A stretch of 64,000 bases of DNA, taken from Bradyrhizobium sp. PSBB068 (GTDB lineage: Bacteria; Pseudomonadota; Alphaproteobacteria; Rhizobiales; Xanthobacteraceae). Below, in pieces: positions 1 through 64,000 of this stretch. The notes beneath the pieces were generated by a model, which did no database searches, was not told where the DNA came from, and was given only the letters and a program-made list of their open reading frames with translations. The translations under genes were made by a program, and so were the position numbers. Location of the stretch: NCBI GenBank assembly GCA_016839165.1, contig CP069300.1, forward strand, positions 2,480,001 through 2,544,000. Reading direction: 5' to 3'. How positions within the stretch are numbered: the stretch's first letter is position 1; every line of letters starts with the position of its first letter.

Positions 1-3000
1 CGCCGAACGGCTCGGGCGCGCATCTGACCCCGGACGGCGCGACGACGCAGGTGTCGTTCACGGCGGGGGCGGACGACCTCCATGTGACGCTGAACGCAAG
101 CGCGCTGACCACGCTGCTGGCCGGCTTCCCCAATCTGGTCTGGACCACCGCGGCCGGCGGCCAGGAGATCGTCGGCACGCAGAACGGCGTCACGGTGGTG
201 AAGTTCGACATCACGGCGGGTGCGACGATTGCGGCCGGGACCACCGGCCAGGTGACGGTGACGGAGACGCTGCTTGCGGCGATCCAGGGCGAAGGCTCGA
301 AGTCGCCGGACCTCGGCACGCTGAACGTGGTGGCGACCGACACGCTGAACGGCGGCTCGGTGACCGACCACATCACCGCCAACGTGGTCGACGATCATCC
401 GACGGCGAACCCGGACACTGCGACGGCGCAGGACGGCGGTCCGGCGGTGACGGTGCTGACCGGCAACGTCGCGAGCGTGATGGCGAACGATGTGTCGGGC
501 GCGGATACGCCGATCAACGTCACGGCGGTGGTTGCGACCAGCAACGGCAATCTTGCCGGCACGGTCGGAACGGCGCTGACCGGCGAGTTCGGCAAGCTGA
601 CGCTGAACGCGGACGGCACCTTCAGCTACACGGCGAACCACAACGTGCTGGTCGGCTCGAAGGACGTGTTCACCTACACGATCACGGACGATGACGGCAC
701 GACGTCGAGCACGACGCTGACGATCACGATCGCAGCGGGTCAGGGCCCGGTGGCGGGCAGCGATTCCTCGCTGTCGGTGAACGAGAGCGCGCTGGCGCCG
801 AACGGCTCGGGCGTGCATCTGACCCCGGACGTCGCGACGACCCAGGTGTCGTTCACGGCCGGGGCGGACGACCTCCATGTGACACTGAACGCGAGCGCGC
901 TGACGACGCTGCTGGCCGGCTTCCCCAACCTGGTGTGGACCACCGCGGCCGGCGGCCAGGAGATCGTCGGCACGCAGAACGGCGTCACGGTGGTGAAGTT
1001 CGACATCACGGCGGGTGCGACGATTGCGGCCGGGACCTCCGGCCAGGTGACGGTGACGGAGACGCTGCTTGCGGCGATCCAGGGTGAAGGCTCGAAGTCG
1101 CCGGACCTCGGCACGCTGAACGTGGTGGCGACCGACACGCTGAACGGCGGCTCGGTGACCGACCACATCACCGCCAACGTGGTCGACGATCATCCGACGG
1201 CGAACCCGGACACTGCGACGGCGCAGGACGGCGGTCCGGCGGTGACGGTGCTGACCGGCAACGTCGCGAGCGTGATGGCGAACGATGTGTCGGGCGCGGA
1301 TACGCCGATCAACGTCACGGCGGTGGTTGCGACCAGCAACGGCAATCTTGCCGGCACGGTCGGAACGGCGCTGACCGGCGAGTTCGGCAAGCTGACGCTG
1401 AACGCGGACGGCACCTTCAGCTACACGGCGAACCACAACGTGCTGGTCGGCTCGAAGGACGTGTTCACCTACACGATCACGGACGATGACGGCACGACGT
1501 CGAGCACGACGCTGACGATCACGATCGCAGCGGGCCAGGTCCCGGTGGCGGGCAGCGATTCCTCGCTGTCGGTGAACGAGAGCGCGCTGGCGCCGAACGG
1601 CTCGGGCGCGCATCTGACCCCGGACGTCGCGACGACCCAGGTGTCGTTCACGGCCGGGGCGGACGACCTCCATGTGACGCTGAACGCAAGCGCGCTGACG
1701 ACGCTGCTGGCCGGCTTCCCCAACCTGGTGTGGACCACCGCGGCCGGCGGCCAGGAGATCGTCGGCACGCAGAACGGCGTCACGGTGGTGAAGTTCGACA
1801 TCACGGCGGGTGCGACGATTGCGGCCGGGACCACCGGCCAGGTGACGGTGACGGAGACGCTGGTTGCGGCGATCCAGGGCGAAGGCTCGAAGTCGCCGGA
1901 CCTCGGCACGCTGAACGTGGTGGCGACCGACACGCTGAACGGCGGCTCGGTGACCGACCACATCACCGCCAATGTGGTCGACGACAAGCCGATCTGGACG
2001 TCGGCAGACCACGGAGTGATCGCCAATGTGGCGGGCATCAGCGTAACGGGAGGTCTGCAATTCGTAACTGGCGCGGATGGTCTGGGATTGATCTATTTCA
2101 CGGGCGTATCCACGGATCCGCTACATCCTACTGCGACGACGATCCAATCGGGGGGATTTGCGGTCTCGGAGTATGTTGACGCAAATGGCGTCCTTCACGG
2201 TGTCGCCAATGGGGCGGAAGTCTTCAAGGTCGTGCTCGATCCGACAACGTCGACTTACACGTTCTACCTGGAGCATGCGCTCGATTCATATACGCCGCTG
2301 GCCGTCAATCCGGCCAAGCTAGGTGGTTCCGGGCCGGTTTGGTATGCCACATTGGCAGACACGAGCGGCAATCCCGTCACCATATTGACGGGCTACCACA
2401 CAACCCCATTTTTCGACGTCAATAGCTGGTTCAACGAAACCCACGACACGCTGAATTTTTTCCAGCTGAGCCAGGACACCGTCAAGGCAAGTTCGACAGG
2501 CGAGGGTGTCCACAGCAACGTCTTCGACGCCGGCGACTTCATGCGCTTCGATTTTGGAAGTGTCGGTGACAACAGCCATGGCGATACCTGGATCTACGGT
2601 ACAGCATTTGGTGCTCCGGCCGTTGCAACGGGAAATCAGATCTCATTCTCCGTCAAAACCCTTGGCGGTGGTCCGTCCATTATCGATTATGTCGTGCACA
2701 GCATCGATGGCACGGTGACTCACGGCGTTTACAATTCGTCGACCGATGGGGCCGGCTTTACGGCGAACGGACACGGAAATATCGACTACGTGGAAATGTA
2801 TGAAGTTTGCGGCAAGTCCAAGATTCTGTTGGCTGGAATTACGGAGCTCGTCAACAATGGTCAAACCGACGTTCCCTTCACTGTGGGCGTCAAAGACGGC
2901 GACGGAGATATCGCTTCGGGGTCCTTCGATGTGAACGTGAACGGCGGAACGACTCTTTCGGGGACCGCCGGCAACGATGTCATCGTCGCCGGAGCGACCA

Positions 3001-3356
3001 ATGAAACGCTTACTGGTAACGGTGGCAACGACAAGTTCGTTCTCAATCTCGCCGCCCACTTTACCATTAGTGATTTCAACAGCGGCGACTTGGTCCTCCT
3101 CGACGTGAGCGGTCTAAGCCTCCCGGCGGGCGCCTCAAATCCTCTTACGGCGAGCCAGTTCACGACATCGGCAGCCACGGGCGGGACCGAGAACAACGCG
3201 ACCGCCTGGAACGAGAGTGGAAGCGCGAACAAGTTCTTCTTCAACAATGCGACGCATGAGCTCTGGTACTCGGCAAATGGCACGGGCTCCGACAAGGTGG
3301 ACCTCGCACATCTGAGCACGGGCGTGCCGGCGGCCGCGAACATTCACATTTTCTAG
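1..3356 (+). CDS. Giant repeat adhesin, C-terminal part (type I secretion substrate)
   Basis: The reading frame is open from the left edge (first full codon at base 3), so the true start lies outside the window; 1117 residues are visible. Repeats of 265 residues combine a T1SS-143-like Ig domain with a VCBS-like domain (motif LTLNADGTFSYTAN). After the repeats come a unique stretch (about residues 660-960), an RTX-like segment (SGTAGNDVI, LTGNGGNDKF) and a C-terminal secretion tail ending in NIHIF, as in LapA-type adhesins. It would be exported to the cell surface by the type I system encoded at 4675-10072 and possibly released by the LapG-like protease at 3441-4454. The N-terminal retention module and cleavage site cannot be seen. 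The repeat region is richer in GC than the unique C-terminal part. Confidence 0.9.
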   Translation, partial: PNGSGAHLTPDGATTQVSFTAGADDLHVTLNASALTTLLAGFPNLVWTTAAGGQEIVGTQNGVTVVKFDITAGATIAAGTTGQVTVTETLLAAIQGEGSKSPDLGTLNVVATDTLNGGSVTDHITANVVDDHPTANPDTATAQDGGPAVTVLTGNVASVMANDVSGADTPINVTAVVATSNGNLAGTVGTALTGEFGKLTLNADGTFSYTANHNVLVGSKDVFTYTITDDDGTTSSTTLTITIAAGQGPVAGSDSSLSVNESALAPNGSGVHLTPDVATTQVSFTAGADDLHVTLNASALTTLLAGFPNLVWTTAAGGQEIVGTQNGVTVVKFDITAGATIAAGTSGQVTVTETLLAAIQGEGSKSPDLGTLNVVATDTLNGGSVTDHITANVVDDHPTANPDTATAQDGGPAVTVLTGNVASVMANDVSGADTPINVTAVVATSNGNLAGTVGTALTGEFGKLTLNADGTFSYTANHNVLVGSKDVFTYTITDDDGTTSSTTLTITIAAGQVPVAGSDSSLSVNESALAPNGSGAHLTPDVATTQVSFTAGADDLHVTLNASALTTLLAGFPNLVWTTAAGGQEIVGTQNGVTVVKFDITAGATIAAGTTGQVTVTETLVAAIQGEGSKSPDLGTLNVVATDTLNGGSVTDHITANVVDDKPIWTSADHGVIANVAGISVTGGLQFVTGADGLGLIYFTGVSTDPLHPTATTIQSGGFAVSEYVDANGVLHGVANGAEVFKVVLDPTTSTYTFYLEHALDSYTPLAVNPAKLGGSGPVWYATLADTSGNPVTILTGYHTTPFFDVNSWFNETHDTLNFFQLSQDTVKASSTGEGVHSNVFDAGDFMRFDFGSVGDNSHGDTWIYGTAFGAPAVATGNQISFSVKTLGGGPSIIDYVVHSIDGTVTHGVYNSSTDGAGFTANGHGNIDYVEMYEVCGKSKILLAGITELVNNGQTDVPFTVGVKDGDGDIASGSFDVNVNGGTTLSGTAGNDVIVAGATNETLTGNGGNDKFVLNLAAHFTISDFNSGDLVLLDVSGLSLPAGASNPLTASQFTTSAATGGTENNATAWNESGSANKFFFNNATHELWYSANGTGSDKVDLAHLSTGVPAAANIHIF
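51..1985 (+). repeat. 795-bp in-frame tandem repeats in the adhesin
   Basis: Units begin at 51, 846 and 1641 (spacing exactly 795 bp, 265 codons). The third copy is cut off near 1985, where the sequence switches to the unique domain. Copies differ by only a few single-base changes. The first unit is preceded by a further partial copy that runs off the left edge, so the array is larger than what is visible. Confidence 0.95.
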
Positions 3357-3378
3357 GCGAGGCCTGCAGCAAAAGCGA

Positions 3379-3410
3379 AAATCCGCGGAGACTACTCCGC
3401 GGATTTTTTT
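3379..3410. terminator. Bidirectional rho-independent terminator
   Basis: A perfect 10-bp stem (ATCCGCGGAG / CTCCGCGGAT) with an ACTA loop is followed by a run of T on the plus strand and preceded by an A-rich run, so it can act on both strands. It sits between the convergent ends of the adhesin (3356) and the LapG-like gene (3441). Confidence 0.9.
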
Positions 3411-3440
3411 CGCGATCGGATTTGCGTTGCTCGCGCGCCG

Positions 3441-4454
3441 CTACATCAGCACGGGCAGGAAGCCCGGGAGCGGGTCTGCGGCCTCGATCGGCTCCGCACC
3501 GCTCCATTCGCCGTCAGCCGCGTTGGCGGCCGCCGGCGCGGCATCGAACTCGTCGTTGAGCGGGAGCCGCTTGGCGTAGGGCGCCGCAAGCAGCTGGACG
3601 CCGCGCTCGTTGATCGCAAACATCGGCGTGAAGTTGGCGACCTCGCCGTTGTCGACCAGTTCGGAGCGGCGGCTGTCCAGGATCAGCCAATGGCCGTCCA
3701 GGCGCGCCGCCAGCACGGCATGATCCTGGCGGATGGCACGATCGCGGCCCAGCACCAGGCGCAGCTCTTCGCGCGGAACGCCGGCTTCGATCAGCGCGAT
3801 GTATTTCGCGATCGCGTAGTCTTCGCAATCGCCCTTGCCGGTGGCAAAGGTGGCGAGCGGCGCGGTCCAGCGATCGGCTTCGCCAAACTGTGCAAAGTCG
3901 CTCACATAGCGGATCGCCTGGTTGACCGCGCGGTTGGCCTCGTCCAGCCGCTCGCGTCCGGACTTGGCCTTGACCGCCTTGATCAGGCGAAGGAATTGCG
4001 CGGCATTGGGCGGACAGGTGGTCGCGTTCTCGCGGCATTGCTCGCGGACGGTCTGCTCCCTGGCGAGGTCGGCCTCGAGGCCGCGCCATTTGCGCCACAC
4101 GCCGTTCTCCGGTGCGCGAAAGCTGAACAGGCCGAACGGCTCGGTGCCATCAGGCGCAGGTGGATTCGCCGCCGGCAACGCGTCACTCGCCGTGTTGAGG
4201 GGCGTGAGCGAGGCGGTGCGAATGGCGTTCGGGCCACGGCCGCGCTGCAGGTCGAGCTTGGCCAGGACGTCGGTGATGGTGAAGAAGGTGGCGGGCGGGC
4301 GGTTCGATGCGGCATCCGAGGCCGGCGCGAGCTCGCTGGCGGGGGTGCCGAGAGAAAGCTCGTCCGCAGCAAATGCGGACGGTACGACGCAAAGGCTCAA
4401 TGAAAATGCAGCCACGGCCATGACCGCTGACGAAGCAAACTTCAGCGACTTCAT
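3441..4454 (-). CDS. lapG: LapG-like periplasmic transglutaminase-type cysteine protease
   Basis: A 337-residue protein of the bacterial transglutaminase-like cysteine protease family. The start at 4454 (ATG, preceded by GGGG with 6-base spacing) gives a clean signal peptide ending near AFAA at residue 30; a TTG 12 bases upstream is possible but less likely. The catalytic triad is visible as Cys210 (GKGDCEDYAIAKY), His245 (QDHAVLA) and Asp260 (WLILDSR). In Pseudomonas, LapG cuts the N-terminal region of LapA and frees the adhesin from the surface under c-di-GMP control through LapD; no LapD-like gene is in this window. Gene order (adhesin, protease, transporter) supports the same role here. 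Confidence 0.88.
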   Translation of the reverse strand: MKSLKFASSAVMAVAAFSLSLCVVPSAFAADELSLGTPASELAPASDAASNRPPATFFTITDVLAKLDLQRGRGPNAIRTASLTPLNTASDALPAANPPAPDGTEPFGLFSFRAPENGVWRKWRGLEADLAREQTVREQCRENATTCPPNAAQFLRLIKAVKAKSGRERLDEANRAVNQAIRYVSDFAQFGEADRWTAPLATFATGKGDCEDYAIAKYIALIEAGVPREELRLVLGRDRAIRQDHAVLAARLDGHWLILDSRRSELVDNGEVANFTPMFAINERGVQLLAAPYAKRLPLNDEFDAAPAAANAADGEWSGAEPIEAADPLPGFLPVLM

Positions 4455-4674
4455 ATGACGCCCCAAATGTCGGGGACCGTCAACGTCCGTGCGTCGATCT
4501 GCGTCCCCGCTGTTATCGGGACGCAGACTGGCGCTTTGGCGGCTTAAGCTGAGTTAAGTGGAGCGGGCCGTACCCTGGATTGTCGGGAAGGCGGTCAATC
4601 CGGGGTTTGCCGGTTCGTTCGAACTTGAACGACCTGATGTCACGATCGGTTAACCACGTACCTTGAGGCTCCGA

Positions 4675-5925
4675 TCAGCGTTCGCGCAGGGCTTCATCAC
4701 GCAGCAGGCGGGCGGGCTTCATGATGTAGTCCAGCACGGATTTCTCGCCGGTCAGCACTTCGACCGTGGTCACCATGCCCGGAATGATCGGCAGCGGATG
4801 CTGCTCGGTGCCGAGGTGGTTCTTCTCGGTGCGCACCATGACCCGATAGAAGGTCTCGTGACGTTCGCTCTGCTCCGCCTTGTCGTCGACGATGGTGTCG
4901 GCGCTGATGCGCTCGACCTTGCCCTTCAGCGATCCATAGACCGAGGAATCATAGGCGCTGATCTTCACCACCGCGTCCTGGTTCGGACGGATAAAGGCGA
5001 TGTCCTGCGGACGAATCCGGCCTTCGACCAGCAGCGTGTCGTCCAGCGGCACGATATCCATGAGATTGGCGCCGGGCGCCACGACGGCGCCGATGGTGCT
5101 GACGTTCAGCTTGTTGACGATGCCGTGGACCGGCGCCTTCAGGTCGGTGCGGCGCACCCTGTCCTGGGCGGACTTGATGTTCTCGTCGAGCACGGCGAGG
5201 TCGCCGCGCGATTTGGCGAGATCCTCGTCGGCCTGGGAACGGAACGACGTGGTGATGGTCGCGATCTTCGACTGCGCCTCGGCCAACTGGCCCTTCATCT
5301 CGGTCGCCTGCCGGTCAAGCCGCAGCATCTCGATCTCGGGCACCACCTTCTGCTCGTAAAGCTTCCGCGTCAGGGTCTGCTCGCGTTCAAGCAGCTTAAG
5401 GGAGCCGGTGAGGCGAGTGACCTGTTGATTGAGGACGTCGATGTCCTGCGCGACCTTCTGAGACCGCATTTTGAACACGCTGGCCTCGGTCGCGACCGCG
5501 GCAGGAACCATTTTGTCGAGATCGTCCGGAAAGGCGATCTCGGTCCGTCCGCGTGCCTCGGCCTCGAGGCGGGCCACCCGCGCCGCCATCGCCGCACGGC
5601 GTTCGCGGATTTCGCCGAACTCGGAGGCGAATTTCGTGTCGTCGATGCGCATCAGGGACTGGCCCTGCTGGACGATGTCACCCTCCCGGATCAGGATGTC
5701 GCCGACGATGCCACCTTCGAGCGATTGGACGACCTGCATTTGCCGCGACGGCACGACGCGGCCGTTGCCGCGCTTGACCTCGTCCAGCACGGCAAAATGA
5801 GCCCAGATCAGGAACGTCGCGAGCAGCGCGCAGGACGTCCACAACAGCAAGCGGGAGGTGCGGGGCGTGCGCAGCAGCGCCGCAGACCGGATATCATTTG
5901 CAAACGCAAAATCGGAAGACGGCAT
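4675..5925 (-). CDS. HlyD-family type I secretion adaptor (LapC-like)
   Basis: A 416-residue membrane fusion protein that would link the inner-membrane ABC transporter to the TolC-like channel. A single N-terminal transmembrane segment lies at about residues 26-45, followed by a lipoyl half-motif (VVQSLEGGIVGDILIREGD), a long coiled-coil hairpin (about 95-250), the second lipoyl half (APVHGIVNKLNV) and a beta-barrel region. The C-terminus (RLLRDEALRER) is typical of the family and resembles that of the second HlyD protein at 57460-58884. It starts 12 bases after the ABC gene stop, so the two are co-transcribed. Confidence 0.92.
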   Translation of the reverse strand: MPSSDFAFANDIRSAALLRTPRTSRLLLWTSCALLATFLIWAHFAVLDEVKRGNGRVVPSRQMQVVQSLEGGIVGDILIREGDIVQQGQSLMRIDDTKFASEFGEIRERRAAMAARVARLEAEARGRTEIAFPDDLDKMVPAAVATEASVFKMRSQKVAQDIDVLNQQVTRLTGSLKLLEREQTLTRKLYEQKVVPEIEMLRLDRQATEMKGQLAEAQSKIATITTSFRSQADEDLAKSRGDLAVLDENIKSAQDRVRRTDLKAPVHGIVNKLNVSTIGAVVAPGANLMDIVPLDDTLLVEGRIRPQDIAFIRPNQDAVVKISAYDSSVYGSLKGKVERISADTIVDDKAEQSERHETFYRVMVRTEKNHLGTEQHPLPIIPGMVTTVEVLTGEKSVLDYIMKPARLLRDEALRER

Positions 5926-5937
5926 AATACTCGCTCG

Positions 5938-8091
5938 CTATGCGGATTTCGGCTGGATCGTGTTCTCCGGCGCCGGAGCCGTCGACGCCGGCTTGCCCTG
6001 GAGAAGGGCGAGCACCTTGTCGCGCGGACCGTCGGCCACCAGGCGGCCGTTGTCGAACAGCAGCAGTCGATCGACCATATTCAGCAATGACAGACGATGG
6101 GTCGAGATGATGATGGTCATGCGCTCGTCGCGCAGCCCTTTGAGTCGCTCGAGGAATTCCTGCTCGCTGCGAATATCGAAGTGGGCGGTCGGCTCGTCGA
6201 GGAAGAGCACGCGCGGCTTTCGGATCAGCACGCGCGCCAGTCCGATCGCCTGCTTCTGGCCGCCCGACAGACTGCGGCCGCCTTCCGAGATCGGCATGTC
6301 GTAGCCCATCGGATGGCCGGCGATGAAGCTCTCGACACCCGAGAGCCGCGCGGCGAGCAGGATTTCCTCGTCGGTCGCTTCCGGCTTGCCGAGGGCGATG
6401 TTGTCGCGCAGCTTGCCGTAGAACAGGTCGGTGTCCTGCATCGCAAAGCCGATGCCGGCGCGCAGGTCCGCAGGATCGTATTGGCGCGAGTCGACGCCGT
6501 CGACCAGGATGCGGCCTTCCTTCGGCTCGTAGAATCCGAGCAGCAACCTGCCGACCGTGGTCTTGCCGGACCCAATCCGGCCGATGATGCCGACTCTTTC
6601 TCCGGCCTGGATCTTGAAGCTGACCTTTTCGAGCGCGTTGCCCGGCGCTTTGGGGTAGGCGAACGTCACGTTCTCGAACGCGACGTTGCCGTCGTCGATC
6701 CGTCTAGCGACATAGGATCGGGTCGGCGATCGTTCCCGCTCGATCGACATGATGCGGTCGATTGCCTTGAGCGACGTCAGCGTCTGCGTTCCCTTGGTGA
6801 TCACGGACGCGATGCCGGCGATCGGCGCCAGGACGCGGCCGGCCAGCATGTTTGCGGCGACCAGCGCGCCGACGCTCAGCTTGCCGTCGAGGATCAGGAA
6901 GATGCCGACGACGACGAGCAGCAGGCTCGTGATCTGCTGGGCGGTGCTCGCGCTGGTCAGCGACATCGACGACCAGAAGTGAACGTCCTCTCCGGATCTG
7001 GCGGTCGCCGCGACCGAACGCTCCCACAAGGTCTGCATCCGCGCCTCGGCGCCGGTTGCGCGGACGGTTTCCAGGCTGGACAGCGACTCGACGAGCACGC
7101 CGTGCCGGGCGGCGGATTCGGCCTGCAGGCGCTTCATCGCGCGATCGAGCGGGCGCTGCAGCAGGAAGCCGACCAGCATGACGAGCGGGAGCATGATCAG
7201 CGGGATCCAGGCCAGCGGTCCGGCGATCATGAACAGCACCCCGACGAACAGGATGGCAAACAGCAGGTCAGTCGCCGAAACCACGCTTCCGGACGTGAAG
7301 AATTCGCGCACCGAGTCGAAGTCGCGGAGCTGGTTGGCCACGATGCCGACCGAGCTCGGCCGCTGCGCCATCTTCACCGACATCACATGCTCGAAGATGT
7401 TGGCAGCGAGCACGACGTCGATGGTCTTGCCGGTCACGTCTATCATGCGGCTGCGGACCATGCGGAAGATGAAATCGAACACGATGCCGAGCCCCATGCC
7501 GATCGAGAGGGCGATCAGGGAGGGGATTGCCCCGTTGGGGATGACGCGGTCGTAGACGCTCATCGTAAACAGCGGCATCGCCAGAGCGAGGACGTTGGTC
7601 AGAAGGGCGGCGATCGCGATGTGCCCATAGCTGCGCCAATGCGCCTTCACCACCGACCAGAACCAATGGTTCCTGGGAATGTCGCCTGCGGCGGCGGTGC
7701 GCGCATCGGCCTGTGCTGCGCTTCTCACCAGGAACGCGTAGCCGGTGTAGTCGGCGGCAAGCGAAGCGATGTCGGTGGCGCGTGGGGCGTTCGGCGTCGT
7801 CGGATCGACGATCCTGATCGTCTTGCCCGCTGCGTCCACGCCGAGAAGGATAAGCGCGGAGCCGTTCTTTAGAATCAGGACGGCCGGCAGGACCAGGGCG
7901 GGAATGTCGGAAATGTCGCGCTTGATGGCCTCGGTCTCCAGACCCGCGCGTCTTGCCGCGCGATCGTAGAGCGAAACGGACAGACGCCCGTCCGTGATCG
8001 GAAGTCCGCCGAGCAGCGCCTCGCGGCTCACGGCGCGGCCATGATGAGCCGCAAGATAAGTCAACGATGCGGTGAGGGGATCGTCGCCCAT
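5938..8091 (-). CDS. Type I secretion ABC transporter/permease (LapB-like)
   Basis: Starting at the ATG at 8091 the protein has 717 residues; the frame is open further upstream to 8268, but the extra N-terminus has no family features. An N-terminal C39-like domain lacking the catalytic cysteine (about 1-125) is followed by six transmembrane helices (about 150-440) and an ATPase domain with Walker A (GRIGSGKTT, about residue 504), signature LSGGQ (about 608) and Walker B (VLFLDEPT, about 628). This is the architecture of LapB-type adhesin exporters, in which the degenerate peptidase domain binds rather than cuts the substrate. It is the middle gene of the 10072-to-4675 transcription unit. Confidence 0.92.
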   Translation of the reverse strand: MGDDPLTASLTYLAAHHGRAVSREALLGGLPITDGRLSVSLYDRAARRAGLETEAIKRDISDIPALVLPAVLILKNGSALILLGVDAAGKTIRIVDPTTPNAPRATDIASLAADYTGYAFLVRSAAQADARTAAAGDIPRNHWFWSVVKAHWRSYGHIAIAALLTNVLALAMPLFTMSVYDRVIPNGAIPSLIALSIGMGLGIVFDFIFRMVRSRMIDVTGKTIDVVLAANIFEHVMSVKMAQRPSSVGIVANQLRDFDSVREFFTSGSVVSATDLLFAILFVGVLFMIAGPLAWIPLIMLPLVMLVGFLLQRPLDRAMKRLQAESAARHGVLVESLSSLETVRATGAEARMQTLWERSVAATARSGEDVHFWSSMSLTSASTAQQITSLLLVVVGIFLILDGKLSVGALVAANMLAGRVLAPIAGIASVITKGTQTLTSLKAIDRIMSIERERSPTRSYVARRIDDGNVAFENVTFAYPKAPGNALEKVSFKIQAGERVGIIGRIGSGKTTVGRLLLGFYEPKEGRILVDGVDSRQYDPADLRAGIGFAMQDTDLFYGKLRDNIALGKPEATDEEILLAARLSGVESFIAGHPMGYDMPISEGGRSLSGGQKQAIGLARVLIRKPRVLFLDEPTAHFDIRSEQEFLERLKGLRDERMTIIISTHRLSLLNMVDRLLLFDNGRLVADGPRDKVLALLQGKPASTAPAPENTIQPKSA

Positions 8092-8308
8092 TGCGGGCCG
8101 TCGACTTGTCGCGGCAGGTTTTGAAATTGGGTCATCCGGCGAGGGGCGGACGGCGTCTGCCGCCGCGCTGGGGATTCGAAATGACAACTGAAACCTCGAC
8201 AACCAAAATGGAAATGCAGCAATCGCATTCGATGATTTCGGGGGTAGGCTACAACAAATGGCGAACAAAATCAGCGAAACATGCTTTAAGTATTAATACG
8301 GGAATCGA

Positions 8309-8331
8309 AAGGGCCCCGTTCGGGGCCCTTC
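8309..8331 (-). terminator. Hairpin after the TolC-like gene
   Basis: GGGCCCCG and CGGGGCCC form a tight GC-rich hairpin with a two-base spacer, downstream of the minus-strand stop at 8354. The following T run on the minus strand is short (TTTC), so it may only attenuate transcription into the ABC transporter gene. Confidence 0.5.
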
Positions 8332-8353
8332 GTCCTGATCCTGGTTGGCGGAT

Positions 8354-10072
8354 CTATTGCACCGAACTCGGGAAGGCCGACAGCAGCCAGTGGGGCTTCG
8401 TCGACGCATAGGAACTCGCATTCGCCGCGTCCGACGGGTCCGCGTAAATGACATTCGGGCCGTCCGCAGCGCTCTTTTGCTGCTGCATCCATTCCGAGGA
8501 GCCGGGCACGGAAGCGATCGTGGTCGAGCCGGTGAACCGGTCAGCGAAACCGACATCCTTCGGCTGGGCCGCCGCATAGCCCTCCTTGTAGCCCCTGGCA
8601 GGGCGAACCGAGCCGGCCGGCGCCGGAACGGCGACATGCACCGGCTCAGGGCCGGTTTGCGGCAGGTTCACGCGAAGGGTCGGGAACGAGTAGCGCGGCA
8701 GGCCGATCGACAGCATGTCGGTGGGTGCCGCGTCGACCGGCGGCGGAGCCTTCAGATACTCGATCAAGGTGCCCATCGCGGCGAGCAGCTGGTAGTCGGC
8801 GAAAACGACGACGCTGCGCGCGGAGGTGAGCGAGACCGACGCGTTGAAGAACTGGTTCTGCGCGTTCAAGAGATCGATCAGGGAGCGCTGGCCGAGCTCG
8901 TATTCCTTCTGGAAGGCCGCGATGGTCTTGCGGTCCGCTTCGAGCTGCCGCGTCAGGGCCGCGATGCGCGTGGCCGTAATCGTACGGGCATTCCACGCCT
9001 TGTCGATCGATTCATAGGCATCACGCTGCAAGCGCGCGTGGCGCATGGTGGCTTCGGTATAGCGCTCGGCCTTCTCCGACCTGTTCCAGGCATCCTGGCC
9101 GCCGCGGAAGATGTCCCAGGACATCACCACCTTGCCACTATAGTCCTCGTGCGTAATGGCGGGAGTTCCGGTGGCCGCCACGTAGGGGAAGGAGTTGTCG
9201 TAGTGGGTCGCCCGTCCCTCGAGATAGAATTTCGGGCCAAACGTTCCGTCGGTCGCCTTGAATGCGTGCTTGGCGGCGTCGGCGTCGGACTGCGCCGCTG
9301 CAATCGTCGAATTGAACCGCAGCGTGGTCGCCAGCGCTTCGTCGCGGCTGTGTGGCAAGCCGCCGAGCGGGGCGGGGAAGCGAAGGTTGGTCGGCTCGAG
9401 ACCGACGACCTTGCGGTACTTCGCCCTCGCGTCATCGAGGCTGCGCTGGAATTCGGCGAGGGCCGCGCGGGCGCTCTCGACGCGCTCGCGGGCCTGCTCG
9501 AGGTCGCCTTCGCCGGACCGGCCGCCCGAGAAGCGGGAGTTGACGTTCGCGAAGATTTTTTCGTGGTTGGCGACGTTCTGCTGGGCGAGGCTCACGAGCC
9601 GCATGTAGCGCACGACGTCCATGTAACCTTCGGCGGCGTCGAGGGCCAGCAGCTCGGTTCTTTCCTTGACGCGGGAGGCCGCAGCATTCACCCGCGCGGT
9701 CTGGCGCCAGACGTCATAGATCGAGGAGAAGCCGTCCCAGAGCAGCTGACGCACGACCACCGATTCCTGGCTGCCATTGCGCCACGGTCCCGAACCCACC
9801 GTCGGTGCCGACTGAATGGACGGGGTGATGAAGCCCGGCGGTTGATCGAATTTTTCCGGTCCATAGCTGGCGTCGATGCGCACCTGCGGCAGCAGCGTGC
9901 TCTGAGTCTGTCTCAGCTCGCTTTCCGTCGCGCGCCGGTTGGCAGACGCTTCACCCACGCCGGGATTGGTCAGCATTGCCTGGCGCAACGCATCGTTGAT
10001 GGAGAAAAGCTCGGCATTTGCTGGCGTCGCCGCCAGGCAGAGGCACGCAATCACCGTGTACGCCGACCTCAT
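8354..10072 (-). CDS. TolC-family outer-membrane efflux/secretion protein (LapE-like)
   Basis: A 572-residue protein. The ATG at 10072 is preceded by GGGACGG and gives a signal peptide ending in PANA; upstream codons in the same frame are not part of the mature family. It contains the two outer-membrane efflux repeats (start FSINDALRQAMLTNPGV; second repeat around the STIAAAQSDADAAKHAF segment) and ends with a Pro/Ala-rich tail of about 120 residues. It would form the outer-membrane channel for the type I system that follows it on the minus strand. The gap of 262 bases to the ABC gene is larger than the other spacings, so a separate promoter there is possible. Confidence 0.9.
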   Translation of the reverse strand: MRSAYTVIACLCLAATPANAELFSINDALRQAMLTNPGVGEASANRRATESELRQTQSTLLPQVRIDASYGPEKFDQPPGFITPSIQSAPTVGSGPWRNGSQESVVVRQLLWDGFSSIYDVWRQTARVNAAASRVKERTELLALDAAEGYMDVVRYMRLVSLAQQNVANHEKIFANVNSRFSGGRSGEGDLEQARERVESARAALAEFQRSLDDARAKYRKVVGLEPTNLRFPAPLGGLPHSRDEALATTLRFNSTIAAAQSDADAAKHAFKATDGTFGPKFYLEGRATHYDNSFPYVAATGTPAITHEDYSGKVVMSWDIFRGGQDAWNRSEKAERYTEATMRHARLQRDAYESIDKAWNARTITATRIAALTRQLEADRKTIAAFQKEYELGQRSLIDLLNAQNQFFNASVSLTSARSVVVFADYQLLAAMGTLIEYLKAPPPVDAAPTDMLSIGLPRYSFPTLRVNLPQTGPEPVHVAVPAPAGSVRPARGYKEGYAAAQPKDVGFADRFTGSTTIASVPGSSEWMQQQKSAADGPNVIYADPSDAANASSYASTKPHWLLSAFPSSVQ

Positions 10073-10320
10073 AATTCCGTCCCTACTCAAAAAAAATATT
10101 ACGTATAATCTGGATGACGCTAACAGCGGACGGTTCCGCAACCTATGATATTTCGGCCACACCGTCGCCTTAAGTGGGGCAGAGCGATCGGGCGCCGGTG
10201 ACCGGAACACCGAGCATTTTTATTAAAATTCAACGGTTTATTCGCGCTCCAGGGATCGTTTCGGTTGGTGCCGGCGAGCGACAACGTCGGTCGGAACAAT
10301 CAAGATCGGTTAAATTCGCC
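10073..10320. promoter_or_regulatory. AT-rich upstream region of the secretion operon
   Basis: The stretch before the TolC-like gene is notably AT-rich for this genome (A8 run near 10089, ATATTACGTATAAT, ATTTTTATTAAAATT near 10215) and is the likely promoter region of the minus-strand unit. No specific binding site could be assigned. Confidence 0.4.
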
Positions 10321-10659
10321 CTAACGGCCAGCCACCACCTCCTGCTGGCGGCAGGTTGCCAGGTAGGTTGCAACGAAGGGCGTCGCCTCGGCATCGGGTT
10401 GCGCGCCTGCGAGGTGGCTGGTCAACCCGTAGAGCGACTTGCTGGAAAAATAGAACCGGAAGATCTCGGCCCGTGGACTCGTCCAACCTGGTCGCAAAGA
10501 TCGATGCAGCAGTACGGCGGGCGGCCGCAGTTGCGTCGCCCGAGAATACCGATGTCTCCGCGCGGCCTGCGCAACTCGGTGATCTACGGACGCGGCCGGC
10601 CGCGTCGCGCGCTCTGCCAGCGCGAGCCCCGCGGGCGACGCCGGAAGGCGCTGGCGACC
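10321..10659 (-). other. In-frame open extension behind the NYN gene stop
   Basis: Directly after the TGA of the NYN-domain gene the same frame stays open for 112 codons to a TAG at 10321-10323. The last 50 codons read like real protein (AEIFRFYFSSKSLYGL ... EVVAGR) with GC-rich third positions. This may be a decayed gene tail or chance in GC-rich DNA. No start codon with a ribosome binding site was found and no family was recognised. Confidence 0.25.
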
Positions 10660-11196
10660 TCACTCCGGCGCAATCGGATGAGCCGGTCGCTCGATCGACG
10701 GCCTGAGGCTGTCGAGATCGACGAACACGTCAGCGTGCCTGCGAAGCTCATCGGCGATCATGGGAGGTTTCGTTCGAATGCTGGAAACGACGGTGACGCG
10801 TACGCCCATCCGCCTGACGGCCTCGACGACGGCTCGCAAGTCACCATCGCCGGAGAACAGGAACGCATGGTCGATGCGGTGCGCGATTTCCAACGCGTCG
10901 ATCGCGAGCTCGATACCGATGCTGCGCTTCATACGCCGCCGCCCGTCGCCGTCGTCATGCTGCTTGGCCGACTTTCGTCGGACCGCGTATCCGTTGTAGT
11001 CGAGCCAATCCACCAGCGGCCGAAGGCTGCTGAACTCGTCGTCGTCCCTCACGACAGTGTAGAAATAGGCGCGGACGATTTGGCCATGCCTGCCGAACTC
11101 CACGAGCAGTCGTCGGAAGTCGACCTCGAAGCCGAGGCTCTTGACGGTGGTGTGGAGATTCGCACCGTCGATGAAGAGTGCAATACGATCGGTCAT
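10660..11196 (-). CDS. NYN/PIN-like domain protein (LabA/DUF88 family)
   Basis: A 178-residue protein with the NYN fold start (ALFIDGANLH) and conserved acidic residues expected for a PIN-like nuclease (ELAIDALE, FSGDGDLRAVV), with a conserved VVSS/ADELRRHAD segment near the end. Family members are thought to act as metal-dependent ribonucleases or RNA-binding proteins; the substrate here is unknown. It is monocistronic, transcribed away from 11.2 kb. The ATG at 11196 starts MTDRIALFIDG and is the only sensible start. Confidence 0.85.
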   Translation of the reverse strand: MTDRIALFIDGANLHTTVKSLGFEVDFRRLLVEFGRHGQIVRAYFYTVVRDDDEFSSLRPLVDWLDYNGYAVRRKSAKQHDDGDGRRRMKRSIGIELAIDALEIAHRIDHAFLFSGDGDLRAVVEAVRRMGVRVTVVSSIRTKPPMIADELRRHADVFVDLDSLRPSIERPAHPIAPE

Positions 11197-11850
11197 CTCA
11201 AGTCCCCATGAGGCCCGGATCAGCTGTTGTACGTTTTGGTTCTAAAATTCCTCGAGCGCATGATGGGGGAGCGCTCTCATCGAAATGGCCGATCCTAGAA
11301 CATGGAACCCGTGGGGACGAAGCGGAAATTTTTGACAGCGCCGATACGTTCTGTCCCGGCACATGTCGATCCGATGGCGGCGGGCCGATTTTCACTAAGG
11401 GCAACCCGATCGTGCGCGTGTTGATAAGACGCCGGTCGATGCGGCGGGGCCGCACGCCACCTGCAAAAGCACGACGGCTTGCGACGAGGAATTTCCTGCT
11501 ATCGCCTCGGTCGGCACGGCTGCACCGACTACATCCGCGTGGCTCGGATAGCGCACGCAACGGTGCGGCGGGCGGCTGACGAACTGTCGAGCCGCTGCCC
11601 ACAAGGTGATCATTGCGCCACGAACAAGACTACATCTAAATTGATTGCCGCGTACCGGCGCTATTTCGCGCCGATGCAATATTTCGAGATACCACTTTTT
11701 TGCACACACGATTTTTGCGGATGCGAGCTTCGGATCGCTCGTCTTGGACGGCCACCGACAGCAACAGGAGCCGATGGCGCGGTGATCACGCCGCGCTCAT
11801 GGCGACGGCTGTGGGGGCGGGGTGCGCGCGCGACGGCAGGCTTGCGGTGA
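11197..11850. other. Stretch without a recognisable gene
   Basis: No open frame here has convincing protein character. An AT-rich patch lies at about 11620-11730 (runs such as CTTTTTTGC). It may include the promoter of the minus-strand NYN gene near 11200-11260. Confidence 0.4.
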
Positions 11851-12345
11851 CCGACGTGCGCGCGATGCCGGGTCGCCCTTGCGCTCTGCGGCCTGCTGTC
11901 TTGTTGTGAGGCCGCTCGCCAAGCCGTTGAAGGGGAGGCGGAACAGGCAACGGCAACGGCGTCCGAAACGGTCAGCCTGAACGGCGCGCTCGCGGAATGC
12001 CGCAGCGGCTTTCCGGATCAGATCGCGCAAGCGGTGGCGCGGGCCTCGTGCATGATCAAGGCGATCGGCCGCGTCCGGCCGCTGTTGCAGTTTCCCGAAT
12101 GGCTCGATCGGGAAGACGCGCTGCGCAAGTCGTTGGCCGAGCAGGTTCAAGCAAGAACGATGTCCCTGCTCGAGCGAAACGTCCAGATCCAGAAGCTTCA
12201 TTCGCAGTTCCTCGACGAAGAGCGCAGCAGGTTATCAACTGCGCCGGCCGACGCGAGCAAGCCGCCGGCGGCGGTCACGCAATGGCGACAATTCAACCCG
12301 GAGGGGTGTGGCCGGCTCGGAGGCGACGCCGCGACCTGTTATTGA
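11851..12345 (+). pseudogene. Small lipoprotein-like frame without a start codon
   Basis: A frame is open from just after a TGA at 11848-11850 to a TGA at 12345. Its beginning reads RVALALCGLLSCCEAA, like the hydrophobic core and lipobox of a signal peptide, followed by a helical stretch (IAQAVARASCMIKAIGRV, ALRKSLAEQVQART). No ATG, GTG or TTG occurs in frame before a GTG at 12034 and an ATG at 12052, which would leave only about 100 residues without the signal. An upstream frameshift or a lost start is therefore likely. The family is not recognised. Confidence 0.4.
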
Positions 12346-12556
12346 AAAGTGCGATTTTCGGCGATTGCCGGGTGGCACCCATCGGTCCGAGTCGATGATG
12401 ATCGACAGCGAGGGTCAGAAAGCATGCAGTCAAGCGGCAACTCGCTTCAGGTGAGCAACGAGACGGGGCCAGGCGTGAATGCCAGGCGCAGCGATTACCT
12501 TCGGCCCTGGCTGCCGCTCCTGCTCGCTGCCACTGCCTATCGTCCGCCCGCGCGGC

Positions 12557-12823
12557 TTAGAGAAATTCCCGAAGCCTGGAGAGCTCGATCACATGCTCGG
12601 GCGATAGCACATCGGGCACGAGGGGAGGCTGCGACCTGGTCCGGATCTCGTAGAGGTGTCGGGTCTTCTCCGGTTTGCCCATGAAGTCCCGGATGCATTG
12701 GTCGAGCGTTCCGTTGACGATCATATAGGGCGCGCGATCCTCTCGCCTGGAATTGCCGAGAGAAGGCCATTTGTAGAGGTAGGCCGCGGCCTGGAAGTCC
12801 ACCTGATGAGAGTGGTCGGTCAT
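12557..12823 (-). CDS. Small conserved hypothetical protein
   Basis: An 88-residue soluble protein starting MTDHSHQVDFQAAAYL at the ATG at 12823; the frame is open further upstream but that part has no protein character and would run back toward the dinB promoter. Motifs such as YKWPSLGNSRRE, LDQCIRDFM and LSPEHVIELSRLREF look like a protein common in Bradyrhizobium and related bacteria, whose function is unknown to me. It is divergent from dinB, with 320 bases between their starts, so the LexA site at 13067 could in principle influence it too. Confidence 0.75.
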   Translation of the reverse strand: MTDHSHQVDFQAAAYLYKWPSLGNSRREDRAPYMIVNGTLDQCIRDFMGKPEKTRHLYEIRTRSQPPLVPDVLSPEHVIELSRLREFL

Positions 12824-13066
12824 GACAGGATATCTACCCGAAAAAGCGCGTTCGTCAAAGCAAGCCCGGCCGTTGGGTGCGACGCGATGCGCGAGCCGTG
12901 CGTCGTCGCGCTTGGACGCCGCGCGATCTGCAGCAGGCAACTCCTTCGACATCGCGCGAGCCGAGACGTGTCGAAATGGAGCGTGCGCCGACACCCGCTG
13001 ACGAAACGGCTTCGCTTGGGACGCGAGCGCCCGCGATAAATTCCGGCTTGATCGGGCTTTAAGTAT

Positions 13067-13081
13067 GTTCTTGTTTTGTTC
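13067..13081 (+). promoter_or_regulatory. LexA (SOS) box of the alphaproteobacterial type
   Basis: GTTC, seven bases, GTTC is an exact match to the direct-repeat LexA operator known from alphaproteobacteria. It lies 62 bases upstream of the dinB ATG, a position suited to repression of its promoter. Confidence 0.85.
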
Positions 13082-13143
13082 TTACAGCTGTCGTAGAGTC
13101 CAGGGACCGGCAATCTTGCTCGGGTCAGGGTTGACGGATCGAG

Positions 13144-14391
13144 ATGGCAGAAGCGGCCACCATCCTTCACGCCGACCTGGACGCGTTTTACGCGTCGGTC
13201 GAGCAGCTGCTCGAACCGTCGCTGCAAGGCAAGCCGATCGCGGTCGGTGGCGGAGTTGTGCTTGCAGCATCCTATGAGGCCAAGGCTTTCGGGGTGCACG
13301 GCGGCATGTCGGGACGGGAAGCTCGCCGGCTCTGCCCGCAGCTCATTTTCGTCGGTGGCCACTTCAGCGATTACCAACGGCTGGGTGACGCGGCCATCAA
13401 GGTGATCGGCGACTTCACGCCGCTTGTCGAGCGCATCTCGATCGACGAGGCGTTTGCCGACGTTGCCGGCTGCACGCATCTGTTCGGAGCGCCCGCCGAA
13501 ATAGCCGCGGCGATCCGGCGGCGCGTGCGCACCGAGCTCGGCCTTGCGATCTCGGTCGGCGTCGCCCGCACCAAGCACCTCGCGAAGATCGCCTCCCAGG
13601 TCGCCAAGCCCGATGGACTTGTCGTCGTTGATCCCGACGCCGAGCTCGGCTTCCTGCATGAATTGCCGGTCGAATTGATGTGGGGAGTAGGGCCCGTCAC
13701 CAGGACGCGGCTGGACGCGATCGGCGTCGCGACGATCGGCCAGCTCGCCGAATTGTCGGAGCGGACGCTGACCCGGCTGCTGGGTCCTGCGGCGGGCGAG
13801 AAGCTGGCTGCGCTGGCCTGGAATCGCGATCCGCGACAACTCAAACCGCATCGGCGCGCACGCTCGGCAGGAGCACAATCGGCGCTTGGCCGCAAGCCCG
13901 CGAGCGAACACGTCATCCGGCCGACGCTGCTTCATCTCGCCGACCGCGTCGCCACGCGGCTGCGGGCAAAATCCCGGCCCGGACGAACCGTGACGGTGCG
14001 CGTGCGTTTCGCCGACCTGAAGTCGGTGACGCGCTCGATGACGCTCGATGCGCCGGTGTGCACGACAGTGATCCTGGCCCGGCTTGCAGAGAGGCTGGTG
14101 CGCACAGCGCTTGCCGATCACCCCGGCGAGAAGTTCATTTCGCTGCTGGCGATTTCGGTGTCGCATCTCGAGGAGCATTGGGACCTTGCGCTCGAGCTGC
14201 CGCTCGGATTGGCCGATGAAGCGCTGCGCCCTGGAAGCCCGGCAGGGATGGCGCGCTGGGCGGCGGACCGTGCCATCGACAAGGTCCGCGACCGCTTTGG
14301 CTGGGATGTGATCGGATACGGTTCGGCAGCGCTGGAGGTCGTTCGCTCGGTGCCCGACGACTTTCGCAAGCTGGCCGAGAAGGATCTTTAG
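13144..14391 (+). CDS. dinB: DNA polymerase IV (translesion polymerase, Y family)
   Basis: A 415-residue Y-family polymerase that copies damaged DNA. Catalytic acidic residues are visible as Asp11 (ILHADLDAFYASVEQ), Asp101 and Glu102 (SIDEAFADVAG). Palm and fingers are followed by helix-hairpin-helix motifs (WGVGPVTRTRLDAIGV) and a little-finger domain. The C-terminus (FRKLAEKDL) has no obvious QLxLF clamp-binding motif. The start MAEAATILHADLD gives the normal N-terminus. A LexA box upstream indicates DNA-damage induction. The gene stands alone and is divergent from a small hypothetical gene. Confidence 0.95.
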   Translation: MAEAATILHADLDAFYASVEQLLEPSLQGKPIAVGGGVVLAASYEAKAFGVHGGMSGREARRLCPQLIFVGGHFSDYQRLGDAAIKVIGDFTPLVERISIDEAFADVAGCTHLFGAPAEIAAAIRRRVRTELGLAISVGVARTKHLAKIASQVAKPDGLVVVDPDAELGFLHELPVELMWGVGPVTRTRLDAIGVATIGQLAELSERTLTRLLGPAAGEKLAALAWNRDPRQLKPHRRARSAGAQSALGRKPASEHVIRPTLLHLADRVATRLRAKSRPGRTVTVRVRFADLKSVTRSMTLDAPVCTTVILARLAERLVRTALADHPGEKFISLLAISVSHLEEHWDLALELPLGLADEALRPGSPAGMARWAADRAIDKVRDRFGWDVIGYGSAALEVVRSVPDDFRKLAEKDL

Positions 14392-14505
14392 CTCTCCGTC
14401 GAATCACCGGTTCGTCATCGCATTAAGAAACGGCAATTTGGAATCGCGGGCTTGTGAGTGGCGGCCGGGCGCGCCCGGCCTATCCTCGGGATGCGGAGGA
14501 CAGCC

Positions 14506-14715
14506 ATGAAGTTCAGCGCCGAACTGATCCAGACGATGCGCGATGCGCTAGACACGGTGATGGCAAGCGTGCCGGCCGATCAATCTGTGTTCGGTCTCAA
14601 GGCGGCCGTCGCCGAGTGCATCTTGCGGACGGCGGCTCACGGCCAGACATCGTTCGACGGGCTCGTGACGTCAGCATCCGATCGACTTCAGTCGATCATT
14701 GCGATGCTGACCTAG
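14506..14715 (+). CDS. Small conserved hypothetical protein
   Basis: A 69-residue protein (MKFSAELIQTMRDALDTV...). The ATG at 14506 has a good AGGA ribosome binding site (CGGAGGACAGCC), which decides this start over an upstream in-frame ATG. It is a predominantly helical soluble protein (AVAECILRTAAHGQTSFDGL). No catalytic motif is visible and the function is unknown. It lies 114 bases after dinB on the same strand but is probably independent. Confidence 0.7.
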   Translation: MKFSAELIQTMRDALDTVMASVPADQSVFGLKAAVAECILRTAAHGQTSFDGLVTSASDRLQSIIAMLT

Positions 14716-14803
14716 GGCATGATGAATCTTGGATCGAATCGCTGTGGTGGCCACGTGTTCGCTTCATCTCTTCCCGTCGGGGACAGGTCGATTTGCGAAG
14801 CGC

Positions 14804-15103
14804 CTACGATGAACCGATGCCGTCCCTGGCGATCCTGGTGAGAGCTTCGTATCCGGACGGCGTCAGGTGCAGGAGGTCGCTCTTGTAGTTGGCACACGGC
14901 GTGGTCCGCCCGCATGCGATGTTGGAGGCATCGATCGTCCTGATTCCGAGTTCCCGGCTTCTTCGGCTTAGTTCGGAATTGACCGATCCAATATTCTCGG
15001 CTGCGCCGCCGGCGCGCCGGTTGAGTATTCCTCGCGGCTGATCTCGTTTTCGGGTGTTAGGCTGGGACGCGGAGAGACGTATCCGATCTACATCGGGTCG
15101 GAC
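14804..15103 (-). pseudogene. Remnant of an SGNH hydrolase/acyltransferase (C-terminus)
   Basis: A minus-strand frame open for about 100 codons reads ENIGSVNSELSRRSRELGIR, then TIDASNIACG and SDLLHLTPSGYEALTRIA before a TAG at 14804-14806. The DLLHLTPSGY segment matches the last conserved block (Asp-x-x-His) of SGNH-type esterases and of acyltransferases with an SGNH domain. No start codon and no GDS block is present, and the frame closes at a TGA at 15104-15106, so it looks like a 5'-truncated gene. It overlaps a plus-strand open frame; only one of the two need be real. Confidence 0.5.
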
Positions 15104-15121
15104 TCATCGGTCCGCGGCCTG

Positions 15122-15457
15122 ATGGTGAACTCAGCAGCCTGCAAAAGCGTGCTGTCGATCGACGGAGACAGAACCTTCTACAAGAACTTGCGTCTCAAGC
15201 CCTATCATCCGACCAATTTTGAGGCGCGGCTCATTCCGATTTGCCGGCCAATTCGGGACCATCAAGGCATGGTGAGGTTGTCCCTGACAAGCCAGAATGT
15301 TCCCATGAGCGATGTCACGCATCATAGCTCGGGGGACGAGAACGACGAAGGCTTCATCGAAGTTGCCGATCTCGTCGTCGAGCGAGGCTACGACCTCGTG
15401 ACTTACACGACCACGCGGCCCGCCGATCCGGCTTCGATCAAATGGATGCCCGATTGA
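15122..15457 (+). CDS. Hypothetical protein, possibly a gene fragment
   Basis: A 111-residue frame from an ATG at 15122 (no clear ribosome binding site) that stays open upstream to 14972 without another start. Codon use resembles coding DNA. The sequence contains SVLSIDGDRTFYKNLRLKP and ADLVVERGYDLVTYTTT, but no family was recognised. The upstream open part overlaps the SGNH remnant on the other strand. It may be the tail of a disrupted gene. Confidence 0.4.
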   Translation: MVNSAACKSVLSIDGDRTFYKNLRLKPYHPTNFEARLIPICRPIRDHQGMVRLSLTSQNVPMSDVTHHSSGDENDEGFIEVADLVVERGYDLVTYTTTRPADPASIKWMPD

Positions 15458-15593
15458 GGCGCGATTTGATGAGGCGGTCGACCCGTTCGAACTGCTATTT
15501 GAGTCTTGACCGAACCTGAGCCCGCCCGTGTCGCCACGACGAGCATTGCTCGCTATACTCCGGGCCTTAGCCGATCAATGGTTTGCCGCGCCG

Positions 15594-15697
15594 CTAAAGC
15601 GCGATGAAATTGGGTTGAATCGTCATCGGGCTTTAGCTCCTTGTTTGAGCATGATCTTTTCGGAAAACCGCTTCGCACTTTTCCGGATCATGCTCTA
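15594..15697 (-). repeat. Palindromic intergenic repeat, copy 1
   Basis: Two hairpins in tandem: CTAAAGC/CGATGA pairing with TCATCG/GCTTTAG, and GAGCATGATC pairing with GATCATGCTC around a CGGAAAA/TTTTCCG inner stem. It is an inverted near-copy of the element at 22566-22666. Similar elements are dispersed in Bradyrhizobium and Rhodopseudomonas genomes (general knowledge). Confidence 0.85.
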
Positions 15698-15795
15698 GGC
15701 GCCCGCGTTGAAAGTCGATGGATAAGTCGATCAGCCGCTTTGGCTGACAATGTCCTTCCGCTGTAGAATCATGCTGATTCGAAAGCGGTCTTCAT

Positions 15796-15885
15796 ATGAC
15801 ATTCCGAGCCCTCCACATTGGCCATGACGCCTACAAGCTCGAGGCCGCAACGGCCGCTCGTCGGCGCGGCTGGTGGCGACAATGA
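15796..15885 (+). CDS. 29-residue ORF overlapping the next gene (possible leader peptide)
   Basis: The ATG at 15796 opens MTFRALHIGHDAYKLEAATA and the stop overlaps the ATG of the following gene as ATGA (15882-15885), which suggests translational coupling. There is no strong ribosome binding site. It may be a leader or the truncated N-terminus of an older gene. Confidence 0.25.
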   Translation: MTFRALHIGHDAYKLEAATAARRRGWWRQ

Positions 15886-16100
15886 CGTCGGGCTATTGGG
15901 AATTCCGCTCCAAGGGCGGCACGTTTCGGATCGTGCCGCTCAATGGCCGATTTCACTTCTTCTTTGAGGAGGAGGATTTCGGGTCCTATCACTCGGCGGT
16001 GGCTGCGCTCGAAGGCCTCCTCGGAGGTTATTCCCATTATCCGGCGACTCGCGGCCTGCCGTTTGAAGTCCCCGAGTGGACGTTTGTTAGGATGGGATGA
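15882..16100 (+). CDS. Small conserved hypothetical protein
   Basis: A 72-residue protein (MTSGYWEFRSKGGTFRIVP...) with a beta-rich first half and a conserved helix (HSAVAALEGLLGGYS) followed by GLPFEVPEW. It resembles small soluble proteins that are common in Bradyrhizobium, with a short region of type WEFR...GSYHS...LGIPEDLSEW. Function unknown. A GTG at 15873 is an alternative start. An overlapping frame at 15943-16278 was judged to be a shadow. Confidence 0.55.
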   Translation: MTSGYWEFRSKGGTFRIVPLNGRFHFFFEEEDFGSYHSAVAALEGLLGGYSHYPATRGLPFEVPEWTFVRMG

Positions 16101-16779
16101 AGACGGTTATGGCTACGGGCTTCCGGGTCATTTGATTGCGCGGTGTGTTGACACGCGACGATCCCGTAGGACACGACTACAGAAGGCTCAGGATGTCGTG
16201 TGCCGGGTGAGCCTGTCGCCGGCGCGGCCGCCCGCGAGTGCGAGGTACGGACCGAGAGTTTCCGTTCCGGGCCGTTAAACGGATCTATCGCTTTTCATAG
16301 GTGACTCAGCCCGTTTGCCTCGCTCGATGAAGCGCTCTCGAAGGCGGAGGCATGCACGCGGGGACGACGCGATCTTGCACCGGGGCGCGCCCGTTCAGCC
16401 AGAGAACCTGACCTACCGCCTGCGGCAAAGCGCAGGCCTATCATGCTCGGCGAAGTAACGACCCATGCGACCGGATCGCAGTCGATGCCTGGCGCATGCT
16501 CTTGGAGCACAAGCAGACTTGCACGAAGTTGGAGCGGACCAAGTTAAGGAACTCTTCCAGGCGATGATGACCGAGCCGGCAGAGCCGTTCAGTGTCGGAC
16601 TAATGCCCCTTGCAGTCCACGCGGGCTCAAGCGCATCGGACCGCTTCCCTGCTTGCCTAAGCTGCAGTAGGCTATCCGCCCTCTCATTTGCGCATTTTAA
16701 TGGACTGCTCAGTCGGGGCTGTTGATGCCCTTGGCTCTGTTCTTAGTCGGATCATATTGTGTTTGTTTCGGAGCACCAA
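16101..16779. other. Stretch without a recognisable gene
   Basis: Several short open frames exist but none has convincing protein character or a ribosome binding site. A short frame near 16480-16565 (VDAWRMLLEHKQTCTKLERT) could be a gene fragment. Confidence 0.3.
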
Positions 16780-17562
16780 ATGGACTCCACGCTGGATAAC
16801 AAGGTTGCGGAAGCGCCGCTCGCGAGCTTGGAGGAGCAGCTTTCGAACCTCGCGCGCGAAGCGGGAGTCAGCCCCTCGAGTCCAACGACCAGTGTGAAAG
16901 AGCCTCGCGCGCTGCGGGCAATGATTCATCGATTGAGAGATCGGCGGTACCCGGTCTCAGTCGGTTTGGTGTTGCTGGCATCCATTGCGGGCGGAATTTG
17001 GTGGTGGTCCTCGGTTGGTACAGCAGTCGTACCCTCCTCAAACCCCACACCTCTCACACAGGTCCCGCCGAAAGACGTTGCGCCAACTGCCGTCGTGGTT
17101 TCCCCCGATCTGGCACAGCAGCTCCAACCGATGGAGCGCGATCTTGCCTCCTTGAGGCAAGCGGTTGAACAGCTACAGCTGAGGCAAGAACAACTGGCCC
17201 GCGACAATGATAGCCTGGCAAGACAACTCGCGGCAGGGCGAGCGGAAATAGCGCGCAACAACAATGCTATCGACCAGATCAAGACTGTCCAAATTCAGAT
17301 GGCGCAGGAAAGCAAGACCGTCACCGAGCGGCTCAGCGCAAGCCAGGAACAACTGGCCCGTCTGATCGCGAACGCTTCAGCGCCAATGGTGGCGCCCGAA
17401 GAGCCTGGGCAGACGTCAGACCAACCAAACGTAACCTTCGACGTACCCGTGCCGCGTCCGCGGCCGACCAATGTTGCCCAGACGCACAAGCCAATACGCT
17501 CCCCGGCGCGGCCGCATGCGAACAAACCACAACCTGCGGCATGGCCGTGGTCAGCGCGCTGA
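16780..17562 (+). CDS. Single-pass membrane protein with coiled coil
   Basis: A 260-residue protein. The ATG at 16780 is preceded by CGGAGCACCAA, a better site than a GTG at 16759. A cytoplasmic N-terminus (about 1-57) is followed by one transmembrane segment (about 58-77, VGLVLLASIAGGIWWW), a Pro-rich linker, a long coiled coil (about 110-200, QQLQPMERDLASLRQAVEQL) and a Pro/Arg/Lys-rich tail ending PAAWPWSAR. Proteins of this layout are frequent in Bradyrhizobium; no enzymatic domain is visible and the role is unknown. The coiled-coil protein at 19698 shares the general style but not an evident homology. Confidence 0.75.
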   Translation: MDSTLDNKVAEAPLASLEEQLSNLAREAGVSPSSPTTSVKEPRALRAMIHRLRDRRYPVSVGLVLLASIAGGIWWWSSVGTAVVPSSNPTPLTQVPPKDVAPTAVVVSPDLAQQLQPMERDLASLRQAVEQLQLRQEQLARDNDSLARQLAAGRAEIARNNNAIDQIKTVQIQMAQESKTVTERLSASQEQLARLIANASAPMVAPEEPGQTSDQPNVTFDVPVPRPRPTNVAQTHKPIRSPARPHANKPQPAAWPWSAR

Positions 17563-17800
17563 TCTGCGCCGCCGCCGCCGCTTCATGAAGCACCAGACTG
17601 CCGTGTCGCCGTCGACCTGGATCGCGAAGTAAGCTCCGTTCTGGTGGGAGTGCGAATAGCCCGTCGGAGAACAAGCGGAAGCCGCTGCCGGAAAGCAGCA
17701 CGATATCGGTTAACTGAATTCCAGTTCTGAACCGCCTGAATGCCATCTCTGCGGGAGATGCGGCATTGCTTCCTGGTCCAATCTTTGCCAACGCCGCCAT
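17551..17800 (-). pseudogene. Frameshifted small gene
   Basis: On the minus strand, one frame from an ATG at 17800 reads MAALAKIGPGSNAASPAEMA and continues with FRRFRTGIQLTDIVLLSGSG. A second frame then continues with convincing protein (YSHSHQNGAYFAIQVDGDTA, then VWCFMKRRRRRR) to a TGA at 17551-17553. The switch lies near 17640-17660, so a single frameshift would join them into a protein of about 80 residues. The 3' end overlaps the plus-strand membrane-protein gene by 12 bases. The family is unknown. Confidence 0.4.
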
Positions 17801-18072
17801 ACATCTCGTCCTGGGCCGCGCTGCTCGATTGTGCGTCAAGGAATTGTCTCCCTGACGTCATCCAGAGTCGTAGCCGGCAATGCTATTTTGCTGGCGTGTC
17901 GTTGCCTTGGCCGCCATGGCGGCGCGTCGCGATCAGCCGCAGGAGTAGCTTATGGGCACGCGCCTTGCAGTGTGAGCGCTACTGGGATTTTCAGTGTCCC
18001 AGTTCAGGAATAGGCCGTCACCCGGTGTGCATTTTTTTGAGACCGGTGGCTCGATCAATTAGGAGATAATCT

Positions 18073-18279
18073 TTGAACCACACGCCGCCGCTAACGGCCA
18101 GATTCCTCGTTCGAAGAGGAACCACTGACTGGATGGTTTACGACAGAGAACTCAAGGGGCCAGCGCAGCTCGAAAAATACGGCAGCTTCGCTGAGAAGCT
18201 GACCAAGGAGCGGGCGGAACTCGTGAAGCAATCATTGACGGACGCGCTCCCGACCAATGCGCCCAATCCTCGCCGGTGA
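18073..18279 (+). CDS. Small hypothetical protein with TTG start
   Basis: A 68-residue protein (MNHTPPLTARFLVRRGTTDW). The TTG start at 18073 is supported by a strong AGGAG seven bases upstream. The pattern MVYDRELKGPA ... KLTKERAELVKQSL is like short basic proteins found widely in Bradyrhizobium. There is no signal peptide or membrane segment. Function unknown. Confidence 0.6.
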   Translation: MNHTPPLTARFLVRRGTTDWMVYDRELKGPAQLEKYGSFAEKLTKERAELVKQSLTDALPTNAPNPRR

Positions 18280-18510
18280 TGGACCATTGTTGAACAAAGA
18301 AGGAACAAATGACATCCGTGTTACCTAATAAGGTATAGGAACAGAGTTGGGCAACGTGAACAAGGTGCGGCGAAGTAACGGCGCATCGGTGAGGGAAAAC
18401 TTCGGCCGCAGCGGAATTCAACTTCGGTAGCAGGGCATTGAGCGAGGCATCGCTTGGCGGCTGCGACGGAACGACCCGGGAATGGCGGTCTGGCGCAGGA
18501 AGCAGCCTCT

Positions 18511-18699
18511 TCAGATCGCCTTTGAGGTGCCAAGTACGAGGGCATCCGCCCTCAGCCTCTGGATCGCCGTCTGTTCTTCCGTGAGGCGCCTTTCGACGAA
18601 CTGCCGCTCCTCTTCGGTCAGGTTGCCATTGAGCAATCGGCGATAGCGCTGGACGTTGTTGCCGTAGACTTTCAGGCGCATCAACTGCTCGTCGGTCAT
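18511..18699 (-). CDS. Small hypothetical helical protein
   Basis: A 62-residue protein (MTDEQLMRLKVYGNNVQRYR). The ATG at 18699 has GGAG with six-base spacing and is preferred to the ATG at 18711. It is almost entirely charged helix (LTEEERQFVERRLTEEQTAI), with no membrane segment. Function unknown; it stands alone. Confidence 0.6.
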   Translation of the reverse strand: MTDEQLMRLKVYGNNVQRYRRLLNGNLTEEERQFVERRLTEEQTAIQRLRADALVLGTSKAI

Positions 18700-18711
18700 C
18701 TTGATCTCCAT

Positions 18712-19017
18712 GCGGGACCGGAAATAGGTGAGAGCCTTTCGGTCGTGATTCTAAAACCGAAAGGGTTCCCGCAATATCAAGTGGACGTCTTGGTCCGCTT
18801 CTTGCGGTACGATCAAAGTCGGGCAATGAACAATTTACTTCCGCTGCAATGAAGCGAGCACCGAATAATTACTCTGCTTTGCAAGAGGCCGGCCAGAAAT
18901 TCCGAGGTACGCTGTCGAACACGGAGTTTGGTTAAGGCTATGGCAGAGCCGCCCGACATCGCGATGAACTCCAGCAACCACCATTTGCCTTCCTAACATG
19001 CCGTTCTGGATACCATC
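18712..19017. other. Stretch without a recognisable gene
   Basis: No supported gene. The part next to 18712 probably contains the promoter of the minus-strand small gene. The rest may be decayed sequence, given the remnants that follow. Confidence 0.3.
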
Positions 19018-19127
19018 TCATGCGCATCCCTTCCTGTAGAAGCTCACGCCATTAAGGCCGATCGCGGCATCGCGGCTCAGATACGGATTGGCCGGCGGCA
19101 AGCCGGCACTGAATGCCCATCTGATCA
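19018..19127 (-). pseudogene. Unidentified gene tail
   Basis: A minus-strand frame reads [20 protein letters not shown] and continues AAIGLNGVSFYRKGCA to a TGA at 19018-19020. It looks like a genuine C-terminus but has no start, and it abuts the cupin remnant in a different frame. The family is not recognised. Confidence 0.25.
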
Positions 19128-19250
19128 GCTGCGCCGGTAGTCGTCCTCGATGCGGATGATGTCGTCCTCGGCGAGATAGATGCCGGTCTTCACCTCGATC
19201 AGTTCGAGTTGGATCTTGCCGGGATTTTCGAGCCGGTGCGCTGCGCGGCG
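19125..19250 (-). pseudogene. Remnant of a mannose-6-phosphate isomerase/mannose-1-phosphate guanylyltransferase cupin
   Basis: The minus strand reads [19 protein letters not shown] and then [18 protein letters not shown] before a TGA at 19125-19127. This is the characteristic end of the type II cupin domain of AlgA/ManC/XanB-type enzymes, which supply GDP-mannose. Upstream of the HRLENPGK motif the similarity stops abruptly, so only the last 40 residues or so survive. It is interesting beside a polysaccharide locus that contains an AlgD-like dehydrogenase. Confidence 0.6.
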
Positions 19251-19260
19251 CTTCTCGCGT

Positions 19261-19697
19261 GAGGTGATGCTCCGGCTATTGCGGCGTCAGGTCGCGGCAG
19301 GCAGGCATACTCCGGAAGGAGTAGGTGGGCTCCTCCATGGGGGGAAATAGCGCGCGCGGGCGAACTGCACGAAACTACGACGAAATTTCGGATCGGCGAA
19401 GGCAGAGCCCGATGGGTAAAGTGATCGTAGCAGTGGCACGGACCGCAAAGGGCGGGTTACGCCCGTCACGTTGTAATGGCGGCGCCGGTGCTCACGAACA
19501 TACCGCGGTTTAGCGTGGATGCGCTGGCGCAAGCTGCGGCGTCTCGTCAGTTACGGCGAGAGCGACAGCCGGAGCCGCAAGTGACGATGAATGCCAGCAC
19601 GATCGGCCCCGCGGAGGCTTACTCGAGGGCGCGCCGAGGTAGGGCACCCAATGTCGCACCTCGCCAGATCGCGTCGCCATACGAAAGGTGATTGCGG
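19261..19697. other. Stretch without a recognisable gene
   Basis: No supported gene. A small perfect hairpin (TACTCC/GGAGTA) lies at 19308-19323. The segment just before 19698 must hold the ribosome binding site and probably the promoter of the coiled-coil gene. Confidence 0.3.
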
Positions 19698-22565
19698 ATG
19701 GATCGGACGGTTCTCCTCGACAATGAAGTAGGCCCTCCCTGCGAAACCGCGGGCGCGTCGCCGCGACGCCTGCTCAGGGGAGCACGGCCCGTGCTCTTGT
19801 GGACGACGACCGTCGCCGTGTTCGCAACCGCGTGGGCACCCGTTGCGACACTGGCGGAGACCGATCCCGTGCGTCTTGCGGCGGATACGCGGCAAGCCGT
19901 GGCTCTTCGCGATCTCAATTCTGCTGCAGCGGCGGAGGACGGCGAGTCCAAAGCCGCGCCGCGGGACGGAGGCGATAACAAACGGTCGGTGCTGATCGTG
20001 CAGGGAGCGAGCGCCCAGAGTGGGCTTGCCTCGGAGGAACCCAATTGGGGTGAGAGCCTGTCCTGCGATCTCTCAACTGCAAGGCTCGATATCGGCCTGT
20101 TGCAGCGGATCGAGCTGGAGCGCGGGCGGGCGGAGATGTTGGAGCAGGGTCTTGCCGCGGCTCGTCACGACCTCGAAGTCCAGACTGCCTTGGCCACGAA
20201 GGCCGTCGAAAATGCTGCCCTAGTGAAGCAGGACGTACAGGGTATCGCGGAGCTGCAGGATGCGCTGCAACGCGCGCGTGAGAGGGCAGGAACGCTGGAA
20301 CAGGATCTCGCGGCGGCGCGGCGCGATCTCAAGATCCGGACTGCGCCGGCGGCACAAACAGGAGAGGAAGAATCGCGGCCGGAGCCAGCCAGGGAGGGCG
20401 GCGCAGCCGAGACAAGACAACCGCCCGCAATGGCCGGCATGCCGGCAGGCGGCTTTTCGTTGACGCGCAGTGCAATCCTGGCCTACGAGGCCCAAGCCCG
20501 CGCGTTTGGAGGAGAGCTTGTCGAACTCGGACAAGCTGCTGCGAGCGATACCGGGTTGCCTCGCTACCCGGAGCGGTTCGCAAGTCTCGAGCAGGATCTC
20601 GCGGTCGCGCGAGGTGAACTCGAGACACAGACCACAGTTGCGGCTAAAGCGAGCGAGGAGGCGTCCCGCCTCAGGCAATCGGGGGAGAGAGACGCAGCCG
20701 ACTTGCAGCAGGAACGCGAGCAATCTGCGCGGCTGCAGCGGGATATAGCGACGGCGCGGCGTGATCTGGAGATCCAGACAGCACTGGCAACGAAAGCGAG
20801 CGAGGAAGCGTCCCGGCTGAAGGCAGCGGGAGAGAGCGGCGCAGCACAGCTGGAGGTATCCCTGCAGCGGGAACGCGACCGGTCTGCGCGGCTAGATCAG
20901 GATCTCGCGGCGACGCGGCGTGATCTGGAGATTCAGACTGCGCTTGCGACGAAAGCCGCGGGTGAGAGCGGAACGCCGGACCTGCGAAAGGAGGAAGAGA
21001 GGTCCGCCCAGCTGGAGCAGGATCTCGCTGCGACACGGCGTGATCTGGCGACCCAGACTGCGTTGGCGGCAAGGGCGGGCGAGGAAGTCTCGCGTCAGAA
21101 GCTGTCGATGGAAGCTGTGGCTGTCGATCTGAGGCAATCGCGCGCAAAGGCCGACGCGCTCGCACAGGAGCTCTCTCAGGCGCGTAGTTCGATCTACGCA
21201 CACGAGGCGCAGGCCCTCAAGGCTGGCGAAGAAGTGGCGGAGCTGAGGCGGGCGGCTGAAGGCAGCGCGACCTCAGCTCACAAAGCCTCGCCGGACGAGC
21301 TCAGCCAATTGGCTCGGCTGGAGCAGGATCTTGCAGCGGCCCGCAATGATGTCGAGGCCCAGGCCGCACTGGCGGCGAAGGCAAGCGACGAAGCAGCTCG
21401 ATTGAAACGGGAGAGGGAGAACGGCGCGGCAGAGGCGCAGAACCTGCTGCAAGCGGCACGTCAGCGCGCTGACCGGCTGGAGCAGGATCTGGTGGCCGCG
21501 CGACGTGATGCCGAGAGCAAGACCGCGCTGGTGACGCAGGCAAGCCAGGAAGCCACCCGGCTGCAAGTCGCAGGCAAGAGCACTGCCGCAGACCTGCAAA
21601 AAGAGCGCGAGCGATCCGCACGGCTGGAGCAGGATTTGGCGACGGCACGACGCGATGTCGAGAGTAAGACCGCGCTGGTGACGCAAGCAGGCGAGCAAAC
21701 ATCCCGACTGCAAGCAGCAGGCAAGAGCGCCGCTGCTGACCTGCAAAAGGAGCGCGAGCGATCCGCGCGGCTGGAGCAGGATCTGGCGGCAGCGCGGCGC
21801 GACGTCGAGTCCAAGACTGCGCTGGTAACCAAAGCAGCCGAGGATCTGTCCCGGCTGACATCGGCAGGGAAGAGCGGCCTGGCGGATCTGCAAAAGGAGC
21901 GTGAGCGGTCCGAGCGGCTGGAACAGGACCTCGCGGCAGCGCGTCGCGAGAGTGAAGCCCAGACGGCGAGGGCCGCAAAGGCAAGCCAGGAAGTCTTGCA
22001 GCAGAAACAGATAGTAGAAGCCGGTGCTGCCGAGTTGAGGCAGTTGCGCGCCGAAAGCGCTGACGTAAAGGCGCAGAACCTCTTCCTGTCGCGGAGCGCG
22101 ATCCAGGCGTATGAGGCGCAGGGGCGCAAAGGACTTGGCGCTGCGCCAGACGTCTTGACGACCGGCTCGCCCGGCCCGGACAAGTCCACCTCGATCGGAG
22201 CGGCCGCCACTCCGGTAGCAGAGCCGGCACCCCTGGCGCCTGCACGCGCCGTCGCTCAGCCTGCTTCCGAGCAAGTGGCGGACGCTGCAGGGTTGGTCGC
22301 GCGCGCGAGTTTCCTACTCCGGCAGGGCGATGTCGGTGCGGCGCGGCTTGTGCTTGAGCGCGCCGTCGAGATGGGCAGCGCCCAGGCGAGCTTCGCGCTG
22401 GCGGAAACCTACGATCCGCTGGTTCTCGCGAAATGGGGAACCTACGGCACGCGCGGCGATGCGAGCAAAGCGAGAACCTTGTACGCCAAGGCAGATGCCG
22501 CAGGAATCAAGGAAGCGAAAACTCGGCTGGACGCACTGCATCGCTTACAGACACACGCCAATTAA
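19698..22565 (+). CDS. Long coiled-coil protein with C-terminal Sel1/TPR-like region
   Basis: A 955-residue protein; the ATG at 19698 follows AAAGGTG at eight bases. A hydrophobic segment near residues 30-55 (VLLWTTTVAVFATAWAPVAT) is a signal anchor or signal peptide. Residues of about 130-790 are heptad-rich coiled coil built from a repeating unit of roughly 47 residues (SARLEQDLAAARRDVESKTA, LVTKA, SRL, AAGKSAAADLQKERER). A Pro/Ala linker leads to a C-terminal domain with Sel1/TPR-like helices (ARASFLLRQGDVGAARLVLE, LAETYDP, DASKARTLYAKADAAGI). The likely role is an envelope scaffold. It lies at the edge of the exopolysaccharide locus, but no direct link is visible. Confidence 0.8.
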   Translation: MDRTVLLDNEVGPPCETAGASPRRLLRGARPVLLWTTTVAVFATAWAPVATLAETDPVRLAADTRQAVALRDLNSAAAAEDGESKAAPRDGGDNKRSVLIVQGASAQSGLASEEPNWGESLSCDLSTARLDIGLLQRIELERGRAEMLEQGLAAARHDLEVQTALATKAVENAALVKQDVQGIAELQDALQRARERAGTLEQDLAAARRDLKIRTAPAAQTGEEESRPEPAREGGAAETRQPPAMAGMPAGGFSLTRSAILAYEAQARAFGGELVELGQAAASDTGLPRYPERFASLEQDLAVARGELETQTTVAAKASEEASRLRQSGERDAADLQQEREQSARLQRDIATARRDLEIQTALATKASEEASRLKAAGESGAAQLEVSLQRERDRSARLDQDLAATRRDLEIQTALATKAAGESGTPDLRKEEERSAQLEQDLAATRRDLATQTALAARAGEEVSRQKLSMEAVAVDLRQSRAKADALAQELSQARSSIYAHEAQALKAGEEVAELRRAAEGSATSAHKASPDELSQLARLEQDLAAARNDVEAQAALAAKASDEAARLKRERENGAAEAQNLLQAARQRADRLEQDLVAARRDAESKTALVTQASQEATRLQVAGKSTAADLQKERERSARLEQDLATARRDVESKTALVTQAGEQTSRLQAAGKSAAADLQKERERSARLEQDLAAARRDVESKTALVTKAAEDLSRLTSAGKSGLADLQKERERSERLEQDLAAARRESEAQTARAAKASQEVLQQKQIVEAGAAELRQLRAESADVKAQNLFLSRSAIQAYEAQGRKGLGAAPDVLTTGSPGPDKSTSIGAAATPVAEPAPLAPARAVAQPASEQVADAAGLVARASFLLRQGDVGAARLVLERAVEMGSAQASFALAETYDPLVLAKWGTYGTRGDASKARTLYAKADAAGIKEAKTRLDALHRLQTHAN

Positions 22566-22666
22566 AGCATGATCCGGAAACGTGCGAAGCGGTTTTCCGA
22601 AAAGATCATGCTCAAACGATGAACTACAGCGCGATGGCGATTCAACCCAATCTCATCGCGCTTTAG
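22566..22666 (+). repeat. Palindromic intergenic repeat, copy 2
   Basis: It starts right after the stop of the coiled-coil gene: AGCATGATCCGGAAA ... GATCATGCT, then GCGCGATGG ... CTCATCGCGC. This is the same element as 15594-15697 in opposite orientation. Between two convergent genes it could also serve as a bidirectional terminator. Confidence 0.85.
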
Positions 22667-22698
22667 TCTCGCGGGCTTGACCGACCGGGCCGACCTCA

Positions 22699-24081
22699 TC
22701 ACCTGGTGCCGGCCGAAGCCGCATCAGCTTCGGTCACGGCAGTTCGGCCCGTCGCCGATGAGGGACTCAAACCGCTTAGCTTTCGGGAAGGGACGTCCGG
22801 AAGGTCCTGGTATCGCAAGGAAACCTCGACGGTGTCGCCTGGTTGCAACTCGGTGTCCTCGCTCGCGGCAATCTGTTCCGGCCCGTTCTCACCCTTTCTG
22901 AAAATGGTAATGTCCGGCTTGCTGCCCGCGCCTCGCACGAGCTGCGATCGAACCATCGCAGTGTACTGAATCTTCTCACCCACGGCCTGCAGTCTCTCGC
23001 GAACCTGGTTAAGCCTCAAGCTCGTGTCCTGCAGCTCACGTAGCAGGTCAAGTCGCCGCTGATCATCGAGCTTTGTCAGCCTTCTGACCAGATCATCCTG
23101 CTGCTTCTTGACTTGCAGCAGCTGTGCTGAAGTCTGCAACTTCCTGGTTGACGACAGTAAGACCGCCCGACGTGCATCCGTGACGCGCGGGCTGGTCAAG
23201 GTTCCTCTGGCGAACATGTCTTGCGCTTTTTGCAGTTCGTCCTGGTCCGACTGAAATCCTTCTTCTTCCCTTTTCTGTTGCTCGGACAGCACGCGTACTT
23301 CATCGTCTCCCTGCCGAACACCGCGCTGGATGAAGTCCTTCTCCTGCTGATAGTCACTCTGCTTAACCTTCAAATACTCAGTTTCGGCATTGAAGATTTC
23401 TGAAATCGCCGATCGAGCTATCGGCGAGTCCTTCGCAGCATTTGGAACGATCTGGGGCGCCTCTCCGAGTTCCGTCTTGATACGCCACAGGCGCGCCTGC
23501 TCTTTGGCGAGTTCAGTCCAAAGCGACCCGTACTCGGCCCTCAGGTCCGCCAGATCAAGATACGGATTGTTCATTCTGACATGCATGATGTCGTAACCGC
23601 TCGCCACAGCTATGAGTTGGCGTGCGGTGATGGCCGGAAGGTAAGGGTACTGGCCAGGCTTCGATACGTCGCCATTGATGTATATCGGCCTGTAGTCCGC
23701 TACGGTCGCCGTGATTTCATCTGCATCGATCACGATGACACTTTCGCGCCCTTCAGGACTTCTCTGCCGAAACACCTTGTTCGCCAGTGCGGCGCCGATC
23801 TTGGTTCGGATCTGCGGCAAGCTCAGGCCCGCTACCTGAAGCACACCGACGAGCGGCAGTGCAATATTCCCGTCCGTCTGGACAGCTGCACGGGATCGCA
23901 ACTCCGGCACGCCAGCCGCCGCGACCTCCAGGACGTCTCCGACATTGACGAGATACTCGGCCTTTGCTTGTGCCACCGAAATCGTCAAGCCGAGGACCGC
24001 CAAGCCCCATTTGATGTAACCGCCGAGGCCGTTGCCGATGATACTGGCTCTGAAACACTTGCGCGGTGCGTAGTTCGGCAT
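22699..24081 (-). CDS. Polysaccharide export protein (Wza/ExoF/GumB-like)
   Basis: A 460-residue protein starting at the ATG at 24081 (GAGAAAG upstream); the frame is open 22 codons further, but the shorter form gives a hydrophobic N-terminal export segment (GLAVLGLTISVAQAKA). A polysaccharide-export domain follows (YLVNVGDVLEVAAAGVPEL, ALPLVGVLQVAG), then a SLBB-like part (IYINGDVSKPGQYPYLPAIT), a long coiled coil (about 250-370) and a C-terminal second SLBB-like part (ELQPGDTVEVSL). The ExoF-type layout with a coiled coil suits a periplasmic/outer-membrane channel for exopolysaccharide. It is divergent from the Wzz-like gene. Confidence 0.88.
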   Translation of the reverse strand: MPNYAPRKCFRASIIGNGLGGYIKWGLAVLGLTISVAQAKAEYLVNVGDVLEVAAAGVPELRSRAAVQTDGNIALPLVGVLQVAGLSLPQIRTKIGAALANKVFRQRSPEGRESVIVIDADEITATVADYRPIYINGDVSKPGQYPYLPAITARQLIAVASGYDIMHVRMNNPYLDLADLRAEYGSLWTELAKEQARLWRIKTELGEAPQIVPNAAKDSPIARSAISEIFNAETEYLKVKQSDYQQEKDFIQRGVRQGDDEVRVLSEQQKREEEGFQSDQDELQKAQDMFARGTLTSPRVTDARRAVLLSSTRKLQTSAQLLQVKKQQDDLVRRLTKLDDQRRLDLLRELQDTSLRLNQVRERLQAVGEKIQYTAMVRSQLVRGAGSKPDITIFRKGENGPEQIAASEDTELQPGDTVEVSLRYQDLPDVPSRKLSGLSPSSATGRTAVTEADAASAGTR

Positions 24082-24697
24082 GACGGCAACTTTCTCTACG
24101 ACCTGGTCATCAGGGTGAAACGCTCGGAATCCGCGGCGTACCAACATGTCAACATCGCTGACGCTCGGGTCACCATCGAGACGGCCGGATCGGCAAAACG
24201 GAGGTTCTTTCCCTCAATTGCTGGGAAACAGGGCTACCCGCCCATTTCTCGATTGATCGGCCCTGTTGATCGACAATTTGAAGTTGCATCGGACCCACTG
24301 GGATGTGCGAACGAGTGGATTGCCGCTCGAATTTAGTCCGGTAGTGCCGCGGCTCAATGGACCATCGTAATTACCCATTTATTGCCTTTCCCAACCTGTG
24401 ACCCGGAATGTACTGATTCAGTGGGAAATGAGCGGTTGGATCGTAGCGTCCATGAACGAAGCGTTCTTGATCAATTTGCCGGCCTCCGCCAACCCTCCGG
24501 CGTGTCCGGTCTATGGCCGTTTGGCGAATTCAGCGGATACCGGCACATTTCGCGGCCACCATCTGTCAAAAGTTGGTGCGGCGACCACACGTCAATCTGC
24601 TGTGCTTTCCGCTGACCGTGCGTCCTTCGGTGAGTGCCCTTGGGCCATTTGACCTCACCTCTGCAGCAGAATTCAAATTATCAACGCTGGTACGAAG
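24082..24697. promoter_or_regulatory. Divergent promoter region of the export genes
   Basis: 616 bases between the starts of two divergent exopolysaccharide genes. The part around 24350-24420 and 24660-24697 is relatively AT-rich. No coding frame is convincing and no defined operator was found. Confidence 0.4.
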
Positions 24698-25798
24698 ATG
24701 TTGCAGAATACAACGGATAATTGGGTGAATCGGGAGAATCCGCCGCCGCCGGAATTTCGTCCTACGCCGGTCATTTCCCTGCTGGCGGTGGTAACCTTCG
24801 TACGGCGACGCCTGTTGACCATAGGGCTGGGATGTTGCGCAGCGCTTGGCGTTGCCATGCTCTACCTCGTCATGGCGGTACCCACGTTTACTGCCAAGGC
24901 GCAACTTATCGTAGACTCGAAGGCGACGCCCGGAGACGTAGCGGCAGTCGCAACGATCGTTGAAAGTCAGATCGGAATCATAAAGTCTGAGAGCATTGCG
25001 AGCGCCGTGATCGAGAAGCTCGGTCTCGCAGAGAGCCCGGAATTTGCGGGCGGTCAGGGTAACAGCATTCTATCCGTATCGCGTCTGCTCGGCTGGACCA
25101 GACCGGAAGGCTCAGGTAGCGCGATGCGCTACGCCGTTGAATCGTTCGGACAAAGGCTTTCCGCCAAGCGCGTGGGCCCTACCTATCTCGTCGAACTCAC
25201 CTTCGATTCCAGAGATCCTGATCGGGCAGCGCAGATCCTGAACGCCGTCGCGGAAAAGTATATTACTCATCAAATGGACCAGGGCGGCTCGTTGCAAGAC
25301 GAGACGTGGGTCCGGGATCGACTGAACGGATTGAGCATACAAGCGTCAGCTGCGCAAAAGGCACTCGAGGACTTCAGAAGCAGAAAAGATGCTTCGGATT
25401 CCGCTGTCAGTATGGACAGACTGGTCGCTGCTGCGGAATCATCCAAAAGCGCTTATGATAGTTTTCGCCACATGCTGCGCAGGCTGGAGGCTACGCGACA
25501 ACAGTCAACGCCAGTGTTTGCCGCGAGTCTCATTACGCAGGCTTTGCCTCCCCTGAGGGCCGCTTCGCCAAAGCCTAAGAGTGTGCTTGGAATAGCGATC
25601 GTTGGCGGGCTGCTTCTTGGCCTCGCCTTCGCCGTGGCGCAGGATCTGATCGATGGCCACATGCGCTTCGGTGCGTGGGACCTCTTGCGCGCACACGATG
25701 ATAGAGCCGAGTGGCCTGTCTCGGACACAGTTCGACCGGATCATCAATCTGAAACATCGGCAAAGACCAGGCCGGTACGTCTTACCGGTTCGGGGTGA
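24698..25798 (+). CDS. Wzz-like chain-length protein without kinase domain
   Basis: A 366-residue protein of the polysaccharide co-polymerase family. A cytoplasmic Pro-rich N-terminus is followed by TM1 (about 36-60, TIGLGCCAALGVAMLYLVMA), a periplasmic domain with helices and coiled coil, and TM2 (about 290-312, VLGIAIVGGLLLGLAFAVAQ). The family is known for controlling chain length together with Wzy. ExoP-type proteins carry a tyrosine autokinase after TM2; here only a short tail of about 55 residues follows, and no Walker motif is present. It is downstream of the divergent promoter region and 124 bases ahead of the polymerase-like gene. Confidence 0.85.
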   Translation: MLQNTTDNWVNRENPPPPEFRPTPVISLLAVVTFVRRRLLTIGLGCCAALGVAMLYLVMAVPTFTAKAQLIVDSKATPGDVAAVATIVESQIGIIKSESIASAVIEKLGLAESPEFAGGQGNSILSVSRLLGWTRPEGSGSAMRYAVESFGQRLSAKRVGPTYLVELTFDSRDPDRAAQILNAVAEKYITHQMDQGGSLQDETWVRDRLNGLSIQASAAQKALEDFRSRKDASDSAVSMDRLVAAAESSKSAYDSFRHMLRRLEATRQQSTPVFAASLITQALPPLRAASPKPKSVLGIAIVGGLLLGLAFAVAQDLIDGHMRFGAWDLLRAHDDRAEWPVSDTVRPDHQSETSAKTRPVRLTGSG

Positions 25799-25922
25799 GC
25801 GTGGAGTTGCCGTTTTCAACGCTCGGGACAATTTGGTTTCGACGGCGGTCGGGTAGGCGCCATCGGGCGATCAGCAGTCGCGCGCTCGAGTTCGGTTGCG
25901 CCGGAGGGCAAGGAGCCGGCCC

Positions 25923-27266
25923 GTGACCAACGTTGCGGTAAGATATGGCGGCCGAACGCCCTACCATCGGGCGCAGGCGGATTCGCTCGGCCAAAGTGCA
26001 AAATGGCTCTTTCTGGCGATCGTTTTCATATTGCCGTTTCAACGCGTGCCGTTCGTCAATACGAACCTGCTCGGCATACAAGGCTGCAAGCCCTTCAACC
26101 TGCTGTCGGCGGGAGTCTTGGTCTATCTGCTATTCCAAGTCCCGCTCCTGTCAGCGAGCGACAGGATCGAGCGGACGTCCATTCGCGTTCTTTTGCTATA
26201 CTTCGTCACCTTTGCCATCGCTTTCGCTAGATCAATCCCAAATGCCCCTCTGCTTCATGATCGCCTCCCGGACGTGTTTCCAGAGTCCTATCTGGATTAC
26301 ATCATGTCCTATGGCATGGTTCCGGCGTTCTACATTTTGCCGTTTCTGTTCATTTTGAAGCGATGTCGTTCATTTTCTGAGATTGAGACAGTCGTCGACG
26401 CAATCTGCGTTTCAATTCTGCTCTTGTCGGCTAGTTTCATCCTCGTCGCTCTCATGAATCCATCTGCCGCACTTTCAGGGCGCGCCTCCGTCAACGCGCT
26501 ATGCGAATCCTACTTCGGCATCCACTACAATACGATGGGCACGATATACATCTGCACGGCGCCTTTGTTGCTGTACAAAGCGCTTACTCGCAGCTCACTC
26601 TGGATAGTGCCCGTCGCCTTGTCGCTTTTGGGGCTCCTTCTGCTCTCGTCGCGTAGCGCGCTTCTGACCGTTGTCGGCACTTATGTTCTGATCCTGCTTT
26701 ACAAGCGCAAATTCGCCGTCCTGGCGGTCGGCGCGGCGATGGTTGCCATCGCATCCGTGCTCTGGATCGCGCCAACTGTGGTCGCCATCTTTTCCATTGG
26801 TTTCGACGGGTCCTCGGAGGTGTCGGCTGATGAATTGCTCACTGGCCGCGTAGATTTCATTTGGATACCGCTGCTCAATGAGTGGACGAGTGATCTCGGC
26901 CTGTTTCTGTTCGGCGCGGGACGGTCCGGAATAATAACCAGCGAAGCTTGGTACTCGGGGACGCTGATACAGGCTACTCATGCGCACAACGCGATTATCG
27001 ATTTCTTTCTCGACTGCGGAGCGATCGCTACCGGCATTCTTCTGGTTCTTATGTGCGTCGGGATATCGACCGCTTGGCGCGTCGGCCGACGGTTGCATAA
27101 CGACCTGTATTGGGCCTTGTTTGCGTGCATCGTCGGCTATGGAATAAGCATGTTCACTGAGCGGGAGGTATTTCCATCGTTCGAGAACATGTACCTGTTC
27201 CTTCTCATCGCGATGATGGTCAATCTGGCACGCTTATCCTCGCGCGCAGGCCATACCTCGGCATGA
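25923..27266 (+). CDS. O-antigen ligase/Wzy-like polysaccharide polymerase
   Basis: A 447-residue integral membrane protein with about 11-12 transmembrane segments and a larger periplasmic loop (about 295-345) that contains the conserved region ending HAHNAIIDFFLDCG, typical of the O-antigen ligase/polymerase family. The GTG start at 25923 has AGGAG seven bases upstream, which decides against the longer frame from 25896. It would polymerise exopolysaccharide repeat units at the periplasmic face. The neighbours (Wzz, flippase, transferases) suggest a Wzy-type role. Confidence 0.85.
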   Translation: MTNVAVRYGGRTPYHRAQADSLGQSAKWLFLAIVFILPFQRVPFVNTNLLGIQGCKPFNLLSAGVLVYLLFQVPLLSASDRIERTSIRVLLLYFVTFAIAFARSIPNAPLLHDRLPDVFPESYLDYIMSYGMVPAFYILPFLFILKRCRSFSEIETVVDAICVSILLLSASFILVALMNPSAALSGRASVNALCESYFGIHYNTMGTIYICTAPLLLYKALTRSSLWIVPVALSLLGLLLLSSRSALLTVVGTYVLILLYKRKFAVLAVGAAMVAIASVLWIAPTVVAIFSIGFDGSSEVSADELLTGRVDFIWIPLLNEWTSDLGLFLFGAGRSGIITSEAWYSGTLIQATHAHNAIIDFFLDCGAIATGILLVLMCVGISTAWRVGRRLHNDLYWALFACIVGYGISMFTEREVFPSFENMYLFLLIAMMVNLARLSSRAGHTSA

Positions 27267-27501
27267 GCTGCTGACCATCGCAATCTCTACTGTTACCACG
27301 CCGACGCTGATGCAATAGCGGGGGCGTGGACCATCTGCGCGATTGTTGCCGTGGCTCGTGCCGCAAACGCGGCCGCAAGCCAGTGGGGGTAACTCCAGTT
27401 CCCCATACCTGAACGAAGTGGCGTTCTTGAAACGGAGCGATTGAGCCCGCTTAATGGGGATATTTCACCGTGTTGAGTTCTCGTGTTTTGATGGATTCCA
27501 A

Positions 27502-27777
27502 ATGACTATGTTCGGGCGGGAGATAGCGGTTCGCAACAGCTCGATCGAAGTCTGGAGCCAGCGTGCCCGTGACGAGGAGACCGTGCCGACCCGCTTCGTC
27601 GGTCGCCCCGGTTGTAAGCCCAATGCGATCCGCCAAACGTCGCCGTCTCACGAATTCATCGCGCACGGCGATAGGTCCTACGCTTCGGATGGAGTTCCGT
27701 CCGAGTGCGGGCAGAAGGGCTTCGATGGAATGCACCGTCGCTTGATCAAGCCGGGCGAGCAGGGAGCGCTCCGATGA
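27502..27777 (+). CDS. Doubtful small ORF overlapping the FkbM gene
   Basis: A 91-residue frame (MTMFGREIAVRNSSIEVWSQ...) whose TGA overlaps the start of the following methyltransferase gene (ATGATG), as in coupled genes. Third positions are GC-rich, but the opposite strand is also open here and no family was recognised. Confidence 0.3.
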   Translation: MTMFGREIAVRNSSIEVWSQRARDEETVPTRFVGRPGCKPNAIRQTSPSHEFIAHGDRSYASDGVPSECGQKGFDGMHRRLIKPGEQGALR

Positions 27778-28538
27778 TGGGCTCGCTCAAGCGTATCACG
27801 CAGCGCCTGCTCATCGGCGCGCTCGGGTTTGAAAACTATCTCTTCTTCGTTGCCCAAATGCGCATCGCCACGATCAAGGCGTTCCGTTATGAAGCCGACT
27901 TCCTGTACTTTCTTAGCATGGTGCCGGACGACGGCGTGATCCTTGATATCGGCGCCAATATCGGAGTGACGGCTTACTTCCTGGCGGCCGCGAAGCCTGG
28001 CTCCCGCGTTCATGCGTTCGAGCCGGGGCCTGAGAACTTCAAGAGTCTGACGCGCGTGGTCGCGCGGCACACGCTCGCGAACGTGACAGTTCACGAGTGC
28101 GGCCTGGGCCGTCAGGCTGCGGAGCTTCCCATGATCATGCCCGTGATCGGCGGTATTAAACGTCACGCACTATGTCAGGTCGACGACGGGCATTCCGAAT
28201 ACAAGGATGGCATCCGCTTCCGGATCAAGATAGAGGCGCTGGATGGCGTTCCGGACCTCAAGACGCGCACGGACGTGCACGCGATCAAGATCGATGTCGA
28301 GGAGTTCGAGGCCGAGGTCCTGAAAGGAGGCATGGAGCTGATACGGCGCTGCCGGCCGCTGATCTTCTGCGAGATATGGAAGCCCAAGAACCGCGATGAG
28401 ATTCGTACGCTGTTCGAAGGCGAGCGCTATCGGATGTACGGTTATGAGCACGGCGTGCTCAAGCCTGCAGGCTCTGGTATCAAGAACTTCACGGGAAATT
28501 TCTTCATTATCCCCGACGAATGTCCGCTGCCCCAATAG
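27774..28538 (+). CDS. FkbM-family methyltransferase
   Basis: A 254-residue protein starting at the ATG at 27774 (GGGAG upstream). The SAM-binding motif ILDIGANIGVTAYFLAAA and the following acidic loop HAFEPGPENF are typical for FkbM-type methyltransferases, as is the later VHAIKIDVEEFEAEVLKGG. These enzymes O-methylate sugars or other natural products; here a sugar of the exopolysaccharide is the likely substrate (inference from context). The C-terminal FTGNFFIIP is also a family feature. Confidence 0.88.
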   Translation: MMGSLKRITQRLLIGALGFENYLFFVAQMRIATIKAFRYEADFLYFLSMVPDDGVILDIGANIGVTAYFLAAAKPGSRVHAFEPGPENFKSLTRVVARHTLANVTVHECGLGRQAAELPMIMPVIGGIKRHALCQVDDGHSEYKDGIRFRIKIEALDGVPDLKTRTDVHAIKIDVEEFEAEVLKGGMELIRRCRPLIFCEIWKPKNRDEIRTLFEGERYRMYGYEHGVLKPAGSGIKNFTGNFFIIPDECPLPQ

Positions 28539-28841
28539 AGGTCGCGCCACCGTTCCGATGCCCGGCATGTACTGTGCCGGCTATGCGTGAGCCGCCGGTT
28601 GCAGCCTGTTCTGGCGTGCGCCGGCCGTCGATGCCAAAGTACTACTCACGAAGAGCAACGGAGCGAGGCGGAACGTTTCCATTGGGAGCGTCACCCGCCG
28701 TTGCGCCGGACTGCCAAATGAGCTCAAATCGGCTTGAAAAGCTCGGCTCCACTGGATGGATGAAGGGGCCGAGCCAATGGTCTGGTCGCATCATGCTGCG
28801 CCTGAGTCCGCTCTACTGCAGTCGAAAGTCAATGAATTGTC
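28539..28841. other. Stretch without a recognisable gene
   Basis: 303 bases with one open frame lacking protein character. It presumably holds the promoter or leader for the glycosyltransferase gene at 28842. Confidence 0.3.
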
Positions 28842-30065
28842 GTGACGCGCATCCTGGTCGTAACGCATAAGCCGCTCGCAAGCCTAACCAATGGCCATGA
28901 CCTCCGCGTGTGGCACTTGTGTCGCGAACTGGCGAAGCAGCATGAACTCTACCTTTTGACGGTGAACCTTGGTTCGACGGATGAATCGAGCGGCGGTCTG
29001 GTCGGCTTGTCCGATGTGTTCCAAGAGATCGTTGAAACGCCGAAGTTTCCGACTCACAGGCCCTCGCTGAAGCGGCACTTCCGTCGAAATGACTCGGACT
29101 ATTACTCGCTTTCCTATCCCCATCACCTTTCAGCGATCACCAAATCCATCGCTGACTTCTGCGAAGAGCACAGTATCACTCATATGATCGTCTTCTGCCT
29201 GGTGCTTGCGGAGTTCGTCCGTCCGTTCTCGAGCGATAAGAAGATACTCTTTGATCTCATCGACAGTGAAGTTCTAACGCTGACCAGACAGATACAGTTC
29301 TTTCCGCCGTGGCCCGCGCAACTGCGATCGCGCCTGGACGCGCACGTGATGCGCGCGCGCCGTGCAAGGGCGGAGGCCTGTTTGCCCCATTGGTTCAATC
29401 ATGTCACAACGGTCAATGAAGCAGATTCCGATACCGTATGCAGGCTGTCTGGCAGATCTGCGAACGTCAGCACCGTGCCGAACGGGGTCTCGCCCGACCT
29501 GGCAGAGACATTTGAGTCAAATGCGCGTGTCGCCAAGCGGAGGGGAGTGGCATTCTGGGGCAATCTTGCCTTCAAGCCGAACCGCGACGCGGTTCGTTTT
29601 TTCTACCAGGACGTCTATCGACCGTACCTGGCTCCAGCTGGAATTGAGTGGTGCGTAGTGGGCAAAGATGCGGAAGGGTGGCTTCTGGAGGCTGCAAGGC
29701 GAGACGACGGTATTCGCCTCACTGGGTTTGTCGACGATATCTGTTCAGTGCTCGCTGAGTATCCGATAATGGTAAATCCAATGCGAATTGGCAGTGGATT
29801 GAAGAACAAGGTACTTGAGGCATTTGCCATGGGGTTGGCCGTGGTTTCAACGGGAGTAGGCATCGAGGCGCTTGGCAAGGCGCGCGAAGGCGTCGACTAC
29901 GTGCGCGCCGACGATCCCGAGAAAGTCGCGACTGCGATCAAGTTGCTCATTGAAGACGAAGGCCGTCGACACTCCATGATCCAGAGCGCCCGAAAGGTGA
30001 TGCTGGAGCATTATACCTGGAGCAGGGTCGCTCGTGACCTCGATGCGCTCGTGGGCTCATTGTGA
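28842..30065 (+). CDS. Glycosyltransferase, family 4-like (GT-B)
   Basis: A 407-residue retaining GT-B type transferase. The N-terminal acceptor domain starts MTRILVVTHKPLASLTNG at a GTG. The C-terminal donor domain has VAFWGNLAFKPN, IRLTGFVDDI and the EAFAMGLAVVSTGVGIEAL stretch, which corresponds to the conserved glutamate motif of glycosyltransferase group 1 enzymes. It would transfer a sugar during repeat-unit assembly at the cytoplasmic face; donor and acceptor cannot be read from the sequence. No strong ribosome binding site precedes the GTG. Confidence 0.87.
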   Translation: MTRILVVTHKPLASLTNGHDLRVWHLCRELAKQHELYLLTVNLGSTDESSGGLVGLSDVFQEIVETPKFPTHRPSLKRHFRRNDSDYYSLSYPHHLSAITKSIADFCEEHSITHMIVFCLVLAEFVRPFSSDKKILFDLIDSEVLTLTRQIQFFPPWPAQLRSRLDAHVMRARRARAEACLPHWFNHVTTVNEADSDTVCRLSGRSANVSTVPNGVSPDLAETFESNARVAKRRGVAFWGNLAFKPNRDAVRFFYQDVYRPYLAPAGIEWCVVGKDAEGWLLEAARRDDGIRLTGFVDDICSVLAEYPIMVNPMRIGSGLKNKVLEAFAMGLAVVSTGVGIEALGKAREGVDYVRADDPEKVATAIKLLIEDEGRRHSMIQSARKVMLEHYTWSRVARDLDALVGSL

Positions 30066-30073
30066 GTGCCGCG

Positions 30074-30111
30074 ACAGGTTCGTCCATGATTTACAGGTTC
30101 GTCCATGATTT
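30074..30111. repeat. Perfect 19-bp tandem duplication
   Basis: ACAGGTTCGTCCATGATTT occurs twice head to tail (30074-30092 and 30093-30111), just after the glycosyltransferase stop. It is either a recent slippage duplication or a paired site. Confidence 0.9.
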
Positions 30112-30357
30112 GATGTCGGTTGGCGCTGCCGTCTGACGAGGTGCACTCAAACTGGTCTTGCGAGACTGATGAGAAGTGGTTCGAGAGAGGTGCACTGTGA
30201 GCAAGCTCATTGTCATCAAGTCCTTGTTCGCTTGATCCGTTGTTTTTCAGTCCTGCGGTTCCGGAGTTCGTCGGTGAGTTATGATCGCTTTTTTGCAAGC
30301 TATGCGGGCCGCCGTTCGAGCGTTCGGCGGTCGATGCTATCGCGAGGTCGCTGATCC

Positions 30358-31812
30358 ATGGCATCGATACTGCGTCAAGGAATTGCACTCTCGGCTGCGC
30401 AATACACCGAACAGGTGATCATGCTATTGACGCCGGTCGTTCTGGTGCGAACGATTGGTCCAACAGCGTTCGGTGAATACCGGCTGTTCTGGCTACTCGT
30501 AACGACGGTGGCCCTGTTGTTCTCCTTCAACATGCCCCGCAGCCTGCTTTTCTTCTTTGTTCGGCTGGGTCCGGAGGCGCGGCGGGTTTACGTCGGGCAG
30601 ACGGTCTTGTTCCTGCTGGCCACAACGATGATTGCGGTGCTACTGGTTTTTGCCTTCGGTTTTGCCCTTCCATCGGGTATGAGAGATCTGCTGCAGGCTC
30701 ACGGAGCGCTACTAGCGATTTTTCTATTCGTCTGGAATCTGGGCTTATTGTTGGACGTGTTGCCCAACGCCGTAGGGCAGATCCGCTGGCAGGCGCAAGC
30801 CATCCTGGCTTCATCCGTGCTGAGGGCCGCGCTGATCATTTCAGCGGCCGTCGTGTTCCATCGATTTGAAGAGGTGCTCATCGCAGCCTTGATTGCCGCT
30901 GCCGTGCGCGTAGGGCTTCTGGCTGTCTTTATCGTACGGCATTGCGGTATCCGACTGTTTCCGATCGAGAAAGAGCAGTTGCGCGTACAGCTTCGCTACG
31001 CCCTCCCGTTCGGTGTGGCCGGTCTGCTGTGGAGCGTACGGAAGCAGGCGGAACTATGGATTGTCGCAGCGATGTTTTCATCAGGCATGTTCGGCATCTT
31101 TTCAATAGCGACGACGTTGCTCATGCCGTTCGAAGTGTTGAGAGGTGGGCTGGGGAATCTGCTCCTGCCAAAGATGAGTCATTTCCATTCATTGGGTCGC
31201 CACGAAGAGCTGTTGCGCCTGAACAACCAAGGCAACGTTATCATCAGTGCGGTCATGTTCCCCGCCATCGCGGCATTGTTCGTCTTTGCCGACGAAGTCA
31301 TTCAGTTGCTGTTTACGAAGGAGTACGTGAGTGGCTCTCCCGTGCTGCGGATCTATCTGATTCAAACGTTGATCTCGACTGAGATCACCACGCTGCTCAA
31401 CGTGTTCGGACAGGGCTCGGCCAACATGCGTTATGAAGCTGCGATCCTGCCCTTTGCCCTGTTAACGAGCCTGGCCGGCGTCTGGTATTACGGTTTGCCG
31501 GGGGCGGCGATCGGGTCGGTACTAACAACCTTCGTTGTGTATGTGTTCTTTCTGAGAAGACTTTCCCAGGTGATGAGCATTCCGATCGCAAAGTTGCAGG
31601 ATTGGAAGAACCTTGGGCTGATTTTGGTTGCATCGGTGTTGGCGGCAATGCTGGTGCGGCTTTCGGTTGATTTGCTGCAGCCGCCGGTTCCGGTTGCTGC
31701 GCTGGTTGGGCCGGCCGCGGTTCTGGTGTGTTATGCGGCTATGTTGTTTGTGACCGGATACTATCGGACCCTGGCGGAGGTTCGGCGAGAATGGGGAGTT
31801 CTCGGCGCGTGA
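30358..31812 (+). CDS. Oligosaccharide flippase (Wzx-like, MOP superfamily)
   Basis: A 484-residue protein with about 12-14 transmembrane helices in the layout of polysaccharide flippases (N-terminal LSAAQYTEQVIMLLTPVVLV and IGPTAFGEYRLFWLL; C-terminal polysaccharide-synthesis domain with EYVSGSPVLRIYLIQT). It would flip undecaprenyl-linked repeat units to the periplasm for the Wzy-like polymerase. The ATG start at 30358 follows a region without strong SD. It is the only flippase candidate in the window. Confidence 0.88.
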   Translation: MASILRQGIALSAAQYTEQVIMLLTPVVLVRTIGPTAFGEYRLFWLLVTTVALLFSFNMPRSLLFFFVRLGPEARRVYVGQTVLFLLATTMIAVLLVFAFGFALPSGMRDLLQAHGALLAIFLFVWNLGLLLDVLPNAVGQIRWQAQAILASSVLRAALIISAAVVFHRFEEVLIAALIAAAVRVGLLAVFIVRHCGIRLFPIEKEQLRVQLRYALPFGVAGLLWSVRKQAELWIVAAMFSSGMFGIFSIATTLLMPFEVLRGGLGNLLLPKMSHFHSLGRHEELLRLNNQGNVIISAVMFPAIAALFVFADEVIQLLFTKEYVSGSPVLRIYLIQTLISTEITTLLNVFGQGSANMRYEAAILPFALLTSLAGVWYYGLPGAAIGSVLTTFVVYVFFLRRLSQVMSIPIAKLQDWKNLGLILVASVLAAMLVRLSVDLLQPPVPVAALVGPAAVLVCYAAMLFVTGYYRTLAEVRREWGVLGA

Positions 31813-31879
31813 CGCAACGCGATCGCGGAAGAAGCCGGCGCGAGTTGGTAGAGCTCCATGGCGGGACGATGGTCATTCG

Positions 31880-33142
31880 TCAGTGCGCCATCGGCCAATC
31901 GTATTCGGCTGCAATGCTCCGCATGATTTCGTTAGCCAGCTGGCCGCCTTGATCTCCGTTCGTCATGATAACAGCGCCATCTCCGTTTTCGAACATGGTC
32001 ATCAAACTGACGAACCCATCGTTGACGCCCGCATGCAGGAACCGTCGATGCGGTGCGACCCCAACAACGATGGGACCAAGTCCATAGTTGCCAAGGCCGG
32101 GCGTGAGCATTTGGAGAGTCATGGCCTGGGACAGCACGGACGTATCTCGGCCGCTCCAGGCGCGGACCACGCCCAGCGCGAATTGCGCAACGTCCGTTGG
32201 CGTCGTCCACAACCCTGCGGCAGCCAGTTCGGGATAGATATGCGGGCCTCCCGGCACCGGCGCTCCCGCCGCTCGGTAGGGCGTTGCGGCCAGTGGAGCG
32301 TCATTTATGGGTAGCGGTTGGAGAAAGCTGCTGTGCGTCATTCCGAACGGCTTGAGGACAAGCTCGTCAAGTAGTTTTGGGAACGGTGTCCCGGTTACGT
32401 CGATGAGCAGTTGTTGCACGATCGTGTACCCGCCGCTGGAGTACTCGAATTTTGTTCCGGGCTCGTGATCCACGACAATGGGGGCGGTGTTTACAGGCGC
32501 CGTTCCGCCGCTCGTCAGCGTCGCTGTGGGCTGGCCCGTCCGTCGCGCAAGGAAGTTTGGTTCGCGCTCATAGTACGACGCGCCATTGAGAACGTCGACG
32601 AGCGATGGAATTGGTGCGCCTACGGGATATCCCGGAAAGTAGGGGACAGTTATGCCAGCCGAATGGTTCAGCAGTCTTCGAAGTGTGACCTGGGTTCGAT
32701 CAGTGAACGAGTTAACGGGAATCTTCCAGCTTTTAAGGGAGCGATTGACGTCGCCATCGAGATCGAGAGTTCCGGCCTGAGCTAACGCGAGCGCTGCTAC
32801 AGCGGTAACGACTTTGCTGATTGAGGCTGCCTGGAACAGCGTTTCAGGAAGCACAGGCGGACCACCAATGGTGGCAACCCCGAACCCGCGGGCCTCGATG
32901 ACGCCGTCATGAACCACGGCGATGCTGACGCCGGGAACGTGCAGTTCGTCCATCCGATCTGCAAGTTTCATCGGAGACTCGCTTGCGGTGGCAGCCCGCA
33001 GTCCATTCACGATACGCTGCAGGCGCTGCTCGAAGTCGCCGGTGCGCCCTGGGAGTGCGCCGTCTCGTGCGAGCGAAGCCGGGAGGGTTGCGATGCTTGC
33101 TGCGATGACGAGCAAGGCGATGCGGCCGACGTTGGGAATCAT
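31880..33142 (-). CDS. Secreted serine hydrolase of the beta-lactamase class C/S12 family
   Basis: A 420-residue protein with an N-terminal signal peptide (IALLVIAASIATLPASLA). The catalytic SxxK motif is visible as Ser107-Ile-Ser-Lys110, the Tyr motif as EYSSGGYT, and the third motif as HAGVNDG. The family includes class C beta-lactamases, D,D-peptidases and esterases; the substrate cannot be predicted. It is the only gene here not obviously tied to polysaccharide synthesis, and it lies opposite to its neighbours, convergent with the flippase gene. Confidence 0.87.
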   Translation of the reverse strand: MIPNVGRIALLVIAASIATLPASLARDGALPGRTGDFEQRLQRIVNGLRAATASESPMKLADRMDELHVPGVSIAVVHDGVIEARGFGVATIGGPPVLPETLFQAASISKVVTAVAALALAQAGTLDLDGDVNRSLKSWKIPVNSFTDRTQVTLRRLLNHSAGITVPYFPGYPVGAPIPSLVDVLNGASYYEREPNFLARRTGQPTATLTSGGTAPVNTAPIVVDHEPGTKFEYSSGGYTIVQQLLIDVTGTPFPKLLDELVLKPFGMTHSSFLQPLPINDAPLAATPYRAAGAPVPGGPHIYPELAAAGLWTTPTDVAQFALGVVRAWSGRDTSVLSQAMTLQMLTPGLGNYGLGPIVVGVAPHRRFLHAGVNDGFVSLMTMFENGDGAVIMTNGDQGGQLANEIMRSIAAEYDWPMAH

Positions 33143-33278
33143 CGACGTGGAGCTCCACGGGCGGCCAATGGATTGGGCCAGGCGAGCATATCTAGCAAGA
33201 ACACGGTACCCCGGGTAGGGATGGCGTCAACCGTTGAAACCGCCGCCGCTGCCGGCGCACTCTGCTGCCCGTGCGCGC

Positions 33279-33623
33279 CTACAATCCGTGCCAAGCCAAG
33301 ATCTCCTCCAGACGATTGCTGAGCTCCCAAAGCTCCCCTGGTCGGGGCACATTTGGAGCCGGCCGGTCTGGATTCCAGCAGCGATCGAGAATGGGTAATC
33401 CGAAAGGGTCGAGCCGCGTATCGATGCAAAAGATTATGCTTGTGGGCATGGCGACGCGGCGAAACTCGAGCTCTTGCGGATTGTTGACGACCAGGAGAAG
33501 TGGACGTTCAATCGATAGAATTCGAGCGACCCTGAGAGAAGCGAGCCGGGCGGAGGGTACAATACATGGCGGTTCTGATGCGCTTCTCCGGAGATCTTGG
33601 GGGCGGCGTGACTTTGAATGCAA
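33279..33623 (-). CDS. Doubtful hypothetical ORF or gene tail
   Basis: A 114-residue minus-strand frame with protein-like content (VARILSIERPLLLVVNNPQE, LWELSNRLEEILAWHGL) that overlaps the start of the methyltransferase-like gene on the other strand. No ribosome binding site is clear. It may be the remains of a gene cut by insertion of the neighbouring one. Confidence 0.3.
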   Translation of the reverse strand: MHSKSRRPQDLRRSASEPPCIVPSARLASLRVARILSIERPLLLVVNNPQELEFRRVAMPTSIIFCIDTRLDPFGLPILDRCWNPDRPAPNVPRPGELWELSNRLEEILAWHGL

Positions 33624-34453
33624 GGGACTTTCTGACGGAAGGTGATGTCTTTACGCAGACACAGGAAGCAGCGTTCTTCGCCTCAATTCGTCTGCGCAAT
33701 GGCACCTACAAGACCACCGATCATCATCGCCTCGATGATCTCAATGAGATGGTTATCGGTGAGTGGAAGAAACTCGGCAGCAAGCCGAGCCAGATCATGG
33801 ACGTAGGCGTATCGTCGGGGATTTCGTCGCTCGAATGGGCGGATGCTCTGACGCGTGCCGGCGTCGAGGCGAAGATCCTGGCGAGCGATCTGTGCATGCG
33901 CGGGAGCCTTTTGCGCCTGTTGCCGGGATATGATGTTCTTCTCGATCGTGATGGCAGGGTGCTTCAGCACATCGTCGCCAATCGTCCGGTGCGCTGGTAT
34001 CTGAATGGTCCGCGGGACTTTCTGAAGGGCACCGGATTCGTGGTTGCCGCGCTCAACGCACTTGCAGGCGCGCTCCTGCCTCTCGCCAACGCGAGGGGGG
34101 AGGCGAAGGACATACTCCTGGTGAACCCGCATGCCCGCGACGACGCACGTCTGAGCTTTGCCGACGATGACATTCTGGCGCCGAACCCGGCGCAACTGCG
34201 CCGCCGGTTCAACGCGATCCGCGTGTCAAATCTGCTCAATCATGGTTATTTCAACGATGCGCAGTTGCTCGGCGCTGTCGGCAATCTCAGGGATCGCCTA
34301 GTCGGTGCCGGCTCGTTCCTCATCGTGAATCGAACACTCGCAGACGGCACCAATCACGGCACGCTCTTCCGGCTCAACGACGCGAACGAATTCGAGGCGG
34401 TGGCCAGGCTACGGGAGGGGAGTGAGATTGAAAGTATCGTGTTGGCAGCTTGA
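33566..34453 (+). CDS. SAM-dependent methyltransferase-like protein
   Basis: A 295-residue protein; the ATG at 33566 has GAGGG eight bases upstream. Residues of about 78-95 (IMDVGVSSGISSLEWADAL) resemble motif I of class I methyltransferases, and the region around NDAQLLGAVGNLRDRLVGAG resembles the helix before strand 5, followed by FLIVNRT. The rest is divergent, and the C-terminal half has no recognised domain. In this locus it may modify a sugar or lipid intermediate, which is inference from context. Confidence 0.65.
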   Translation: MAVLMRFSGDLGGGVTLNARDFLTEGDVFTQTQEAAFFASIRLRNGTYKTTDHHRLDDLNEMVIGEWKKLGSKPSQIMDVGVSSGISSLEWADALTRAGVEAKILASDLCMRGSLLRLLPGYDVLLDRDGRVLQHIVANRPVRWYLNGPRDFLKGTGFVVAALNALAGALLPLANARGEAKDILLVNPHARDDARLSFADDDILAPNPAQLRRRFNAIRVSNLLNHGYFNDAQLLGAVGNLRDRLVGAGSFLIVNRTLADGTNHGTLFRLNDANEFEAVARLREGSEIESIVLAA

Positions 34454-34603
34454 CGCGAGACGATCGAACTTCTTGATGAAGGCAAGGCTCGCTCTTTGGC
34501 TGCACAAACTGAGAAGCCATACACCTTGCGTTCACGGGCAATGCCGCGTTCATGTCGCCGAGCTTCTTTTCATGGAACGGGCCCATTAAGAACGGGGTGT
34601 TGA

Positions 34604-35761
34604 GTGCGTATTCTCTCGATGGACTTTTCCATTCCTTATCTGATGAGAGATGAGAACTATCCGATTGGCGGGTGGGCGATCGAGCTCGCAGTGTGGCTTC
34701 GCGCGCTTGAGAACGCCGGCCATGACACTGCTGTGCTCACCTGGAAGGGCGCGCTGGAGCACGTGGGTTCGGGACAGCAAATCAAGCTTATCGAAACTTA
34801 CGATCCCGCCCGCGGCATTCGGGTCGCGAAGTATTTCTATTCATATATTCCGAAAGTATTGGCGGCTGCCCGCAGCTATCGCCCGGATGTTCTGGTGCAA
34901 GGCGTATGTGGGATACATACTGCCATGATGGCGTTCGTGGCGGACCAACTAAGGGTGCCGTTCGTTTATCGCGTTGTAAGCGACATAGATGTCGACGAGC
35001 GATGTAAGGCTCTCCTTCCATCCTATGAATGGATATCCTATTCGTGGGCCAGGCATCGCACCGCCGGGTTTCTCTGTCAGAATGAGTATCAGCGCGGAAA
35101 GTTGGCAGCGCTCTTTCCGGGCAAGCCAGTGCACGTTCTCCACAATCCGTTTGCTGTAGCAGAGGATGCGGCTGCCCCTCTGCCGCGCACGAAGCGTGGA
35201 TACGTTGCCTGGCTCGGTGTCTTCCGCTATCCGAAGAACTTGCCTCTGCTGTTCCGGATTGCTCAGGCCCTGCCGGCCGTCAACTTCCGCGTGGCGGGGA
35301 TGACGTCACCGAACACTGATCAATCGACGCTGGACGCCGTGAATGGTTTGCGTCAGCTGCCGAACGTTGAATTGGTTGGCTATGTCAGGCGAGCGGACGT
35401 CCAGCGCTTTCTGTCAGAAGCAACGATGCTCCTCTGTACGTCGGATTTCGAGGGATTCTCGAACGCGTTTCTGGAGGCGCTCGCCGTAGGTGCCCCCATC
35501 GTGACGCGTCGGCATGTTGATCCGGACTCGATTGTCGAGCGTCATATGCTGGGTGCATCGGTCGAAGACGAGTTGGAGCTTTCCAATTCCGTGAGTGCGA
35601 TTTGGAATATGGACGCGGGTGAATACGACGCACTCAGCCGGCGATGTCAGATCTACGTCAAGGCCAATCACTCCCCGGCGGTAAAGACGCACGAGTTGAT
35701 GGCGGCTTTGACGCCTCTTGTCGCCGGGTCAAAAGGCTCGGGCGCGACTGTTCTGAACTGA
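34604..35761 (+). CDS. Glycosyltransferase, family 4-like (GT-B)
   Basis: A 385-residue protein starting at a GTG (MRILSMDFSIPYLMRDENYP). The N-terminal Gly-rich loop (YPIGGWAIELAVWLRALENA) and the C-terminal donor domain (VAWLGVFRYPKNLPLLFRIA, LCTSDFEGFSNAFLEALAVG) mark a GT-B retaining enzyme; the two Glu of the E-x7-E motif are in the latter segment. It probably adds one sugar to the exopolysaccharide repeat unit. The 150-base gap to the preceding methyltransferase-like gene is compatible with one transcript. Confidence 0.88.
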   Translation: MRILSMDFSIPYLMRDENYPIGGWAIELAVWLRALENAGHDTAVLTWKGALEHVGSGQQIKLIETYDPARGIRVAKYFYSYIPKVLAAARSYRPDVLVQGVCGIHTAMMAFVADQLRVPFVYRVVSDIDVDERCKALLPSYEWISYSWARHRTAGFLCQNEYQRGKLAALFPGKPVHVLHNPFAVAEDAAAPLPRTKRGYVAWLGVFRYPKNLPLLFRIAQALPAVNFRVAGMTSPNTDQSTLDAVNGLRQLPNVELVGYVRRADVQRFLSEATMLLCTSDFEGFSNAFLEALAVGAPIVTRRHVDPDSIVERHMLGASVEDELELSNSVSAIWNMDAGEYDALSRRCQIYVKANHSPAVKTHELMAALTPLVAGSKGSGATVLN

Positions 35762-36111
35762 GCGGCTCGCTCGTTGCGCATCCAGATTGGGGACGAGTAA
35801 ACCAGGACGCCGTGCGGTGAGCCGTTCAGCTGAATCCGGCCGGCGGTTCTGCGTCCGGCGTCAACAAGCGCCACAGGGGCCTTATCGGCACAACAGCCAT
35901 CGAACGCTCTGGTGGCATGGTCCGCTAGCAGGCATGTGCGCTTAGCTGCGCTTCTGGGCGCAGCGATCATTTCTTTGGAACTCGCGCCCGGCGGTAGTCC
36001 TTATTTTCCGTCGATTGAATCCGGTGAAAAATTGCGTCGAGAATTGAATAGGTTACCTTTGGATGTGACGACGTGCATTTTATGACAGTAGCTGGTCGAA
36101 TAGGGATAGCA
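35762..36111. promoter_or_regulatory. Upstream region of the first polysaccharide lyase gene
   Basis: No gene. The last 110 bases (36001-36111) are clearly AT-rich compared with the surroundings and are the likely promoter of the lyase gene. The shared element found before the other two lyase copies is not present here. Confidence 0.45.
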
Positions 36112-37020
36112 ATGAAGATAGTCTTGCCCTTCATCTTTGCGCTGACTGGGAGTGTGGCAAATATCGCTGGTGGATCGACGGCGCTTGGCGCCGATGCTAG
36201 TGATCAGAGGAAGCTGTTGGCTGAGGGGCCGTCCGCCGCTATTGACACTGTTGCTGGCGCCAACGGGAGTACGGCTAGTACAAGAACAGCTGCTCCGTCG
36301 ATCACGTCGTTCTCCGGCAAGCCGCGAACCCGCTTTCAGATCGGCGAGGATGCCTACGGCGTTCACGTTGCTGACCAGAGCTACAGTCTGACCAATCCTG
36401 CTCCTCAAACCCTGCGCTTCGAGGTCCACAAGGGCGACTATGCCTGGTACGACAGCGCGTCTGTCGATCGTGCCGAGATCAATTCCGCGGTGACCTATCC
36501 TGCCGGCACGCCCATCACGCTTACCTACCAGTTCATGGTGGAGGCGAACGGCAGCAACGGAGCGTTCGTGAACAGCGCGACCGGCTGGTTCATCGTCGGA
36601 CAGTGGCACAACGACGACGACGCCTCGGGTGTGGGAACCTCACCTCCGGTCGCGCTGAATATGCAAGGCGATCACCTGCAGGTGCTCGTACGCTACTGTC
36701 CGCCCGGCAAGAGCCCGAGCAACGGTGCGGGCTTCGTCGTCACCAAGACGCTCTGGACCGACCCGACCCCGGTCGTGACCGGCCAGTATCACGACGTGAA
36801 AGTGCAGGCCCGATTCTCGAATGATGCCACTGGTTACCTGAAAGTCTGGATCGATGCGGCACCGGTCGTGAACTACAGCGGACCGCTAGGCTATGGGGTC
36901 GGCACCAATTGGGGATACGGAATTTATCGGTCGTCGGCGCCCGAGATTGCTGCCGTCAATTATCGGCGTTTGACGATAACGAGCGGCTCGTTAACGCCCA
37001 TATCGTCAGGGCAGCCATGA
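36112..37020 (+). CDS. Secreted polysaccharide lyase (heparin-lyase-I-like fold)
   Basis: A 302-residue protein; the ATG at 36112 has AGGGA upstream and begins a Sec signal peptide (MKIVLPFIFALTGSVANIAG). The mature part matches the jelly-roll polysaccharide lyase family: TLRFEVHKGDYAWYD, SVDRAEI, TGWFIVGQWHNDD, VVNYSGPLGYG and a C-terminal YGIYRSSAPEIAAVNYR. It is a paralogue of the proteins at 52420 and 63824, which have no signal peptide. Such enzymes cut acidic polysaccharides; in an exopolysaccharide locus it probably trims or degrades the cell's own polymer. Confidence 0.85.
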   Translation: MKIVLPFIFALTGSVANIAGGSTALGADASDQRKLLAEGPSAAIDTVAGANGSTASTRTAAPSITSFSGKPRTRFQIGEDAYGVHVADQSYSLTNPAPQTLRFEVHKGDYAWYDSASVDRAEINSAVTYPAGTPITLTYQFMVEANGSNGAFVNSATGWFIVGQWHNDDDASGVGTSPPVALNMQGDHLQVLVRYCPPGKSPSNGAGFVVTKTLWTDPTPVVTGQYHDVKVQARFSNDATGYLKVWIDAAPVVNYSGPLGYGVGTNWGYGIYRSSAPEIAAVNYRRLTITSGSLTPISSGQP

Positions 37021-37215
37021 CCCGCGCTGCGCAGCGTCACTGCGGCTCAGCTCCCGAGCCCGGACCGATGTGGCCTGCCGAGCGGAGCCGGTCTGCCAGT
37101 CGCCTTGGCGTACCCGCGCAAAGCGGCCACTTCGGCGATACTCAGGTGGTCTGAACTATGGGCATTCTGCGACGGGGATCACGCGTCAGCTGAAGCGCGG
37201 AGAGAACAAGTTTCC

Positions 37216-38475
37216 CTATTTGCCCCTCAGCTTGAATACCTTTTCATAAGCGGCCAGAAGCTTCGTCGATGCGTGATGCCAGGCGAGTTCGCCATTAATT
37301 CTGCTCTGACCGAATGCGCCCATGGCTTCGCGCCGCGCCGGATCTTCCAAAAGCTCCAGTATTTTATCGCCGAACTCGGCGGTGTCCGCATTCTGGACAT
37401 ACAACGATGCCTCTCCTGCGGAAAAGCGGCCTTCCGTGAGATCAAACTGGACGATGGGCTTGCCCAACGTCATGTACTCCATGATTTTGTGCATCGTCGA
37501 TTTGTCGTTCATCGAACTGGGGCGGTCCGGATTTACACAGACGTCCGCCGTCGACAGAATTGTGAATAGCGTATCGTCATCGACCCGGCCCGTGAACGTG
37601 ACCACATCGTCCAGTTCTAGCGCCACTGCGAGCTTCTTGAGCTCCTCCAATTCGCGTCCGCCTCCGACGATCACGAACTGGATATCATCGCGGTTCCGAA
37701 TGCTGCGGATGTGCTTGATTGAATCCAGCAGCAGGTCGAGCCCCTCCTGTCTCGCGATAACACCGACATATCCGACGAGATACTTGCGCCCCTTCTTCCA
37801 GGCGGGGTCGGGTGGAAGCGAGCGAACGCGGGAAACATTCGGAGCGGAGCGGACAACGAACACGCGATCGGGGCTCATTCGGCCCCGCTCGATCGCAATC
37901 GAGCGATACGATTGGTTGGTCGCGATCGATACGTCCGCCAATGCGAACGTAACGCGTTCAAGCAGAACCATGACGCGCCAAAGAAAACCACGACGTCCAA
38001 ATTTCGCCTCGTAGAGCTCAGGATTGACGTCGTGCTGATCGAAAACAAAGGACTTTCCGAACAGAAACTTATGAAATGCACCAACCAGGAAGATGAGATC
38101 GGGCGGATTGCACGCATGGATCACATCAAATCCGCGCGTGGCCAGAATTCTCACGCTCAACACGAATTCCCAGAACAGCGCCACGCTGTACTCGACCGCA
38201 TAACCCAGCACCCCACGGCCTTCTTCAGGCATCCAGTGGCGATAGACTGCGATTCCCTCGAGCATCTCGAACGAGGCCGTTGCGCCCGGTCCCTTGGGAC
38301 AGATCACGGACACCTCGTAGCCATGCCGCGCCAACGTGCTCGCTTCCGACCATACCCGGCCGTCGAACGGTACTGGAAGATTTTCGACGATAATCAGCAC
38401 TCGGCCACAAACCGAGCCAACGCTCGCCAATTCGGATTCGCGCGTAACGGCGTCGTCACGAGAGAGTGTTGACAT
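37216..38475 (-). CDS. Glycosyltransferase, family 4-like (GT-B)
   Basis: A 419-residue protein. The ATG at 38475 overlaps the 3' end of the dehydrogenase gene by 20 bases, which indicates translational coupling. Features: RVLIIVENLPVPFDGRVW at the N-terminus, YLVGYVGVIARQEGLDLLLD and STMHKIMEYMTLGKPIVQFD in the donor domain. The sequence is of the WcaL/WbnE-like type common in exopolysaccharide loci. Sugar specificity is unknown, although its partner gene makes a uronic-acid-type donor. Confidence 0.88.
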   Translation of the reverse strand: MSTLSRDDAVTRESELASVGSVCGRVLIIVENLPVPFDGRVWSEASTLARHGYEVSVICPKGPGATASFEMLEGIAVYRHWMPEEGRGVLGYAVEYSVALFWEFVLSVRILATRGFDVIHACNPPDLIFLVGAFHKFLFGKSFVFDQHDVNPELYEAKFGRRGFLWRVMVLLERVTFALADVSIATNQSYRSIAIERGRMSPDRVFVVRSAPNVSRVRSLPPDPAWKKGRKYLVGYVGVIARQEGLDLLLDSIKHIRSIRNRDDIQFVIVGGGRELEELKKLAVALELDDVVTFTGRVDDDTLFTILSTADVCVNPDRPSSMNDKSTMHKIMEYMTLGKPIVQFDLTEGRFSAGEASLYVQNADTAEFGDKILELLEDPARREAMGAFGQSRINGELAWHHASTKLLAAYEKVFKLRGK

Positions 38476-39718
38476 CAATTACCCGCTTTGCATTCAGCGC
38501 CATTTGTTTCGCCCACCCTCTGGTATCAATGACAAGGTCGAACAGCTCCGATTCAGCGGTCGATTTCGGGATCAGCAGTTTGCGGAGCGCGGGCAAATTG
38601 GAGAACGCGTAGCCAAGGTTCTGCCCCAGCAGTTTCGATGGCTCGACATGTGGATCGTAGATCGACAGGCCGATATGCAAGCGGAGGAATTTGCGAGCCA
38701 GGTCGATATTGGGGCTCTCGCGAAGATCGTCGCTGTTCTCCTTGAACGCGAGCCCCAGCATAAGCACCCGTCCGCCGGGTTGAACCGCCTTTAGGCAATT
38801 CTCAAACAGGAAATTCTTGTGCTCATCGTTCGACCTGAGTACCGAGTCCACGAGCCAGGTATGCGCGCCAACGTCGCTTGCGATGTACTGGAGCGCGCGA
38901 ACGTCCTTTGGCAAGCATGAACCGCCGAATGCGCCGCCCGGCCTCAAATAGTAGGGTGAGATGTTGAGCTTGGTGTCAGAAACGAAAATCTTGTGAACGG
39001 TGGTCGCGCTAATGCCGAGCTTGTCGCAAACGCGACCGACTTCGTTGGCAAAGGCAATCTTGACTGCGTGAAACGAATTGTCGACGAATTTGGTCATCTC
39101 CGCCGTACGATAGGTCGTGTAGAACACCGGCACCGCGATGTTCGCGTTCAATTCGTCGAGGACCGTGCACCGTTCCCCGTCTCTCGTTCCGATCACGATC
39201 TTCGGTGGATTGAAGAAATCCTCTATCGCCACCGACTCGCGCAAGAATTCGGGATTGTAGACGACCTCGATGAGGTCGATCCTGCCGTTCAACGTGCTCT
39301 CGAAGATCGGAAGGACCAGATCCTCGATTGTGCCGGGCCGCATGGTGGAACGAAATACGACGGTTAACGTCGTCGTGCGCGTGGGCCCGATGAGGTCCGC
39401 GATCTGATGGGAGACTTCAGCGACAAAGCTCATGTTGTGGGATCCGTCCGGCGCGCTTGGCGTTCCCACGCACACTATTGCCAATGTGCAGCTGTCGAGC
39501 TGCCCGCTCGCGTCCTTCGTTGCACTCAGCAAGCGCTTTCTGACGGCGGACTCCACAAGTTGATCGAGGCCGGGTTCCGTGATTGGCGATTTCCCCGAGT
39601 TGACGATCGCGACCTTTTCATCGCTGATGTCGACGCCGATGACTTCGTGGCCTTGCCTGGCGAGGCAGGCGGCTGTCGTCATGCCCACGTAACCCAGTCC
39701 GAACACGGCTATTTTCAT
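38456..39718 (-). CDS. GDP-mannose/UDP-sugar 6-dehydrogenase (AlgD-like)
   Basis: A 420-residue nucleotide-sugar dehydrogenase that oxidises C6 of the sugar to a carboxylate using NAD. The Rossmann motif is IAVFGLGYVGMTTAACLARQ. The catalytic cysteine is Cys268 within GGAFGGSCLPKD, the same position as in Pseudomonas AlgD. Other AlgD-like pieces are GKSPITEPGLDQL, VVYNPEFLRES, and LGLAFKENSDDLRESP. I read it as a GDP-mannose dehydrogenase by resemblance, but UDP-GlcNAc or UDP-Glc cannot be excluded. It is the first gene of a two-gene minus-strand unit. Confidence 0.87.
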   Translation of the reverse strand: MKIAVFGLGYVGMTTAACLARQGHEVIGVDISDEKVAIVNSGKSPITEPGLDQLVESAVRKRLLSATKDASGQLDSCTLAIVCVGTPSAPDGSHNMSFVAEVSHQIADLIGPTRTTTLTVVFRSTMRPGTIEDLVLPIFESTLNGRIDLIEVVYNPEFLRESVAIEDFFNPPKIVIGTRDGERCTVLDELNANIAVPVFYTTYRTAEMTKFVDNSFHAVKIAFANEVGRVCDKLGISATTVHKIFVSDTKLNISPYYLRPGGAFGGSCLPKDVRALQYIASDVGAHTWLVDSVLRSNDEHKNFLFENCLKAVQPGGRVLMLGLAFKENSDDLRESPNIDLARKFLRLHIGLSIYDPHVEPSKLLGQNLGYAFSNLPALRKLLIPKSTAESELFDLVIDTRGWAKQMALNAKRVIDVNTLS

Positions 39719-40097
39719 TTTTATCCATCACGCTGACCAGGTTGCGTTGGCAACACCGGCGGCTGCTTAGGGGTTGGCTGCAAGGTCGACGGTTTCGTTC
39801 AGGGGTGGTCTGCGAACCCGCGCCCTGGATGGGTGTCAGGCATCCGCAATTCCCTCCAAAGTGCGCGAGGTCTCTAACTTGGGATCACAATAACGAGGAC
39901 TTCAAACCTGTGCCCAATTGTATGCGTTTAGGCCGGCGGAGCGCCTACTTTTTCGGGCTACCTATTCCGATTGCGGCAGGAGAAGGCGGACCGGAAAGGC
40001 TTCGTCATGATTGCGATGGAAGTTGATTGATTGTGAGCATCGCTGAGCGATCAGCCGGCCCGGAGCGGCTGGATAGGTCTCTTTGGTTCGTCTCCGG
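39719..40097. other. Stretch without a recognisable gene
   Basis: 379 bases upstream of the dehydrogenase gene and downstream of the deacetylase-like gene (both on the minus strand). It presumably contains the promoter of the dehydrogenase unit; no motif was identified. Confidence 0.3.
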
Positions 40098-41858
40098 CTA
40101 GGCGCGAATGCGAAGCAGGTAGCCGTAATTGTCACGAAGTTCGGATAGATATCGCCGAATGGCCACCCCGAACCGGTATCGGATCGGTTCTGAAGCCGGC
40201 GAGGCATCCAGCTGTTCGTGATAAACGCACCGTATGTCCGCAGAGCCGCCGGGAGGGACATCAATCATCAGTCGAACATGTCCATCGATGTATTCGTACG
40301 CGACCATGCCTTGGTTGACTTGGACGCCCTTCAAGTAAGCGGCCTGCGGTTCTTGTTTCATGATCCAGACCCGTCGCGTCATCGCCCCGCTGTTCTCGAA
40401 GAGGAGTCGTTCGGCCAGCATCTTTACGACGGTTGCGTTGCCGTTGGATTGAATGCTGTAGCTGTGGCAAACGGCATCCTCGAGCGGGCGCCAGCGGAGT
40501 TTCCATCGCAAGGATGCGAGCTGCCGGAGAAATGCCGCCAGTTCGCTACCGTGGCCGCGGAGAAGGTCGTGATGCCCGGCAATAAAGCACGGCTTGCCCA
40601 GGAGTCCGTCAAACGCGAAGTTTTCGACGCCGTGGTGCATGTATCGTCGGGTATAAATTGGGAAGCTCCCATACCTGACGATGGCAACACTCCAGAGATC
40701 TGCGAGTGTCGTTTCGTTCAGCGCGTCATCGGCTGGTGCGACCTCTGTGTTAACGGCCGCGACGAAGCCATTTCGCTTGAGCGCCGAGGCCGCCTCAGGC
40801 GAGAATGCCCCTTGCGGGAAAACCATCACGTTTTCGTGGTCGAGCGCAGTCCTGTCGCGAAGGGCCTGCATCCGAAGTCGCGCGGTCTTCAGCTTTCGGT
40901 CGAGCTCCTCAGGTGAGCGGGCTGCAAATTCACCACGTGTGTGATCGCAGCCGTGCACGCAGACGGACAGTTTCCCACTGCTTTTCTGGAAGGCGGCAAC
41001 AGTGTCGCGATTTGTTCGTCGCCAGTTCCATGGAATAAAGGCGATGGTCGTTGCGAATGTCAGTTTGTCAGCCAGCTGCAGCAGTTCGCTAAAATCGAGG
41101 AGACCGTACCGTGGCCACAGAGGCGGATCGTCAATGATCAGGCAAGCGCTTGTCTCTGCGGTCGTCGCGCAAACGCCGCGGAACGCCCACTTCAGATACA
41201 TGACAATTGGTACCGCGCCGGCGAAGCATTTCTTCACATCAAAATACGTTGCGGTGCGTTCGTGAATGTCCACCATCGCCGGGGAAGAGCCGGCAAAGAA
41301 GCGGACACCGGAATATGTGAACCCGACAAACAGGTCGCCCTCGGGAGCACCCACGATGCTCTGCACGTTGCCATTATGAATGACGAGCGCGGTATCGGCG
41401 GCGGCGCGCTCCACTTGGATCTGTAGTCCCGACATTGGGCCGCAGATTTCGGGAAGAGCATCGGTGACCGATACGGTCATTGGGGACTGGCCAGAGCCGC
41501 GGATCTCCGCCTCGGGGTCTCCAGTGATCTGGCGCAACAGAGCCCTGCAGGGATCTGCGGCTTGAAATCCATAAACGAAGATCGAACTGGCCGCTGCCAG
41601 CCAGGCCGGAAGCGCCTCTGTCTTGCAGCGCTGCAGGACTTGGGCGAGACAGGGCGCGGAAGCGAGGATAGAGAACTGCGGATGGCCTGCTGTCAGCGCG
41701 GCTGCATGGTTACCGTCCGCTTCGGCGACTGTCAGCGCCGTCCATGGAATTTCAAAGAAATCGAGAATTGCCGCCAGGTTGCAATCATTGGGCGATGGTA
41801 CGTCGCCGCGGAGCAGGAGTGCGATCGAGGAGCCTTTGTCCATAGCGTCAATGTTCAT
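40098..41858 (-). CDS. CE4 (NodB-like) polysaccharide deacetylase-like protein
   Basis: A 586-residue protein without signal peptide. The N-terminal 225 residues have no recognised domain. The second part carries CE4 motifs: paired Asp243-Asp244 (ACLIIDDPPLW), the His302/His306 pair (VCVHGCDHTRGEF), and VMVFPQGAFSPEA. These residues coordinate the metal in CE4 deacetylases, which remove N- or O-acetyl groups from sugars. The C-terminal 130 residues look beta-rich (VRLMIDVPPGG). The lack of a signal peptide is unusual for a polymer-acting enzyme and may mean a cytoplasmic lipid-linked substrate. Confidence 0.7.
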   Translation of the reverse strand: MNIDAMDKGSSIALLLRGDVPSPNDCNLAAILDFFEIPWTALTVAEADGNHAAALTAGHPQFSILASAPCLAQVLQRCKTEALPAWLAAASSIFVYGFQAADPCRALLRQITGDPEAEIRGSGQSPMTVSVTDALPEICGPMSGLQIQVERAAADTALVIHNGNVQSIVGAPEGDLFVGFTYSGVRFFAGSSPAMVDIHERTATYFDVKKCFAGAVPIVMYLKWAFRGVCATTAETSACLIIDDPPLWPRYGLLDFSELLQLADKLTFATTIAFIPWNWRRTNRDTVAAFQKSSGKLSVCVHGCDHTRGEFAARSPEELDRKLKTARLRMQALRDRTALDHENVMVFPQGAFSPEAASALKRNGFVAAVNTEVAPADDALNETTLADLWSVAIVRYGSFPIYTRRYMHHGVENFAFDGLLGKPCFIAGHHDLLRGHGSELAAFLRQLASLRWKLRWRPLEDAVCHSYSIQSNGNATVVKMLAERLLFENSGAMTRRVWIMKQEPQAAYLKGVQVNQGMVAYEYIDGHVRLMIDVPPGGSADIRCVYHEQLDASPASEPIRYRFGVAIRRYLSELRDNYGYLLRIRA

Positions 41859-42545
41859 CCGGGGGGCCTCATCTCTTGGTAAGGCCGTCAGGCCTTCCGG
41901 AGATCATTCGTGCCCCCGCGCTTCTGCAGCAGTTTTGAGGAGTCCTATACGAAGGGGCGCCACGTTTCCACCGAAGGACAGATGCGCAATGGTCGCTCCG
42001 GCCAACTAATCCGCGGTAGGCGATAGGACGACCTTGTCATGATCCGATCTGGCCCCTCGTGGTGGGGCGATTTGTGAATCCCGACGTGAGCGTGGATTTT
42101 CATTCGCAGCGCTGACATTTGGCGCGAGCCCTGCCTCGGGCACAAGACGATCCCCCGGGGTGCCGCAGACGAATCAGGACGTCAGGCATTCCCGCAGGCC
42201 TGATGCGAGGACGGCCAGGTGCTGTTGATCTCTGTCCGAACTCGCCAGCCGGCATTGAAAGCCGAAAAGGCGATGCATTACAACGCGGTGCGCCAACTCT
42301 TTGACGCACCCGGTCCGGCCATTGCGCAACGTGCGAAGCTCTCCGGCTCCCGCTGCAAGGGCGGGGGTACCCCCGATGGGCGTGGGTCATAATCCGTGTT
42401 CTACAGCGGCGCGCGCGCTCAACCGGCTATCCTGCTCGAACGCACGCTAAGGCCTTCAAACAGGGAGCCATCATGGCGAGATAACCGTGCTCGTAAGGAT
42501 ACTGACGTTCACCATTGCTTTCCTCTGGCGTGATCGTGGCAAAAC
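41859..42545. other. Divergent intergenic region without a recognisable gene
   Basis: 687 bases between the start of the deacetylase-like gene (minus) and the start of the oxidoreductase operon (plus). Promoters for both must lie here. No open frame has protein character and no operator was identified. Confidence 0.35.
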
Positions 42546-43694
42546 ATGTCGAAACAATTATTTTCCAAACTCGTTCATACTCACAACCAGGCCGCCGGCG
42601 CGGAAATTTTGACCGCAAAAGCCGAGCCATCGCTCGCAGTCATCGGTTGCGGCTACTGGGGCGCAAAGCACATCCGCGTTGGCCACGATATCGGCGCAAG
42701 AGTGTCGATGGCCGTCGACATGGGCTCTGACAGGCTGGAATACATCAAGTCACAGTATCCCTCTGTCGCTGTTGCGCGTGATATCGACGCGATCCTGAAT
42801 AACTCTTCCATCGACGGCGTGATTATCGCCACCCCCGCCGTGACGCACTTTGAGATGGCGCGGGCCGCGCTCCAGGCCGGAAAGCACGTGCTCGTCGAGA
42901 AGCCGTTGGCCATGACGAGCGCGCATTGTCGCGAACTGATTGCGATAGCCGAGGAGCGGGAGCGTGTGCTGATGGTTGGGCACACGTTCGAGTATCACCC
43001 GGCGGTGAGTGTCATGCGTCAAATGATCCGGAGCGGCTCTCTCGGCGAACTCTACTACATCGACTCGCGGCGCCTGAATCTCGGTCTCTACCGGCCCGAT
43101 GCCAACGTCCTGTGGGACTTGGCGCCACACGACCTTTCCATCATCTTCTTCCTGCTCGAGGAAGCCGCGCAGAACATCGGCGCCTGGGGCTGCGCGCACG
43201 TCTTGCCGGAAGTTGAGGATGTTGTTTACGCAAAGTTGGGCTTCAAGAGCGGACCGACCGCCCATGTGCACGTTTCGTGGTTGGACCCCGTCAAGGTGCG
43301 CCAGGTCACGGTCGTCGGAAGCGATGCGATGCTGGTGTTCGACGACGTGGAGCCGTCGGAGAAGGTGCGCGTCTATCAGAAGCGCTTCAGGCCGCGGATC
43401 AACGGCGACTCGTACGCCGACTTCCAGTCAGCCTATCATCATGGCGACGTACATATCCCCGCGATATCGAGCAGCGAGCCGCTAAAGCTCGAGTTGCTCG
43501 ATTTTGTCAACGCGATCAAGACTGGCGCACAGCCCGTTGCGAGCGGTGCACATGGCCTGCGGGTTGTCGAAGCGCTCGAAGCTGCATCGGAGTGTCTACG
43601 GCTCAACCAGGAGCACCGTGTCGGCGCGACACATCAACCGGCGTTTTTGCGGCGGAACGCGTCGGCGGGGGCCGCCGAAATTGTCGTTGGATGA
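42546..43694 (+). CDS. Gfo/Idh/MocA-family sugar oxidoreductase (WbpB/WlbA-like)
   Basis: A 382-residue NAD(P)-dependent dehydrogenase with the Rossmann motif LAVIGCGYWGAKH near residues 30-42 and the family EKP motif (HVLVEKPLAM, Glu118-Lys119-Pro120). The C-terminal domain has WDLAPHDLSIIFFLL. Together with the aminotransferase and acetyltransferase that follow, it fits 3-dehydrogenation of UDP-GlcNAcA in the WbpA-B-E-D pathway to UDP-2,3-diacetamido uronic acid (inference from gene set). The stop overlaps the next gene's start region, so these genes form an operon running to at least 49634. Confidence 0.82.
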   Translation: MSKQLFSKLVHTHNQAAGAEILTAKAEPSLAVIGCGYWGAKHIRVGHDIGARVSMAVDMGSDRLEYIKSQYPSVAVARDIDAILNNSSIDGVIIATPAVTHFEMARAALQAGKHVLVEKPLAMTSAHCRELIAIAEERERVLMVGHTFEYHPAVSVMRQMIRSGSLGELYYIDSRRLNLGLYRPDANVLWDLAPHDLSIIFFLLEEAAQNIGAWGCAHVLPEVEDVVYAKLGFKSGPTAHVHVSWLDPVKVRQVTVVGSDAMLVFDDVEPSEKVRVYQKRFRPRINGDSYADFQSAYHHGDVHIPAISSSEPLKLELLDFVNAIKTGAQPVASGAHGLRVVEALEAASECLRLNQEHRVGATHQPAFLRRNASAGAAEIVVG

Positions 43695-44340
43695 AGCCGT
43701 GCGATGGAAGGCGATCCCGCGGGAATTCGTTAAGCGGGTGCTGGACATTGCGGTCAGCATCACCGCGATCCTGATACTCGCCCCTGTACTTGTCGCGGTC
43801 TGGGTGGCGATCCGCCTCGACAGTCCCGGGCCGGCGTTCTTTTGCCAACGCCGGGTCGGGCTGGGCGAGAAGCGGTTCAATTGCTTCAAGTTCCGGACGC
43901 TACGTCATGAGGCCGACGAGAACGTCCATCGCGACGCCATTCGGCGGGCTTGGGCGAAGGAGGTTCTCTCGAACGACCCCAATGCCCCCTACAAGCTGAC
44001 AGATGATCCCCGAGTGACGCGTGTGGGGCGGTTGCTGAGGCGAACCAGTATCGACGAGCTACCGCAACTCCTCAACGTACTGCGAGGCGAAATGAGCATT
44101 GTCGGTCCACGGCCAGCGATTCCCTATGAACTTGAGTACTTCCGCGAATGGCATCACAGACGTCATCTCGTGAAGCCCGGCATCACCGGACTTTGTCAGG
44201 TTCGTGGCCGCGGTCGACTCTGCCCGGAGGCGATGCTCGAGATGGATGTCGAATATGCGATGAACTGGACCCTGTGGACCGACCTGAAGTTAATTGCTCT
44301 GACAGTTCCCGCGGTGCTGCGGGGCCACGGCGCTCGATAG
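43687..44340 (+). CDS. Initiating sugar-phosphate transferase (ExoY/WcaJ family)
   Basis: A 217-residue bacterial sugar transferase that would attach the first sugar-1-phosphate to undecaprenyl phosphate. One membrane segment lies near residues 18-40 ([20 protein letters not shown]), followed by the conserved [44 protein letters not shown] and PGITGLCQV motifs. The start is uncertain: TTG 43681, TTG 43687 or GTG 43699 all overlap the preceding gene; the frame is open further but the extension is not family-like. It is the only priming transferase in the window. Confidence 0.88.
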
Positions 44341-44381
44341 GTTCTCAAGTAACAGAGATGGAATCTGGTGAGGTGCGAATA

Positions 44382-45545
44382 ATGAAAATTCCGTTCGTAG
44401 ATCTCAAGGCACAATATGCGACGCTGAAGGATGAGGTAGCCGACGCAATTCGGGGCGTGCTCGAGTCCGCGCAATTCATCGGTGGCGAGGCAGTTGCTTC
44501 GTTCGAAAGAGACTTTGCCGCGTATTGCCAGGTGCCCTATGCGCGCGGCGTGGCAAGCGGAACGGACGCGATTCATCTGGCGCTGCGGGCCTTGGGTGTT
44601 GGCCATGGTGACGAGGTGATTACGACCGCTCATACTTTCATCGCCACCGCCGCCGCCATCGTAGCGACGGGAGCGCAGCCGGTTTTCGTCGATATCGATC
44701 CCGATACCCACACGATCGATCCGAGGATGATCGAGCGGGCCCTGACAAGCCGCACGAAGGCGATCGTTGCAGTTCACCTCTTTGGCCAGCCCGCGGACAT
44801 GGGTCCGATCAAGGACCTCGCACGACGGCGCGGTCTGTTTGTAATTGAAGACGCTGCCCAGGCGCATGGAGCCGAGTATCAGGGGATCCGAACCGGGGCG
44901 CTCGGCGATGTCGCCTGTTTTTCGTTTTACCCGGGGAAGAATCTCGGAGCATACGGTGATGGAGGAGCGGTCACCACCAACAGCGCAGCGATCGCCGAGC
45001 GGATCGAACGATTGCGCGACCATGGTCGAACCACGCACTACAACCACGCCGAGGTCGGGTTCAACAGCCGGCTCGATGCTCTTCAGGCCGCAGTTCTGCA
45101 AGTCAAGCTCCGGCGTCTGGATGAGTGGAACGACCACCGGCGGCGTGCTGCGGAATGGTACACTGCGGAGTTGACGCACGCGAGCGTCGGGACGCCGTTC
45201 GTCCGAAAGGGATCCACCCACGTCTACCATTTGTACGTGATCACGACCAACGAGCGGGACGCAATGCGCAATAGGCTCGACGAGGTCGGCGTGGCGAGCG
45301 GAATCCACTATCCGTTGCCGCTCCACCTACAGCCTGCGTTTGCTTATCTCGGCTACAAGCAGGGCGATTTGCCGTGCTGCGAAGCGATGGCTGCGCAATC
45401 ATTGTCTCTTCCCATGTTCCCGGAGCTCACGCGCGACCAGGTGCGCGATATCACTGCGATTGTGCGTGCTGTTGCCGATCGGAAAAGCCATAGGGAACCG
45501 CAGCGGAAGCCCGTCGCGATGCACGCGGATGGCGGGAAGGTGTGA
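44382..45545 (+). CDS. DegT/DnrJ/EryC1 aminotransferase (WbpE-like)
   Basis: A 387-residue PLP-dependent sugar aminotransferase. The ATG at 44382 has GAGGTG upstream and gives the classical N-terminus MKIPFVDLKAQYATLKDEV. The PLP lysine is Lys186 in SFYPGKNLGAYGDGG, and Asp157 is in VIEDAAQAHGA. It would convert a keto sugar nucleotide to an amino sugar; by gene context the 3-keto product of the preceding dehydrogenase. It is followed three bases later by the acetyltransferase gene. Confidence 0.9.
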   Translation: MKIPFVDLKAQYATLKDEVADAIRGVLESAQFIGGEAVASFERDFAAYCQVPYARGVASGTDAIHLALRALGVGHGDEVITTAHTFIATAAAIVATGAQPVFVDIDPDTHTIDPRMIERALTSRTKAIVAVHLFGQPADMGPIKDLARRRGLFVIEDAAQAHGAEYQGIRTGALGDVACFSFYPGKNLGAYGDGGAVTTNSAAIAERIERLRDHGRTTHYNHAEVGFNSRLDALQAAVLQVKLRRLDEWNDHRRRAAEWYTAELTHASVGTPFVRKGSTHVYHLYVITTNERDAMRNRLDEVGVASGIHYPLPLHLQPAFAYLGYKQGDLPCCEAMAAQSLSLPMFPELTRDQVRDITAIVRAVADRKSHREPQRKPVAMHADGGKV

Positions 45546-45547
45546 CG

Positions 45548-46306
45548 ATGAACCGAATTAGTGCACGGGCGGTGGTCGAGACCGAGGCGATCGGTGCGGA
45601 CGTGACGATCGCAGAGTTCGCCGTGGTGCGGTCTGATGTTACGATCGGCAATAGGGTTGTCATTCATCCGCATGTCGTGATCGAGAGTGGGGTGAGAGTA
45701 GGGGACAACGTCGAGATTTTCCCGGGTGCCTATATCGGAAAAGTACCCAAGGGGGCCGGCGCGTTGTCGCGGGCCCCGCAGTTTGAAGCATGGATCGATA
45801 TCGGCGCCGATTGTTCGATTGGACCGCACGCAGTTATCTTCTACGACGTCTCGCTCGGCGCGGGGACCCTGATCGGTGACGGTGCCTCGATCCGTGAACA
45901 GTCGCGCATAGGCTCGAAGACGATTGTCGGGCGTTACGTTACGGTCAATTACAACACGCAGATCGGCGATCGCGTACGGGTGCAGGATCATACCTGGCTG
46001 GCCGGCAATATGACGATTGAAGACGACGTGTTCATATCGGGCTGCGTCGGCACTTCGAACGACAACGCGATCGGCAGGAACGGTTACGACGGTTCGCCGA
46101 TGCTTGGGCCCACTATCGCGCGTGGCGCGGCGATCGGCGTGGGTGCCAATCTCCTGCCGGGCGTCAGAGTCGGGATCGGCGCTATGGTCGGCGCCGGCGC
46201 CGTAGTGACAAAGGACGTTCCTGACGGTGTGCTCGTGACGGGCGTCCCTGCGGAGATCCGACGAAAGCTCAACGGGGGTGGCAGCAAAGACCAAGTGACT
46301 CGATGA
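45548..46306 (+). CDS. Left-handed beta-helix N-acetyltransferase (WbpD/WlbB-like)
   Basis: A 252-residue hexapeptide-repeat protein (VTIAEFAVVRSDVTIGNRVV, IHPHVVIESGVRVG, VGANLLPGVRVGIGAMVGAG) ending VTKDVPDGVLVTGVPAEIRR, the usual close of sugar N-acetyltransferases. The start ATG at 45548 is three bases after the aminotransferase stop. It would acetylate the amino group made by the preceding enzyme. With about 30 rungs it is longer than simple WbpD proteins, so another acyl-transfer role is possible. Confidence 0.85.
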   Translation: MNRISARAVVETEAIGADVTIAEFAVVRSDVTIGNRVVIHPHVVIESGVRVGDNVEIFPGAYIGKVPKGAGALSRAPQFEAWIDIGADCSIGPHAVIFYDVSLGAGTLIGDGASIREQSRIGSKTIVGRYVTVNYNTQIGDRVRVQDHTWLAGNMTIEDDVFISGCVGTSNDNAIGRNGYDGSPMLGPTIARGAAIGVGANLLPGVRVGIGAMVGAGAVVTKDVPDGVLVTGVPAEIRRKLNGGGSKDQVTR

Positions 46307-46337
46307 CGGTTCGTGCCAAAGCGTCGAGGGAGCAATC

Positions 46338-47318
46338 GTGAGGATCCTCTGTGTCACCAACATGTATCCGAGCCCGGAGAGGCCGGGATCCGGCGCTTTC
46401 GTGTATCAGCAAGTACAGCAGCTGCGCCGGTTCGGGCACTCGGTCGACGTTGTCAATATCGTCGGTTCGCAGTCCAAGCTGAACTATCTGAAGGGCATCT
46501 TTGACGTCATCCGAAGGACGAGTGCGACGCGATACGACATCGTCCACGCGCACTATGGTTACTCGGCCTATCCCGCAATGTTTCGGTTGCGGGCGCCACT
46601 CGTCATCACGCTGCACGGGACCGACGTGCTCGGGAATATCTTCGAGCGGCTGGCCACGCGGGTCGTGTCGCATTTCGCCGATGCCATTATCGTCGTGTCT
46701 GAGGAGATGCGGAAGCGGATTCCCGGAATCGTGATTCCCTGCGGGGTCAACCTTGGCGCATTCAAGCCGTACGATCGCGACGAAGCGCGCGCGCGGCTGC
46801 GATGGCCTAAAGACAAATTTATCGTCCTGTTTCCGTTTGATCCGACACGCCCTGAGAAGAGATATGATCTGGCGCGGGCGTCGGTCGACCGGCTGGTGCA
46901 GAATGGCGTCGACGCGGAGTTGATGACGGTCATCAACGTGCCGAACGAAGAGATGCCCTGGTACTACAGCGGGGCAAACGCCCTGCTTCTGAGCTCAGAC
47001 TATGAAGGGTCACCGACTTCAATCAAGGAAGCTCTTGCGTGCAATCTTCCGGTGGTGTCGACCAGGGTCGGTGACGTCCACGAACAGTTAAATGGCATCG
47101 CGGGAACGTGGATATGTCCACCGGATGCCGCCACGATAGCGCGCAGCCTTCGAGCGGCGTTTGACTGGTCGCAGAACGGCGAGTTTCAGGGGCGTGCGGC
47201 GGTGGCGAAATACGACCAGGCGCTGACCGTGGAACGAATTGTCGGGGTATACACCGACGTCCTCTCGAACTTCAGGGCAAGAGGGGTAGGCCGGCGTTTG
47301 CTGCGGAGCGGAGGATAG
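46338..47318 (+). CDS. Glycosyltransferase, family 4-like (GT-B)
   Basis: A 326-residue protein with a GTG start at 46338 preceded by AGGGAG. Motifs: ILCVTNMYPSPERPGSGAFV at the N-terminus, VHAHYGYSAYPAMF, VITLHGTDVL, and the donor-domain segment LLSSDYEGSPTSIKEALACN with the E-x7-E type glutamates. It is part of the plus-strand operon and 31 bases behind the acetyltransferase gene. Sugar specificity cannot be predicted. Confidence 0.88.
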   Translation: MRILCVTNMYPSPERPGSGAFVYQQVQQLRRFGHSVDVVNIVGSQSKLNYLKGIFDVIRRTSATRYDIVHAHYGYSAYPAMFRLRAPLVITLHGTDVLGNIFERLATRVVSHFADAIIVVSEEMRKRIPGIVIPCGVNLGAFKPYDRDEARARLRWPKDKFIVLFPFDPTRPEKRYDLARASVDRLVQNGVDAELMTVINVPNEEMPWYYSGANALLLSSDYEGSPTSIKEALACNLPVVSTRVGDVHEQLNGIAGTWICPPDAATIARSLRAAFDWSQNGEFQGRAAVAKYDQALTVERIVGVYTDVLSNFRARGVGRRLLRSGG

Positions 47319-47406
47319 CAATGGGCGTCGTGGAGAAAGCGCCGTCGCAAGCGGCATGGTTTCGGCTAGCGGAGAGGCGCCAGTCCCGCTTTTACGGTGA
47401 GTTAGA

Positions 47407-48420
47407 GTGAAGCAGGCTCTTGCGGACAGCATGATCGAAATGGCCCGTCGGTCCGGCCTGTTGCCGGCCTTCCGCAAGATCTTTGCGGGCCGGGCGGCTA
47501 TCGTCATGTTCCACGAGATCCAGCAAGATAGCCGCTCGGAATTGATGACAGGGACGTCAGTCGGCCTCTTTGAATATTCGCTCAATTGGCTGCGGCAAGA
47601 AGGATGGGAGATTGTCAGTCTTGAAGCATGCATCGAGCGGTTGGCTACGAATGCCGGGACGGGCCGCTATGCGGTGCTTACCTTTGACGATGGCTATCGA
47701 GACAATGTCGTGACCGCGCTTCCAATTCTGGAGCGATACAACGCTCCGTTCACGATCTACGTTCCCACTGGCGCTCTGAAACGGACGTTGCAGGCGTGGT
47801 GGCTGGGTTTGCGCGAAATGTTTCGTTCTGGAGACACAGTGACGATCGACGCGATGGACATGCGATTCCATTGCCCCCGGTTGCGCGAAAAGATGTCGGG
47901 TCTGAATGAGGTTACGGATTGGATTCATCAAGATTATCGCCGGATCGCAATGCTTGCCCCGACGTTCAGCAAGGCGGGCTTGTCATTGTCGGCCCTGAAT
48001 GAGGCGTACTTTCTGGATGAGCGCGAGCTTCAAAGCCTGGCGCGGCATCCTCTCGTGTCGATTGGCGGGCACACTGACTCGCATGCCGCCCTATCGTGCC
48101 TGGATATTCAGTCCGCACGGGCCGAAATGGCAGATAACCGCTCCTATCTGGAGCGATTGCTGCAGCGTCCGGTGCGGCACTTTGCTTATCCCTACGGTGA
48201 CTCCAAAGCATGTGGCCCCAGGGAAGCGCAGCTTGCAAGGGACATCGGGTTTTCAACCGCAGTGACAACCCGGCACGGGCAGTTGTCTGGTCTCAAGTCA
48301 GATCATTTTGCGCTTCCTCGTCTCGGCGTCGGGGGGCAATTCGATACGACGGCCAGGTTCGAGGCGCGGATCAGCGGCGTCCAGTCGGCCGCTCACATGC
48401 TGCTGGGGTCCCAACGTTGA
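47407..48420 (+). CDS. Polysaccharide deacetylase (CE4/NodB fold)
   Basis: A 337-residue protein with the CE4 motifs TFDDGYRDN (Asp94-Asp95) and GGHTDSHAALS (His222 and His226) and the later FAYPYGD. No signal peptide is visible; the N-terminus (MKQALADSMIEMARRSGLLP) is typical for the cytoplasmic or membrane-associated members found in exopolysaccharide and lipid-A-like pathways. The GTG start at 47407 follows GGTGAG. It probably deacetylates a sugar during repeat-unit synthesis. Confidence 0.87.
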   Translation: MKQALADSMIEMARRSGLLPAFRKIFAGRAAIVMFHEIQQDSRSELMTGTSVGLFEYSLNWLRQEGWEIVSLEACIERLATNAGTGRYAVLTFDDGYRDNVVTALPILERYNAPFTIYVPTGALKRTLQAWWLGLREMFRSGDTVTIDAMDMRFHCPRLREKMSGLNEVTDWIHQDYRRIAMLAPTFSKAGLSLSALNEAYFLDERELQSLARHPLVSIGGHTDSHAALSCLDIQSARAEMADNRSYLERLLQRPVRHFAYPYGDSKACGPREAQLARDIGFSTAVTTRHGQLSGLKSDHFALPRLGVGGQFDTTARFEARISGVQSAAHMLLGSQR

Positions 48421-48482
48421 ATGTAGCGCTGAATCACTCACCGCGAGGTGGACTGAAGCAGTTCACTCGAGAGGGCGCTGAG

Positions 48483-49634
48483 ATGCGCATACTGCATGTT
48501 ATCGAACGTCTTGCCCCGGGAGGGAAAGAACGACAAGTCGTAGAACTGCTGAAGGGGCTTGCCGCTCACCGTGACGTAAGGTCATTCGTAGCTGTTGTGG
48601 ACCAGGACGAGGTTAACCTCGAGATTGACCGCGAACACGCGGAAGTCATTCAGCTCAATCGGAGAGGCAAGAAGGATTGGCGCCTTTTCAAGACGTTGTA
48701 CGAGCTCGTCTCCGACCTGAAGATAGATATCATCCACTCGTGGGGCTCGATGAGCTCCGTCTATGCGACGCCGGTTGCCAAGGTGTGCGGTACGGCCTTC
48801 GTAAATGGGTTTGTGCGAGACGCGCCCTCGCATATGTCGCTGTGGAGAAAAGGCTACCTGAGAGTCAAGCTGACGATCCCGTTTTCGGACGTCGTTGTTG
48901 CCAATTCTCGTGCGGGGCTGGCTGCCTACGGTATTCCCGAGCGCAAAGGTCTCTGCATCTACAACGGATTCAGTCCTGAAAGGGTGTCCGGCCTAAAGGA
49001 TAAGACCGAGCTTCGCAGCACTCTGGAGATTGTGACGCCCCACATTGTCGGGATGGTCGCCAACTTCACGCCCAGAAAGGACTATGAAACCTTCGTCGAG
49101 ATGGCACGCCGGGTCTGCGATCTAAGGGACGACGTCACCTTCTTGGCCATCGGTAGCGGTGAAACGCTGCAGCGGGTGCGCGATAGCATCCCGACTGAAC
49201 ATTCGCTGCGCATCAAGCTTCTGGGGCGGCGGAACGACGTCGAGAGCATTGCCAATCTCTTCACTGTTGGTGTTCTCACCACCAATAGCCGTTTACACGG
49301 AGAGGGAATTTCCAACGCGATAACCGAATGCATGGCGTTGGGTAAGCCGGTTGTGGCAACAAACGATGGGGGCACTTCTGAATTGGTCCTGGACGGTCAG
49401 ACCGGATATCTTGTGCCGAGCCATGACGTCGGCGCCTTGACCGATCGCGTGCTCGAACTCCTCGGCAACGCTGAACTCGCCGATCAATTGGGTGCCGCAG
49501 GACGCCGGCGCGTCGAGACGGAATTCTCGCTGGACGCGATGTGTAGCGCGTATCTCTGCCTTTACCGGAAACTGGCGGGCAGGAGAGCGCGCGCGACATG
49601 GCAAGGTGGGACTACGAGCGATGTAGTCGATTGA
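48483..49634 (+). CDS. Glycosyltransferase, family 4-like (GT-B)
   Basis: A 383-residue protein starting at the ATG at 48483 (MRILHVIERLAPGGKERQVV). The Gly-rich loop PGGKERQVVELLKGL and the donor-domain segments VGMVANFTPRKDYETFVEMA and GEGISNAITECMALGKPVVA, followed by TNDGGTSELV, are textbook GT4 features. It is the last gene of the plus-strand operon; 27 bases after its stop the convergent AsnB-family gene ends. Confidence 0.9.
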   Translation: MRILHVIERLAPGGKERQVVELLKGLAAHRDVRSFVAVVDQDEVNLEIDREHAEVIQLNRRGKKDWRLFKTLYELVSDLKIDIIHSWGSMSSVYATPVAKVCGTAFVNGFVRDAPSHMSLWRKGYLRVKLTIPFSDVVVANSRAGLAAYGIPERKGLCIYNGFSPERVSGLKDKTELRSTLEIVTPHIVGMVANFTPRKDYETFVEMARRVCDLRDDVTFLAIGSGETLQRVRDSIPTEHSLRIKLLGRRNDVESIANLFTVGVLTTNSRLHGEGISNAITECMALGKPVVATNDGGTSELVLDGQTGYLVPSHDVGALTDRVLELLGNAELADQLGAAGRRRVETEFSLDAMCSAYLCLYRKLAGRRARATWQGGTTSDVVD

Positions 49635-49661
49635 TCGTTTGGACCGGTTTTCCGGGGGCGT

Positions 49662-51575
49662 TCAAATCGGCTCCCGAACGGAATGCCTCGCTCGAGTTTC
49701 CAGACTTGACGGCCTGAAGGCTCGCAGGAATAGCTCCAGGTTTGCCAGAGACCAAAGCACCTTTTCGTGGTTTTGACGGCGGGCGAGATGCTCGTTGACC
49801 AGCTGCCGCAAGACATCCCTGTTGCAGAACGATGCCACACGCGCGCCATCACTGACCAGCAGATCGGAGATAAATTCGCGATAGGGACCGCGAAACCACT
49901 CCTCAATTGGCACGCGAAAGCCGATCTTCTTGCGCGTCAGAATCCCCGGTGGAAGAGTGTGCTGCATCGCTGCTCGCAGGACTGACTTGCCGCCGCTGCG
50001 ACCGACCAGGAAATTGTCCGGAAACCGCGCGACAAGTTTGGCGAGACTGGTGTCCATGAACGGCATCCTGCCCTCAATTGAACCTGCCATCATCATTCGG
50101 TCAGCGCGTTCGAGGAGGTTGTCGGGTAACCACGACGTCTGATCGAAGAACAGCGTGCGCCGCACATTCGACCCGATGCCGATCGAAAACGGATGGGAAT
50201 CCGGCAGCGCTACGGGCAGGGGACGTCCGATAATCCGGTTCCTTTCGCCAAGGGAAACTCCGCCGAACCAGAGTTGCATCCGGCTCGGCCAATCCCGCTC
50301 GCCCGCCGCGGTCGTCACGATCTTGGCGCGGCGCATATCGTACGGCAGCGCGCGCATTGCGGGCGATATGATGCGGTCATGAATCGCCTGGGGAACCAGT
50401 CGCTGGTAGAGCTCGATCCATTGTTCGGCACGGTGCTTGGGATAGCCGCCCAGAAGTTCGTCTGCGCCTTCTCCGGTAAGGACCATTTTCACCTTGCTCG
50501 CCGCCATATGCGACAGCATCATAACCGGAATATCGGCCGGTTCGGCCGCAGGTGCGCCGCGACGCAGAATTGCGGTCGGCCAGCTCTTCAAGAAGTCGTG
50601 CGGCTCCAGCACGATTTCCTCGTGATCGGTGTCAAATTGACGGGCGATGGTACGGGCGTGATCAAGCTCCGAGTAGCTGGCTTCACGAAAGCCGACTGAG
50701 AAGGTGCGCACGCGCTCAGAGCTATGGCGGACCATGGCCGCGACAACCGCAGATGAGTCGATGCCGCCGGACAAGTAGGCTCCGAACGCAACGTCACTGC
50801 GCATGCGAATGCGCACGGCATCGTCGAACGTCGCCTTGAACATCCGGACTGCCTCGTTGAAGTCCGTGATGTCGGGCTCTGCCGACGCTAGCGGTGGTAT
50901 GAAATACCGGGTGATGTTTGTCCGGCCTTCGCGCCATACCAGGTGGCAGCCGGGGGGAAGCTTGCGCACGGCTTGAAAGAATGTCCTGGGGCCGGGCACA
51001 TATCGATTGAGGAGATAATGCTCGACGGCATGCGGGTCGATCGAGGTATTCATGCCCGGGAATTGGAGGAGCGGCTCGATCTCCGATGCGAACAATAGGC
51101 CTGCGTTCTCGGCTATGAACAGCGGCTTCTTGCCGAACGGGTCGCGCGCCAGGACGAGCTGTTGGGCCCTCGCATCCCACAATCCGAAAGCGAACATGCC
51201 GCGGAAGCGTTTGATCGAATCGACCCCCCAAGCGCGGTAGGCTTCGATCAGAACTTCGGTATCGGAGGATGTGCGAAAGGTGTGACCGAGCGAGTTAAGC
51301 TCCTCGCGCAGCTCGATGTAGTTATAGAGCTCTCCGTTGAAGACGAGCCCGATCGAGCCGTCGGCGCTCCACATCGGCTGGGCTCCGCCCTCGAGATCGA
51401 TGATCGAGAGACGCCTGTGCCCCAAGCTGACTTGATAGCGCTGGTCGGCAGTGTCGCTCTGCCGGTAACCCGCGCCGTCAGGGCCCCTATGCTTCATCAG
51501 GTTGGTGAGGCGGACAAGAGTGTCGTAGTCTTGCCGGTGCTCTCCCCGGAGTACCCAGCCAAAAATCCCGCACAT
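49662..51575 (-). CDS. AsnB-family glutamine amidotransferase
   Basis: A 637-residue protein starting at MCGIFGWVLRG (ATG at 51575), so the nucleophile Cys2 is free after Met removal. An N-terminal class II glutaminase domain (LMKHRGPDGAGY, LVFNGELYNYIELREELN) is followed by the ATP-pyrophosphatase loop AYLSGGIDSSAVVAAM and LTGEGADELLGGYPKHR. This longer type, common in exopolysaccharide loci, is usually called asparagine synthase, but related enzymes amidate uronic acids of surface polysaccharides. With uronate-type pathways nearby, sugar amidation is plausible here (inference). Confidence 0.87.
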   Translation of the reverse strand: MCGIFGWVLRGEHRQDYDTLVRLTNLMKHRGPDGAGYRQSDTADQRYQVSLGHRRLSIIDLEGGAQPMWSADGSIGLVFNGELYNYIELREELNSLGHTFRTSSDTEVLIEAYRAWGVDSIKRFRGMFAFGLWDARAQQLVLARDPFGKKPLFIAENAGLLFASEIEPLLQFPGMNTSIDPHAVEHYLLNRYVPGPRTFFQAVRKLPPGCHLVWREGRTNITRYFIPPLASAEPDITDFNEAVRMFKATFDDAVRIRMRSDVAFGAYLSGGIDSSAVVAAMVRHSSERVRTFSVGFREASYSELDHARTIARQFDTDHEEIVLEPHDFLKSWPTAILRRGAPAAEPADIPVMMLSHMAASKVKMVLTGEGADELLGGYPKHRAEQWIELYQRLVPQAIHDRIISPAMRALPYDMRRAKIVTTAAGERDWPSRMQLWFGGVSLGERNRIIGRPLPVALPDSHPFSIGIGSNVRRTLFFDQTSWLPDNLLERADRMMMAGSIEGRMPFMDTSLAKLVARFPDNFLVGRSGGKSVLRAAMQHTLPPGILTRKKIGFRVPIEEWFRGPYREFISDLLVSDGARVASFCNRDVLRQLVNEHLARRQNHEKVLWSLANLELFLRAFRPSSLETRARHSVREPI

Positions 51576-51766
51576 GACTCCTGCCAGTTTCTTCCGTGCT
51601 GACAGTGCTGGAGCCACGGACGACCATCAAGGAGGAAGGCGGATTAATCCTTCCAGGGTTGCGTCATCGTGTCCTCTCGACTTCCTCGAGAGGCGTGCGC
51701 GCGCCCTGGGTGAAATTGCCAGGGGTCGCTGTGCGGTCGGGCGCCGACGGCTGAAGCTTGTTCGGT

Positions 51767-52141
51767 TCAGCAGCTGATGGTGCAGACAGCTTGGTGGCCC
51801 GTTGAAAATGTGCCCACCGAAAGCGTCAGTGCGCCGTATGAGATCGGTGCATGCCCAATCGGTGTCCGCGGCCATTCAAGAATCCTCGCGCGGCGCTCAT
51901 GGGTGTCGAGGATGATCTTGACGTAGGAGAACCTGTCCACGGCAGCGATCGAGTTGATTGCCTCAATGGGCGCAGTTCGCGACCGCTCCGTTATCCGTAA
52001 TTCTCCGTACTCGATCGCTGCGTTGCTTGCCGCGCGACCTCGATCATTCGTGATGGCGAGCGCCAACATTGACGCTATCGGTTGAAAACTTTTTTGCGCC
52101 CCTACGGCGACGGCGCTGAATTCGACAGCGACGGCAAGCAT
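51767..52141 (-). CDS. Hypothetical protein
   Basis: A 124-residue frame with protein-like content (FSYVKIILDTHERRARILEW, APISYGALTLSVGTFSTGHQ) ending CTISC. There is no clear ribosome binding site, and no competing frame is better. No family was recognised. It is divergent from the lyase gene at 52420 and shares the intergenic stretch with it. Confidence 0.42.
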   Translation of the reverse strand: MLAVAVEFSAVAVGAQKSFQPIASMLALAITNDRGRAASNAAIEYGELRITERSRTAPIEAINSIAAVDRFSYVKIILDTHERRARILEWPRTPIGHAPISYGALTLSVGTFSTGHQAVCTISC

Positions 52142-52196
52142 ATGCTCCAGGCGCTGTTGTTTGGACGCTTCAAACTACAGCCAAGCTGGGTAACTC

Positions 52197-52266
52197 TTTT
52201 TTGCCATACTCCCTGATTAACCAGCGGGCTCTGCAGTTGGGGATGGGCGATTCGCACTGCATCGGA
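52197..52266 (+). promoter_or_regulatory. Shared upstream element, copy A
   Basis: T6, GCCAT, nine bases, TTAAC and a downstream GGGG run, then GCATCGGAATGT. It lies about 223 bases before the TTG start at 52420. It matches copies B (54483) and C (63598). Confidence 0.65.
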
Positions 52267-52364
52267 ATGTGCACGCAGTAGATCCTGTGAGGCATCGAAA
52301 TCCGCTCGTGGCGCAAGGCGTTGCGAGTGCGTGGTATGTCGCGCGCCTTCGCGCCGCGGCCGTA

Positions 52365-52596
52365 AATTCCCTTGTAAGCGTCAAAGAGAAGCAATCTCTG
52401 CGACCGATGGAGGCCTGAATTGGATACGACCGGGACAATCACATCGTTTTCTTCCGCACCGATGACAAGGTTCAATATCGGTGGTGACAGCTACGGAGTT
52501 CAGGATGCGAGCACGAGCTATGCCCTGACCAATCCCGACCCGCAAACCCTGCGCTTCGAAGTGCAGCAGGGCGATCATGCCTGGTACGATGACTCA
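52365..52596 (+). repeat. Duplicated segment (leader and start of the lyase gene), copy 1
   Basis: From AATTCCCTTGTAAGCG onward this segment is nearly identical to 63769-64000, with only about six differences over 232 bases. It includes the ribosome binding site and the first 59 codons of the lyase. The duplication extends beyond the right window edge. Confidence 0.93.
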
Positions 52597-54222
52597 TCTG
52601 TCGATCGCTCCGAGGTGTCGGGCGCGACCAACATTCCGGGCAGCACGCCCATTGCGTTGAATTATCAGTTCATGGTGGAGCCGAATGGCCCTAACGGGAC
52701 ATTTGTGAATACGGCAACCGGCTGGTTCATCGTTGGACAAATGCACAATGATGACTGGGCCAGCGGAGTAGGCACCTCGCCGCCGTTCGCGATCCAGCTG
52801 GATGGCAATCATCTACAGGTTGTCGCCAGATATGTCGCCCCTGGTCTCGATCCCAGCAATGGCGCCGGCAACGTGCAGATGCTCACGCTCTGGACCGACC
52901 CCAATCCGATTCAGGCGGGCGTGTATAACAACATTCAGATCCAGGCCGATGTCTCGAACACCGGTGGCGGGTATTTGAAGGTCTCGATCAACGGGACCCA
53001 GGTCGTGAATTACAATGGCCCGTTGGGCTATGGCGTCGACACCAATTGGGAATACGGAATCTATCGGTCGTCGGCCCCCGAGACCGTTGCCGTCGATTAC
53101 CGAAACATGACGCTACTGACGGGGGCGGCGGCCACTGCCTCGTCACCGTCGACGACGCCGACGCAGCCGACCACGCCGACCACCCCCACCGTCGCGCCGA
53201 CGGTGACACAGGCCTCCGCTTCGCCGGGGACCGGAACCGAGCATGTCGGCGATGTTGTCACCTTTACGCTCGCTTTTAGCGAAGCCGTGACCGTCGCAGG
53301 TACGCCGACGCTGTCGCTCAACGATGGCGCAGGAGCCACCTATGTTGGCGGCTCCGGGACAAATACGCTCACCTTCCAGACGAAAGTCGCGTCGACTGAT
53401 ACGAATACTTCGGCACTTGCGATCACCGGGGTCAATCTTGCGAGCGGTGCGAGCATCAAGGATTCCGGGGGGCTTGCCGCTGATCTCTCGGGCGCGGTGA
53501 AGACATTCTCCGGTCTGCAGATCTCGAACACGCCGATCATGCCAACGCAGCCAACCACACCGACGACGCCGACAACTCCGACGACGCCGGTGGTGACCGC
53601 GCCGGTGCTCTCCATCGCGGACCACGCGCTCTGGGTGGCTGGCAGGGGCGGCCACGTCAGCCTGGGGACGACGGTGTCGACGACCGATCCCAACGACAGC
53701 GTCAGTCTGAACATCAAAGGGCTGCCGAGATATGAGACGATCACGACCGGCGATGGCACCACGTTCAGGGGCAGCAACATCACTCTGAGCGCAGCGCAGG
53801 TTGCCAGCGGACTGACGCTGACGTCGCACTACAGGGGCAGTCAACATCCGGTCGCGAACCTCACACTGACTGCGACCGCGAAGGACCCGGTTACCGGCGC
53901 AGTGGCTTCCTCGGCGACACAGACCATCAAAGTCACGGATCCGCTGCCGTCTACCGGCACCGGGAGCACGGCACACCACGGCCATGGGCTGCACCACCAC
54001 CTAGGGTCAGGCCGCAGCACGCTGGCAGCTACCGTGCCGCAGACAACCTCTTCGGCGAATTACGAAACGGCCAAAGGGTCCCAAGCAAACCACAGCTTCG
54101 CGCTGCTGAACCAATATTTGGCTGGTGGCTCCGGTCGGGTCGACGGCGGTCAGATCGCGGAAGCCGTGTCGAACGGTGCCGCCTGGACGCAGAACGCGTT
54201 CCTGACGAAGCCGCATCACTAA
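52420..54222 (+). CDS. Multidomain polysaccharide lyase without signal peptide (probable type I secretion substrate)
   Basis: A 600-residue protein. The TTG start at 52420 has a perfect GGAGG six bases upstream. Residues of about 1-235 are the lyase domain (FEVQQGDHAWYDDSSVDRSE, TGWFIVGQMHNDD), homologous to the Sec-exported protein at 36112. Then come a Thr-Pro linker, an Ig-like domain (TFTLAFSEAVTVAGTPTLSL), a second Thr-Pro linker, a cadherin-like part (about 400-515), a His-rich stretch and a short C-terminal domain (FALLNQYLAGGSGRVDGG). There is no Sec signal and no RTX repeats. A type I exporter gene follows, as with Rhizobium PlyA-type glycanases that leave by PrsDE (known for that family). 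Confidence 0.85.
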   Translation: MDTTGTITSFSSAPMTRFNIGGDSYGVQDASTSYALTNPDPQTLRFEVQQGDHAWYDDSSVDRSEVSGATNIPGSTPIALNYQFMVEPNGPNGTFVNTATGWFIVGQMHNDDWASGVGTSPPFAIQLDGNHLQVVARYVAPGLDPSNGAGNVQMLTLWTDPNPIQAGVYNNIQIQADVSNTGGGYLKVSINGTQVVNYNGPLGYGVDTNWEYGIYRSSAPETVAVDYRNMTLLTGAAATASSPSTTPTQPTTPTTPTVAPTVTQASASPGTGTEHVGDVVTFTLAFSEAVTVAGTPTLSLNDGAGATYVGGSGTNTLTFQTKVASTDTNTSALAITGVNLASGASIKDSGGLAADLSGAVKTFSGLQISNTPIMPTQPTTPTTPTTPTTPVVTAPVLSIADHALWVAGRGGHVSLGTTVSTTDPNDSVSLNIKGLPRYETITTGDGTTFRGSNITLSAAQVASGLTLTSHYRGSQHPVANLTLTATAKDPVTGAVASSATQTIKVTDPLPSTGTGSTAHHGHGLHHHLGSGRSTLAATVPQTTSSANYETAKGSQANHSFALLNQYLAGGSGRVDGGQIAEAVSNGAAWTQNAFLTKPHH

Positions 54223-54227
54223 CGTAC

Positions 54228-54262
54228 TGCCGCACCCGGGCACTGGACGCCCGGGTGCGGCA
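54228..54262. terminator. Perfect 14-bp hairpin after the lyase gene
   Basis: TGCCGCACCCGGGC pairs fully with GCCCGGGTGCGGCA around a 7-base loop, six bases behind the lyase stop. The following sequence has AATTTT but no long T run. It probably ends or attenuates lyase transcription before the transporter gene. Confidence 0.8.
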
Positions 54263-54482
54263 CCGCCAATTTTGGGGACGCCGCACGGCAAAATTGGTCG
54301 GTCGGTAGCCGCGAAGGGGAGATCGAAAAACCAATCCACAACGGACGGTTGCCGGCCGTCGTCGTTTGGCGGACAATCGCCGAAGGGATTCCGATTCGAT
54401 ACTTCATTGAGAGCGTAAAACGCCTGAGTTCAGGTCAGTTTTCGGGCACAACTTGCGTGTGTATGAATCCACAATTCGAAAG

Positions 54483-54539
54483 TTTTTTCGCCATTTTTGC
54501 TCGTTAACCAACCTGCTCAGCCTGTCGGGGGGGCAATTC
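54483..54539 (+). promoter_or_regulatory. Shared upstream element, copy B
   Basis: T6, CGCCAT, nine bases, TTAAC, then TGTC and a run of seven G followed by CAATTC. It is 240 bases ahead of the transporter ATG and matches copies A and C. Confidence 0.65.
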
Positions 54540-54722
54540 AAAATATCCCGTCGCGCTGAAATCTCCTCGCGGTTCGAGGCCTTAACGCTCTGATGATTGC
54601 TTGCGCCGTTTTGGCTGCGAGCACGCGTATGTCGCGTATCTTCGGATAGGCGTCATTGGAATTCCATGTGCATGCAAAGGACCACAAACGCTGGCGGTAG
54701 CCGCGAGGGGTAGAGTAACGAA

Positions 54723-57473
54723 ATGGCGATCCAGAACGGAAATGCCCACGCAGCTCCAGATCTGGGGCTTCGAGCGCTGGCTCTGTTCCTGCGCTTTCAT
54801 GGCGTGAACACCGAGCCTGATCAACTCCGCGATCACTGCGGAGAGGATGGGATAGGCATCCGCGCAATGCTGCGTTGTGCGCGCGAATTTGGGGTCAAAG
54901 TCCGCGCGACGACGATGGATTGGTCGCGGCTGACGGGCATCCAGCTGCCTGGAATCGCCTCGCTCCGTGACGGCGGATTTTTGCTTCTAGGAAAAATCGA
55001 GGATCAGGTTGCGCTTGTGCTGCACCCGACCTCGTCGCATCCGCGACGAATGACGCGCGCGGAATTTGAAGCGATCTGGGATGGCGGTTTGATCTCGCCT
55101 GGCTCACCGAGCTTCGCTCATCTCGCACTTCATGCAATTGGCGACATCCGCGCGCGCGGCGTTGAGCTGGGTAGCAGCCTGTTGCGCCGCGCGGGCGACG
55201 TGCTGGTCGGGGCCCGCGACGGCCTGGTGCGGATCCGCGATACAATCTCGACGAAGGCGCCCGGCGCCCTGATGTGGGCGCGCTTTGTTGCTCGCGGCGA
55301 TACTGCCGACGAGGCCGCGGATATCGGATCTCCGGCTGCAGACGTCGGTTTCGAAGACGGCGATGAATCCGGGCTGATTGCGCTCGCGATCTTGCTGCGT
55401 TGCCATGGAATCGCTGCCGATCCCGGCCAAATCCACCACCGGGTGGGGGCGACGCGCCTCGGCGTTACCGAAATCCTGCGCTGTGCCAAAGAGTTTGGGC
55501 TCAAGGCAAAGGTGCAGAGGACGAACTGGAACAGGCTTGCGGTCACGCCGCTGCCGGGAATTGCGCTGCTGCGCGACGGCAGCTTCCTGATCCTCGGCAA
55601 GGTTATCGACGACAAGCTTCTCATTCAGCGCCCGCTGTCTCCGCGCCCCGAATCCATCACCCAGGCGCAACTCGAGGCGATCTGGGACGGCGGCATCATT
55701 CTGATGGCCCGGCGTACCAGCCTGACCGATCTCGCGCGGCGTTTCGATATCTCCTGGTTCGTGGGCGCCATGCAGAAGTATCGCCGCCTGCTCGGCGAGG
55801 TGCTGGCGGCGTCGTTCTTCCTTCAGATATTCGCCGTTGTCTCACCGCTGTTCTTCCAGGTGGTCATCGACAAGGTGCTCGTGCACCGAAGCATGAGCAC
55901 GCTCGACGTTCTGGTCATCGGCCTTGTCGTGCTGACGGTGCTCGAGGCCGTTCTCGAGACGCTGCGCGTCTATGTGTTCGCGCATACGACAAACCGTATC
56001 GACGTCGAGCTCGGGGCCAGACTGTTCCGTCACCTGATGGCACTGCCGATTGCCTATTTTCAGACCCGCCGCGTCGGCGATTCGGTGGCCCGGGTCCGCG
56101 AGCTGGAGAACATCCGCCAGTTCCTGACAAGCTCGGCGCTCACGCTGGTCATCGACCTTCTCTTCACGGTCGTCTTCCTTGTCGTGATGTTCTATTACTC
56201 GACGACGTTGACCTGGATCGTGCTCGCGTCCTTCCCGTTCTACATCGGTATCTCCGCGGGAGCCACGCCGCTGTTCCGCGCGCGCCTCGATGAGAAATTC
56301 AATCGCGGCTCCGAGAACCAAGCCTTCCTGGTCGAGAGCGTGACCGGCGTTGAGACGCTCAAGGCGATGGCGGTCGAGCCCCAGATGCAGCGCCGCTGGG
56401 AGGAGCAACTCGCCGGCTATGTGGCCGCAAGCTTCCGCGTGCTCAGCCTGAACAACACGGCGAGCCAGGCGGTCCAGATGATCAACAAGCTGGTCATCGC
56501 TGCGACCCTTTACTTCGGCGCCCGGTTGGTCATCAGCGGCGACCTGACCGTCGGCGAGCTCGTCGCGTTCAACATGCTTGCGGCGCGCGTGAGCACGCCG
56601 GTGCTGCGCCTCGCACAGGTCTGGCAGGACTTTCACCAGGCGCGTGTCTCGATCGATCGCCTCGGCGACATCCTGAACACCATTCCAGAGCCGAGCTTCA
56701 CCCCGGCCCGCGCCGCTCTGCCGCCGATCCGCGGCCACGTGAAGTTCGAGCACGCGACCTTCCGCTACCGCATCGACGGGCCCGAGGTGCTGCATGACGT
56801 GTCGTTCAGCGTGGAGCCGGGCCAGGTCATCGGCATCGTGGGCTCGTCTGGCTCAGGCAAGAGCACCATCACCAAGCTGATCCAGCGTCTCTATGTTCCG
56901 GAGAGCGGACGCGTCCTGGTCGATGGCGTCGATCTCGCAATGGTCGACCTGAGCTGGCTGCGGCGCCAGATCGGCGTCGTGCTGCAGGAAAATGTGCTTT
57001 TCAATTGCACGATTCGCGACAATATCGCATTGGCTGATCCGGCCATGCCGATGGAGCGCGTTATCGAGGCGGCAATGCTGGCCGGTGCACACGACTTCAT
57101 CCTGGAATTGCCCGAGGGTTACGACACCGTCGTGGGCGAGCGCGGCAGCAGCCTGTCTGGCGGACAGCGCCAGCGTATTGCAATCGCGCGCGCACTGATC
57201 ACCGATCCGCGCATCCTGATCCTCGACGAGGCGACCAGCGCACTGGATTACGAAAGTGAACGCGCGATCCAGCAGAACATGAGGCGGATTTCCGCCGGAA
57301 GGACCGTGTTCGTCATCGCTCATCGGCTGTCGACGGTCCGCAATGCGAGCCGGATCATCACGCTGGAGCATGGCCGCATCGTCGAAGACGGCAGCCACGA
57401 TGAACTGATCCGCAGCAACGGGCGTTACGCGAACCTTCACTATCTCCAGGCCGGTATTCATGACCTCCGCTAG
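54723..57473 (+). CDS. Type I secretion ABC transporter with two tandem C39-like domains
   Basis: A 916-residue protein. Two homologous N-terminal domains (about 10-125 and 213-332) share the pattern LRCHG ... ILRCAKEFGLK ... LPGIALLRDGSFLILGK ... EAIWDGG. Both lack the C39 catalytic cysteine at the expected place (RALALFLRFHG, IALAILLRCHG), so they are degenerate substrate-binding domains. A six-helix membrane domain follows (about 355-640), then the ATPase with Walker A near 707-715 (GSSGSGKST), signature LSGGQ at 811-815 and Walker B at 831-836 (ILILDE). One such domain is usual; two is unusual. It overlaps the HlyD gene by 14 bases. Confidence 0.93.
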   Translation: MAIQNGNAHAAPDLGLRALALFLRFHGVNTEPDQLRDHCGEDGIGIRAMLRCAREFGVKVRATTMDWSRLTGIQLPGIASLRDGGFLLLGKIEDQVALVLHPTSSHPRRMTRAEFEAIWDGGLISPGSPSFAHLALHAIGDIRARGVELGSSLLRRAGDVLVGARDGLVRIRDTISTKAPGALMWARFVARGDTADEAADIGSPAADVGFEDGDESGLIALAILLRCHGIAADPGQIHHRVGATRLGVTEILRCAKEFGLKAKVQRTNWNRLAVTPLPGIALLRDGSFLILGKVIDDKLLIQRPLSPRPESITQAQLEAIWDGGIILMARRTSLTDLARRFDISWFVGAMQKYRRLLGEVLAASFFLQIFAVVSPLFFQVVIDKVLVHRSMSTLDVLVIGLVVLTVLEAVLETLRVYVFAHTTNRIDVELGARLFRHLMALPIAYFQTRRVGDSVARVRELENIRQFLTSSALTLVIDLLFTVVFLVVMFYYSTTLTWIVLASFPFYIGISAGATPLFRARLDEKFNRGSENQAFLVESVTGVETLKAMAVEPQMQRRWEEQLAGYVAASFRVLSLNNTASQAVQMINKLVIAATLYFGARLVISGDLTVGELVAFNMLAARVSTPVLRLAQVWQDFHQARVSIDRLGDILNTIPEPSFTPARAALPPIRGHVKFEHATFRYRIDGPEVLHDVSFSVEPGQVIGIVGSSGSGKSTITKLIQRLYVPESGRVLVDGVDLAMVDLSWLRRQIGVVLQENVLFNCTIRDNIALADPAMPMERVIEAAMLAGAHDFILELPEGYDTVVGERGSSLSGGQRQRIAIARALITDPRILILDEATSALDYESERAIQQNMRRISAGRTVFVIAHRLSTVRNASRIITLEHGRIVEDGSHDELIRSNGRYANLHYLQAGIHDLR

Positions 57474-58884
57474 CCGCAATGTTGTCTCGTTTCCGAGGCG
57501 CGAGCCTCGCCGTCGCCAGCACGAAATCGCGTTCTTGCCGGCGGCGCTTGAGATCACTGAAACGCCGCCGTCGCCGGTCGGCCGCGCGATAGGGGCGACC
57601 ATCATCGCGGCGTTCTGCATCGCGCTGGTATGGGCGACGCTTGGCAGTGTCGACATCGTCGCCACCGCGACCGGCAAGATCGTGCCGGGCGGGCGCACCA
57701 AGCTGATCCAGCCGTTCGAGACGGGCGTTGTCCGCGCCATCCAGGTCCGCGACGGCCAGACCGTGAAGGCCGGCGACGTTCTGATCGAACTCGACCCGAC
57801 GATGACGGAAGCCGATCAGGAGCGCCAAAAAGGCGATCTGCTTGCGGCCGAGCTCGAGGTCGCGCGATTGCAGGCCGCGCTCGCAGCCGATCCGCTCGCC
57901 GCCTTCCGTGCTCCGCCCAACGCCAGCCCCGCCGAGATCGAGATGCATCGCCAGTTCTTGATCAGCCAGCGCGCCGAGCAAGATGCCAAGCTTTCCGAAA
58001 TCGAACGACAGCAAGGTCAGAAGGAGGCGGAGCGGGCAACCACGTCGGCAAGCGTTGCCAAGCTGGAAGCAACAATCCCCGTGCTGCAGGAACGGGTCGA
58101 TATCCGCAAGGGCCTCGTCGAAAAGGCACTGGCCTCCAAGGTTGTCTACCTCTCCGAATATCAGGACCTGGTTGCCATGCAGCAGGATCTCGTGCTGCAA
58201 AAGAGCCGGTTGCGCGAAGCCGACGCGGCGATGGCGCTGCTGAAGGAAACAAGGGACAAGACTGTCGCGGAGTACCGCCGCGCGACCTACGATGCACTTG
58301 CAAAGGCCGAGCAGAAGGTTGCGAGCGCGGCGCAGGAGGTGGTCAAGGCGGATCGGCGCACGAAGCTGCAGCGTTTGACCGCGCCTGTCGATGGCGTCGT
58401 GCAGCAGCTTGCCGTTCACACGGTGGGCGGCGTGGTGACGCCGGCTCAGGCGCTCGCAGTAGTGGTCCCGAGCGAGAGCCAGCTCGAGATCGAGGCCATG
58501 CTCTCCAACCGCGATATCGGATTCGTCCATCCGGGGCAGGCGGCGGAGATCAAGGTCGATACCTTCAACTTCACGCGCTACGGACTGCTTCACGGTGACG
58601 TGCTCAGCGTGTCGACGGATGCCATTGCGCGCGACAGGACGCAGGGGTCGAACGACCGCGCGTCAGGCGCCACGCTGAGCAGCAGCGAGCCGAAAGGTCA
58701 GGAGCTCGAATATGCCGCGCGCGTTTCACTCGACCGGACTCACATGCAAGTGGAGGACAAGGTCGTCAAGCTCGGTCCGGGCATGGCGGTGACGGTCGAG
58801 ATCAAGACCGGTACGCGCAGGATCATCAGCTACCTGCTTTCGCCGCTGGCGAGATACAAGCAGGAAGCGCTGCGGGAACGGTAG
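57460..58884 (+). CDS. HlyD-family type I secretion adaptor
   Basis: A 474-residue membrane fusion protein, coupled to the ABC gene by a 14-base overlap. A cytoplasmic N-terminus with basic residues is followed by one membrane segment (about 40-62, IGATIIAAFCIALVWATLGS), the lipoyl half VVRAIQVRDGQTVKAGDVLI, a coiled-coil hairpin (about 115-300), the second half LTAPVDGVVQQLAVHTVGGV and a beta-barrel region. The end LLSPLARYKQEALRER is typical. No TolC gene lies next to it; the TolC-like protein at 8354-10072 or another one could complete the channel. Confidence 0.92.
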   Translation: MTSASRNVVSFPRREPRRRQHEIAFLPAALEITETPPSPVGRAIGATIIAAFCIALVWATLGSVDIVATATGKIVPGGRTKLIQPFETGVVRAIQVRDGQTVKAGDVLIELDPTMTEADQERQKGDLLAAELEVARLQAALAADPLAAFRAPPNASPAEIEMHRQFLISQRAEQDAKLSEIERQQGQKEAERATTSASVAKLEATIPVLQERVDIRKGLVEKALASKVVYLSEYQDLVAMQQDLVLQKSRLREADAAMALLKETRDKTVAEYRRATYDALAKAEQKVASAAQEVVKADRRTKLQRLTAPVDGVVQQLAVHTVGGVVTPAQALAVVVPSESQLEIEAMLSNRDIGFVHPGQAAEIKVDTFNFTRYGLLHGDVLSVSTDAIARDRTQGSNDRASGATLSSSEPKGQELEYAARVSLDRTHMQVEDKVVKLGPGMAVTVEIKTGTRRIISYLLSPLARYKQEALRER

Positions 58885-59402
58885 GAAGCCGTCTTTCTTC
58901 GGCGCGCCCTCGGAGCACCGCAACTGGCGCCACGCGGGCCCAAAAGGCGATGTTGGAAAGGCCGGGATCGATCGTATCACGATCCCGGTCGGGCATCAGC
59001 GCAGAGGGTGGCGCAGCCCTAAGGCAACAGCTGTTGGGATCGCCGCTGAACGGCTGGCGTAGCGCGCTTTGGCCTGCGGATGATCGAGTCAAGGCCCGAT
59101 CCGCCGTCCAGCGGATCACTGGATCGGTTGGGCGCCCGCCTGACGTGCGGACACGGCACGAGGCCGCCGCCAACAATCTCGACGCCGGGACGTTCGTCAG
59201 CTGCGCCCGTCGCGCACCGGTCCCGCCGTCGATCCGAGGGCGCAACACGGGGCCTATCCCGGAGCCTCTCAACGCATTCTGGTTACTTCGGATTGTGCGC
59301 TGTTCAGCTGGCGAATTCAATGTCACTGTTTAGGCATTGCGGTTCAAGGCGAGCGCTGATTGTCGTGACGTAGATCAGCCGGCATACGGAAGGGTTATCA
59401 CC
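58885..59402. other. Stretch without a recognisable gene
   Basis: 518 bases between the HlyD gene and asnB with no convincing frame. The region just before 59403 carries GGAAGGG, which serves the asnB TTG start. Confidence 0.35.
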
Positions 59403-61070
59403 TTGTGCGGCTTCGTCGGCATATTCGAATTTACGGAATCGTTTGAATCGGCACGCAGCCGCGCGCTGGAGATGGCAAAGACGGTTAGACACCGCGGGCC
59501 GGACTGGAGTGGCGTCTATTCCAGCGAACGCGCAATGCTCGCGCACGAACGCCTTTCCATCGTCGATGTTGAGCACGGCGCCCAGCCCCTTCTCGACGTT
59601 ACCGCGGGTCGGGCGTTGGCTGTGAACGGAGAGATCTACAATCATGTCGCATTGCGCGACGCCCTGAACCGGCCGCACGCCTGGAAAACGAAGTCGGACT
59701 GCGAGATTATCCTGTATCTCTATGACGAGTACGGACCAGCCTTGTGCAATATGCTGAGTGGCATTTTTGCGTTCGCTCTCTTCGACGAACGTACCGGCGA
59801 CTTCTTCGTCGCCCGAGACCACCTCGGAATAGTGCCGCTTTATATTGGATGGAGCGAGGACGGCGCAACATACGTCGCCAGCGAAATGAAAGCTCTCGAT
59901 CGCGTGTGCGAGACGATTCAGGAGTTTGCGCCGGGACACTACTATAACGGCAAAACCCGCGAATTCGTCAGGTGGTATGATCCGGAATGGGCGCATGCAT
60001 TGCCAACCAGGAAGGTGGTGTTGCACGAGCTTCGGACTTCGCTCGAAGCCGCAGTCAAGCAGCAGATGATGTGCGATGTGCCTTACGGGGTACTTATTTC
60101 TGGTGGGCTCGACTCGTCCCTCATCGCAGCCCTCGCAGCACGGCACCGCTTCAAGCGGATCGAGTCTGGGGAGACCGAGGAGGCCTGGTGGCCAAGATTG
60201 CACTCGTTCTCCGTGGGTTTGGAAAATTCACCCGACATGATGTATGCGCGAAAGGTGGCGGCTCACATCGACACCGTCCATCATGAAATTGTTTTCACCG
60301 TACAGGACGGACTGGACGCGTTGCCCGATGTCATCCGGCACCTGGAAACCTTCGATGTCACCACCATTCGTGCCGGCACGCCGATGTATTTGATGGCGCG
60401 CAAGATCAAGGCGATGGGCATCAAGATGGTGTTGTCTGGCGAAGGCGCTGACGAGGTATTCGGCGGGTATCTCTACTTCCATATGGCGCCATCGGCAGAG
60501 GAATTCCACGAGGAGACTGTTCGAAAGCTCTTTGCGCTGAGCAGGTACGATTGCTGTCGCGCGAACAAGGCGACGGCTGCTTGGGGAGTCGAAGCCCGTG
60601 TGCCCTTCCTGGACAAGGAATTCCTGGATTACGCAATGTCGATCGACCCTGCCGAAAAAATGTGCCCCGGTGCGAAGATCGAAAAGGGCATATTGCGGGA
60701 AGCTTTTGCCGACCTGTTGCCGCAGGAGATCTTGTGGCGTCAAAAGGAACAGTTTTCAGACGGAGTGGGGTACAGCTGGATTGAGTGCTTGCGGAATCAC
60801 GCCGAGAGCAAAGTCTCGGATCAGATGCTCGCAGAGGCGGGGAGGCGGTTTCCGCTGCAAACGCCGACCTCGAAGGAAGGATACTTCTATCGGACCATAT
60901 TCGACGGCATTTTCAAGAATCCGACAGCCTGCCTGACTGTCCCCGTCGGTCCCTCGATCGCGTGTTCCTCGCCGACCGCATTTCTCTGGTCTCAGCAGTT
61001 TGCGAGTATGGATGATCCGTCTGGAAGGGCCGTGAAAGGCGTGCACATTCAGGCCATTGATACCATGTGA
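59403..61070 (+). CDS. asnB: Asparagine synthetase B (glutamine-hydrolysing)
   Basis: A 555-residue protein starting at a TTG (MCGFVGIFEF) with GGAAGGG eight bases upstream, so Cys2 is the nucleophile. The sequence is very close in pattern and length to enterobacterial AsnB: VRHRGPDWSGVYSSE, LAHERLSIVDVEHGAQPLLD, VLISGGLDSSLIAALA, MVLSGEGADEVFGGYLYFHM, WGVEARVPFLDKEFLDYAMS, and SDGVGYSWIECL. It converts aspartate to asparagine with glutamine and ATP. It differs clearly from the amidotransferase at 49662, so the two are not recent duplicates. The presence of a canonical AsnB in this accessory region may reflect transfer. Confidence 0.95.
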   Translation: MCGFVGIFEFTESFESARSRALEMAKTVRHRGPDWSGVYSSERAMLAHERLSIVDVEHGAQPLLDVTAGRALAVNGEIYNHVALRDALNRPHAWKTKSDCEIILYLYDEYGPALCNMLSGIFAFALFDERTGDFFVARDHLGIVPLYIGWSEDGATYVASEMKALDRVCETIQEFAPGHYYNGKTREFVRWYDPEWAHALPTRKVVLHELRTSLEAAVKQQMMCDVPYGVLISGGLDSSLIAALAARHRFKRIESGETEEAWWPRLHSFSVGLENSPDMMYARKVAAHIDTVHHEIVFTVQDGLDALPDVIRHLETFDVTTIRAGTPMYLMARKIKAMGIKMVLSGEGADEVFGGYLYFHMAPSAEEFHEETVRKLFALSRYDCCRANKATAAWGVEARVPFLDKEFLDYAMSIDPAEKMCPGAKIEKGILREAFADLLPQEILWRQKEQFSDGVGYSWIECLRNHAESKVSDQMLAEAGRRFPLQTPTSKEGYFYRTIFDGIFKNPTACLTVPVGPSIACSSPTAFLWSQQFASMDDPSGRAVKGVHIQAIDTM

Positions 61071-61116
61071 GCAGTTTGCGTGTCCGGTGGTTCGGCAGGC
61101 GGCAGCGGCCGATAGC

Positions 61117-62283
61117 TCAATTTGCATTTGCTGATCCGAATAGCCGCAGCTTCTTTCTTGGGAGGTTCGTCGCGATCGTTCGCAGCGTCCGTTTGGCTTC
61201 GCGGAGCTTCGCCTCGATATGGCGTTCCGGACCGTCCCTGCTTATTGCGACCCACTTCATCGCATACTCGCTATTCGCCAGATGTGCCTTGTGCCCGGCG
61301 CCACCAGCCAGGAAGTCGTAGCCGCGCTCCCCGCGTGAGATACTCTCCTCGATAGCCAGCACATGGCTCACCAGCCCGGGCTTGAGGCGGCCATCGCTCT
61401 CATAGAGAAAGCCGCTTTGGTAGTTCAGGACGCGGCCGTCATGCACGAAATTGTAGACGACCCCGATGGTCTGGCCGCCAACCAACGTCCGCGAGATGCG
61501 GACCGCTCCTGTGGGAACTCCGCGCGCGATTAACTCCTCATGGAACGGACGAAAGCCCGGATTGGCGAAAGCCCCCTTGCGTCCCCATCGCGATCGATGA
61601 AAGTCGCTCAGTAGATCGAACGCAGCCAGGGCGTCCGTTGTTGTCTCCATGATCCGGAATTCAAGGGGACCTCGTTCGGCATACAGCCTCATTGCACGGC
61701 TCACCGCCTGGCGAGTGCTGCGGCCGAGCGTGGCCCGGTAATCCTTCTTCTGCTGACGGGCCTTGGCGTAATCAACCCATAAGGCCGTATCGGCCTGCTT
61801 CACCTCGCTGACGAGCCCGGCCCGGCCGGCGGCGCCGCAAGCGGCCAACTCGAGATCTGCATCAATTCCGGAAAGCACCAACTGATCCGCGCGGCGCAAG
61901 CGGGAGGTCAGCGCGTCGAGACCTGCCGGAATAATGGTGTCCGGTTGCTCCGCGAGAATACTGTTGCACTCGATGAACAATCGGTCAAAACGGGTATCTC
62001 CGGATTCATTGAGCAGCCAACGTGCCCGCGCATGCGGCCCAAGGCTCCAGACTCTCCGCCGGCAGATGATCGCCAACCCAACGATCTTGCCCGACGATCG
62101 TGCGACGAGAACGTGCGGTTGCGTGCCATCCGGAATATGCCGCAGCCAAGTGCCGATCCAGAGCCAGGACAAAAAGAACGAGTGAGTGGCCCGAGCTTCA
62201 AGCTCCTTCCACGCGGTCTCAAGCCAGGCAACGTTCTCGAGGGCCTCTAGGCTGACATCGGTGACCGCATCGGGCATGCTCAT
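61117..62283 (-). CDS. CelD/BioF2-like acetyltransferase (GNAT fold)
   Basis: A 388-residue protein. The N-terminal half starts with ALENVAWLETAWKELEARAT and SWLWIGTWLRHIPDG, typical of the CelD family; the C-terminal GNAT-like domain has HRSRWGRKGAFANPGFRPFH and VYNFVHDGRVLNYQSGFLYE followed by GYDFLAGGAGHK. Such proteins occur in cellulose and exopolysaccharide clusters and may acylate sugars. The ATG at 62283 is used here; an ATG at 62277 has a better spaced GGGA and may be the true start. Confidence 0.82.
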   Translation of the reverse strand: MSMPDAVTDVSLEALENVAWLETAWKELEARATHSFFLSWLWIGTWLRHIPDGTQPHVLVARSSGKIVGLAIICRRRVWSLGPHARARWLLNESGDTRFDRLFIECNSILAEQPDTIIPAGLDALTSRLRRADQLVLSGIDADLELAACGAAGRAGLVSEVKQADTALWVDYAKARQQKKDYRATLGRSTRQAVSRAMRLYAERGPLEFRIMETTTDALAAFDLLSDFHRSRWGRKGAFANPGFRPFHEELIARGVPTGAVRISRTLVGGQTIGVVYNFVHDGRVLNYQSGFLYESDGRLKPGLVSHVLAIEESISRGERGYDFLAGGAGHKAHLANSEYAMKWVAISRDGPERHIEAKLREAKRTLRTIATNLPRKKLRLFGSANAN

Positions 62284-62637
62284 TCCCGTTCAACGCCGGA
62301 AGGCTGCAAATGCGCGTTGATGGACGAACAAGGATCGTGCTGCATTGATCGCAAGTAGTGCCATGATGGGTGGTCCGGCCTGGTCACACACGTCCTTGTG
62401 GCGGCCTCGCCGTATGGCGTCTCTGACCGTCGCCTCGGCGGAGGCGGATGGCGGAATTATATCTGGAATTCGACCCCTGTGCGGACCCTTACTGATTACC
62501 TACGGTGGCTTCACGCGACTTGATTGCCTTTAGCACGACCGCGCTGAGTTGGTGCTGTGATCGGCCCCGGGCTCTCGGCGGGCGCCAGAGCTCCCGCCCG
62601 GCGCCTGATGGGGCAATTCCAGGCCGGTTTCCGCCGC
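62284..62637. other. Stretch without a recognisable gene
   Basis: 354 bases with no convincing frame; it should contain the promoter of the minus-strand acetyltransferase gene. Confidence 0.3.
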
Positions 62638-62838
62638 TTAATTGGGCATCAGTCCCGGCGAGGACAGCTTTCCGCTTAGGTGCGCACCTGCCTCGGCGTG
62701 TCGAGCGAGCCTTATCAACGCCTCCTTGGCGGCGCACGGGGCCAGTCCCGCGGCCTCGTTCCGCAGCTCTCTAGCCCGCTCTGCGAGTCGCGCTTCGAGG
62801 GTGTCCCTCAGAACAACGTGTCGGCGTAATTGTCCCAT
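62638..62838 (-). CDS. Small conserved hypothetical protein
   Basis: A 66-residue protein (MGQLRRHVVLRDTLEARLAE...) starting at the ATG at 62838 with GAGGG eight bases upstream. It is helical throughout (ARELRNEAAGLAPCAAKEAL, IRLARHAEAGAHLSGKLSSP). Short proteins with the ending HL..WLSSPGL are frequent in Bradyrhizobium; the role is unknown. A longer frame to 63222 lacks protein character. Confidence 0.6.
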   Translation of the reverse strand: MGQLRRHVVLRDTLEARLAERARELRNEAAGLAPCAAKEALIRLARHAEAGAHLSGKLSSPGLMPN

Positions 62839-63288
62839 GCGTTTTCCCTCGTCGGGGCCCCACCCGGAACTTTGGATCCCAAGCATTAATCGTGCGTAAA
62901 GATTCCCCTGAAGGGGGTGTCTGGGCCGCCAAGACGGCGCGAAGAGGGCGCCAAATAGGACAAATTGCGAATTGCTGGCGAAGGCAACCTTTGTGGAATG
63001 GCCCAAGGGGACATCGAGATTCGCTCGGCGACCCGAGCCGGCGGTCATTCCGGGACGGGAAGTTGTCGTTTTCCACCGGTTAGAGCGCCACCCGCGCCTG
63101 TGGTGACCTGCGATGTGCGTCGGACGGTCTGGTTCGTCACAGAGAGTGTGTCGATCTCGCAACGTCTCAATAGTTCCGCTGTGCACCTGACGTGTTTGGG
63201 CTTCAATGCGTTGCGAATTCATTGTCTAATGACGTCGGACCTTCGGCGGCGATTTTTATTTCCAAGACGTTTATTTTAGATCGGGTCT
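62839..63288. other. Stretch without a recognisable gene
   Basis: 450 bases without a convincing frame. The end (63240-63285) is AT-rich (GATTTTTATTTCC, GTTTATTTTAGATC) and looks like a promoter for the short membrane-peptide gene. Confidence 0.35.
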
Positions 63289-63325
63289 AAGAGGTCGCTG
63301 TCAGCGCCAGCGGCCTCTTCGTTTT
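63289..63325 (+). terminator. Terminator-like hairpin upstream of the short membrane-peptide gene
   Basis: AAGAGGTCGCTG and CAGCGGCCTCTT form a near-perfect 12-bp stem with a 7-base loop, followed by CGTTTTGC. No plus-strand gene ends just before it. It may be an attenuator or the end of a small RNA starting in the AT-rich part. Confidence 0.55.
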
Positions 63326-63353
63326 GCTTCATTGGATTGCGAGGACCCATCCG

Positions 63354-63446
63354 ATGCCGATACAGGTGTGGGCTATTGCCGCTTCGATCGGCTGGACCGC
63401 TGTCGTGGGTACGTTGCTTCTCCACATGATTTTCAGCCCCGGCTAA
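63354..63446 (+). CDS. 30-residue single-pass membrane peptide
   Basis: A very short gene with GAGGA eight bases before the ATG. The product is MPIQVWAIAASIGWTAVVGT followed by LLLHMIFSPG, almost entirely one hydrophobic helix. The ribosome binding site, the upstream AT-rich segment and the hairpin support a real small protein. The function is unknown; it has no toxin-like charge pattern. Confidence 0.55.
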   Translation: MPIQVWAIAASIGWTAVVGTLLLHMIFSPG

Positions 63447-63597
63447 TTTGACGAAGCTGCGATGTGGTGCCGGCCGAGCGATATGGAGCCTCTTCGCCAA
63501 TCGCGGAATTTCAGCGGTAGCGCCAGGCATATGAGGGCAGGCATGTGGTCGTCGGCGCCGCCGGTTGGCCTCTTCTAATTGTCGCCATGCCAGCTCA

Positions 63598-63666
63598 TTT
63601 TTTTCGCCATACTCTCTCATTAACGAATCAAGTCCAGGCGGTCGGGGGCAATCCCGCTGCATCGGA
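63598..63666 (+). promoter_or_regulatory. Shared upstream element, copy C
   Basis: T7, CGCCAT, nine bases, TTAAC, then GGTC, five G and CAATCC, followed by GCATCGGAATGT. It lies about 226 bases before the TTG start at 63824 and matches copies A and B. Confidence 0.65.
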
Positions 63667-63768
63667 ATGTTCGCGGTCGAGGACTGCGATGGCATCCGAA
63701 GTTCGTTCGCAGCGCCGAGCGTAGCGAACGCGTACTGTGTCGCGTGCCATCGCGACGTGTGTCAGTGG

Positions 63769-64000
63769 AATTCCCTTGTAAGCGTCAAAGAGAAGCAATC
63801 TCTGCGACCGATGGAGGCCTGAATTGGATACGACCGGGACAATCACATCGTTTTCTTCCGCACCGATGACAAGGTTCAATATCGGTGGTGACAGCTACGG
63901 AGTTCAGGATGCGAGCACGAGCTATGCCCTGACCAATCCTGACTCGCAAACCCTGCGCTTCGAAGTGCAGCAGGGCGATAATGCCTGGTACGACAGCTCA
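63769..64000 (+). repeat. Duplicated segment (leader and start of the lyase gene), copy 2
   Basis: Nearly identical to 52365-52596, including GGAGG, the TTG start and the first 59 codons. Homology weakens upstream of 63769 but can still be aligned back to the shared element at 63598. Confidence 0.93.
63824..64000 (+). CDS. Polysaccharide lyase without signal peptide, N-terminal part (cut by window edge)
   Basis: TTG start with GGAGG six bases upstream, exactly as in the gene at 52420. The 59 visible codons differ from that gene at only a few positions (for example Asn for His in QQGDNAWYD and Ser-Ser for Asp-Ser after it). It is the third member of the lyase family in the window. Whether it keeps the Ig-like and Thr-Pro parts cannot be seen. 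Confidence 0.85.
   Translation, partial: MDTTGTITSFSSAPMTRFNIGGDSYGVQDASTSYALTNPDSQTLRFEVQQGDNAWYDSS

Follow-up and report, generated by a model that had tools for sequence, protein, structure and literature searches.

The window, a 64,000-nucleotide stretch of the Bradyrhizobium sp. PSBB068 genome, contains two lyase genes with TTG starts on either side of a HlyB/HlyD-type exporter, with a common element upstream of each lyase and of the exporter, and a third, related lyase gene (the twin). The features, all on the + strand, are the following:

36073-37020, + strand, twin lyase: PF14099, signal-like N-terminus, without the C-terminal module (alternative starts: ATG at 36085 or 36112)
52196-52224, + strand, shared element (family D4), copy 1, before lyase A
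52225-52419, + strand, 5' leader of lyase A, with a match to the hairpin model R1 at 52294-52363 (G000:C1:2532294-2532363, E 9e-14)
52420-54222, + strand, cargo lyase A (TTG start, 600 aa, open ORF): lyase domain, aa 1-232; Ig-like domain, aa 259-372; conserved middle domain, aa 394-500; conserved C-terminal tail, aa 541-600
54483-54511, + strand, shared element (family D4), copy 2, before the exporter
54512-54722, + strand, 5' leader of the exporter, R1 match at 54589-54657 (E 1.3e-12)
54723-57473, + strand, exporter ABC subunit (916 aa, open ORF): first C39-like domain, about aa 12-125; second C39-like domain, aa 212-332; then membrane and ATPase domains
57460-58884, + strand, HlyD-family periplasmic adaptor (474 aa, open ORF)
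63599-63627, + strand, shared element (family D4), copy 3, before lyase B
63628-63823, + strand, 5' leader of lyase B, R1 match at 63695-63766 (E 7.5e-13)
63824-64000, + strand, cargo lyase B (TTG start), truncated at the window end

The original prediction, made from the letters of this DNA, had described a co-regulated module of two signal-less polysaccharide lyases with a dedicated exporter. The reading frames of lyase A, the ABC subunit and the adaptor are indeed open, and lyase B is complete in the genome (419 aa, L009:3825-5084), where it ends in the same tail as lyase A. Both are PF14099 proteins (lyase A scores 38.8 bits, above the curated cutoff of 29.9) and neither has a signal peptide, in line with the cargos of related loci, whose N-ends show no hydrophobic segment (in 77 typed cargos, the 12-aa maximum never exceeds 1.26). 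The identical leaders announced for the two genes are also recovered, the 232 nt starting at 52365 and at 63769 being 97% identical. The membership of only two lyases is ruled out by a third PF14099 domain at 36073-37020 (E 7e-17, 62.4 bits), 61% identical to lyase A and with an N-terminal hydropathy of 2.26; this signal-bearing lyase belongs to the set too.

The exporter is the tandem-domain ABC/HlyD pair that had been described. Its ABC subunit, with two Peptidase_C39 stretches followed by ABC_membrane and ABC_tran, falls in the HlyB subfamily (TIGR01846, 1075 bits for a cutoff of 725.55), and the adaptor in the HlyD family (TIGR01843, 397 bits for a cutoff of 208.65). When the second C39-like domain is aligned with that of HlyB, Ser216 occupies the site of HlyB Tyr9 and replaces the catalytic Cys, which is absent from this domain in the 73 exporters compared (Ser in 69, Ala in 3, Arg in 1). 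The first domain, in which the catalytic site was placed by our own reading of the motif, has Leu, His, Gln or Ser instead of Cys in 72 of the 73. The cassette contains no gene for an outer-membrane channel; an OEP gene at 8354-10207 adjoins another exporter.

The predicted co-occurrence of cargo, exporter and element was borne out by comparison across the genus. At least 73 of 265 Bradyrhizobium genomes carry the tandem exporter, a count of exporters picked by hand among the matches listed, from which more diverged ones may be missing (that of G108 is an example); long frames in G018 and a second frame in G039 do not contribute to it. The leader behind the element is detected in 76 of the 265 genomes at E<=0.001, 72 of them with the exporter, and at E<=1e-6 in 72 genomes, 71 with the exporter; the Fisher values for this association take no account of kinship among the genomes. 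A cargo gene with the C-terminal module directly precedes the exporter at 72 of 73 loci (the middle domain at 72 and, by BLAST, the tail at 69); the locus in G073 has neither cargo nor leader. The R1 model, which was searched without any use of protein sequences, gives 114 matches at E<1e-6, of which 97 share the strand of an exporter no more than 25 kb away. Of the remaining 17, ten extend past the end of a contig, and the seven interior ones (six loci) all directly precede a gene with the tail (five) or the middle domain (one). Outside the genus, the cargo module was found at 7 of 9 loci and the element at 1 of 9.

The common element is present before the three starts, at 52196, 54483 and 63599, and, with up to three mismatches allowed, at no other site of the 7.67-Mb genome. 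A first gapped pattern matched these three sites on the forward strand and none on the reverse strand, and a 27-nt consensus with up to three mismatches retrieved the same three, the controls (a reversed pattern for the former) giving 0 in both cases. A matrix seeded on the window's three copies and refined on the same 73 homologous loci that it scanned gave 91 matches on the + strand and none on the - strand. From these null controls and this strand split, a chance occurrence can be ruled out. That the element is a shared control element, as originally proposed, is supported by its distribution: when more than 400 nt separate cargo and exporter, the exporter has its own copy (18 of 18 loci), and with a shorter gap it has none (0 of 54). 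We know of no convincing fit to CtrA-like or other named binding sites.

How the element would act is less clear-cut. It may be no more than the promoter or operator site at which a DNA-binding regulator acts, in which case the downstream hairpins would not be a regulatory RNA; to this reading we would give a substantial minority of the weight. Conservation in the region indeed peaks over the 29-nt element and some 17 nt on its upstream side rather than over the hairpins; the folding energy is weakly unusual (z of -1.5, -0.6 and -2.2 in the source genome, median -1.3 for 88 leaders, -0.2 for the control), and RNAalifold found almost no structure in the first leader alignments. Against this stand the covariation of the hairpins, whose arms pair in 91.7% of cells as compared with 24-55% when the partner is slid, with both-side changes in 8 of 19 pairs, and their retention at nearly every leader copy. 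The R1 alignment consists of 35 of the 60 segments that our search pattern matched among 90, and helix 1 is the fairer covariation test because this pattern already sets some of the bases in one helix 2 arm. Element and hairpins could also both act. A known Rfam family was ruled out for the leader: in the window from 50000 to 64000, a search at E<=5 returned a single sub-threshold DnaX match, on the minus strand and outside the leader hairpins, and six of the fetched loci gave no match at the gathering cutoffs.

The cargos share one build, with an exchangeable, mostly carbohydrate-active N-terminal domain, a Thr/Pro-rich linker and a constant C-terminal module ending in the tail (S-F-A-L-L-N-Q-Y...). 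RTX nonapeptide repeats (GGxGxDxU) were found in none of 80 cargo genes. The N-terminal domain belongs to one of five families in the 70 typed loci: lyase at 39, T5 at 11, GH16 at 9, T3 at 9 and beta-helix at 2, with two loci untyped. Because the catalytic domain is exchanged in this way, the locus cannot be defined as a lyase system, and a lyase-specific reading is ruled out. On the best tree of a quick exporter phylogeny, in which 18 of 70 inner branches are open, 22 changes were counted. Module and exporter identities are correlated over 72 loci (r 0.69). Among 36 lyase loci, with N-ends trimmed, module identity follows exporter identity (r 0.81) and lyase-domain identity does not (r 0.09), and removal of the strain's own clade leaves these values at 0.80 and -0.02. 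The T3 and T5 domains have no match in Pfam or NCBIfam and no clear structure match, and "enzyme" is thus a candidate label for 20 of the 70 typed loci.

Thirty-three genomes have a twin of the catalytic domain that lacks the module, and in 33 of 33 its type equals that of the cargo; both flanks were searched at 41 of 73 loci, and 15 of the 33 twins are known as matches only, untranslated. The 17 translated twins carry an N-terminal hydrophobic segment (1.65-3.06). No twin was found at T5 and GH16 loci, where both flanks were searched at 10 of 11 and 8 of 9, respectively. The polysaccharide genes near the locus differ with cargo type. In the source genome, the PF14099 cargo lies beside a Wza/Wzz/Wzx/Wzy-type polysaccharide locus with a UDP-sugar dehydrogenase; this context match is not clean, since DegT, Gfo/Idh and hexapeptide relatives, which are characteristic of T5 loci, are present too. 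Comparison of the loci shows a catalytic domain that changes while exporter, module and leader stay, and the working domain of the cargo is apparently swapped between strains to match the polysaccharide made next door. The remodelling of the adjoining polysaccharide that had been predicted is suggested by the type-matched twins and by the neighbouring genes.

Taken together, the cassette is probably a dedicated type I secretion system that releases enzymes directed at the strain's own surface polysaccharide or exopolysaccharide; its export, enzyme activity and regulation are what we infer from sequence. The cargo tail would serve as the signal for export and be recognized by the exporter's pair of C39-like domains, which would be proteolytically degenerate; the cargo would leave in one step, from the ABC subunit through HlyD to an outer-membrane channel encoded elsewhere. 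Cargo and exporter would be made together because their mRNAs would start at one promoter-proximal element and carry one multi-hairpin leader. Since the catalytic family is often present again with a signal peptide, the strain would have both a periplasmic and an extracellular enzyme of that family. More tentatively, with confidence slightly short of even, the leader may be a new class of cis-acting structured RNA defining a secretion regulon, in which the genes behind it are clients of the tandem C39-like exporter, and the cassette a plug-in slot where the catalytic domains of cargo and twin are replaced together with the polysaccharide locus.

It is unlikely that the cargos target polysaccharides of plants or of other microbes: some enzymes of the PF14099, GH16 and beta-helix families do act on foreign glycans, and rhizobia encounter plant cell walls, but cargo type varies with the neighbouring polysaccharide genes, and a signal-bearing twin would remain in the periplasm, where only the strain's own polymer is expected. 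We consider it very unlikely that they are polysaccharide-binding matrix proteins, since 50 of the 70 typed loci have a cargo of the lyase, GH16 or beta-helix family, even though the cargos carry Ig-like and linker modules, T3 and T5 belong to no named catalytic family, and cadherin-like proteins of the Rhizobium RapD type bind exopolysaccharide (PMC9298526). A general exporter with the adjacent cargo as one client of many, on the model of rhizobial PrsDE, which exports many proteins (PMC2275737), is highly improbable given that the tail is limited to lyases A and B in the source genome (third-best match E 4.2), that nearly every exporter has a cargo gene beside it whose module covaries with it, and that the nearest exporter paralogue has a single C39-like domain and an unrelated neighbour gene.

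By analogy, the dedicated system proposed here would work like rhizobial PrsDE/PlyA and ExoK/ExsH. Polymorphic toxins and phage depolymerases are domain-swapped systems in which the delivery part stays constant and the effector domain can be exchanged; in the cassette, unlike these, the exchanged part is polysaccharide-active and varies with the neighbouring biosynthesis locus. ExoK carries a signal peptide. PMC2275737 and PMC1403797 describe a glycanase gene directly before the type I exporter PrsDE of Rhizobium leguminosarum, and PlyA and PlyB as enzymes without signal peptides that cleave the strain's own acidic exopolysaccharide, an arrangement like that of the cassette when compared by architecture only. 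PrsDE has many clients; the cassette differs by its tandem C39-like domains, the dedicated tail, the leader common to cargo and exporter, and the exchanged catalytic domain. Sinorhizobium meliloti likewise has a pair of glycanases, ExoK and ExsH, that share a polymer, and PrsDE exports one of the two (PMC1403797); in the cassette, by contrast, the catalytic family of cargo and twin differs between strains and the cargo has no RTX repeats. C39-like domains are tied to RTX cargo in a review (PMC8277102). The exporter resembles the HlyB type by its subfamily and by an alignable C39-like domain, and differs from it by the tandem arrangement of these domains and by its RTX-less cargo.

To our knowledge, how rhizobia match polysaccharide-trimming enzymes to a strain-variable polymer is not settled. 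The cassette, present in at least roughly one in four of the Bradyrhizobium genomes examined, would make this matching testable. Its five or more interchangeable cargo families on a constant module are natural chimeras for the recognition code of an RTX-less type I exporter, and the short tail could serve as an export tag on any protein in Bradyrhizobium. The cassette further provides a candidate structured leader without an Rfam family and, in the unnamed T3 and T5 domain families, candidates for new polysaccharide-active enzymes. If the more tentative reading above is true, a change of coat in a strain would bring with it a change in its coat-trimming enzymes.

The three genes of the original prediction, with their starts, were borne out when the open reading frames were checked. 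In the 7.67-Mb source genome, cargo lyase A (52420-54222) is followed by the exporter (54723-57473), its adaptor (57460-58884) and cargo lyase B, which starts at 63824 and is complete at 419 aa when read in the genome past the window end. The HlyB-like exporter has two C39-like domains ahead of its membrane and ATPase parts; the adaptor resembles HlyD. Both lyases have in common a leader and start of 232 nt, at 97% identity, and a C-terminal tail with no convincing match elsewhere in the source genome (third match, E 4.2). The exporter's nearest paralogue (L037:7467-9608, minus strand; genome 6179475-6181580; 73% identity) carries just one C39-like domain, and the divergent gene next to it, of 999 aa, lacks the tail. 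Named relatives of lyase A come exclusively from Bradyrhizobium (7 loci, 5 species records). The region 5' of the cassette is a polysaccharide locus encoding glycosyltransferases, a UDP-sugar dehydrogenase and proteins of the Wza, Wzz, Wzy and Wzx types, and asparagine-synthase-like genes are found on either side of the cassette (49662-51617, minus; 59337-61070, plus).

The common upstream element proposed before all three starts (29 nt; 52196, 54483 and 63599) held up in two pattern searches of the whole source genome, where it precedes the three cassette genes only and the reversed pattern gives 0 matches. A further 72 tandem-exporter loci, chosen among the matches listed for the 265 genomes of the genus group, were then fetched. 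A matrix refined on the same 73 loci that were scanned found 91 copies, every one on the coding strand, with 68 loci positive; of the five negative loci, four are truncated by contig ends near the cargo, and G073 lacks a cargo gene. Where more than 400 nt separate cargo and exporter, a copy precedes the exporter itself (18/18 loci); at shorter distances it never does (0/54), a pattern that fits transcription of short-gap exporters from the promoter of the cargo. Among 66 adjacent cargo genes with 400 nt or more of upstream sequence, 61 have the element; of the misses, G079, G214, G218 and G082 have it before the exporter only, and G065 is the fifth.

Hairpins, variable in number, lie 3' of the element. 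Across 35 leaders, two helices show standard pairs in 91.7% of cells (shuffled mean 89.5%, reached by 0/500 shuffles), falling to 24-55% when the partner is slid by 1 to 3 columns, and 8 of 19 pairs changed on both sides (shuffled mean 4.2, reached in 2/500). Against a structured leader count its only mildly unusual folding energy, the little structure found by RNAalifold on the first alignments and the lack of a matching family in Rfam. A covariance model of the leader matches 76/265 genomes at E<=0.001, including 72 of the 73 with a tandem exporter. Of 114 matches at E<1e-6, 97 lie no more than 25 kb from the exporter and on its strand; ten others extend past a contig end, and the remaining seven, interior to their contigs and spread over six loci (G008, G074, G099, G109, G215, G253), are all upstream of a gene encoding the tail (five) or, in G008, the middle domain. 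Five weaker matches that were fetched (E 1e-4 to 9e-4; G029, G071, G147, G178, G264) lack both the element and a cargo gene.

In 72/73 loci the middle domain is encoded by a gene lying 35-711 nt upstream of the exporter, and in 69 BLAST finds the tail there too; in G008, G109 and G167 the tail has diverged and can still be recognised in the sequence. The N-terminal domain is exchanged on this constant module. Typing by profiles without cross-match at E<=1e-5 gave 39 PF14099 lyases, 11 T5, 9 GH16, 9 T3 and 2 beta-helix cargos, two more being cut by contig ends. For the representatives tested, Pfam agrees with the lyase, GH16 and beta-helix typing and has nothing for T3 or T5.

Domains of the T3 and T5 types
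L101:15378-16163 (minus strand) and 10 other loci: T5 domain; a relative has a confident AlphaFold model (pLDDT 96.1)
L086:2588-3460 (plus strand) and relatives: T3 domain; 226 homologues

T5 has no Pfam or NCBIfam family and no Foldseek match at E<=0.001, and is a candidate novel-type polysaccharide-active domain. Named T3 homologues are labelled hypothetical protein or bear generic names, most without a Pfam family; Trp, Gln, His and Asp positions are strongly conserved in their alignment.

The exporter tree requires a minimum of 22 cargo-type changes (70 typed loci; 18/70 inner branches open), with five starred sister pairs of differing type (G039/G230, G156/G160, G033/G218, G021/G082, G110/G196). 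The exporters of G110 (lyase) and G196 (T5) are 97.8% identical and their modules 91.4%. Over 36 lyase loci, exporter identity between loci correlates with module identity (r 0.81) and not with lyase-domain identity (r 0.09); leaving out the source genome's clade gives 0.80 and -0.02. Module identity is 0.607 within cargo types versus 0.602 between them.

Twins, which have a cargo-type catalytic domain without the module, were sought with all cargo domains in the fetched stretches, which cover both flanks at 41 loci; this added 14 to those seen genome-wide with the lyase query.

Twin and lyase-like proteins
36073-37020: third lyase (twin), 315 aa; lyase domain 61% identical, signal-like N-terminus, no C-terminal part
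L204:4574-6211, plus strand: ~545-aa twin-arginine-like protein; similar ones in L129 and the L208-L211 set

Twins occur in 33 genomes (24 lyase, 8 T3, 1 beta-helix), and their type equals the cargo type in 33/33 (shuffled labels: mean 14.4, maximum 24 in 10,000 shuffles, relatedness ignored). The hydrophobic N-terminal segment scores 1.65-3.06 in 17 translated twins and at most 1.26 in 77 typed cargos; such a segment is also visible in the sequence of the G256 twin. In the other 15, the match to the source-genome twin starts at residue 2-16, within its signal-like segment; cargo matches start at residue 64-76. No twin was found at T5 and GH16 loci in these stretches. Close to lyase cargo in G004, G054, G064, G140 and G260 are the ~545-aa proteins, whose N-terminus is twin-arginine-like (MRRRDLLTGLLATTT) and whose C-terminal half weakly resembles the lyase.

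Neighbouring polysaccharide genes were compared at the 41 loci with both flanks (45% identity, 60% coverage). With queries from the source genome, itself one of the 19 lyase loci, deacetylase relatives were found at 16/19 lyase loci versus 2/22 others, and those of the first asparagine-synthase-like gene at 13/19 versus 0/22. DegT relatives occur at 9/10 T5 loci versus 1/31 others, the sole lyase locus being the source genome's. Among tree pairs that are independent of each other, 6/7 link DegT to T5 (p 0.031) and on average 4.6/7 link deacetylase to lyase (median p 0.0625), the opposite direction never being seen. The link between cargo type and polysaccharide genes is thus good but not proven.

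A second type I exporter lies at 4675-10207 (minus), with a C39-type ABC gene (5938-8268) and an outer-membrane channel gene (8354-10210), whose product could serve the tandem exporter as well; the reading frame at 4675-5925 (minus) may encode its adaptor. A large Ig/cadherin-like protein (3-3356, plus; PF17963, PF17803) is a possible cargo of this second exporter.

A family-level search of 391 genomes gave 34 matches, 9 from other genera. At these nine loci (L144-L152), the module precedes the exporter in 7/9 and the element is found in 1/9, which points to a greater age or mobility of exporter and module compared with the leader.

According to two papers, plyA sits before prsDE in R. leguminosarum, where PlyA and PlyB exit via PrsDE (PMC2275737), and in S. 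meliloti succinoglycan is cut by the glycanases ExoK and ExsH, the latter exiting via PrsDE (PMC1403797). The job proposed for the cassette would be of the same kind. To the PrsDE systems as described there, it would add a tandem C39-like exporter serving cargo without RTX repeats, one leader common to cargo and exporter, and a swapped catalytic domain whose type is matched in the twins found.
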